Shown here: piece by piece, positions 1 to 36,326 of the stretch
Position numbering within the stretch: the first letter of the stretch is position 1
Layout of the letters: each line of letters begins with the position of its first letter
Assembly: GCF_016744025.1 (NCBI RefSeq)
Contig: NZ_JADGFC010000008.1
Coordinates: forward strand, 1 to 36,326
Length of the DNA stretch: 36,326 nt
DNA from: Sulfurimonas sp.
GTDB lineage: Bacteria; Campylobacterota; Campylobacteria; Campylobacterales; Sulfurimonadaceae
Direction of reading: 5' to 3'
Translations under genes and position numbers: made by a program
The notes under the pieces: generated by a model
What the model was told of the DNA's origin: nothing
Database searches by the model: none
The model's input: only the letters and a program-made list of their open reading frames with translations

Positions 1-64
1 AGAGCTTTTTTATAATCCATTATAGAAATACCTTGGTTTCTTACCAATATACAGAAGTTTGCAA

Positions 65-88
65 GGGTTTTCAAACCCCCATATTTTT
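65..88 (+). terminator. possible intrinsic terminator of an upstream gene
   Basis: GGGTT at 65-69 pairs with AACCC at 74-78 around a four-base loop, and a run of five T follows at 84-88. The stem is short and a few bases separate it from the T run, so this is only a candidate. Confidence 0.35.
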
Positions 89-324
89 AATTAAGTCTAT
101 TTTTACAATCTAACCATAATAGTTAAATAGTATTAATATATAATCAATAGTATTTGCATGTAGTCTTAAAAACATATTTTGTAACTTAATAACACGTTTT
201 ATCTTTTAGTTTATCTCAACTAATATCAAAATATTCCTAAATATTTTTTTGAGAATATAATTATTATAAGAAAATTATGTGAGTTGTATGATAAGTGAGT
301 AATTTTACATTAAAGCCATTATGC

Positions 325-330
325 TATAAT
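325..330 (+). promoter_or_regulatory. -10 box of the kdsA operon promoter
   Basis: TATAAT preceded by GC. The predicted transcription start is near 337, giving a leader of about 32 bases with AGAGG at 357-361 as ribosome binding site. No -35 box is evident, as is usual for Campylobacterota housekeeping promoters. Confidence 0.7.
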
Positions 331-368
331 CTGCCTTAATTTTTAAACGATATTGTAGAGGTATATTA

Positions 369-1160
369 ATGGTATTACTAACAGGTCCTTGTGTCATTGA
401 GAGTGAAGAAAATATATTTAAAATTGCTAAATCTTTAGAGTCTTATTCTCAAGATGAATCTATAGATTTTTATTTTAAAGCTAGTTTTGACAAAGCAAAT
501 AGAACATCTTTAGAAAGCTTTCGTGGGCTTGGTATGCAAGAAGGACTTAGAATCCTTCAAAAAGTTAAAGATGATTTTGGTTATAAAATTGTTACAGATG
601 TACATGAATCAGTTCAAGTACCTACTGTTGCAGAAGTAGCTGATATGCTACAAATTCCTGCATTTTTATGTCGCCAAACAGACTTGTTAGTAGCTTGTGC
701 TCAAACAGATGCTAAGATCAATATTAAAAAAGGTCAGTTTTTAAGTGGTGATGCTATGCTTTACCCTGTTCTTAAAGTACTTCAAACTAGAGGCTGTTCA
801 GAGGCTACATATGAAAACGCACTAAAACATGGTGTATACCTTTGTGAAAGAGGAAACTCTTTTGGATATGGCAATATGGTTGTAGATATGAGAAACTTAG
901 TGACTATGAGAAATTTTGCACCTGTAATCTTTGATGCAACTCACTCTGTTCAGATGCCAACAGCAAAAGATGGTAAAACTGGTGGAGACTCTTCTATGGT
1001 TCCATACCTTGCATCTGGTGCAGCCGCAGTCGGAGTTGATGGTTTCTTTATGGAAACACACTTTGACCCAAGTGTAGCATTAAGCGATGGCCCAAATATG
1101 ATAAAACTAGATGAACTAGAAGCTCTAGTAACAAAAATTAAAAAAATTCAAGAAATATGA
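369..1160 (+). CDS. kdsA: 3-deoxy-8-phosphooctulonate (KDO-8-P) synthase
   Basis: The enzyme condenses phosphoenolpyruvate with arabinose 5-phosphate to KDO 8-phosphate in the cytoplasm, the committed step toward the KDO sugar of LPS inner core. The 263-residue protein carries the family signatures [10 protein letters not shown] (36-45), [12 protein letters not shown] (96-107) and the DATHSVQ segment (189-195). Cys8 in GPCVIES together with His192, Glu229 and Asp240 sits where the metal-dependent class (as in Aquifex) binds its divalent ion, so this is probably a class II, metal-requiring enzyme rather than the E. coli type, which has Asn at the Cys position. The start follows an AGAGG ribosome site. 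It is the first gene of a plus-strand run, ten bases before ribH. The protein is slightly shorter at the N-terminus than E. coli KdsA. The identification is firm; the metal class is inferred from the residues. Confidence 0.95.
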
Positions 1161-1170
1161 AGGAAAGTAT

Positions 1171-1635
1171 ATGAAACTGGTTGAAGGTAGATTAAAAGTA
1201 TTAAATGGCAAAAAAATTGCTATTGTTAGTACAAGATGGAATCATTTTATTGTTGATAGATTAGTAGAGGGTGCAGAAGATGCATTCAAACGTCATGGCG
1301 GAGATGAAGATGAGCTTACACATGTTCTAATTCCTGGAGCATTTGAGCTTCCAATGGTAATTGACCAAATCTTAGCATCTGGAAAATACGATGCAGTTTG
1401 TGCATTAGGTGCAGTTATTCGTGGAGCAACTCCTCACTTTGATTATGTTTCTGCTGAAGCAACAAAAGGTATCGCCACTATGAGTCTTAAGTATCAAAAG
1501 CCAGTTTCATTTGGTCTTCTTACTACGGATACTATTGAGCAAGCTATTGAGAGAGCTGGAACAAAAGCTGGTAACAAAGGTTTTGAAGCAATGACTACTG
1601 TTATTGAAATGTTAGACCTATATGAGAACCTATAA
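1171..1635 (+). CDS. ribH: 6,7-dimethyl-8-ribityllumazine synthase
   Basis: This is lumazine synthase, which joins 5-amino-6-ribitylaminouracil and 3,4-dihydroxy-2-butanone 4-phosphate in the penultimate step of riboflavin synthesis. Its 154 residues match the usual subunit length. Visible signatures are the TRWNHFI segment with substrate-stacking Trp23, PGAFELP (55-61), and [14 protein letters not shown] with the general acid/base His89. GGAAAG upstream of the ATG serves as ribosome site. The stop codon overlaps the next start as TAATG, so ribH and nusB are translationally coupled, a common arrangement in bacteria. The subunit normally assembles into pentamers or 60-mer capsids; that assembly state is known for the family and is not read from this sequence. 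Confidence 0.97.
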
Positions 1636-2039
1636 TGGCTACTAGACATCACGCAAGAATGGCAGTTGTAAGTCTTCTTTATGCTTATGACTTAGGTAAT
1701 GGAAGTATTGCAGATCACACAGATGATATTTTAGAAGAGAAAAAAATTCGTAACAAGCAAAAAGATTTTGCAATAGCTCTTTTTGAAGGTGTTATGCAAA
1801 ATCTTGAAGCTTGTGACAAGTCAATTATTGAACACTTAAAAGAGTGGGATTTTGAAAGACTTGGTGCTATTGAGAGAGCAACTCTTAGACTTGCAACTTA
1901 TGAAATTATTTTTGGTGAGCTTGACTCTGCAGTTGTTATAAATGAAGCTGTTGAGATTACAAAAGCTTTTGGTACTGAACAATCACCTAAGTTTATCAAT
2001 GGTGTTTTAGATGCTATTTCTAAAGATAAGCCTGAATAG
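1635..2039 (+). CDS. nusB: transcription antitermination factor NusB
   Basis: NusB is a small all-helical RNA-binding protein that, with NusE (S10), binds boxA of rRNA leaders and keeps RNA polymerase processive. The 134-residue product starts with the typical ATRHHARMAVVSLLYAYDLG and carries the conserved middle and end segments RATLRLATYEI and VVINEAVEITKAFG, followed by FINGVLDAI. It shares one base with the end of ribH (TAATG). The multihaem cytochrome gene starts three bases after its stop, suggesting a single transcript. The length is normal and nothing is unusual. Confidence 0.96.
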   Translation: MATRHHARMAVVSLLYAYDLGNGSIADHTDDILEEKKIRNKQKDFAIALFEGVMQNLEACDKSIIEHLKEWDFERLGAIERATLRLATYEIIFGELDSAVVINEAVEITKAFGTEQSPKFINGVLDAISKDKPE

Positions 2040-2042
2040 TTG

Positions 2043-4433
2043 ATGATTAAAATCGCTTTTTTACTGCTACTTTTCTCTTCTTTGCTCTTTGGAGCAAATG
2101 AATGTATAGTTTGTCATAAAGGCATAGAAGATATTAGAGATAGAGACTCTGGTATGATGAAGGCGATTTTAGAAGTGGCTGATAAAGCTGGTCATAAAGG
2201 CAACGATTGTATCGTTTGTCACGGTGGAAATCCCTCTAACAAAAGTGTCAAGTATGCGCATAAAGGCACTGTAAAGTATTTTAGAACAAACGAAGGTCCT
2301 AAAAACTACTATCCTGCACCAGCAAGTCCTTGGATAAATGAAAATACCTGTGGAACATGTCATCCAAATCAAGTTTCTGCTCAAATGAACTCACTTATGA
2401 TGACAGAGCAAGGCAAGATACAAGGGGCTATGTGGAGTTTTGGTGCTAAAGAAGGTTACAGTCATGAGACAGCAACTTATAATACCAAAAATCCAGATAA
2501 TCCAGACACACGTCATGGTAGTGAAATATACAAAAAGTATATGGCTAAACTTTCAAAAATGGAACCACAAGGTTTTCCTCAAGAGACACAAACTCTAGCA
2601 GATGCTCCTACTGTAGAAGAGATACATAAAGACCCATCTTTAGCTGTTAATACTTATCTTCGTCAAGAGTGTCTTAGATGTCATACCGGAAGTAAGGGTA
2701 GGCAAAAAAGAGGTGACTATAGAGGAATTGGATGTGCATCTTGTCATATTCCATATTCTAATGAAGGTTATTACGAGGGAGTAGGTAAGAAGATTTCTAA
2801 AAAGAAGGGTCATTTACTAACTCATCAGATTCAAAGTTCAAGAAAAGTAAAAGTACAAGTTCATGATATAAAGTATTCAGGAGTTCCTGTTGAGACATGT
2901 GCAACTTGTCACAATCGTGGAAAACGTATTGGTGTTTCTTACCAAGGTCTGATGGAAACAGAGTATCACTCAACATCTGAGGATGAGGGGAATCAACCTA
3001 AAAGTTATCTTCATATGAAAGAAGACATTCACTACCAAAAAGGTATGTTGTGTCAAGATTGTCATACTTCAAATGATTTACATGGTGATGGGTTTTTAGG
3101 CGGGGCAAATGCTGCTGCTGTAGAAATAGAGTGTCAAGATTGTCACGGTACTACTACAAAATACCCTTGGGAACTTCCAATTGGTTACTCAGATGAGTTC
3201 AACACAACTGCCGCAACAGGTGAGGCAAGAGGAACAGCTAAAAGTGTTGCTGATTATCTAAAACAAGGTTACGTCGCCGAGCCAGAAGATGGTTATATCT
3301 TAAGTGCACGTGGAAATCCACTTCCAAAAACAGTTAAAAAAGGCAATAAGATTATTATGCACTTGGCATCTGGAAAGGATATAGAGTTAAAACCTCTTAA
3401 ACTTTTAAAAGATACAAAAGCACTTTCTAAAAAAGCACTTATTGCTATGGATGTTGTAGACTCGCATACTCAAAATATGGAGTGTTATACTTGTCATGCA
3501 ACTTGGGCACCACAGCGTTATGGTCGTCATTTAAAAGTTGACTACTCAGATGCAAAACAAAATCCAGATTATTTAAAAGCTTCTCATGACCAAGATAAGC
3601 ATGGAACTACTGGTGGCATGCGAGACATGAAAAAGTATCTAATTCCTGGAAAAGTAACAGAAACTAGAAGTTACTTAAGATGGGAAGATCCAGCTCTAGC
3701 ACAAAATGGTGAGGGCAGAGTATCTCCTGTTGTTCCAGGGTACCAAACTACTATAACTGTTATTGGTAAAGATGGTGAAGCCCTTCTTCAAAATCACATC
3801 TTCAAGATTCAAAATGTTGAAGGAGCTGGCAAAGAAGGTCAAAATGCTATAGATATGGCTCCTATTCAACCTCATACTATTCAAAAAGAATCAAGAAGTT
3901 GTGAATCATGTCATGCATCTGACAAAGCTATTGGACTTGGTGTAGGTGGCGGAAAACTAAATAATGACCCAAGTAAAATTACTATAATTGATTTGATGAG
4001 TCCTGACAGAAAGATTCTTTCAAATAAGACGGATGAGCATATTCTTGCAATTCCAAATCTTAAACATGATTATTCACAGTTTATAGATGAAAATGGCACA
4101 CAGTTGATGACAGTAGGAAATCACTTCAAACTCTCCCAACCATTAAGTAAAAAACAAATAGGTAAACTTGATCGTAGAGGCATGTGTCTTTCTTGTCATG
4201 AAGATATACCAAAAGGAAACCTAGCAGTTAGTGCAATAACACATATAGCAGAAATGGCAGAAGTAAACATAGATACTAAGATGCACTCTGGCATCTTGAA
4301 TAAACTCTTAAATCTTGGTGCATTAGTACAAATGATTGTAGTTATTTTAGTAACACTGCTTATAATGTTTGTTATATATACTTTCTTCTTTAAGAAAGAA
4401 CCTAAAAACATAAGAAATGAAGGATGGAAATAG
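2043..4433 (+). CDS. exported, membrane-anchored eleven-haem c-type cytochrome
   Basis: The product has about 796 residues. A signal peptide covers residues 1-18 (hydrophobic 5-16). Eleven CxxCH haem-binding motifs start at residues 21, 56, 103, 210, 231, 286, 337, 364, 481, 620 and 715. One strong C-terminal transmembrane helix lies at about 757-783, followed by a short positive tail. The haem domain should therefore sit in the periplasm, tethered to the inner membrane by its C-terminus. All motifs are plain CxxCH, with no CxxCK or wide-spaced site like those of NrfA or MccA. Two haem-free stretches (369-480 and 486-619) imply folded non-haem domains. A role in electron transfer, perhaps exchanging electrons with menaquinol, is inferred; no named enzyme family was recognised. 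ATG 2043 is preferred over the in-frame TTG at 2040. It follows nusB by three bases and precedes mqnC, a menaquinone gene. Confidence 0.9.
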   Translation: MIKIAFLLLLFSSLLFGANECIVCHKGIEDIRDRDSGMMKAILEVADKAGHKGNDCIVCHGGNPSNKSVKYAHKGTVKYFRTNEGPKNYYPAPASPWINENTCGTCHPNQVSAQMNSLMMTEQGKIQGAMWSFGAKEGYSHETATYNTKNPDNPDTRHGSEIYKKYMAKLSKMEPQGFPQETQTLADAPTVEEIHKDPSLAVNTYLRQECLRCHTGSKGRQKRGDYRGIGCASCHIPYSNEGYYEGVGKKISKKKGHLLTHQIQSSRKVKVQVHDIKYSGVPVETCATCHNRGKRIGVSYQGLMETEYHSTSEDEGNQPKSYLHMKEDIHYQKGMLCQDCHTSNDLHGDGFLGGANAAAVEIECQDCHGTTTKYPWELPIGYSDEFNTTAATGEARGTAKSVADYLKQGYVAEPEDGYILSARGNPLPKTVKKGNKIIMHLASGKDIELKPLKLLKDTKALSKKALIAMDVVDSHTQNMECYTCHATWAPQRYGRHLKVDYSDAKQNPDYLKASHDQDKHGTTGGMRDMKKYLIPGKVTETRSYLRWEDPALAQNGEGRVSPVVPGYQTTITVIGKDGEALLQNHIFKIQNVEGAGKEGQNAIDMAPIQPHTIQKESRSCESCHASDKAIGLGVGGGKLNNDPSKITIIDLMSPDRKILSNKTDEHILAIPNLKHDYSQFIDENGTQLMTVGNHFKLSQPLSKKQIGKLDRRGMCLSCHEDIPKGNLAVSAITHIAEMAEVNIDTKMHSGILNKLLNLGALVQMIVVILVTLLIMFVIYTFFFKKEPKNIRNEGWK

Positions 4434-4461
4434 TGGACAAAATAACTACGAAAGCTGGACA

Positions 4462-5514
4462 ATGCAAAAAAGATTAACAAAAGAAGAAGCATTAGATTTA
4501 ATAAAAAATGCTGACTTAAAAGAACTAGGGCGGATGGCATCTGCTCGCAAGAAAGAGCTACACCCAAAAGGAATCACTACTTTTGTTGTAGATAGAAATA
4601 TCAACTATACAAATATTTGTTGGGTTGACTGTAAGTTTTGTGCATTTTATAGACATGAAAAAGATGCAGATGCATATGTTTTGACTTTTGATGAGATAGA
4701 TGCAAAGATAGATGAGTTACTTGACATTGGTGGAACTCAGATATTATTTCAAGGTGGAGTTCATCCAAAACTCAAAATAGAGTGGTATGAAGATTTAGTT
4801 GAGCATATTCATACTAAATATCCAGATATTACTATTCATGGTTTTTCTTCTATTGAGATAGATTTTATAGCTAAGGTTTCTCGTATAAGTGTTGAAAAAG
4901 TGTTAGAGAGACTTAAGGTTAAAGGTCTTGCATCTATACCTGGTGCGGGAGCTGAAATACTTAGTGATAAAGTTCGAGATATTATCGCACCTAGAAAAAT
5001 TGACTCTGAAGTATGGATAGATATTCATAGAAAAGCGCATAAGCTTGATATCAAGTCAACTGCTACTATGATGTATGGAACTGTAGAGAGTGATGAAGAT
5101 ATAATTGATCACTTTGAAATGATTAGAAAACTTCAAGATGAAACAGGTGGATTTCGTGCCTTTATTATGTGGAGTTTTCAAGGTCAAAATACTGAGCTTT
5201 TAAGACTTATCCCAGATATGGATAAACCATCATCAAATAGATACTTGAGACTTTTAGCAGTAGCTAGACTCTATCTTGATAATGTGCCAAATATCCAAAG
5301 TTCATGGGTAACTCAAGGAGCTTATATAGGTCAAATGGCTCTTAGGTTTGGAGCGAATGACTTAGGCTCAACTATGATGGAAGAGAATGTTGTAAGTAGT
5401 GCAGGTGCTGCTTATTCAATGGCAAAAGAAGAGATGGTAACTCTTATCAGAGATATTGGTGAGATACCAGCTGTAAGAAATACAGCTTATGAAACTTTAA
5501 AGAAATTTGCTTAA
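4462..5514 (+). CDS. mqnC: cyclic dehypoxanthinyl futalosine synthase (radical SAM)
   Basis: MqnC closes the ring of dehypoxanthine futalosine by radical SAM chemistry in the futalosine route to menaquinone, the route used by Campylobacterota. The CxxxCxxC cluster motif is seen in NICWVDCKFCAF, binding a 4Fe-4S cluster and S-adenosylmethionine. TQILFQGGVHP, SIPGAGAEILSDKVRD and TMMYGTVESDEDI are characteristic of MqnC, as is the C-terminal GANDLGSTMMEENVVSSAG. The chosen start MQKRLTKEEALDLI matches homologues I remember and gives 350 residues. An in-frame ATG at 4417 would add 15 residues and overlap the cytochrome gene by 17 bases; that extension has no family likeness. The gene next to it encodes an M16-like protein, a pairing I also remember from Helicobacter. 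MqnC rather than MqnE is fairly sure. Confidence 0.93.
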   Translation: MQKRLTKEEALDLIKNADLKELGRMASARKKELHPKGITTFVVDRNINYTNICWVDCKFCAFYRHEKDADAYVLTFDEIDAKIDELLDIGGTQILFQGGVHPKLKIEWYEDLVEHIHTKYPDITIHGFSSIEIDFIAKVSRISVEKVLERLKVKGLASIPGAGAEILSDKVRDIIAPRKIDSEVWIDIHRKAHKLDIKSTATMMYGTVESDEDIIDHFEMIRKLQDETGGFRAFIMWSFQGQNTELLRLIPDMDKPSSNRYLRLLAVARLYLDNVPNIQSSWVTQGAYIGQMALRFGANDLGSTMMEENVVSSAGAAYSMAKEEMVTLIRDIGEIPAVRNTAYETLKKFA

Positions 5515-5570
5515 GCAATAGGAATATTTACTGGTCATAACCCAGAAAATAGATGAGGAAAACGCAAATA

Positions 5571-6854
5571 ATGAAAAAACTTTTACTAATATTACTAATT
5601 ACAGGACAGATGATTATGGCAGCGACTATAGAATATATACAAACAAACGGATTGAAAGTACCTGTGATTATTGAAGAAGACAAGCGCCTTCCTCTTGTAA
5701 CTATGCAGTTTATTTTTAAAAATGGTGGAACAATCACTGATACTACAAAAGCTGGACTTGCAAAGTTTAGTGCAAGAATTATGAGTGAGGGAACAAAAAA
5801 ACTTGGTTCATCTGCTTTTGCTGAATCTTTAGAGAGCAAAGCTATTCATATCTCATCTTCAACTGGTAAAGAAACTTTTGTAATGGAACTTGCCTCTTTG
5901 AAAGAAGAGTTTTCTGAGGGACTTAAAAAGTTTGCTTCTTTATTAAAAGATCCTAACTTTTCTGATGAAGCAATGAGTAAGGTCAAGTCCACAACTATGG
6001 GTTCACTTAGTGCTAAAGCAAATGACTTTGACTATGTTGCTTCTAATGAGTTAAAGGCAGTTTTATTTAAAGGAACTCCTTTAGCAAACCCTGCATCTGG
6101 AACTTTAGAGAGTGTAAAAAGTATAGAACTTGATGATGTAAAAGCATTTATAAAAGAGCATTTAGTTAGTTCAAGACTTATCGTAGTTATTGGTGGTGAT
6201 GTTGATATCCAAGTTGCAAAGAGTGAAATAGAAAAAATTATCAATGCTATGCCAAAGGGTAAAGAAGCACAACAGCATCACTATGATGTTGCTAAAAAAG
6301 CTTCTGAATCTGTGTTAAAAAAAGATACTCAGCAGGCTTATGTATATTTTGGTTCTCCATATAACATCAAGTATGACTCAAAAGATTATTATAAAGCTAG
6401 AGTTGCTACTTTTATCTTAGGAACAGGTGGTTTTGGTTCACGTCTTATGGAAGAGATAAGAGTTAAAAAAGGTTTGGCTTATTCTGCTTATGCAAGAGTA
6501 AGTGCTAGTAAATCAAGTAACTTTATGACAGGTTATTTACAAACTAAGTTAGACTCTCTTGATGAAGCTAAAAAAACTGTTAAAGAAGTTATAGCAGAGT
6601 TTGTAAAAAATGGTGTTACACAAGAAGAACTAGATCAAACTAAAAAATTCTTACTTGGAAGTGAACCTTTAAGAGTTGAAACAATGGGTCAAAGACTAAA
6701 CCGTACTTTTATGGAGTACTACAACGGTCAAGAACTAGGTCATTCAATCAAAGAGTTAGAGTTAGTTAAAGAGTTAAAACTAAAAGACCTTAATGAGTAT
6801 ATAAAAAGTCATAAAGAAATTTTAGAAATGAGTTTTGCAATAGTTACTAAATAA
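5571..6854 (+). CDS. periplasmic M16-family zinc-protease-like protein, probably catalytically inactive
   Basis: The product has 427 residues starting at ATG 5571, which has AGGAA ten bases upstream; the upstream in-frame ATG at 5553 lacks such a site. Residues 1-17 form a signal peptide ending MIMA before ATIEYIQ. The fold is that of insulinase/processing-protease (M16) subunits: an N-terminal domain with GLAKFSARIMSEGT and a second domain with GFGSRLMEEIRVKKGLAYSA. The zinc motif HxxEH is missing: Lys65, Ala68 and Arg69 stand where the two His and the Glu belong. The substrate-holding Arg/Tyr pair of the second domain is kept (Arg296, Tyr303). In known two-subunit M16 enzymes one partner carries the zinc site and the other the Arg/Tyr pair, so a catalytic partner elsewhere in the genome is likely. 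It lies downstream of mqnC, and a terminator candidate follows. Confidence 0.9.
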   Translation: MKKLLLILLITGQMIMAATIEYIQTNGLKVPVIIEEDKRLPLVTMQFIFKNGGTITDTTKAGLAKFSARIMSEGTKKLGSSAFAESLESKAIHISSSTGKETFVMELASLKEEFSEGLKKFASLLKDPNFSDEAMSKVKSTTMGSLSAKANDFDYVASNELKAVLFKGTPLANPASGTLESVKSIELDDVKAFIKEHLVSSRLIVVIGGDVDIQVAKSEIEKIINAMPKGKEAQQHHYDVAKKASESVLKKDTQQAYVYFGSPYNIKYDSKDYYKARVATFILGTGGFGSRLMEEIRVKKGLAYSAYARVSASKSSNFMTGYLQTKLDSLDEAKKTVKEVIAEFVKNGVTQEELDQTKKFLLGSEPLRVETMGQRLNRTFMEYYNGQELGHSIKELELVKELKLKDLNEYIKSHKEILEMSFAIVTK

Positions 6855-6855
6855 T

Positions 6856-6878
6856 TATTGCAATCTGCAATATTTTTT
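6856..6878 (+). terminator. intrinsic terminator after the M16-like gene
   Basis: TATTGCA at 6856-6862 and TGCAATA at 6866-6872 form a seven-pair stem with a three-base loop, followed directly by six T at 6873-6878. The stem is AT-rich, so it may be leaky. It suggests recG can be transcribed separately. Confidence 0.5.
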
Positions 6879-6924
6879 GATGAGTTTTAAAAAAAGAGTT
6901 AGTATTACAAACTAAGGACATAAA

Positions 6925-8724
6925 ATGAAGCTCACAAAAGATATAAAAACAAAATTTGATAAACTAGGTGTTAACTCTTGGTGTGAACTCTCTCTTAATA
7001 TTCCTCACTCATATGAAGACCTCACTCTTCATCCTACAATCCAAATGGGCAAAGCTCAACTTATAGATGCAACCGTTGAATCTGTTTTTCGTGCTCCAAA
7101 TACAATCCAAATAACTTTTTTTGCACATAACCTAGGACACAGTATAAGTGGTGTACTTTTTCGTCCAAAACCATATATGATGCATCAGTTTAAAGTAGGA
7201 GATAGAGACTACTACTATGGAGTAGTTGATTGTAAAACTGGAAACTGCAGTATAACGATGCCAAGAAAAACAACAAGTGTAGGTGCTATAACTCCAAAAT
7301 ACAAATCAGCTCTTAGAAGTGATGTAATGCTACGGCTTGTACAAAACAACCTAACACTAGAGAACTTACTCTCAGAGGGCTTAAAAGAAGAGATAGCAGC
7401 ACAAATACTAAAACTTCATTTTCCCACTGAATTAGTTGACCTAAAAGACTTAGATGCAAAGAGTATAGATGCTTTAAAATATTTAGAACTATTTACATAT
7501 ATGAAACAACTCTCAGCAAAAAGAAGATATTTTAAGTCAACTGTAAAAGTAGATGCTTCTTATGATGAATGGAAAAATAGACTTCCATTTGAATTAACAA
7601 ATGAGCAAATAGATGCAATACAAGATATAAAATGTGACTTCAACAAAGATGTGGCATCTAGACGTATGATAGTTGGAGATGTTGGAAGTGGAAAGACTAT
7701 GGTAATTTTAGCCGCTGCATCTATGATGTTGCCAAATCGTTCAATACTTATGGCACCAACTACAATACTTGCTAACCAACTTTTTGAAGAAGCGCAAAAG
7801 TTCTTGCCAAATGCAAAATCAGTTTTAGTTACAAATAAATCTAAAAAGATTGATTTAAATGAATTTGATTTCATAATAGGAACACACGCTCTTTTATACA
7901 GAGAACTTCCAGAAGCAGGACTTGTTATGGTTGATGAACAACATCGTTTTGGAACTGCTCAGAGAAATATGCTTGAGAAATTAGTAAGTTACGGAGATAG
8001 TAAACCACATTTTTTACAGTTTAGTGCAACCCCAATTCCAAGAACACAAGCTATGATAGAAACTGCCCATATTAATGTTAGTCTTATAACTTCTACACCT
8101 TTTACTAAAGACATAGATAGTAAGGTTATACATAAAAATGATTTTAAAGAATTACTAGAAAACATAAAAGAAGAGATAAGTAAAAATAATCAGGTTCTTT
8201 TAGTTTATCCATTGGTTGAGCAGAGTGAAGTTCTGGAGTATCAGAGTATCGAAGAAGCAAGGGCTTATTGGGAAAAAAACTTTGATAATGTTTATGTAAC
8301 TCATGGAAAAGACAAACAAAAAGAAGAAGTTCTTTTTGAATTTAGAGAAAAAGGAAGTTTACTCATTGCAACTACAGTGGTCGAAGTTGGGATATCTTTG
8401 CCGAGACTTACTACGGTTGTTATAGTTGGTGCTGAGAGACTAGGACTCTCAACTCTTCATCAGCTTAGAGGAAGAGTCAGTAGAACAGGTTTAAAAGGTT
8501 ACTGTTATCTTTATACAAATAATAGTGTAACTGAAAGACTAGATAGATTTGTAGATACTATAAGTGGTTTTGATATAGCAAATTTGGATTTAAAGTTTAG
8601 AAAAAGTGGCGATTTACTTAAGGGTGCGTCTCAGAGTGGTAGTCAGTTTAAATGGGTTGATTTGTCTGAAGATGTTGAGATTGTTAAAAGTGTGAAAGTT
8701 GATTTGAGTGAAAGTGTGTCTTAA
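6925..8724 (+). CDS. recG: ATP-dependent DNA helicase RecG
   Basis: RecG is a superfamily 2 translocase that remodels stalled forks and branch-migrates Holliday junctions. The 599-residue protein has an N-terminal wedge/OB-type region (about 1-200) and a helicase core with Walker A GDVGSGKT (251-258), DEQH box (337-340, followed by RFG), SATPIPRT (367-374), the TTVVEVGIS segment of motif V and QLRGRVSR (513-520, motif VI). It is about 90 residues shorter than the E. coli enzyme, as I recall for Campylobacterota, with the difference mostly N-terminal. An AAGGA ribosome site precedes the ATG. The gene is separated from its upstream neighbour by a terminator candidate and is convergent with hpf. 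Confidence 0.94.
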   Translation: MKLTKDIKTKFDKLGVNSWCELSLNIPHSYEDLTLHPTIQMGKAQLIDATVESVFRAPNTIQITFFAHNLGHSISGVLFRPKPYMMHQFKVGDRDYYYGVVDCKTGNCSITMPRKTTSVGAITPKYKSALRSDVMLRLVQNNLTLENLLSEGLKEEIAAQILKLHFPTELVDLKDLDAKSIDALKYLELFTYMKQLSAKRRYFKSTVKVDASYDEWKNRLPFELTNEQIDAIQDIKCDFNKDVASRRMIVGDVGSGKTMVILAAASMMLPNRSILMAPTTILANQLFEEAQKFLPNAKSVLVTNKSKKIDLNEFDFIIGTHALLYRELPEAGLVMVDEQHRFGTAQRNMLEKLVSYGDSKPHFLQFSATPIPRTQAMIETAHINVSLITSTPFTKDIDSKVIHKNDFKELLENIKEEISKNNQVLLVYPLVEQSEVLEYQSIEEARAYWEKNFDNVYVTHGKDKQKEEVLFEFREKGSLLIATTVVEVGISLPRLTTVVIVGAERLGLSTLHQLRGRVSRTGLKGYCYLYTNNSVTERLDRFVDTISGFDIANLDLKFRKSGDLLKGASQSGSQFKWVDLSEDVEIVKSVKVDLSESVS

Positions 8725-8728
8725 ATAT

Positions 8729-8754
8729 TGTAAAAGGAATTTATTCCCTTTACA
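8729..8754. terminator. hairpin between convergent recG and hpf
   Basis: The eleven-base arms 8729-8739 and 8744-8754 pair with one mismatch around a four-base loop, midway between two convergent genes. Neither side has a clear T run, so factor-independent termination is uncertain, but the position fits a shared bidirectional terminator. Confidence 0.4.
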
Positions 8755-8760
8755 TAACTA

Positions 8761-9294
8761 TTAATATAGTCCGAATTTACCGTCGTTTCTTTTGTAAAGA
8801 ACACGAGTTTTATTTTCGTTATCTAAAAATATTTCAAACATTTTATTATTTTCTTTTAGGTCGTTTAAAACATCTTCAACTTCACGAGGTTTATAAAGAT
8901 CAAGTTCAACTGGAACAATCTCATCTTCGTTAGCTTCAGCTTCTTCTTTAAGATCAACACTTTCTGCTTTGATCTCATTAAGACCAGTTACACGGTGTCC
9001 AACTTCTTTATCATGCATACGACGTAAAGCTTTTTGAGCTCTAGCAATAGCTAAATCAATTGCAGCGTATAAATCGCCATCATTTTGCTTGATAACAACA
9101 GAGTTTTTGTGAGCAAGGTTAATAACGAACTCAACAACAGAGTGCTCTTTACCTTTTTTTGTTTGAGTAGAAGCTACAACATTTACAGAAATAATATCCA
9201 TATTATATTTAGTTAGTGTTTCAATAGATGTATTCATATGAGCTTTGATTGGCTCAGTAAGTTCTAATTGTCTACCTGTAAGAGAAATATTCAT
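8761..9294 (-). CDS. hpf: ribosome hibernation promoting factor, long form
   Basis: HPF binds the 30S decoding site and, in its long form, pairs two 70S ribosomes into inactive 100S dimers during stress or slow growth. The 177-residue product has the N-terminal HPF/RaiA fold (about 1-100, starting MNISLTGRQLELTEPIKAHM), an acidic linker (about 125-145), and the long-form dimerisation domain at the end (LYKPREVEDVL through VLYKRNDGKFGLY, about 133-177). The C-terminal domain distinguishes it from short E. coli HPF or YfiA. AAAGG upstream of the ATG is the ribosome site. It has its own promoter with an ~88-base leader that can form a hairpin, and it converges on recG. Confidence 0.93.
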   Translation of the reverse strand: MNISLTGRQLELTEPIKAHMNTSIETLTKYNMDIISVNVVASTQTKKGKEHSVVEFVINLAHKNSVVIKQNDGDLYAAIDLAIARAQKALRRMHDKEVGHRVTGLNEIKAESVDLKEEAEANEDEIVPVELDLYKPREVEDVLNDLKENNKMFEIFLDNENKTRVLYKRNDGKFGLY

Positions 9295-9321
9295 AATTTG
9301 ACCTTTTATATTGTTAGTTCA

Positions 9322-9344
9322 CAAAAGAAATTATATTTCTTTTG
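9322..9344. repeat. perfect inverted repeat in the hpf leader
   Basis: CAAAAGAAA at 9322-9330 and TTTCTTTTG at 9336-9344 form a perfect nine-pair stem with a five-base loop, about 28 bases upstream of the hpf start. The minus strand also reads TATAAT inside it (9330-9335), so it may instead overlap a second promoter. The role is unknown. Confidence 0.6.
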
Positions 9345-9388
9345 CTTCACTTGGGCCACTAGGACCACTAAAGTTAATTAGTTGGTGG

Positions 9389-9394
9389 ATTATA
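9389..9394 (-). promoter_or_regulatory. -10 box upstream of hpf
   Basis: The minus strand reads GTTATAATCC here. The predicted start is near 9382, giving an ~88-base leader. The box lies just beyond the 3' end of the pilin operon. Confidence 0.5.
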
Positions 9395-9415
9395 ACATTA
9401 AAAAGTTTATATAAA

Positions 9416-9886
9416 TTATGATTTTTGGATGCTTCTTCTAAAATAACGAATAGGTTCAGTTGTCCCATCAGGATTAGCAGTTATTGTGATATCCATTAAA
9501 ACACTACCATCAGAATTAGGGTAAGTTATAGCTGTATAATCTGATGTAGAAAATGTATCACAATTGCTACCATTAAAATAGACATAACTCATTGTAATAT
9601 TAACATCGTAAGTCTCGTTATATCTGAAGTCTAAATTAGAAAGACTACATGGATTTTGTTGAGATATTTTTAACATAGCATACTCAGCTGCACTTTGAGA
9701 TAATAACACTGATTGTTCATAAAGATACAGGTCAGTTGTTCTTTTTGTTGTTTGTGTAGAGAGTGATAATGAAAGAGCCATAATGGTTGTAATAACTACT
9801 AAAACAACAATAGCCATTATCATCGCCATTGCTGAACGAAAGCTTTTTTTATGAGAAGTTTTTAAAAAATAGTTTTTTCTTTGCAT
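9416..9886 (-). CDS. PilX-like minor pilin, last gene of the surface/pilin operon
   Basis: The 156-residue protein has a positively charged N-terminus (MQRKNYFLKTSHKKSFRS) followed by a hydrophobic helix, AMAMIMAIVVLVVITTIMAL (about 19-38), and a stretch rich in Ser, Thr and Gln. The remainder is a small extracytoplasmic domain with two Cys (near 80 and 109) that could form a disulfide. This layout, including RSAMAMIMAIVVLVV, is that of PilX/GspK-type minor pilins, which often lack the classic FTLIE cleavage box. The start overlaps the end of the preceding pseudopilin gene by 25 bases, so the genes are coupled. The exact family is uncertain; export and pilin-like topology are well supported. 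Confidence 0.7.
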   Translation of the reverse strand: MQRKNYFLKTSHKKSFRSAMAMIMAIVVLVVITTIMALSLSLSTQTTKRTTDLYLYEQSVLLSQSAAEYAMLKISQQNPCSLSNLDFRYNETYDVNITMSYVYFNGSNCDTFSTSDYTAITYPNSDGSVLMDITITANPDGTTEPIRYFRRSIQKS

Positions 9887-10818
9887 ATTGAATACTCCTC
9901 ATCTTTGATTAGTGAACTTTTAACACATACTTGAATTTTTAATAAAGATTCTCTTGCAATAAATCTAAAAGAACTTACATTTTGCATAATAATTTGGCTT
10001 TTTGTTTCATCTCCATTAGATTGAAGCAAATATGTATCACCTTTCCATGGTTGATAGTCATACCATAGAGTAAGTGTTCCGGTTTTAGTTGTATCATCCC
10101 AACCTGTTATACCAACAGCATAAGCACTCCACGCAAGTTGATAGAACTCATAAGCGATTACTTGAGAAAAGTTATTATCAGCACCGATAGAAGTAATTGG
10201 TTTAAATTTACTTATCCCATTGGCATCAATTGGATGAATAGCATTTAAATTATTTGCATCTACGCCAATTTGAGTATCAAACTTACTTGTATTTGCATCC
10301 CATCCCCAATTAGTATCTAGTGAGTCTGGATTTATAAAATAGATAGCAGCATCTTCAATACCGCTATTAGTATTAGACAAGATATCTATTAAAGTATTTA
10401 TATCTCCTGTATCAGTTCGTGGAGAAGATAAAGAAGAAGAATTTGTAATAGTTGAGTTTAAATCAATAATTCCACTCCAGTAAGGAAGAGCATCTCCTCT
10501 AAAGCCGTCTACATCTGAACCAACCCATTCTAAAATATTTGCAGTTGTAGCGGTATAGTCTTTTAAAGAGGTGAAATTATGGTCATTTTCTCTTGCTATA
10601 GTAGAAGCTTTGATTCTATGTTGAAGTCTTGTTGCAACAAACTCTACTGCTGTAGCTGAGTTAGACTGCAGTTCATGGTTGATTTTAGAGTTAATAAATC
10701 CACTATAAGACTGAGCTAAAAATTCAACACCAAATTTTGCTAATATCGCCATGATAACTATTACAAATATTAACTCTAACATTGTAAAAGCTTTACGAAA
10801 TTTACTTTTTATAATCAT
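9862..10818 (-). CDS. type IV pilin-like (pseudopilin) protein
   Basis: The 318-residue protein begins with a prepilin leader MIIKSKFRKA and the processing/methylation segment FTMLELIFVIVIMAILAKFG. The peptidase would cut between Ala10 and Phe11, and the conserved Glu lies at position 5 of the mature protein. Ala in place of the usual Gly before the cut appears also in the neighbouring pilin gene. The large C-terminal region (about 35-318) is an extracytoplasmic domain with two Cys near its end. Its size suggests a minor, tip or GspJ/PilW-like subunit rather than a major pilin. Its start overlaps the preceding frameshifted pilin gene as ATGA. No assembly ATPase, platform protein or prepilin peptidase is in the window, so it must use machinery encoded elsewhere. 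Confidence 0.85.
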   Translation of the reverse strand: MIIKSKFRKAFTMLELIFVIVIMAILAKFGVEFLAQSYSGFINSKINHELQSNSATAVEFVATRLQHRIKASTIARENDHNFTSLKDYTATTANILEWVGSDVDGFRGDALPYWSGIIDLNSTITNSSSLSSPRTDTGDINTLIDILSNTNSGIEDAAIYFINPDSLDTNWGWDANTSKFDTQIGVDANNLNAIHPIDANGISKFKPITSIGADNNFSQVIAYEFYQLAWSAYAVGITGWDDTTKTGTLTLWYDYQPWKGDTYLLQSNGDETKSQIIMQNVSSFRFIARESLLKIQVCVKSSLIKDEEYSICKEKTIF

Positions 10819-11473
10819 GGGGTAAGTAGCTCATTCTCGTAAGCGATTTCTCCAATATTAGCACTATATGCTCTAAGAAGTGTAACGGTTGTATTTGTAG
10901 CATCATCTTTTTCTCTAATAGTTACAGTTATCTCTTTAATATTAATATTAGTATTGTTATTTTCTTCACCAAACTTTATACAGTTTCCACTATCACAGTT
11001 CTCTACTTCTAATAAACTATCATACTCTTGTTTGTATCCAGATGCACCTGTACTATCTGTGTATATCTCCATGTAAGCATGTTCGGCAGCTTCAAGTGAA
11101 TCAACATAATCAAAATTTGCATAGCGAACTGTAAGGTTGTTATCTAAACATCTTCTATTTACATGTCCAACTCTTCTTTGAATTTCAACAGTTCCATCTA
11201 AAATTCCTGATCCATTACAATTATTATCAATGTTTAAAACTCTTGATAAATCATCACCTGTAGCATTTACATCGTCATCATCTATAAGAGAGTATATGTA
11301 GTAGCTAAATTTATTTCTGCTACAGATGCAAAGATAGCTTCTTGGACAAGGTTTTTCTCTATTGCTGATGATGTTACTTGTGTAAGCATTGGTAGAGACA
11401 TAACTGATATTCCTATAATGACTATGGCAAATATCAACTCTATTAATGTAAAAGCATATTTGTGTATTACCAC
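10815..11473 (-). pseudogene. frameshifted type IV pilin-like gene
   Basis: The gene starts at GTG 11473, seven bases inside the end of the giant surface gene and behind an AGGAG ribosome site. Its first 63 codons encode a short leader and FTLIELIFAIVIIGISVM, a textbook prepilin segment cut after Ala7. Frame one then stops at TAG 11282-11284. The rest of the protein continues in another frame, from about YSLIDDDDVNATGDD to the stop at 10815, with three Cys and the usual pilin-like C-terminal domain. Removing one CT unit from a (CT)3 tract (11287-11292, minus strand) restores one open frame reading ATTYTLIDDDD. It may be a true mutation, a reversible slipped-strand switch or a sequence error. 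Without the shift it would be a ~218-residue MshO/PilV-like minor pilin. Confidence 0.85.
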
Positions 11474-14400
11474 AATGTTCTCCTATTAACACGTCTTACT
11501 TTTTCTGTTTGTGTCGTTGTGTTTGTCTCATGTTGACCTGACCAATCTGTTGCAGACTGAAAGATTACTATATTTTTATTTGTTGTTGCTGTTGTATCAT
11601 CTTCATCATATATAAGCCAATTGGATATATTACTATTCATTGTAGCTGTATAAGGAAGACCATTCGCCGTATTATAACTATGCTCGGAATCTTTTGTATA
11701 ATTATTTAAGTTTGTTATTGTTGGTACAGTAACAAGACCTGCTGCTTCGGAACTAGCAGTTAAGTTGCCATCTCCACTTTGATTATGATTTAGATTTACA
11801 TACCATCTGCTGTCAACCTTTTGTATATATCTTGAACTTAGAGTAGGAAGAAGAGTTCTATCACATGTGTTTGAATTTGTTGTACCAAAACAGTAAGTTT
11901 CATAGTATATAAGTACATCAGACTCTTCATTTTCTCCTGAAATACAAGGTGAATTCTCACAAACTATTCTTGTTTTTCTTCCAGCTGTTCTTCCGAAGTA
12001 ATGGGTTACGTTTTGTCCTGATAATCCATTTATTGTTATGTTGTTAGCAGCTGTTTTATTTGTATCTAAGTCAGCATTAAAAAAAGTTCTTGGATCATAC
12101 ACAGTAACTTTTGAGTAATTAATATCTTCAGGATTCGAAACTATATTTTGATTTCTATCAAAATTAAGACTCATGATACTGTTTAGAGTACCATTCATGT
12201 CTTTTGCAAAAAAAGTATTTGGAGTAGTTATATTTGCATCTTCATTAGAAACATTTGCTATTGATGCAATAGTATTCCCTGTTGTATTCCTATCACTGAT
12301 TATATAAATTAAATTAAGGTTTGTATTTAACGGAGCAGACTTGCTAATATTAATATCTATAGGTTTCGCATAACATTGAGTAACGAAGTTACTTAGAGAA
12401 GAGTTATCATAACCTTGAGGAGTTATGGAACTATTTACTTGAACTGACATGTTAATATCATTTACATTATTTATATTTGCCATATATACAAAGTTTGAAA
12501 AATCATTAGTCGTATTAATATCTCTATTTGTTAGTCCAAGAGTCACATCACTACTTATATCAAATTTATAAGGATGAAACTCTATCTTATAATTTCTGTA
12601 CTTTAAAGAAGTGCCACTTGCATCATGATTAGAATTGATGTTGCAGCCATTCTTAATGTTTGAATTTACAATTTGAGTATCTGCGCTATTGCTTACACAG
12701 TCAGATGTTGCTGATGAGATAAAATATGTTGAATCTCCGTCATGATGTGACATATATGTAGAGTTACTATCAACTGAAGTCCAGGTTGTATCTTCTATTT
12801 TTAATACATACTCTCCTACTTGGTTTAGAGAACTATTAAAATCAGCTTCTCCATTAAGAATTGAAAAAGAAACTGTACTATTAGAATCATCATTACAACC
12901 AGAGCTAACGCCTGTTGGCGACCATTCATATGTACTAACATCTGAAGAAGTACCTGTAAAAGATTTAGTATAGCCAAATGATGAAGTGTTATCTAAATAA
13001 TTACTTGCATTTACTTCAAGATTGTATTGATAACCTGCTGATAGATGCGTTGTATCAGTTGATGGTGTAATTACACCAGAGATATCATCATCAATTTTAA
13101 GTTTCGAAGCTGGATTTGTTTGGTTTTGGTCATTTATCTTAATTATAAGAGCTTCTGGTCTTATGGCAAAATTATCTCTAGAACATATAAATCTTGTGTT
13201 AATTCCATATGTACACTCCATACAACTAGCTAACTGAGATTTTGTCATATTACTTGTACAGTATGAGTCAACTGCATCATCGGTAGTATCGTTGTTATCA
13301 TTCATATCTTGAGCACAATTTCCTCCAGCATATGTGAAATTATTGATGCTGTAATCATTTGTTGCATTCTTTGTTAAATCAGTTATGGAACCATTTACGT
13401 CACTTGCATTATATGTTACACGAAAGGCGGTATTCTGTCTGGCTTTAGTGTAAAAATCGTAGCTATTAGTTAAGTCAGTCATATTGTCTGCAATTGCTGA
13501 TTCTAATGCAGCTTTGTTAAATTGTGATGATGTAGAGTTTTCATCAACAATAACCCAAACTTTTTCACTAATGGAACTTGCAAGCTCTTTACACGAAGCA
13601 TCTGTGTAATGAAATGCTCCTGCATCTATCATTTCAACTGCTACAATTGTTGTTGGATGATCATTGAGTAATGTGTCTCTGTCATCAGGATCCATTGCTA
13701 AAACTTTAAAATTACCTTCTCTTTTTGTAACTTGTGTTGGAATGTTATAGTATTTATTTCCACTGCTACCATTATACGTGTAAAAATTATTGTGTGCTAT
13801 ATTAAATATACCTTTTGCAGGCGCATAATTAAAGTTTGAGGTCGTACATAATGGAATTTCTTCACTTAATTTTAGACTGTATTCTACGGATGCAGAATCC
13901 AAGGCTAAGTCATAGTTTGCTACCACATTTATTGGTATATCCATGGTAGACATTTGAGGATCTAAATCATAGTAAATATAAAAGTAATCATTTTCCTCTA
14001 ATGTACCGATGAAAATGTTGTTTATATAATCAGAAGCACCATCTAAGCTTTGCCCTGAGGTTACGGTAACTATGTCTGGAGTGGCGTCACCTACTTTAGC
14101 GAGCAGTGTAGAATCAGATATATAAGTTGCTTGAGTTCTGTTAATATCTGAAATATCAACTGACATATTACTGATTGTGATGCTTGAATCAACTAGACTT
14201 TTTACAAAAATAGACATTTTTATAGGTTCATTTACAGTTACATCTCCGCTTAATACTGGTGGATTACTACCATCATTATCTTCTGTAAAGTATTGATCAT
14301 ACTGTGAGTATGAATAGTCATAACAAAACTCAGGGACAAAAACTTCAGTTTCAAATGCAAACATATTTAAAGAGAATCTATCTTGAGTTGAAGAGATTTT

Positions 14401-16170
14401 GATTTTTGTTTCTACTTGAGAGTTTGATAGTTTTTGTTTTGAAGTATCTTCTTTTATATTAATAGGGAGTTTGTCTATATCAACACCCAGAACATTTCTG
14501 TAGTTTGGGTTTGCCATGCCAGAGTCATTTGAACGATACCCACTAGTATAATCAAGTGAATATACACTAGCATTTACAACGTCAGTTGAAGTGTTAGCAC
14601 CATCAACAAGTGACAACCAATCAGTACCTACATTTACATCTCCATCTTTTTTTAGTATCTTAACACTATCTCCATATGAACCATCACTTTCTCCCATATA
14701 TATAAATAGGTTTGCATTAAATGGGTCACTGCCTGTGGGTGTAATAAATCCACTAGCATCTGCAGTGGCTGATCTTGGATATCCAGAGTTTATTGATACT
14801 GAGTAAAAACCATCAAATAGAGATATGTTTTTTAAGCTACGACTTGTATTTTCTACTATTACAATTAGTTGCCATGAAGCGTATTGATTATAACCATTTG
14901 ATGCTACAATTCCTCCTGCATAATATTCACCAGCCCCTTGAGCCTTTATATAGTCTGTAACATCTTGTGAAGCTACATAATCAAAAGTTGAACCAGATTT
15001 GTGCCAGTTGTATTTTGCATTTGTTGAAGTATATGATGTATATGAAGTTGCGTTAGGTCCTTTTAGTTGTATCGTTTTTGCGCTATCTTTTTGTGTGCTT
15101 GTTATATTGTCTATTCTTGCTGACCAATATAGTCTTGCAAATATTACTTCATCTCCTGTTTCCATAACTAGTTTGGCCATTGTATTACTTGATGGAGCTC
15201 CAGAAGAGGTGTCAATCTTAGCCTTATGTTGATTATGGCTGTTGTTTGGAGTCCCAAGTGAAGGCTCTTCACAACTAGCACCATCAGAATTGTTTTTACA
15301 TAAAAGTTGATTACCTATTTGTAATATTGAACCGTTTATTGTTACGCTGTCTTTACCTGATATGGATACATTTGTGAATGCTCTTGTATTTACATTTTCA
15401 CTAGATAGGTCTATGTCATCTGTAAGATTCATTACAAAATTTTCAACATCGAAACCAGAAGTGTTAGAAGCATTTATCTCTAGTGTGTAGCTATTTGTTG
15501 TATTGGACTCTAAGTTTGGGTTACTTTCTATTGTAATGTCTCCACTATCATTAACTGCAAATATACTATCTATATCACCTGATAATATAGAAAAAGAAGT
15601 AGGTGAACCAGTAGAGACTATAGTTCCAACAACAGTATCTGTAGGTGCTTCATTATATATAGTATAAGTAGCAGGCGTAATTATAGGTATGATAGGATTA
15701 GTAGCTTCAATAGTTACATTATCAAGTTTAACAAGTTCATCTGAAGATGCAGTATCAGTTGAGAAGGATATTTTCAATTTCCCATCTGTATCTAAAGATG
15801 TACTATAACTCATGCTATAAGTTCCATCCGATTTGGATTTTGTAATAACTGTTCCGTCGTTAAATTGGGTCTTAAAATAGTCTTTGTATGAACCTGATGT
15901 CTCCCATCCTCCGATAACTTTAAGTTGAAAAGTTACTGTTACTGAGATATTTTTATAAGTTGATGTAAAGTCAAATGTTTTATGAGACTCTCTATCTTGA
16001 TTTATTTTAAGTTCATTTTTATCCCCGTCATCTCTACTCCATCCACTTAAAGAACTACTTTCAAAACTATCAATATGAGGCAGTGTTAGTGCACTTAGAG
16101 TTGAGTAAAGAAGATGTATGGTAAAAAATATACTTAGAAAGAAAGAAAATTTGAAATTTAAAGTTTTCAT
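11467..16170 (-). CDS. giant exported surface protein heading a pseudopilin operon
   Basis: The protein has about 1567 residues from ATG 16170, which has AAGGAGT upstream; an in-frame ATG at 16209 lies before that site. Residues 1-27 form a signal peptide (hydrophobic 8-26). Residues 31-156 resemble a jelly-roll or carbohydrate-binding type domain (SFESSSLSGWSRDDG). Residues about 170-250 are cadherin-like (FSILSGDIDSIFAV). A following section carries ARLYWSARI, DVTDYIKAQGAGEY and SWQLIVIVENTSR, a pattern seen in large bacterial surface proteins. The remaining ~900 residues are rich in Asn, Ser, Thr and Asp, with scattered Cys pairs (CMECTYG). It is followed at once by three pilin-like genes, much as mshQ sits among MSHA minor-pilin genes, so a pilus-associated or tip adhesin role is inferred. 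No LPxTG motif or clear autotransporter barrel was seen. Confidence 0.8.
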   Translation of the reverse strand: MKTLNFKFSFFLSIFFTIHLLYSTLSALTLPHIDSFESSSLSGWSRDDGDKNELKINQDRESHKTFDFTSTYKNISVTVTFQLKVIGGWETSGSYKDYFKTQFNDGTVITKSKSDGTYSMSYSTSLDTDGKLKISFSTDTASSDELVKLDNVTIEATNPIIPIITPATYTIYNEAPTDTVVGTIVSTGSPTSFSILSGDIDSIFAVNDSGDITIESNPNLESNTTNSYTLEINASNTSGFDVENFVMNLTDDIDLSSENVNTRAFTNVSISGKDSVTINGSILQIGNQLLCKNNSDGASCEEPSLGTPNNSHNQHKAKIDTSSGAPSSNTMAKLVMETGDEVIFARLYWSARIDNITSTQKDSAKTIQLKGPNATSYTSYTSTNAKYNWHKSGSTFDYVASQDVTDYIKAQGAGEYYAGGIVASNGYNQYASWQLIVIVENTSRSLKNISLFDGFYSVSINSGYPRSATADASGFITPTGSDPFNANLFIYMGESDGSYGDSVKILKKDGDVNVGTDWLSLVDGANTSTDVVNASVYSLDYTSGYRSNDSGMANPNYRNVLGVDIDKLPINIKEDTSKQKLSNSQVETKIKISSTQDRFSLNMFAFETEVFVPEFCYDYSYSQYDQYFTEDNDGSNPPVLSGDVTVNEPIKMSIFVKSLVDSSITISNMSVDISDINRTQATYISDSTLLAKVGDATPDIVTVTSGQSLDGASDYINNIFIGTLEENDYFYIYYDLDPQMSTMDIPINVVANYDLALDSASVEYSLKLSEEIPLCTTSNFNYAPAKGIFNIAHNNFYTYNGSSGNKYYNIPTQVTKREGNFKVLAMDPDDRDTLLNDHPTTIVAVEMIDAGAFHYTDASCKELASSISEKVWVIVDENSTSSQFNKAALESAIADNMTDLTNSYDFYTKARQNTAFRVTYNASDVNGSITDLTKNATNDYSINNFTYAGGNCAQDMNDNNDTTDDAVDSYCTSNMTKSQLASCMECTYGINTRFICSRDNFAIRPEALIIKINDQNQTNPASKLKIDDDISGVITPSTDTTHLSAGYQYNLEVNASNYLDNTSSFGYTKSFTGTSSDVSTYEWSPTGVSSGCNDDSNSTVSFSILNGEADFNSSLNQVGEYVLKIEDTTWTSVDSNSTYMSHHDGDSTYFISSATSDCVSNSADTQIVNSNIKNGCNINSNHDASGTSLKYRNYKIEFHPYKFDISSDVTLGLTNRDINTTNDFSNFVYMANINNVNDINMSVQVNSSITPQGYDNSSLSNFVTQCYAKPIDINISKSAPLNTNLNLIYIISDRNTTGNTIASIANVSNEDANITTPNTFFAKDMNGTLNSIMSLNFDRNQNIVSNPEDINYSKVTVYDPRTFFNADLDTNKTAANNITINGLSGQNVTHYFGRTAGRKTRIVCENSPCISGENEESDVLIYYETYCFGTTNSNTCDRTLLPTLSSRYIQKVDSRWYVNLNHNQSGDGNLTASSEAAGLVTVPTITNLNNYTKDSEHSYNTANGLPYTATMNSNISNWLIYDEDDTTATTNKNIVIFQSATDWSGQHETNTTTQTEKVRRVNRRTLW

Positions 16171-16236
16171 AAAAGACTCCTTATATTGCAACAGAAATAA
16201 TGGGCTCATGTATCATTTAATATTTGTAAAGAATTT

Positions 16237-16242
16237 ATTATA
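16237..16242 (-). promoter_or_regulatory. -10 box of the surface/pilin operon
   Basis: The minus strand reads ATAGTATAATAAA here. The predicted start is near 16230, giving a leader of about 60 bases ending in AAGGAGT before ATG 16170. Confidence 0.6.
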
Positions 16243-16317
16243 CTATTTTTTTCAAAAATTACATGAAAATAGGTAAATAAAATTAGATTTAATCAATTAT
16301 ATATAAAAAGATTATGC

Positions 16318-16351
16318 AAAAAAGAAGAAAGATAGTCCTATAACAGGACTA
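16318..16351 (-). terminator. intrinsic terminator of fliW
   Basis: On the minus strand, TAGTCCT (16345-16351) and AGGACTA (16333-16339) form a seven-pair stem with a five-base loop. It is followed by a T-rich run (TCTTTCTTCTTTTTT) down to 16318. It begins about 15 bases after the fliW stop and isolates fliW from the surface operon. Confidence 0.8.
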
Positions 16352-16365
16352 ATAATAGTTAAATA

Positions 16366-16746
16366 TTATTTATTTAAAAATATCGAAATTTTCTCTGCTA
16401 CGCCATATTCTGTTGATTCAGCTAGAATAACTTGAACTGCTTTATTATTGTCAGTATTGAAAATTAGTGGACCTACAAAGTTTACAACTGAACTTTCTAT
16501 AGGAGTTTGAATAAGAACAATATTTAAAATTAATAAGTTTGATTTTTCATTTATTTCCATTATTTCTTTTACATTATTTGGAATTTCAAAATCATATTCT
16601 CTTAATACAAAAGGGTCTATAAGAGTAAAAGATATTTGATCATCTTCACATGAAACCATTTTCATAAAAACATCGTCAATCTTTTCTATCTCTACCTGTT
16701 TTATGCTATCAAAACCTAAAAAAGGCACGCTTATATCAAATTTCAT
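16366..16746 (-). CDS. fliW: flagellar assembly factor FliW
   Basis: FliW binds and blocks the RNA-binding regulator CsrA and also binds flagellin, so that flagellin synthesis follows filament assembly. The 126-residue protein matches the family along its length: VPFLGFDSI near the start, ISFTLIDPF in the middle, LLILNIVLIQTPIESSVVNF, and PLIFNTDNNKAVQVIL toward the end. AAAGG precedes the ATG. It is divergent from bamD-lon. I recall the same fliW-comL(bamD)-lon cluster from Helicobacter and Campylobacter. No csrA or flagellin gene is in the window. The presence of FliW suggests a flagellated cell. Confidence 0.92.
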   Translation of the reverse strand: MKFDISVPFLGFDSIKQVEIEKIDDVFMKMVSCEDDQISFTLIDPFVLREYDFEIPNNVKEIMEINEKSNLLILNIVLIQTPIESSVVNFVGPLIFNTDNNKAVQVILAESTEYGVAEKISIFLNK

Positions 16747-16773
16747 AAAAAAACCTTTGGAAAATATTTGTTT

Positions 16774-16779
16774 ATTATA
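16774..16779 (-). promoter_or_regulatory. -10 box of fliW
   Basis: The minus strand reads GCTATAATAAAC. The predicted start is near 16767, leaving a leader of about 20 bases with AAAGG before the ATG. Confidence 0.65.
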
Positions 16780-16882
16780 GCACCTTAAGCATAAAATGTA
16801 CCATGCTTACATTATTGTTTAACCTATGTTATATATCTTTTGGATAGAATATCAACTTATTTATTTATTGGGATATTATTTG

Positions 16883-17770
16883 ATGAAATTTAAAAATAGT
16901 TTTTTATTAACAGCTTTAACAGCGATACTTTTCTTTAGTGGCTGTTCTAAAGAAGTAGAAGAATATAACAAACCTGCAGTATATTGGTACAACAAAATAG
17001 TTAAAAGTATTTCTAATGGAAATTTAGAAAAAGCTGACAATTATTATAGTTCTTTACAAGGTGAACATATAGGTTCTCCTCTCCTTCCAGAAGCAACAAT
17101 GATTTTAGCCATTGCACATATGTTTTATGAAGAGTATCTACTAAGTGAGCATTTTCTAAATGAATACATAAAAAGATATGCAACATCAAATGAAAAAGAA
17201 GATGCAGAGTTTTTAAAAATAAAATCTAAATATTTAGCTCTTCCAAATCCAAGACGTGATCAAGCTCTTATTGCTCAAGCAATTGTTGAATCTCAAACAT
17301 TTAAAGACAACTATCCTAACTCAATGTATTATGATATTGTAGAGACTATGCAAACAAGGTTATACCTTGCACAAGCTGCTTTAAATGAGACTATTGCAGA
17401 TCTTTATGTAAGAATAGATAAACCAAAGAGTGCAGAGTACTATAGAAATATAAATCTACAACCATGGATAAAGTGGGATGAATTAGATAGAGCAAATACA
17501 CCTTGGTACCGCGAATGGTTTGAAGGTGATGGAACTGAGAGTTGGTATGCTTTTATGGTTCCAGATACAAGAAGTGTTGTGTCTAGAAATTCTGTGGTTG
17601 ATGATAATACAACAACAACTAAAGATAAAACTAAACCAAAAGAAATACAAAAACCTAAAGAAGCAGAGAAACCTAAGCAAAATTTGAGTAAATTTCAAGA
17701 AGACGAAATAAATAAGGCAAAAACTTTAAAAGAGAAGGGAATCATCACAGAAGATGATTCAATACTTTAA
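16883..17770 (+). CDS. bamD: outer-membrane assembly lipoprotein BamD (ComL-like)
   Basis: BamD is the essential lipoprotein partner of BamA in inserting beta-barrel proteins into the outer membrane. The start at ATG 16883 yields a 295-residue protein with a lipoprotein signal ending FFSGC, lipidated at Cys21; the longer reading from 16826 would place 19 residues before the signal and is rejected. Residues about 30-230 contain TPR-type helices (AVYWYNKIVKSISNGNLEKA; YLLSEHFLNEYIKRY; PNSMYYDIVE). After the TPR region comes a tail of about 65 residues with a Lys/Pro/Glu-rich low-complexity segment (KTKPKEIQKPKEAEKPK), absent from E. coli BamD. It lies 39 bases before lon and is divergent from fliW. 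Confidence 0.9.
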   Translation: MKFKNSFLLTALTAILFFSGCSKEVEEYNKPAVYWYNKIVKSISNGNLEKADNYYSSLQGEHIGSPLLPEATMILAIAHMFYEEYLLSEHFLNEYIKRYATSNEKEDAEFLKIKSKYLALPNPRRDQALIAQAIVESQTFKDNYPNSMYYDIVETMQTRLYLAQAALNETIADLYVRIDKPKSAEYYRNINLQPWIKWDELDRANTPWYREWFEGDGTESWYAFMVPDTRSVVSRNSVVDDNTTTTKDKTKPKEIQKPKEAEKPKQNLSKFQEDEINKAKTLKEKGIITEDDSIL

Positions 17771-17809
17771 AAGATAAAATATTAAAACTTTAATAAATTA
17801 GGAAAAAAT

Positions 17810-20233
17810 ATGAAACTAAGTAATTATGGCGATTTTCCAGCAGATATACCAGTAATAGCAGAAGATGAACTTTTTTTATACCCTTTTATGATTTCACCAC
17901 TTTTTTTAAGTGATGAAAACAATATTAATGCAGCTACATTGGCAATGGAAGATAGTTCTTTAGTTATTGTATGTCCTACTAAACCATCTCATGAAGGTGA
18001 GAGAAATTATGACTCACTTTACGATGCAGGTGTTGTTGGTTCTATTATGAGAAAAGTAGCACTTCCTGATGGCAGAGTAAAGGTTCTTTTTCAAGGATTA
18101 GCTCGTGCTAAAACTCTTAAGGAGGTACAAGCTACTCCACTTATAGCAAATGTAGATATCCTAGAATCAACAAATGTTGAATCTTTAAAGATAGATGCAA
18201 TACTAGAAATAGTTCGTGAAAAAGTTAGAACACTATCTGGTGTAAGTAATTATTTCCCACCTGATCTTCTTAGAACTATAGAAGAAAACTATGACCATAA
18301 TAGAATTATAGATTTAATTTGTAGTAGTGTTAAACTAAAAAAAGAGCAAGCTTATAAACTTTTTGTTGAAATAAATACAGAGAAAAGATTTTTACTTTTG
18401 ATTGATTATTTGATTGAAGAAATAGAAGCAAATAAATTACAAAAAGAGATTCGAAGTAAGGTTCACACTCACATAGAAAAAGTTAACAAAGAGTACTTTT
18501 TAAAAGAACAATTAAAGCAAATTCAAAAAGAGTTGGGAACTGATACCGCTCGTGATGAAGAGATAGAAGATTATAGAAATAAACTCCAAGCCAAAAAAGG
18601 CAAAATGGGTGAAGAAGCTTATAAAGAAATTTCTAAACAGATAGAAAGATTCTCACGAATGCATCCTGACTCTTCTGATGCTTCTATGACACAGACATAT
18701 TTAGACTGGACTTTAGAGATTCCATTTGGTGAAAATGCAAAAAAAGCACTTAAGATTAAAGATGTTGAAACTCAGTTAAATGAAGACCATTTCTCACTTA
18801 AAAAACCAAAAGAGAGAATTGTTGAGTACTTCGCAGTTAAAGAACTATTAGAGTTAAGAGGTTCAGGAAGTGATAGTGCTGGAGCAATTCTTTGTTTTTC
18901 AGGACCTCCTGGTGTAGGTAAAACTTCTCTAGCAAATTCTATTGCAGAAGCTCTCAAAAGACCACTTATTAGAATAGCTCTAGGTGGACTTGAAGATGTT
19001 AATGAATTAAGAGGACATAGAAGAACTTATGTTGGTGCAATGCCCGGTCGTATAACACAAGGTCTTATAGATGCTAAGAAGATGAACCCTGTTGTTGTTT
19101 TAGATGAGATAGATAAAGTTTCTCGTTCTCAAAGAGGAGATCCAACAGCTGCACTTTTAGAAATACTAGATCCTGAGCAAAATAAAGAGTTTAGAGATTA
19201 CTATCTTAACTTTGATATAGATCTTAGTAAGGTGATTTTTATTGCAACAGCAAATGATGTTAGTCGTATTCCTACTCCTCTTCGTGATAGAATGGAGTTT
19301 ATTACAATTAGCTCATACACGCCGCAAGAAAAGTTTGAAATAGCTAAGAGATATTTACTTCCTCAAGAGCTTAAAAAACATGGTCTTAAAAAGAGTGAAA
19401 TAAGTATATCAGATCCAGCACTAAAAGAACTTATCCATAGTTATACAAGAGAAGCAGGAGTTAGAAACCTTCGTCGTCGTATTGCAGATATGAGTAGAAA
19501 AGTTGCTAGACAGATGTTAGAAAATAGTGCTACAGATAAGATTTCTATCTCTCTTAAAAATCTCAAAGACTTTTTTGATAAGAGTGTATTTGAGATAGAA
19601 AAAACTACAAAAGTTCCAGTTGTTGGTGTTGTAAATGGACTTGCATGGACGGCAGTTGGAGGAGATGTTTTAAAGATTGAAAGTATCAGAATCAAAGGTA
19701 AGGGCACTCTTCAACTCACAGGTAGTCTTGGTGATGTAATGAAAGAGAGTGCAAGAATTGCTATGAGTGTTGTGAAAACATTGATAGATTCTAAAAAGCT
19801 TAAAATTTCACCTGAGAATGTTCCTCTTACATTTAAAGAAAATGAAGAAAATATAAAAGTAGATACTAGTGAGGTCTATAAGCGTTATGACCTACATATT
19901 CACGTTCCAGATGGTGCAACACCAAAAGATGGTCCAAGTGCTGGTATAGCTATGGTAAGCGTTATAGCGTCTATACTTAGTGGAGAAAAGATTCGTTCAG
20001 AAATAGCGATGACTGGAGAAGTTTCTTTAAGTGGTGATGTTCTTCCAATTGGTGGATTAAGAGAGAAGTTAATTGCCGCACATAAAGCAGGAATGAGTAA
20101 AGTTCTTATTCCCGCAAAAAATTATGAAAGAGATTTAGAAGATATTCCTAAAGAGGTAAAAGATTCTATTGAAATAGTTGGTGTAACTAGAGTAGAAGAA
20201 GTCTTAAAACATATTTTAGTCAAGGAGTCTTAA
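17810..20233 (+). CDS. lon: ATP-dependent protease Lon
   Basis: Lon unfolds and degrades damaged and regulatory proteins in the cytoplasm. The 807-residue protein has the complete LonA layout: substrate-binding N-domain (about 10-205), coiled-coil helices (about 205-300), AAA+ module with Walker A GPPGVGKT (365-372), Walker B VVVLDEID (428-435) and an arginine-rich sensor region, and the C-terminal protease domain. The catalytic dyad is Ser710 in KDGPSAGIAM and Lys753 in GGLREKLIAAH, 43 residues apart as in E. coli. TAGGA precedes the ATG. It lies 39 bases after bamD and is convergent with the response-regulator gene six bases beyond its stop. No CIRCE or HAIR operator was seen nearby. Confidence 0.98.
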   Translation: MKLSNYGDFPADIPVIAEDELFLYPFMISPLFLSDENNINAATLAMEDSSLVIVCPTKPSHEGERNYDSLYDAGVVGSIMRKVALPDGRVKVLFQGLARAKTLKEVQATPLIANVDILESTNVESLKIDAILEIVREKVRTLSGVSNYFPPDLLRTIEENYDHNRIIDLICSSVKLKKEQAYKLFVEINTEKRFLLLIDYLIEEIEANKLQKEIRSKVHTHIEKVNKEYFLKEQLKQIQKELGTDTARDEEIEDYRNKLQAKKGKMGEEAYKEISKQIERFSRMHPDSSDASMTQTYLDWTLEIPFGENAKKALKIKDVETQLNEDHFSLKKPKERIVEYFAVKELLELRGSGSDSAGAILCFSGPPGVGKTSLANSIAEALKRPLIRIALGGLEDVNELRGHRRTYVGAMPGRITQGLIDAKKMNPVVVLDEIDKVSRSQRGDPTAALLEILDPEQNKEFRDYYLNFDIDLSKVIFIATANDVSRIPTPLRDRMEFITISSYTPQEKFEIAKRYLLPQELKKHGLKKSEISISDPALKELIHSYTREAGVRNLRRRIADMSRKVARQMLENSATDKISISLKNLKDFFDKSVFEIEKTTKVPVVGVVNGLAWTAVGGDVLKIESIRIKGKGTLQLTGSLGDVMKESARIAMSVVKTLIDSKKLKISPENVPLTFKENEENIKVDTSEVYKRYDLHIHVPDGATPKDGPSAGIAMVSVIASILSGEKIRSEIAMTGEVSLSGDVLPIGGLREKLIAAHKAGMSKVLIPAKNYERDLEDIPKEVKDSIEIVGVTRVEEVLKHILVKES

Positions 20234-20239
20234 GACTTC

Positions 20240-20617
20240 CTAGACTAGCACAGTTGCAATTTTTTGAACTAAGTCATTATTTCTTATCGGTTTCATTAAG
20301 AATCCATTAGCCCCAAATTCCAAAGCCTCACTCTTCTTCGTCTCATCAGTTGTAAGTACTATAATTGGTAATTGACGAAGATTATCATCAGCCCGCACAA
20401 CTTTGAGCATCTCAAGACCACCCATAATTGGCATAATAATATCAAGTAAGATAAGATCTATATCATCCCTTGATTTAAGAACACCTATCGCATCTGAACC
20501 ATTTCTTGCTTGGACAACTTCTTTTACCTTGGTATTTTTCATTAACATTGATTTAAGTAGTTTAAGATTTATCATATCATCATCTACAATTAGAACTATT
20601 AGGTCTACTTTTGACAT
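20240..20617 (-). CDS. single-domain response regulator (CheY-like)
   Basis: The 125-residue protein is a lone receiver domain without an output domain. The acidic pocket is Asp12-Asp13-Asp14, the phospho-acceptor is Asp59 in LLDIIMP, the switch Thr is in VLTTDE (88-89), and the conserved Lys is 108 in LMKPI. It is the last gene of the PAS-HPt-kinase operon and begins ten bases after the kinase stop, with AAGGAT as ribosome site. It is therefore the probable terminal acceptor of that phosphorelay, acting by protein contact (motor, enzyme or another kinase) since it has no DNA-binding part. Its stop faces the lon stop across six bases. Confidence 0.94.
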   Translation of the reverse strand: MSKVDLIVLIVDDDMINLKLLKSMLMKNTKVKEVVQARNGSDAIGVLKSRDDIDLILLDIIMPIMGGLEMLKVVRADDNLRQLPIIVLTTDETKKSEALEFGANGFLMKPIRNNDLVQKIATVLV

Positions 20618-20626
20618 ATCTTATCC

Positions 20627-23600
20627 TTAAATAAATTTTTCAAACACTAACCTTAGTAAGTCTTTGGTAACTATATTGCCTATTAATTCATGCACATACA
20701 AAGCATCATCACTGCTCTCTTTAAGTGAAGGATCATTTACAAGCACAAGATAAGAAGTTAGTCCACTATCTTGATTTTCTTTTTTAATATCATTAGAGAA
20801 TTTTTCTAACTCTTGTCCTACTAATTCTTTATCAAATAGTATGAGCTTATATCTATTGTTTTTACTCAACTCATCTAACTCTTTACTCGTATTAGCTATC
20901 TCATAACTATAATTTAGTGATTCTAATAGATGTGTATATAGTTTTGATTCAAAGGTACTATTTTTTGCTAAAAGAATATCTGCTTTATACTTTGGTTTTT
21001 CAATAATTTCTGTATTTATTACAGCTTTTATTACTTCTTCCTCAATGAGTTCATCTTCAACGATAAAATCAGCAAGAAAGTGATTTAGTAATGAGATGAT
21101 TTCTGAACGCACTAGAGGTTTAGTTGTATATTCATCTAGACCAGCTTGTAGAAATCTTTCTCTATCACCTTTTAAAGCATTTGCCGTAAGTGCTAAAATA
21201 GGAATGTGAACTTGGTTATAGTCTTCTTCATACTCCAAAATTTCAGCAGTAGCTTCTACACCATCAAGAAATGGCATTTGAATATCCATAAATATTAGGT
21301 CAAAATTACCATCTTTTCTCTTTTGAAAAGCTTCAAGACCATTACTAGCTAAAACTACATTAAGTCCTAAATCTTCAAGAGTTCTCTTAATTAGTTTTTG
21401 GTTGATGATATTATCTTCAGCAACTAAAATATTTGCTTTAAATTTTGTTGCTTCTTCATTAGCCTTTTTATAACTTATTTTTTTGTCTTTTTTCCCATTT
21501 AAACTCTCAGCATTGTAATTTTCTATAACAAGTTTAATTTTTGATATATTTAATGGTTCATATAATGTTTTGAATATATCTAAATGAAGAGAGTCTATTT
21601 TTTTCATATAGTATGACTTAGTCAAAAGAACTAGAGCTTGAGGAAGTTTTGCATAGTGTGCAAGTTCATTTTCTTGAGAATAGTCATAATCTACAAATAT
21701 TAGATCATAGTTTTTTTGTGTTTGTAGAGTTTCTAACTCATTTATATTGTTAAAAGTAGTGTAATTAACTCCATAAAAGTCAAGATATTCGCGTAGGTAA
21801 GTATCTTGTCTTTTTATTTTATGATTGTTTTGCAAAACCAAAGCATTAAGAGAAGAATACTTTCCTTGGATACTTTCGTTTAGTGTTGCTACATCTTCAA
21901 AATCTATTGTAAAGTAAAATGTTGTTCCAGTACCTGGTTCACTATGAAGGTCAAGTTGCCCACCCATAAGTTCAATAAATCTACTTGAAATGGTAAGACC
22001 AAGACCAGTACCACCATACTTACGAGTAATAGATGTGTCTGCTTGGGTGAATGCTTCAAATATTCTAGATTTTTGCTCACTTGTTACACCAATACCACTA
22101 TCTTGAACTTCAAATCTAACTCTTGTTTTATCTACTAGGTCACACTCGACTTTTCTTATATCAACATTGATAGAACCTGCGCTACTTGTAAACTTAACAG
22201 CATTAGAAAGTAAGTTGATAATAATTTCTTTAATCTTAGTAGGATCACCTTTTAACGGACGCTCTAGCTCAGGATCTATAAAACATCCAAGGTCAATATG
22301 TTTTTCACTAGCGCGAACTGCATACACGTCAACTGCACTTTCAAACTCATCAATTGGGTTAAATACAGTATCTTCAATCTCAAGCTTATTACTCTCAATT
22401 TTAGAAAGATCAAGAATATTATTAATAATTTCAAGAAGATTTTCAGATGACTTTTCAATAATCTCAACAAACTCACTCTGCTCCTCTTCAAGACCTGTAT
22501 CTTTAAGAAGTTCAGTAAATCCAACAATACCATTAAGAGGAGTTCGTATTTCGTGAGACATATTTGCTAGGAACATAGATTTTGCTTCACTAGCCTCTTG
22601 AGCAGATTCTTTATCTTCTCTAGTTTGAGCAATAATCTTTTCTAATAAATCATACGCGTCATTAATTCCATCTGCTGAATTCAGATTAATAACAGTAGTC
22701 TCTTCTTCTTCCCTTGTATCTTCAGCAACCCTTTTTAGTACATATTCAAGGTTTTTAATATTTCTATTCATTTCATTAGATAAGAAATAGCCTAATGTTG
22801 CAAGAATCAAGGCTGTTATCCAGATAGCTAATGTAATAATCAAAAATTCTAGCGATTCTGCTTGTACTTCTTTTGCTCTTTTATCCATTTCATTTAATAA
22901 TAAATCTTCTGCATTTGAAATAATATTAATTTTTTCAGAGTGCATACTAAACCAAATACCAGATGTAATGTCATATTTTCCACGTTGACTAGCTGAAATT
23001 ATTGCTGTTCGCTCAGTATTGATATTGTTAAATAGCTCTACTGCATCTTCATTTTGAAAAAGAAGGTCTAACTCATTAAGAAGATTTTTATTTCGAAGTG
23101 TTGAATAGCTTATTGCATCTGCTTTACCTATAGTAGATATCCACTTGTTGAGATCTTCCTCTGCTAGCAGACTTGAAAGAGAGATAATATATGACATATA
23201 ACCTCTCTCAATACCACTAAACTCTTTTGCATTTACCATACCAATATATATAGAATAAAGTTCATTAATATCTTGGTCTGTTTGGTCATGGGCAATCTGT
23301 TCAAGTTGTTTAATCGCTATACTTTGTATGTCACTATATACTTTAGTAAATACATGTCTAAATCTTATTTTCTTCTTATCAACAAGCTCTCTTGCATCTT
23401 GTATTCTTTTTAAAGAGTTTTCTACTGAATCGTAGTTTTGACATGTAATACAGTTATGTTGTCCCTTTGAATGATCATGTGATTTTGATTTATTCTTGGT
23501 GTGTTGAAGGTAAGCATTTATCTTTACATCAACAATTTTTCTTTGCTGTTGTAGAGATTTAAAAATACTTTTTGAAGGATCACCAAGGTACATTGCAGTC

Positions 23601-23791
23601 ATACCTCTTTCTCTGGCTATATTACCTACTACATCATTTAAATATTTATTTTCATATAATTTATCGTGAAGTATTTCTGCTCTTTCATAGTTTTTAAATG
23701 AATCATATAAGTAATAACTTGTTAGTGAAAGTAGAAGAATAATAGGAAATAAGCTAATTAGTATTAATCTGTTTTTTAAACCTAACTGCAT
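20627..23791 (-). CDS. membrane hybrid histidine kinase with NIT-type sensor and three receiver modules
   Basis: The 1054-residue protein has two transmembrane helices (about 8-28 and 314-337) enclosing a periplasmic sensor. The sensor shows the paired ERG motifs of NIT (nitrate/nitrite-sensing) domains: [10 protein letters not shown] (61-70) and [10 protein letters not shown] (195-204). Between them lies a His/Cys-rich insert ([13 protein letters not shown], 105-117). After a short linker come HisKA with His413 (SHEIRTP), an HATPase domain with N-box Asn526/Asn530, DSGIG (564-568) and GGTGLGL (593-599), then three receiver modules. Only the middle receiver (about 785-905, Asp836 in MDIQMP, Lys891) is intact. 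The first (648-757) and third (936-1050) have lost the acidic pocket and the conserved Lys. It follows the HPt gene by three bases. NIT assignment is from motif pattern; the ligand is unknown. Confidence 0.93.
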
Positions 23792-23794
23792 ATA

Positions 23795-25435
23795 TTAAAC
23801 CTTTACGCTTGATATTTGCTGTAATTTATGGCTAATGGCATCTACAGCTTTTTTTACTGCTTCAGAGTCTTGAGTATTAATAATAGACTCTAACTCTGAT
23901 GTGAAATCATTTATTCTCATGTTATCACTCATTCTTTTGAATTTGATTGCTGTTTGTTTACATAAGTTGTCATCACCTTCTTCTACTGAACTTATAATTT
24001 TAGAACAAGCTTTATTGCCCTCTATTATAAAGTCATCAAAGAGTGTCTCAAAGTTTTGCTCATCTATACCAATTTCATTTGCTGCTTTTGCTTTATCATA
24101 AACAATAGGCTCAGAGTCCAACATATTTATACTTACTTCTTCAATATCTTCTATCTCATCATCTAAAGTAATTTCAATTAAATCTTCAATTTCCTCAACA
24201 TTATCATCCAAGACAATATCTTCTATACCTTCCGAAATTAAAAACTCTTCCTCTTCTAATTCGGGGACTTCTATTTTAATTTCTTCGTCTTTATTCTCTT
24301 GTATATCATCATCTTTAAAGCTAAGTATTAAATCATCATCTTCGTTTGTAGCTATATCTTCAGCACTCTCAACTACTTGAGGACTTTGTATGTCAGGAAC
24401 TTTATTAGATAATTTATCAATAATCATATAAAGAGTATCTACATTTGTTTTAATCTCTTCCGTATCATCTGAAGTATTGATTGTACTTAGAACCTCGTAA
24501 GCGTCTTCTATACGAAGATTAGCAGCAACACCTTTTAGTTTGTGAGAAAGGATTTTTATATTGTCAATATCATTAAGATCTAGAGAATTGTATAAGTCAT
24601 TTTTAAACTCATTTGTTTGAGATATGAAATCCTGAATAAACTCCTCTATTAAGTCAACAGGAAGACCAAGTTCATTTGAAGCTAACTTTGGATCATACAG
24701 ATAATCATTGCCTATGTTTAATTCCTGAGTATATATAGGAGCTAATTCTTTTTCATTAGCTTCTTTTTCAAGTTCTGATATTTCATCTTCAATTTCAATT
24801 ATATCTTCTGGCTCATCTTCAATTTCTAGAAGTTCTTCACCAAGGTCTATAGGAGTATCCTCATACATATCTTCTACAATGTTTAAATTGGTATTTAGTT
24901 CATCAAGAGTATCGCTCTGGCTTACTTCATATGGGTCATGAGTTACTTCCACCTCTTGGATGGGCTCTTCTATAGTTTTAGTTAGATTCTCATCCTCAAA
25001 GTTAGAACTAGAGTCTGGAGTACTAAATATTGCAGAACTCTCAGTAGAAACTCTTGGTGCAGGTTTTTCTAGTAAATCACCTTCAATTTGTTCATTTTCA
25101 TTGTGAGTCAATGCTCTTAAGTTGTTAAGGTTTATTATATATGCTTTTTGTGATGGGTCATCAAGAAGAAATGCAGTTTTTATATCAAGAGTACTTCTAA
25201 AGTTTTTTCCATTTGCATGAATAATTACTTTTGAATCTTCACTCCCTTCTGCACATGTAACAAAGTCTATCCAGTGAACATGCTTAAAGTTATGTACAAA
25301 ACCAGGTGTTTTAACAAATAAATCTGCGAAGTCTGCTGACTCACTTCTTAGTTGAGATAAATCTGAAAACCCCAAAGCTTTTAAATCAGATTCGTCAATA
25401 CCCACAAATTCTTTTTGATAGTTGTAAATTAACAT
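23795..25435 (-). CDS. histidine phosphotransfer protein with one intact and one degenerate HPt unit
   Basis: The 546-residue protein has a conserved-looking N-terminal domain (1-110, with FKHVHWIDFV) of unknown role, a very acidic linker (about 115-235), and an HPt unit (about 247-345) with the phospho-acceptor His298 in SHKLKG. A second acidic linker (about 355-435) follows, then a second HPt-like unit (about 446-540). The two units are recognisable duplicates (YDPKLASNELGL and YDKAKAANEIGI), but in the second Ile497 replaces the His and Arg501 the following Gly. It lies between the PAS gene and the hybrid kinase, three bases before the latter, so it is the likely shuttle between the kinase receiver Asp836 and the downstream response regulator. 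The protein is cytoplasmic; no signal peptide or membrane helix was seen. Confidence 0.86.
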   Translation of the reverse strand: MLIYNYQKEFVGIDESDLKALGFSDLSQLRSESADFADLFVKTPGFVHNFKHVHWIDFVTCAEGSEDSKVIIHANGKNFRSTLDIKTAFLLDDPSQKAYIINLNNLRALTHNENEQIEGDLLEKPAPRVSTESSAIFSTPDSSSNFEDENLTKTIEEPIQEVEVTHDPYEVSQSDTLDELNTNLNIVEDMYEDTPIDLGEELLEIEDEPEDIIEIEDEISELEKEANEKELAPIYTQELNIGNDYLYDPKLASNELGLPVDLIEEFIQDFISQTNEFKNDLYNSLDLNDIDNIKILSHKLKGVAANLRIEDAYEVLSTINTSDDTEEIKTNVDTLYMIIDKLSNKVPDIQSPQVVESAEDIATNEDDDLILSFKDDDIQENKDEEIKIEVPELEEEEFLISEGIEDIVLDDNVEEIEDLIEITLDDEIEDIEEVSINMLDSEPIVYDKAKAANEIGIDEQNFETLFDDFIIEGNKACSKIISSVEEGDDNLCKQTAIKFKRMSDNMRINDFTSELESIINTQDSEAVKKAVDAISHKLQQISSVKV

Positions 25436-25444
25436 TAGTACCCC

Positions 25445-25858
25445 TTAGTTTTCAGTTTCAAGAATTTTTTTATAAAGATCTTCATTTTCTTGGATATCTT
25501 TTCTTGAAGCAACGTTTTTAGCAGAGATATAACCAATAATCTCTTCTTTATCATCATGAATTGGTATTATTTCTGTATCCACCCAGTAGCATAGACCATC
25601 TTTACGAAGATTTTTCACAAGTCCATTCCAAGATTGCCCATCTTGTATGCTGGTCCACATTTTAGAAAATATAGCTTTTGGCATATCTGGATGTCTGATA
25701 ATATTGAGGTTGCTTCCTATAAGTTCATCAACTTTGTAACCTGACACTTCACAAAATTTTCTATTTGCAAAAGTTATGATACCTTTTAAATCAGTTTGAC
25801 TTATCAGTATACTACCCTCAAAAATATATTCTTCATCTACCTGTACTACTTTGTTCAT
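25445..25858 (-). CDS. Aer-like single PAS-domain protein
   Basis: The 137-residue cytoplasmic protein consists of one PAS domain plus a short C-terminal helix. The segments FANRKFCEVSGYKVDELIG, IRHPDMP, MWTSIQDGQSWNGLVKN and DGLCYWVDTEIIPI are those of the Aer/energy-taxis PAS group, which usually binds FAD and senses redox state. No transducer, kinase or GGDEF domain is attached, so it must act on a partner. As first gene of the PAS-HPt-kinase-regulator operon, it is probably a redox input to that relay. ATG 25858 is chosen because AAGG lies at the right distance; the in-frame TTG at 25864 would add two residues. Flavin binding is inferred from family likeness. Confidence 0.88.
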   Translation of the reverse strand: MNKVVQVDEEYIFEGSILISQTDLKGIITFANRKFCEVSGYKVDELIGSNLNIIRHPDMPKAIFSKMWTSIQDGQSWNGLVKNLRKDGLCYWVDTEIIPIHDDKEEIIGYISAKNVASRKDIQENEDLYKKILETEN

Positions 25859-25916
25859 AAACAAACCTTATACTTTACAAAATATTTTGATATAAATATA
25901 TCATAATAGATACAAA

Positions 25917-25922
25917 ATTATA
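25917..25922 (-). promoter_or_regulatory. -10 box of the PAS-HPt-kinase-regulator operon
   Basis: The minus strand reads AAGTATAATTTTG directly after the uvrC stop. The predicted start is near 25910, giving a leader of about 52 bases. The leader contains the AT-rich dyad GATATA-AA-TATATC at 25889-25902. Confidence 0.55.
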
Positions 25923-25923
25923 C

Positions 25924-27726
25924 TTAGAAGTAAATATTTTTAATTATTTTTGCATCATTTATGTTTAAAACAGAATTTATTTCTTCGATAGATAAACTTT
26001 TTAGAGCTTCAAAAGTTCCAAAATGATTTAATAGTTTTTGTACTTTTGCTTGAGAAATTCCTTTGAGGCTTAAAAGTTTACTTTCTTTATCAAGTTTTAG
26101 TTTTGTTTTTTTATGAAAGCCAATAGCACTTCTATGTGCTTCATCTCTTAGGTTCTGAGTCCATTGGAGTCTTTTATCAGAATTTTTTAGCTTAAAAATA
26201 TCATCTTTTGTATGAATGATATCATCTGCTTTACCTTTGGCTCTATGAGATTTTGCGTCTATTTTCTCTTTAGATATTGCAATAATATCTATAAAGACAC
26301 CTGCTGAATTTACAATTTCAAAAGCTAGTTTTAAAAGTGTTGCCCCACCATCTATAATCCACAAATCTGGAGGGGAGTTTTTAGAAAAACTTTCAACTCT
26401 TCTTGTTAGAGTTTCTCGCATCTGAGCGTATTCATCTTTTGCATCTAAGTGGTAAGTTCTATAACTTTTTTTATCAAACTTCCCATCTTCATAAACTATC
26501 ATAGCTCCAACTGTAGCGACACCTGACATATGAGAGTTGTCAAAAACTTCTACTCTCTTTGGCATACGTTGAAGTAATAATAACTCTTGAAGCTCGGCTA
26601 ATATTTTAGTGTCAACTAATAACTTATCTTTTTTTAGAAGCTCTTTTGCATTTAAAATAGCCAAATCTATTAACTGTTTTTTATTCCCTTGTTTTGGTAC
26701 TTTAATACTTGCCTTTTTTTCAAATATAGTACTTAGATGCTCTTGTATAACACTAATGTTTTCAAACTCACTTGCTACTAAAATAGGAGCGATAATAGGT
26801 GGTTTTTCTTTCGAATAAAAGTCTAAAAGAACTCTTTGGTAAAGCTCATCTTCATCATAACCCTCATTTAACTGTATATAGTCATGTGTAGATGATATAA
26901 TTTTTCCGTCTCGCATAAATATTCTAACCACAACTGCTCTTGTTTGAGAGTTGTGTAGAACAAAAATATCGTAGTTCTCTTTAGTAGCAAAATCAATTTC
27001 ACTTTTAATCTCTGAGCGGGTTATTTTTTCTACTCTATCTCTAAGCTCTCCAGCCTCTTCAAATCTAAGACTCTGGGCATAAAAGAGCATTTTTTCTTGA
27101 AGTTTTTTAATCAGTAACTTTTTATTTCTAATAAGTTCATAAGCTAAATCTAACTCTTGGTTATACCTTGCATCTGATATAGGAAGTTCACAAGGGCCTA
27201 AACATTTGTCTATTTGATGATAAAGACATAATTTTTTTGACTTTAAAGAACCTTTTTTTTGTACGAGTTTGCATAATTCATAAACAGAGTTCAAAATATC
27301 TCTTGAAGCTATTGAATATGGACCAAAGTATTCAATATCAGAAGCCTTTATAATTTTTCTTGTAATCTCAAATCTTGGATACTTTTGAGATTTATCTATA
27401 TAAATATAAGGGTATGTTCTATCATCACGTAGAAGAATATTATATTTTGGATTTAACTGCTTTATCAGCGAGTTTTCAAGTATAAGAGCATCATGTTCTG
27501 AATTAACAACTATATAGTTCATAGACTCAGTTTGATTTATCATTTTAGTTATTCTAAGAGACAAGTTAGAGTTAGCTTTTAATTCAGGAGTAAAAGAAAA
27601 ATAACTTTTTACTCTATTTTTTAGATTTTTTGCTTTTCCAATATAGAGTAGATTGTCATTTTTATCAAAATACTGATAGATGCCAGCAGAGTCTGGGAGT
27701 TGTTGTATTGTTTGTTTAAGAGTCAT
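25924..27726 (-). CDS. uvrC: excinuclease ABC subunit C
   Basis: UvrC makes both incisions around a UvrAB-marked lesion in nucleotide excision repair. The 600-residue protein has the GIY-YIG nuclease at the start (GIY 15-17, YIG 28-30) and four Cys (152, 167, 175, 179) at the positions of the iron-sulfur site reported for UvrC. The UvrB-binding UVR motif follows (about 200-235, [20 protein letters not shown]). The RNase H-like second nuclease includes [11 protein letters not shown] and WIIDGG, and helix-hairpin-helix DNA binding lies at the end ([20 protein letters not shown]). The length matches the family. It overlaps the end of the DUF721-like gene by 11 bases and is probably co-transcribed with it. 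Confidence 0.97.
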
Positions 27727-28162
27727 TTTTTGCTTTTATTATATCTTGGATTGATTTCACAAGAGAGTTTAGTTTTTCGTCTTTAATGTCTATAGTAAAA
27801 TCACCAGTTGCTCTCTCTTTATATTCTTCTTTAGAGTCTGTTTCAAACAGAGGAACTTTTTTTATAGGTTTATTTGTCACAAAAGCTCTTATATCTGTTA
27901 CGTTTACCTCGCTACATTCCTCAGGAGAGACAAACTTTAAAGCACTTTTAATACTTTGTATATTATTATCAAACTCTTGTTTAGCACCAGGATGATTAAG
28001 TACGAAAAAAAGTATGTCATTTTTAAAATATGCAAACTTAATCATCTTTTGAAGTGCTGGAGAAAATATAGATTGTATTTTTTCAATACATTTATATTTA
28101 CAAAGTTTAGAGAATTGAGGTCTATGTTGAATAAATTTAAGAATTTGTGCACTGTTTTTCAT
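27716..28162 (-). CDS. DUF721/DciA-like protein upstream of uvrC
   Basis: The 148-residue protein has no signal peptide or membrane helix. Its first ~80 residues ([20 protein letters not shown], then [20 protein letters not shown] and [17 protein letters not shown]) follow the pattern of the DUF721/DciA fold: a helix, a hydrophobic strand carrying the segment that is LxVxxxS-like in the family, and another helix. DciA proteins load the replicative helicase in many bacteria. The likeness is by pattern only; it could be an unrelated small nucleic-acid-binding protein. The C-terminal half is charged and ends in a helix. It overlaps uvrC by 11 bases. No ribosome site is seen before its ATG, and a TATAAT is placed so that the transcript would begin at or next to the start codon. 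Confidence 0.5.
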
Positions 28163-28291
28163 CTGCTTATTATAGCAATGTTTGCATTAAGTTTAAACGG
28201 ATGTGGGTATAAAAAAGCACCCTATTATCTAAAAGAAGCACCAGTGGGTGATAAAAATGTTGAGTTTATTATAAAAGAGCCAACTAAATAA
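28124..28291 (+). CDS. small LptM-like lipoprotein
   Basis: The product has 55 residues. A hydrophobic signal (about 10-25) ends LNGC, giving a lipidated Cys27, and the mature part is only 29 residues, starting CGYKKAPYYLKEAP. The CGxKxPxY pattern is that of LptM (YifL) lipoproteins, which bind LptD in the LPS translocon; lptD itself begins near the right end of the window. ATG 28124 has TGAGG upstream. The longer open frame to the left reads through the DUF721-like gene and is not credible. The ATG 28178 would leave a signal that is too short. Its stop overlaps the nadB start (TAATG). Its first 39 bases overlap the DUF721-like gene head-to-head. The product identity is moderately supported. 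Confidence 0.6.
   Translation: MLNKFKNLCTVFHLLIIAMFALSLNGCGYKKAPYYLKEAPVGDKNVEFIIKEPTK
28169..28174 (-). promoter_or_regulatory. -10 box giving a probably leaderless DUF721-like/uvrC transcript
   Basis: The minus strand reads GCTATAATAAGCAG followed by the ATG. With standard spacing, transcription would begin at about 28162, the A of the start codon. No ribosome site lies in between. The box lies inside the oppositely oriented LptM-like gene. Confidence 0.6.
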
Positions 28292-29739
28292 TGCAATATG
28301 ATGTAATAATTATCGGAGCAGGGGTAGCTGGTTTATATGCAGCTTCTAAACTTCCTTCAGATAAAAAAGTACTCATTATAAATAAAAGAGAAACTTTTAA
28401 ATGTAATAGCTTTTATGCCCAAGGAGGAGTAGCTCTGTCAAAAGATGCTGAGGATATTCCCCTACATATAAAAGATACCTTAGATGCAGGGGCAGGGCTT
28501 TGTGATGAAGAAGCTGTAAAAGTTTTAAGTCATAATTCAAGAGAAGTTATAGATGATCTTATCCATAATGGATTTGAATTTGACTCTGATGAAAATGGAG
28601 AGTTACTATACACAAAAGAAGCAGCACACTCAACTAATAGAATATTACACGCTGGCGGAGATGCCACAGGCAGATATATTCATCATTTCTTGTTAGAAAA
28701 AAATGCTCATTCACTTCTTAGTAATGCTAGAGTTGTTGATTTACTTATTAAAAATGATGAATGCTACGGTGTCACAGTCTTAGAGCATAGAGAAAGTACC
28801 AATATTTACTCTCAAAATGTAATTATTGCGAGTGGAGGTGTTGGTTCTTTATTTGAATATCATACTAATGCTCCTTGTATTAGCGCTGATATGCAGGGTC
28901 TTTGTCTTATGAAGGGTATTAAACTTGAACATATGGAAATGATGCAGTTTCATCCTACCGTATATGTAAATAGTAAATATGCACAAAAACTTCTTTTAAC
29001 TGAAGCTTTAAGAGGTGAGGGCGCGACAATTGAAGATGAGAATGGAAAAAGATTTTTATTTGATTACGATTCTCGTGGTGAGCTTGCATCTAGAGATATA
29101 GTGAGTAAGTCTATTTATGACCATAGTCAAAAAACAGGCTTAAAAATTTATCTCAATCTGCAAAACTTTGATTATGATTATTTTGTGCAGAGATTCCCAA
29201 ATATATATAAAAATCTAAAAGATATTGGTTTTGATGTTCCTACTCAAAGAGTGCCAATATCTCCAGCTTTTCATTATGCAATTGGTGGAATTAAAACTGA
29301 TCTTAAAGGAAAGGTTCCAAATATTGGTGGACTTTATGCTATTGGTGAAGTTGCATCTGTAAGAGTTCATGGAGCAAATAGACTTGCATCTAACTCTTTA
29401 CTAGAAGGTCTTGTTTTTGCAAGAGAGGCTACTAGAGATATTTTAAATAATTCAAAAATTAAAGAGATTCATAAATTTGAAGTTAGTGATGAAGTTATGA
29501 GTTATAAAGACGATAAATCAAAAAAGAACTTATTGCGTCGTATCATGTGGGAAAATGTCTCTATTGTTAGAACAAAAAAAGGTTTAAATAATGCATTAGA
29601 GCAAATTAATGCTCTTTTAAATGAAAATATTGGTAAACTACTGAAATTTCGTTTACTTACGTCAAAAGAGATTGTTCTCTGCGCATTAGCTAGAGACAAA
29701 TCGATTGGTGTACACACAATTTTAGAGGAGAAAGAATGA
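28291..29739 (+). CDS. nadB: L-aspartate oxidase
   Basis: NadB oxidises L-aspartate to iminoaspartate with FAD, the first step of de novo NAD synthesis; NadA then makes quinolinate. The 482-residue protein shows the FAD-binding GAGVAG (9-14) and the succinate dehydrogenase/fumarate reductase flavoprotein signatures: FYAQGGVA, AAHSTNRILHAGGDATG, MMQFHPTVYV, TEALRGEGA and HGANRLASNSLLEGLVFA. The last two carry catalytic and substrate-binding Arg and His. It is about 60 residues shorter than E. coli NadB, mainly at the C-terminus. It is coupled to the LptM-like gene upstream (TAATG) and to nhaD downstream (ATGA). The substrate is assigned by overall likeness to NadB rather than to FrdA/SdhA, which lack the same C-terminal end. 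Confidence 0.95.
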   Translation: MQYDVIIIGAGVAGLYAASKLPSDKKVLIINKRETFKCNSFYAQGGVALSKDAEDIPLHIKDTLDAGAGLCDEEAVKVLSHNSREVIDDLIHNGFEFDSDENGELLYTKEAAHSTNRILHAGGDATGRYIHHFLLEKNAHSLLSNARVVDLLIKNDECYGVTVLEHRESTNIYSQNVIIASGGVGSLFEYHTNAPCISADMQGLCLMKGIKLEHMEMMQFHPTVYVNSKYAQKLLLTEALRGEGATIEDENGKRFLFDYDSRGELASRDIVSKSIYDHSQKTGLKIYLNLQNFDYDYFVQRFPNIYKNLKDIGFDVPTQRVPISPAFHYAIGGIKTDLKGKVPNIGGLYAIGEVASVRVHGANRLASNSLLEGLVFAREATRDILNNSKIKEIHKFEVSDEVMSYKDDKSKKNLLRRIMWENVSIVRTKKGLNNALEQINALLNENIGKLLKFRLLTSKEIVLCALARDKSIGVHTILEEKE

Positions 29740-31067
29740 CAAAAGCAGTAGAAGGTGGAGCTCACGCGGTTGATTTAGCCGTTGAACCATTTGGTTGGTT
29801 ATTATTAGCAATATTTATAGTAGGATATTATTTTATTGCAGCAGAGGAAAAGTATCACATTAATAAGGCTAAACCAGCTTTATTTACAGGTACTTTCATG
29901 TTTATGTTACTTGGTGGATATTACGCATATAATGGTTTAGATTTTTCAGCATTTGATATAGAAATAGCACATTTAATTTTAGAAATAGCAGAGATTTTCT
30001 TCTTCTTATTTGTTGCAATGACATTTATTGAAGCACTTATTGAGAGAAATGTTTTTGATGCCTTAAAAGAAAAGCTGATCAATTCAGGATATAACTATAA
30101 AAAGTTGTTCTGGGTAACTGGTATCTTAGCATTTTTTATCTCTCCTATTGCAGATAATCTAACGACTGCTCTTATCCTTTCAACAGTACTTATTACAATT
30201 GAAAGAGATAATAAAGCTTTCTTAGTTCCTGCTGCGATAAATATAGTAGTAGCTGCAAACGCAGGTGGTGCTTGGTCTCCATTTGGTGATATCACAACAC
30301 TTATGGCTTGGTCTGCAGGTAAGGGTCACTTTGTTGATTTCTTATTCTTATTTCCTGCTTCTATCGTTGGTTGGTCTATTACAGCATTCTTTCTTTCTCG
30401 TTTTGTTCCAGAAGGTCAACCTGAAAAAATTGAAGGTGCAGAAGCTGTAAAAATTCACAAGGGCGGAAAAGTTATAATCTTCCTAGGTGTATTCACAATT
30501 GCTTCAGCAGTTTTCGGAAAACAACTAATGCATTTACCTCCAATGTGGGGAATGTTATTTGGTCTTTCACTTTTACAACTTTATGCATATAGACTTAAAA
30601 AATATCATGATCATGATATTCAGATATATAAATCTGTTTCAAAAGTTGAAAATGACACACTGCTATTTTTCTTTGGTATTTTAGCTGCTGTTGGTGCTCT
30701 TCACTTCGCAGGATTCTTAGGTCATGCTGTTCAGCTTTATACTATGTTTGATCCAACTTATGTAAATATAGGTGTTGGTTTCTTATCAGCAATCGTTGAT
30801 AATGTTCCAGTAATGTCTGCAGTTTTAAAAGCTTCTCCAGATATTCCATTAGCACAATGGATGTTAGTTACTTTAACTGCCGGTGTTGGTGGTAGTATGA
30901 TCTCTTTTGGTTCTGCTGCCGGTGTTGGTGTTATGGGTAAACTAAAAGGTATATATACTTTTGGCGTACACATGAAATACTCTTGGACTATCGTAATCGG
31001 TTACTTCGTATCGGTTTCTATTTGGTATGTACAGTATGAGATACTAGGTCTTTATATTCAATATTAA
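29736..31067 (+). CDS. nhaD: Na+/H+ antiporter, NhaD type
   Basis: The 443-residue polytopic inner-membrane protein has roughly eleven to twelve hydrophobic helices. It exchanges sodium for protons and keeps sodium low and pH stable, as expected in marine or saline life. NhaD/ion-transporter-superfamily signatures are visible: SPIADNLTTALILS, AANAGGAWSPFGDITTLMAW, the matching second-half AIVDNVPVMSAV, and GSMISFGSAAGVGVMG. These two related discontinuous-helix motifs reflect the inverted repeat of this transporter fold. It overlaps nadB by four bases (ATGA). A hairpin follows 20 bases after the stop. NhaD rather than ArsB or another family member is likely from the motifs. Confidence 0.93.
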   Translation: MTKAVEGGAHAVDLAVEPFGWLLLAIFIVGYYFIAAEEKYHINKAKPALFTGTFMFMLLGGYYAYNGLDFSAFDIEIAHLILEIAEIFFFLFVAMTFIEALIERNVFDALKEKLINSGYNYKKLFWVTGILAFFISPIADNLTTALILSTVLITIERDNKAFLVPAAINIVVAANAGGAWSPFGDITTLMAWSAGKGHFVDFLFLFPASIVGWSITAFFLSRFVPEGQPEKIEGAEAVKIHKGGKVIIFLGVFTIASAVFGKQLMHLPPMWGMLFGLSLLQLYAYRLKKYHDHDIQIYKSVSKVENDTLLFFFGILAAVGALHFAGFLGHAVQLYTMFDPTYVNIGVGFLSAIVDNVPVMSAVLKASPDIPLAQWMLVTLTAGVGGSMISFGSAAGVGVMGKLKGIYTFGVHMKYSWTIVIGYFVSVSIWYVQYEILGLYIQY

Positions 31068-31087
31068 TATATAACGCTTATCTACCT

Positions 31088-31114
31088 ACTCCTTGTGCCT
31101 AGCGCACAGGGAGT
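31088..31114 (+). terminator. hairpin after nhaD, likely terminator
   Basis: ACTCCTTGTGC (31088-31098) pairs with GCACAGGGAGT (31104-31114) over eleven pairs, one of them G-U, around a five-base loop. It is GC-rich against an AT-rich background and directly downstream of nhaD. The following bases are not a clean T run, so efficiency is uncertain. Confidence 0.55.
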
Positions 31115-31143
31115 AAAACTTCAAATTAAATCTTAATCTTTTT

Positions 31144-31149
31144 TATAGT
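31144..31149 (+). promoter_or_regulatory. -10 box of guaA
   Basis: TATAGT lies here. The predicted start is near 31156, giving a ~40-base leader with AAAGG at 31185-31189. No purine-riboswitch fold was recognised in the leader. Confidence 0.5.
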
Positions 31150-31196
31150 ATCCTTTCAGAATTAATTAACAACTCATTTTTTTTAAAGGCATCCAT

Positions 31197-32735
31197 ATGA
31201 CAAATGTTAGCATTATTGTTTTAGATTTTGGTTCTCAATACACTCAACTTATAGCTCGTCGTCTTCGTGAAGATAAAATTTATTGTGAAATTCTTCCATA
31301 CCACACATCAGTAGAAGATATTAAAGCAAAGAACCCTAAGGGAATCATCCTTAGTGGTGGTCCATCTTCTGTTTATAACGCAGATGCTTATGAGGTTGAC
31401 CAAGGTGTTTATAAACTAGGTCTTCCAGTTCTTGGTATCTGTTATGGTATGCAAAGAATTGCCGTGGATTTTGGTGGAAGTGTTATCCGCTCAGATCATC
31501 ATGAATATGGAAAAGCAGAGCTAAAATTAGAGACTAATTCTCCACTTTTAGCTGATTGTGATGATGATCGTATAGTTTGGATGAGTCATAGCGACAAGGT
31601 AGATGTCTTACCCGAAGGTTTTTCCCCAATTGCTACTTCTGATAACTCTCCTTATGCAGCAATTGCTAATGAAGAAAAACGTGTTTATGCAATGCAGTAT
31701 CACCCAGAAGTTCAACACTCTGAGGAAGGTTACCTAATGCTTAGAAACTTTGCAAAAAATATTTGTGGAGTAACTGAGAAATGGAAAATGGAGCACTTCT
31801 TAAAAGAGCAAATTCAAATCATTCGTGAAAAAGTAGGAACAGGAAAAGTTCTTTGTGGATTAAGTGGTGGAGTTGATAGCTCTGTTGTTGCGGCAATGCT
31901 TTATGAAGCGATTGGCGATCAACTAGTTCCTGTTTTTGTTGATAATGGATTGCTTAGGAAAGGTGAACGTGAACAAGTAGAAGAAGTATTTAAAATTAAC
32001 CTAAAAACTCCTCTAATCACTGTAGATGCAGTTGACAATTTCTTAGGTAAACTTGCGGGTGTTTCTGACCCTGAGACTAAACGTAAAATAATAGGTCACA
32101 CTTTTATAGAAGAGTTTGAAAAAGAAGCTAAAAAACATGATGGAATAAAGTTCTTAGCTCAAGGAACTTTGTATCCTGATGTTATTGAGTCAATTTCTGT
32201 AAATGGTCCATCTGAAGTTATTAAGTCACATCATAATGTTGGTGGACTTCCTGATTGGATGGATTTTGAGCTTATTGAACCTCTTCGCGAATTATTTAAA
32301 GATGAAGTTCGTAAAATTGGATTAGAGCTTGGACTTCCAGCAAGTATGATTAACCGCCATCCATTCCCTGGACCAGGTTTAGCTATTAGAATTATGGGTG
32401 ATGTAAATGTACCTGATTTAACTCTTCTTCGTGAAGCTGATGTGATTCTTCTTGATGAGTTAAAAGCTAGTGGATACTATGCTAAAACATGGCAAGCATT
32501 TGTAGTTTTACTAAATGTAAAATCTGTAGGTGTTATGGGTGATAATCGTACTTATGATAATACTGTTTGTGTTAGAGTTGTTGAAGCGGTTGATGGAATG
32601 ACTGCAACATTTGCTCACCTTCCTCACGATTTACTAGAGAGAATTTCTAGAAGAATCATCAATGAAGTTGATGGAATCAACCGTGTTGTTTATGATATAT
32701 CTTCTAAACCACCAGCAACAATAGAATGGGAATAA
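31197..32735 (+). CDS. guaA: GMP synthase (glutamine-hydrolysing)
   Basis: GuaA converts XMP, ATP and glutamine to GMP. The 512-residue protein has an N-terminal class I glutamine amidotransferase domain with the triad Cys82 (GICYGMQ), His169 and Glu171 (YHPEV). It is followed by the ATP-pyrophosphatase domain with the PP-loop SGGVDSS (223-229) and the C-terminal dimerisation domain ([11 protein letters not shown] through [11 protein letters not shown]). The length and order are standard. It has its own promoter and ribosome site and is flanked by hairpins on both sides, so it is probably transcribed alone. Together with purD it places two purine genes near the 6S RNA. Confidence 0.98.
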
Positions 32736-32757
32736 ATTAAGAAAAATTTCCATGCAC

Positions 32758-32816
32758 TTTGAAATGATTAAGACTTCAGCATAGTTTACTATGCCTCAGT
32801 CTTAAAACATTCCAAA
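32758..32816. repeat. long structured inverted repeat between guaA and hemD
   Basis: Three nested arms pair: 32758-32766 with 32108-like outer arm 32808-32816 (one mismatch), TTAAGACT 32768-32775 with AGTCTTAA 32798-32805, and GCATA 32779-32783 with TATGC 32790-32794 around a six-base loop. No T run follows on either strand. It may terminate guaA, be a small non-coding RNA, or be a copy of a short dispersed repeat. Confidence 0.65.
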
Positions 32817-32831
32817 TTACATCAAACTTTT

Positions 32832-32837
32832 TATAAT
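32832..32837 (+). promoter_or_regulatory. -10 box of hemD
   Basis: TATAAT lies here. The predicted start is near 32844, giving a ~22-base leader with AGGAG at 32856-32860 before ATG 32866. Confidence 0.65.
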
Positions 32838-32865
32838 TTAGAGTTTTGTAATTTTAGGAGAACTA

Positions 32866-33507
32866 ATGCCAAGACAAATATATCTTTTCGCTACTTCAAA
32901 ACATCCAGATGCTATTAGCTCTAAATCATTAGAGGTTAGATTTTTAAAACCAAGTATTGATTTTTCAAAATATGACTACCTTATAATAACTTCTAAACAA
33001 ACAGTAAAAGCCCTTGAACAATATAAAAAAGAAGAATTTATAAAGATACCTTCTTTATGTGTATCTGTAAAAACTGCAGCATCTTATGAAAACTTTGGCG
33101 GAAAAATCTTAGATATTGGTGATGGTTATGGTGATAACCTAGTTAAAAATATAAAAGAAAAATCTAAAGATAAAAAATGGTTATATCTAAGAGCAGAACT
33201 TATAGCATCTGACTTTGTTGGGAGATGTCAAAATGATGGATATAATATAGATGAAGAGATTTTATATGTTAGCGAGTGTGCTTGCGAAGGAATGGAAGTA
33301 GAAGTTCAAGATAATCCTATACTAATATTTACCTCTCCATCTTCAATAGAATGCTTTTTAAAAACTCATATTATAGGAGTAGATGCAAAAGTTGTTGTTA
33401 TTGGTAAGACAACGGCAAAAGCTTTACCTGATGGCATAGAATATAAAATTTCAGAAAAAACATCGATAGATAGTTGTATGGAAATGGCTTTAACCCTTCA
33501 AGCATAA
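32866..33507 (+). CDS. hemD: uroporphyrinogen-III synthase
   Basis: HemD closes hydroxymethylbilane to uroporphyrinogen III in haem and sirohaem synthesis. The 213-residue protein shows the two-lobed family pattern: YDYLIITSKQTVKAL in the first part, and KWLYLRAE, ILIFTSPSSIECFL and VVVIGKTTAKALPDG in the second. Sequence conservation in this family is low, but the TSPSS and IGKTTA segments at their usual places are good evidence. An AGGAG ribosome site precedes the ATG. The gene has its own promoter and is followed by about 70 bases and then the 6S RNA promoter. Demand for haem is consistent with the multihaem cytochrome in this window. Confidence 0.87.
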   Translation: MPRQIYLFATSKHPDAISSKSLEVRFLKPSIDFSKYDYLIITSKQTVKALEQYKKEEFIKIPSLCVSVKTAASYENFGGKILDIGDGYGDNLVKNIKEKSKDKKWLYLRAELIASDFVGRCQNDGYNIDEEILYVSECACEGMEVEVQDNPILIFTSPSSIECFLKTHIIGVDAKVVVIGKTTAKALPDGIEYKISEKTSIDSCMEMALTLQA

Positions 33508-33579
33508 TGAAAATACAAATATTTTAAAATAACTTCCTCAAAAGATAATACTGTTAAATAAAATCAAGTAATTTTTTAG

Positions 33580-33585
33580 TATAAT
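33580..33585 (+). promoter_or_regulatory. -10 box of the 6S RNA gene
   Basis: TATAAT in the context TTTTTTAGTATAAT. The predicted start is at 33591-33592, the first base of the terminal stem of the RNA. Confidence 0.75.
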
Positions 33586-33590
33586 ATAAC

Positions 33591-33800
33591 CATAGTCTGA
33601 GTAGTTCGATATATCGTACATATGAGGGTTCTACATTTTCAAACAGTGAACTTAGTAGAGTTCTTGCGTGCCGGTGTCATCGCTTGAGATATGTTAACTC
33701 TATCGAGATGATGTCGCCTTTAGAGAACTCTCTCTTCACCCAAATACGGCTTTTAGAACCAAGCCAATTACGAAACGGCTACCTCGGGCTATCTTCTTTT
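33591..33800 (+). ncRNA. ssrS: 6S RNA (epsilonproteobacterial, purD-associated)
   Basis: This gene-free stretch of about 210 bases can fold into one long rod. The terminal stem pairs 33592-33606 with 33777-33792 with several G-U pairs and one bulge. An inner stem pairs AGAGTTCT 33657-33664 with AGAACTCT 33724-33731, and the apical part closes with TCATC 33677-33681 against GATGA 33707-33711. The unpaired middle (about 33620-33656 and 33732-33770) corresponds to the open bubble of 6S RNA, which imitates a melted promoter and traps RNA polymerase holoenzyme. The terminal stem is followed by TCTTCTTTT, which could end the transcript. As I recall, the 6S RNA of Helicobacter and Campylobacter, first described as a purD-linked RNA motif, lies directly upstream of purD as here. 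The exact 3' end is uncertain. Confidence 0.85.
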
Positions 33801-33805
33801 GATAG
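33789..33805 (+). promoter_or_regulatory. alternative hairpin between the 6S RNA 3' end and purD
   Basis: CTATC at 33789-33793 can pair with GATAG at 33801-33805 around a seven-base loop. Part of the same CTAT also forms the terminal stem of the 6S RNA, so the two pairings exclude each other. Regulation of purD read-through is possible but unproven. Confidence 0.4.
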
Positions 33806-33840
33806 ATACCCCACATTACTATAAATAAATCGGAGAATAT

Positions 33841-35106
33841 ATGAAAATATTAATTTTAGGTGCAGGTGGTAGAGAATACTCTATAGCTAGAGCAATTTTA
33901 AACGAAGACCAAGAACATGAAATATTTTTTATGCCAGGAAATGGCGCTACAAACAATTTAGGTACAAATTTAGATATTAAAGATTATGATAAATTAGCTG
34001 ATTACGCAAAAGAAAACTCAATAGAATTAACAATAGTAGGTCCAGAAGCTCCACTTGTAGATGGTGTGGTAGATATTTTTAAAGCAAAAGATTTAACAAT
34101 TTTTGGACCAAGTAAAGAAGCTGCACAGCTTGAGGGTTCAAAAGTTTATATGAAGAACTTTTTAGCAAAGTATAACATTCCGACAGCAAAATATATTGAG
34201 ACAGCATCTATAGAAGACGCTTTTAAATTTACAGAGACTTTAACTGCTCCAATTGTTGTTAAGGCTGATGGACTGTGTGGTGGTAAGGGTGTAATAATTG
34301 CGCAGAGTCATGACGAAGCAAAAGTAGCAATTTCTGAGATGCTAAGTGGAAAAAGTTTTGGTTCTGCAGGACTTAAAGTTATTGTTGAAGAGTTCCTAGA
34401 TGGTTACGAGCTTTCAATGTTCGCTGTTTGTGATGGAGAAGATTATATACTACTTCCAGCAGCACAAGATCATAAAAGACTTTTAGATGGTGATGAAGGA
34501 CCAAATACTGGGGGAATGGGTGCTTATGCTCCAACACCTTTGGTTGATGAAGAGTTATATCAAAAAGTTAGAGATAGAGTTATCCGTCCTACATTAGATG
34601 GAATGAAAAAAGAGGGAGCACCCTTTGAAGGAGTTCTTTTTATCGGAATAATGGTAGTTAATGGTGAGCCAATTACACTAGAGTTCAACGTTCGTTTTGG
34701 AGATCCGGAGTGTGAGATTCTTATGCCTCTTATGACTTCAAGTGTTAGTGATATGTTCCTTAAAGCATCTACAAATAGACTAAGTGAGATAAAAGTAGAA
34801 TTCTCAAAACAGTTTGCTGTTGGGGTTGTAATGGCTAGTGGAAACTACCCTTATTCAAGCTCAACTCCAGCAGAGATTATTGTAGATGAAGTGCATCATG
34901 AAGATGTTAAAAATTTCACTCATATTTCATATGCAGGTGTTAGTCTGGAAGATGGAGTACTTTATGCAGATGGCGGTAGAGTTCTAGTATGTGTTGGTTT
35001 AGGAGATAGTATCAAACAAGCAAGAGACAGAGCATATTTAAGATGTGGTCAAGTTCACTATGCAGGTAAGAAGATAAGAACAGACATCGCTTATCAAGCT
35101 CTTTAG
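33841..35106 (+). CDS. purD: phosphoribosylamine-glycine ligase (GAR synthetase)
   Basis: PurD joins glycine to phosphoribosylamine with ATP in the second step of purine synthesis. The 421-residue protein has the family start [16 protein letters not shown] (GGREY in place of the common GGREH) and the ATP-grasp core with [38 protein letters not shown] and the metal-binding [12 protein letters not shown]. The length is normal. CGGAG precedes the ATG. It lies directly downstream of the 6S RNA, so part of its transcription may be read-through. It is followed 11 bases later by an RDD membrane gene and then lptD. Confidence 0.97.
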
Positions 35107-35117
35107 GAAGTATGTAG

Positions 35118-35567
35118 TTGAACGAAGAGATAGAAAATATTCTTCATCGTGAAGGTATAGTATTAGCAAGTAATAAAAAAAGAGCTATGGCATTTTTTAT
35201 AGATGAGATGTTACTTTCATTTTTACTAGTAGTTGCCCTTTGGGATTCATTTGCCCAAGCTGTGACAATGGAGCAGATGATAAATATAACAAATACGTTT
35301 GTATTAGAATACATGCTAATGAAAATTATTTATCAAGCCTTTTTTGTTATGCAGTACGGTGCTTCTATTGGAAAAATTATAATGAAAATAAGAGTAATTG
35401 ATACAAAAACTATGCAAACTCCTAATGTATTAGTATCCCTAAATCGCTCTATTTTCCGTGTTATTTCAGAAGTAATCATGTATCTTGGTTTCTTATGGGG
35501 ACTACTTAATCCTGAAAGACAAACATGGCATGATAAAACAGCAAAAACATTGGTTGTAGATGCTTAA
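35118..35567 (+). CDS. RDD-family membrane protein
   Basis: The 149-residue inner-membrane protein has three hydrophobic helices (about 25-45, 63-82 and 115-135). It shows the RDD pattern KKRAMAFFIDE (Arg22 and Asp29-Glu30 in the first helix), GASIGKIIMKIRVID, and the C-terminal ERQTWHDKTAKTLVV typical of the family. The molecular function of RDD proteins is mostly unknown; some are linked to ion transport. The start is TTG 35118, preceded by AGGAAG; the nearby ATG 35112 runs straight into TAG. It overlaps lptD by eight bases. The same purD-RDD-lptD order is what I recall from Helicobacter, hinting at a link to envelope assembly, but that is only inference. Confidence 0.85.
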   Translation: MNEEIENILHREGIVLASNKKRAMAFFIDEMLLSFLLVVALWDSFAQAVTMEQMINITNTFVLEYMLMKIIYQAFFVMQYGASIGKIIMKIRVIDTKTMQTPNVLVSLNRSIFRVISEVIMYLGFLWGLLNPERQTWHDKTAKTLVVDA

Positions 35568-36326
35568 ATTTCTAACCATATTTTTACTTCTTACATCAAT
35601 GATAAATGCAGCAGATAAAGAAGAAACAAGACAATTTGCTAAAAAAGAAGATCAAAAACAAAACCAAGAAAAAACTAAAAAAGATATGAAGACAGACGAT
35701 AAAGTGGAAATATATTCTACTTCTATGGAGTCTGAGAATAATATTGTAACAGCTTTAGGAGAAGTGACAGTAGTTTATAAAGATTATTTCCTTAGTGCAA
35801 AAAAAGCAATTTATGATAAAAATAGCGGAGTATTGGAACTATTTGATAATATTAGAGCTACACAAGGAAAAAGTTATAAACTTTTAGGTGATTATGCAAA
35901 ACTAGATATTTCTAAAAAAGAGCGAATGTTTAAACCATTTTTTATGCTTGAAAAAGAATCAAATGTCTGGATTAGTGCTGATTCAGGTTGTGCAATAAAT
36001 AAAGATTTTGATATTGACTCAGGAGTTCTTAGTGGATGTAATCCAAACGATCCACTATGGAAAATTCATTTTTACTCTGCAACTTACAACTCTGATGATA
36101 TGTGGCTAAATGTTTATAATGCAAGAATTTTTATATATGACATACCTGTTTTTTATACACCATATATTGGATACTCTTTAGATACTAAAAGACGGACAGG
36201 ACTTTTAACACCAACATTTGGTATTACTTCAAATGAAGGCTTTTTCTATGAACAACCTATATATATTGCTGAACAAAATTGGTGGGATTTAGAGTTAAAA
36301 CCTCAAGTGCGATCAACACGTGGTTA
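35560..36326 (+). CDS. lptD: LPS-assembly protein LptD, 5' part only
   Basis: LptD is the outer-membrane barrel that, with LptE, inserts LPS into the outer leaflet. The window ends after about 255 codons with the frame still open. Residues 1-17 form a signal peptide (MLKFLTIFLLLTSMINA, cut before ADKEE). A charged Lys/Glu/Gln-rich stretch follows (about 19-45), then the LptA/OstA-like beta-jellyroll domain with VEIYSTSMESENNIVTALGE, SAKKAIYDKNSGVLEL and DYAKLDISKKERMF. The first barrel segments include IFIYDIPVFYTPYIGYSLD and RRTGLLTPTFGI, which are typical of LptD. ATG 35560 overlaps the RDD gene by eight bases. It is probably co-transcribed with purD and the RDD gene. Confidence 0.92.
   Translation, partial: MLKFLTIFLLLTSMINAADKEETRQFAKKEDQKQNQEKTKKDMKTDDKVEIYSTSMESENNIVTALGEVTVVYKDYFLSAKKAIYDKNSGVLELFDNIRATQGKSYKLLGDYAKLDISKKERMFKPFFMLEKESNVWISADSGCAINKDFDIDSGVLSGCNPNDPLWKIHFYSATYNSDDMWLNVYNARIFIYDIPVFYTPYIGYSLDTKRRTGLLTPTFGITSNEGFFYEQPIYIAEQNWWDLELKPQVRSTRG

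Follow-up and report, generated by a model that had tools for sequence, protein, structure and literature searches.

What kind of cytochrome lies between nusB and mqnC in this Sulfurimonas genome, and what does its unusual set of haems say about its role? The window, that is, the whole stretch of 36,326 nucleotides analysed (RefSeq assembly GCF_016744025.1, contig NZ_JADGFC010000008.1, positions 1 to 36,326), has the gene order kdsA-ribH-nusB-cytochrome-mqnC-M16 peptidase-recG, and a preliminary description had presented the cytochrome as an eleven-haem, C-terminally anchored protein of no recognised family, possibly linked to menaquinone through mqnC. The eleven plain CxxCH motifs, the nusB-mqnC gene run and the single hydrophobic stretch at the C-terminus (starts of the 19-residue windows at aa 749-768) were all recovered in the 796-aa frame (Table 1), whose ATG has a possible alternative start in a TTG at 2040. 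The frame encodes a real multihaem cytochrome, because shuffles of the same composition yield practically no such motifs (mean 0.02 CxxCH, maximum 1); the protein has no Cys outside the eleven motifs, and no second copy of its gene was found in the window genome (2.93 Mb, given as 100% complete). Where two long haem-free domains had been described, we count four haem-free stretches of at least 90 aa (102, 112, 134 and 90 aa), the longest of which, between motifs 9 and 10 of this protein, is haem-free because a twelfth motif was lost there. Elsewhere in the window, the ORFs at 11467-16209 (1580 aa) and 9862-10818 (318 aa, with a pseudopilin-like N-terminus) had no Pfam match at 1e-5, and a hybrid histidine kinase with an NIT (nitrate/nitrite sensing) domain and a receiver domain is encoded at 20627-23791.

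Table 1. Features of the cytochrome gene and its immediate surroundings, in positions of the window.
Feature	Position	Strand	Basis
CDS, multihaem c-type cytochrome, 11 CxxCH, ExtM-related	2043..4433	+	ORF, motifs, NCBIfam match; orthologs 44-86% identity
Signal peptide, aa 1-18, MIKIAFLLLLFSSLLFGA	2043..2096	+	hydrophobicity
Haem motifs 1-3 (aa 21-25, 56-60, 103-107), N-terminal trihaem part	2103..2363	+	motif scan
Haem motifs 4-8 (aa 210, 231, 286, 337, 364)	2670..3146	+	motifs; Pfam MtrC/MtrF II/IV and cytochrome c554 matches
In-frame deletion site; conserved KLHT of QPKLHTK gone, invariant His lost	2999..3000	+	ortholog alignment
Haem motif 9, CYTCH, aa 481-485	3483..3497	+	motif scan
Lost haem-10 motif, RYGRH, aa 492-496 (CYGCH in 12-haem orthologs)	3516..3530	+	alignment, codons
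Tyr567 (TAC) replacing invariant Cys of PGCQ	3741..3743	+	alignment
Family haem motif 11, CESCH, aa 620-624	3900..3914	+	motifs, alignment
Family haem motif 12, CLSCH, aa 715-719	4185..4199	+	motifs, alignment
C-terminal membrane helix, about aa 757-781, then short tail ending GWK	4311..4385	+	hydrophobicity, alignment
nusB, neighbour	1635..2039	+	stop at 2039, cytochrome ORF directly after
mqnC, neighbour	4462..5514	+	ATG at 4462
DUF302 gene fossil, 17 codons, MEIVDKITTKAGQCKKD followed by stop	4424..4477	+	both ends kept, middle 133 codons deleted in frame

The view that the protein belongs to no recognised family had to be given up. The NCBIfam model of ExtM (NF040943) matches aa 190-634 with 202 bits (E 1.4e-59), and in a genome-wide profile search the N-terminal part (aa 19-121) was ExtM-like as well (E 4e-10). 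Since the equivalog cut-off of the model is 800 bits, the window protein is not an ExtM equivalog; against the same cut-off, a 12-haem ortholog (L108) scores 230 bits. Pfam adds MtrC/MtrF domain II/IV over aa 208-372 (49 bits, gathering score 30) and general c7/c554/c3 motifs. The exclusion of NrfA, Hao, MccA and octahaem tetrathionate reductase was borne out at the level of sequence, as no NCBIfam model of these enzymes reached its cut-off for the window protein and searches of PDB sequences gave no usable relative (best E 0.017 for a c7-like protein and 0.17 for MccA). Two AlphaFold models, one of L108 built with 45 sequences (mean pLDDT 52) and one of its haem 9-11 region (47), are both of low confidence, and a Foldseek comparison with the PDB returned chance matches only. 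Another NCBIfam model, NF040968 (ExtO, named as an iron-sulfur subunit), may be mislabelled, because it and the ExtN model match the same cytochrome region with nearly equal scores.

The search for homologues and genomic partners that had been proposed for this gene uncovered a 12-haem ExtM-related family whose neighbours depend on the genus. When 150 genomes from the phylum were scanned, 13 near-full-length orthologs (44-76% identity) emerged, all with twelve motifs, and 73 of 120 genomes of the genus had a match. A search of contigs found 463 stretches encoding relatives, and of the 80 kept for analysis all have twelve motifs, apart from a few truncated at a contig end and L152, whose ORF call is short. 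Eleven is thus not the family number: every complete ortholog of the same type that was sampled has twelve haems. The window protein is homologous to this family over its full length, 11 of the 12 motifs as well as the C-terminal anchor lying in register, and has RYGRH and PGYQ where the family has the haem-10 CYGCH and the Cys of PGCQ. Judged from these alignments, it is a distant ExtM relative and an aberrant member of a widespread 12-haem Campylobacterota family, itself an otherwise unnamed and undescribed branch; the tree makes it kin by descent, and its function has probably changed.

At haem 10, relatives read WAPQCYGCHVKxDYS and the window protein WAPQRYGRHLKVDYS; two T-to-C transitions, each turning a Cys codon from TGT to CGT, convert CYGCH to RYGRH. 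About 70 residues further on, the invariant Cys of PGCQ is a Tyr in the window protein. This loss is recent, since the three nearest relatives (L031-L033, 85-86% identity) retain all twelve haem motifs. Among 56 complete orthologs, in which the PGCQ Cys is the only invariant Cys apart from those that bind haem, 259 columns are at least 98% conserved, and the window protein differs at nine of them, including both haem-10 Cys, the PGCQ Cys and the His of QPKLHTK; that all four unit residues fall among the nine has a hypergeometric probability of 7e-7, in a test framed after the pattern had been seen. The KLHT His was also considered as the sole partner of haem 10 and rejected as a general rule: L084 keeps the His without haem 10, and ExtM-like proteins with haem 10 align no His there.

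The two elements also disappear together elsewhere. Across 161 sequences of the family and of ExtM/ExtN, CYGCH and PGCQ were both present in 137 and both absent in 24 (one of these, L076, being an uninformative fragment that ends before the site), and not a single sequence had one of them alone. On a 68-protein tree the loss label changed at least seven times, and on a tree of 70 proteins from a more restricted set at least four times; seven co-losses should therefore be read as an estimate, because both trees are quick and some of their branches are long. Haem 10 was lost in all seven events (a chance of about 1e-4 were the lost haems random), and haem 4, the next most frequently lost, in three. 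At the nusB-mqnC site, the versions without haem 10 and the Cys have ten haems (L068-L071 and L073; L074 and L075; L084) or seven (L078, L079, L101), the latter missing the N-terminal trihaem part entirely. Both elements are also missing from Campylobacter-like versions with ten haems that lie at other sites (L222, L223, L224, L226) and from ExtN-like proteins encoded beside ExtM-like ones. The pairing is shown for the Campylobacterota family and its ExtM/ExtN cousins only, because it is broken by a homologue of 1329 aa on a Sphingobium plasmid (28% identity over aa 316-500), with CGGCH in the place of haem 10 and no PGCQ. Within that range, the alignments establish haem 10 and the PGCQ Cys as one unit, kept or lost whole, without which the remaining protein persists.

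Several further observations accompany this survey. Reduction is graded at one site in one genus, from 12 through 11, 10 and 7 haems to a remnant, and haem 4 tends to go along with haem 10 (in the set L068, L074, L078, L084 and L101). The Sphingobium homologue belongs to a multihaem cytochrome cluster (L188, 2179-11346) on plasmid pMSHV of the alphaproteobacterium Sphingobium herbicidovorans; other Sphingobium and Sphingopyxis plasmids also have matches, and the ExtM model had zero matches on plasmids. In another locus (L234, G394:C72) the full cytochrome gene is followed, some 1.5 kb downstream, by a partial second copy of 200 aa at 8650-9252. The short tail after the membrane helix (4386-4430 in the window) closes with a GWK motif that the Sulfurimonas orthologs share, the 7-haem versions included, and may therefore bind something cytoplasmic. 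Next to the window gene, a DUF302 gene is reduced to a fossil; the whole gene encodes 150 aa and is complete in L031 and L033, with a match over 145 aa in L032. The rest of the window genome has one weak DUF302 match (C141, E 6e-5), and a near relative (G208) has seven. DUF302 was rejected as the partner of haem 10, given that several 12-haem orthologs lack it and L074, L078 and L079 present the opposite case.

Is the window gene simply decaying? We consider it improbable that it is a pseudogene in early decay. Such decay would account for the loss of four invariant residues and for 66 window-specific amino-acid changes, against 20 in the sister L031 and no comparable excess in mqnC, nusB and ribH, and remnants do occur at the same site in the genus, e.g., L085 (G171), a short piece with a stop. 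However, the 796-codon frame and its eleven motifs are intact, the anchor and the GWK-ending tail are retained in all reduced Sulfurimonas versions examined, dN/dS is about 0.09 on the window branch against 0.06-0.07 in the sisters (pairwise values that are rough because synonymous sites are near saturation), and the excess of changes is partly explained by a synonymous branch longer than that of the sisters. The intact frame, the low dN/dS and the kept anchor and tail therefore indicate that constraint was mildly relaxed or the role changed, with purifying selection continuing. To a sequencing or assembly error we give almost no credence: the loss has been read in one genome of the species, but two T-to-C changes, a two-base change at aa 567, the in-frame loss of KLHT and the 133-codon deletion would all have to be wrong, and the same co-loss is found in independent lineages. 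The preliminary description had suggested a periplasmic electron hub, quinol-linked and connected with menaquinone by way of mqnC, which we find very doubtful. Such a hub would suit a protein with a membrane anchor and many haems, and among the Sulfurimonas loci examined that extend far enough, almost all preserve the order nusB-cytochrome-mqnC. Nevertheless, mqnC is a biosynthetic housekeeping gene, the site is particular to Sulfurimonas and a few near kin, and the cytochrome gene is located elsewhere, with other neighbours, in Sulfurovum (many copies lie beside dcd, a SurA-like isomerase gene and topA) and in the order's other families; genes for a quinol-oxidising module are absent from the vicinity, and no quinol-binding part was found in the window protein.

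The surroundings of the gene in other lineages are of a different kind. Unanchored copies (L219, L227, L231, L232, L233, L235, L237) adjoin one to three thioredoxin-fold genes and mostly a two-component system too; near the copies of L219, L227 and L232 there is also a gene for a monohaem cytochrome c, and near those of L227 and L232 one for a flavoprotein matching the models of flavocytochrome c sulfide dehydrogenase (FCSD) and type III SQR (the L232 cluster spans 1261-9697). The ExtM-like genes of L218 and L220 are preceded by genes for a rhodanese, an NrfD-like protein, a PhsA-type molybdoenzyme, a 4Fe-4S protein, a Rieske protein and cytochrome b, and in such PhsA/rhodanese clusters the ExtM-like relative has CYGCH and PGCQ and the adjacent ExtN-like partner has neither. 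These two Campylobacterales clusters (L218, G434:C31, 2985-13074; L220, G408:C25, 9128-19365) pair a 12-haem ExtM-like with an 8-10-haem ExtN-like cytochrome. A combination of Phs/PsrABC with a Rieske/cytochrome b pair has been described for cable bacteria (PMC13047784). The Sulfurimonas and Sulfurovum loci have no sulfur-metabolism neighbours of the gene, and the papers examined on sulfur metabolism in these genera do not mention the cytochrome. Because the neighbours in other lineages are rhodanese, PhsA-type, thioredoxin-fold and FCSD/SQR-like genes, the context there points, by association, to sulfur or selenium chemistry rather than to menaquinone synthesis.

We envisage a periplasmic multihaem cytochrome that the C-terminal helix would hold to the inner membrane. 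Haem 10 and the PGCQ Cys would act in this family as a single functional unit, most likely the reaction site, in which the Cys may be the distal ligand of haem 10 or may line the open side of the haem, and to or from which the other haems would carry electrons; the recurrent co-loss points to such a hidden site. Its substrate may be a sulfur or selenium compound. Enzymes of sulfur compounds, TsdA and SoxAX among them, have such an invariant Cys at or close to a c-haem. In the window lineage both haem Cys, the distant Cys and the associated His are gone, and selection still acts on the eleven haems, the anchor and the frame. Because the unit was lost while the remainder stayed under selection, the window protein would most likely be a wire derived from an enzyme, relaying electrons between a partner in the periplasm and the membrane side but no longer performing the haem-10 reaction. 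We put the chances of this reading, a reaction site for a sulfur or selenium compound in the family and an enzyme-derived electron wire in the window, at about even. It is possible, although in our judgement unlikely, that haem 10 with the PGCQ Cys as its axial ligand is instead an electron entry, exit or docking haem, that the whole family is a pure conduit, and that the branch was lost together with its partner, in the window with DUF302. The co-loss would be explained equally well, being just as expected were Cys567 a mere axial ligand of a non-catalytic haem 10, and the loss of the adjacent DUF302 gene, the Pfam MtrC/MtrF match and the placing of ExtM/ExtN behind genes for a Rieske protein and cytochrome b all suit a conduit; yet within the genus DUF302 and haem 10 do not occur in step, and the typical occurrence of an invariant Cys at the c-haem of sulfur enzymes argues for a reaction site.

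More tentatively, if the unit is indeed catalytic, ExtM and its Campylobacterota relatives might constitute a new class of sulfur or selenium enzymes built on a c-haem and a Cys about 70 residues away, converted to a wire some seven times, with the window protein as the most recent step. ExtM-type cytochromes are present in Geobacter, in cable bacteria and in many Campylobacterota from vents and seeps, and our search of the literature on them found no reported reaction, active site or ExtM biochemistry. The repeated loss of haem and Cys together names, from sequence alone, a candidate site for ExtM-type chemistry, and natural pairs with and without it, such as the window protein and its 86%-identical 12-haem sister, make the question directly testable.

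Among known systems, MccA, octahaem tetrathionate reductase, NrfA and Hao have in common with the window protein a periplasmic multihaem nature and generic CxxCH motifs, with no significant sequence match. The outer-membrane decahaem cytochromes MtrC/MtrF share the Pfam II/IV match, over only about 165 residues, and differ in that the window protein has eleven motifs, a signal peptide without a lipobox Cys, a C-terminal anchor of the inner-membrane type, and housekeeping genes rather than an MtrB-like porin cluster as immediate neighbours. ExtM (GSU2935) is the 12-haem cytochrome of the extHIJKLMNOPQS cluster of Geobacter sulfurreducens, in which selenite and tellurite reduction is diminished when the porin gene extI is deleted (PMC5877670), and homologues of ExtM and ExtN have been reported in cable bacteria (PMC11976967). 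The window protein is homologous to ExtM in both segments matched by its model, the haem number reported for ExtM is that of the 12-haem orthologs, and the Campylobacterota relatives of ExtM share CYGCH and PGCQ. Unlike ExtM, the window protein is about 200 residues longer, carries a C-terminal membrane helix, has eleven haems, lacks CYGCH and PGCQ, and is encoded outside any ext-like cluster, among kdsA, ribH, nusB, mqnC, the M16 peptidase gene and recG. With ExtN (GSU2934) and the ExtN-like 8-10-haem cytochromes it has in common the C-terminal haem region and the absence of the haem-10 motif and of the PGCQ Cys; whereas those proteins are shorter, unanchored and encoded beside an ExtM, the window protein has lost the unit separately and recently, its three nearest relatives still being 12-haem cytochromes.
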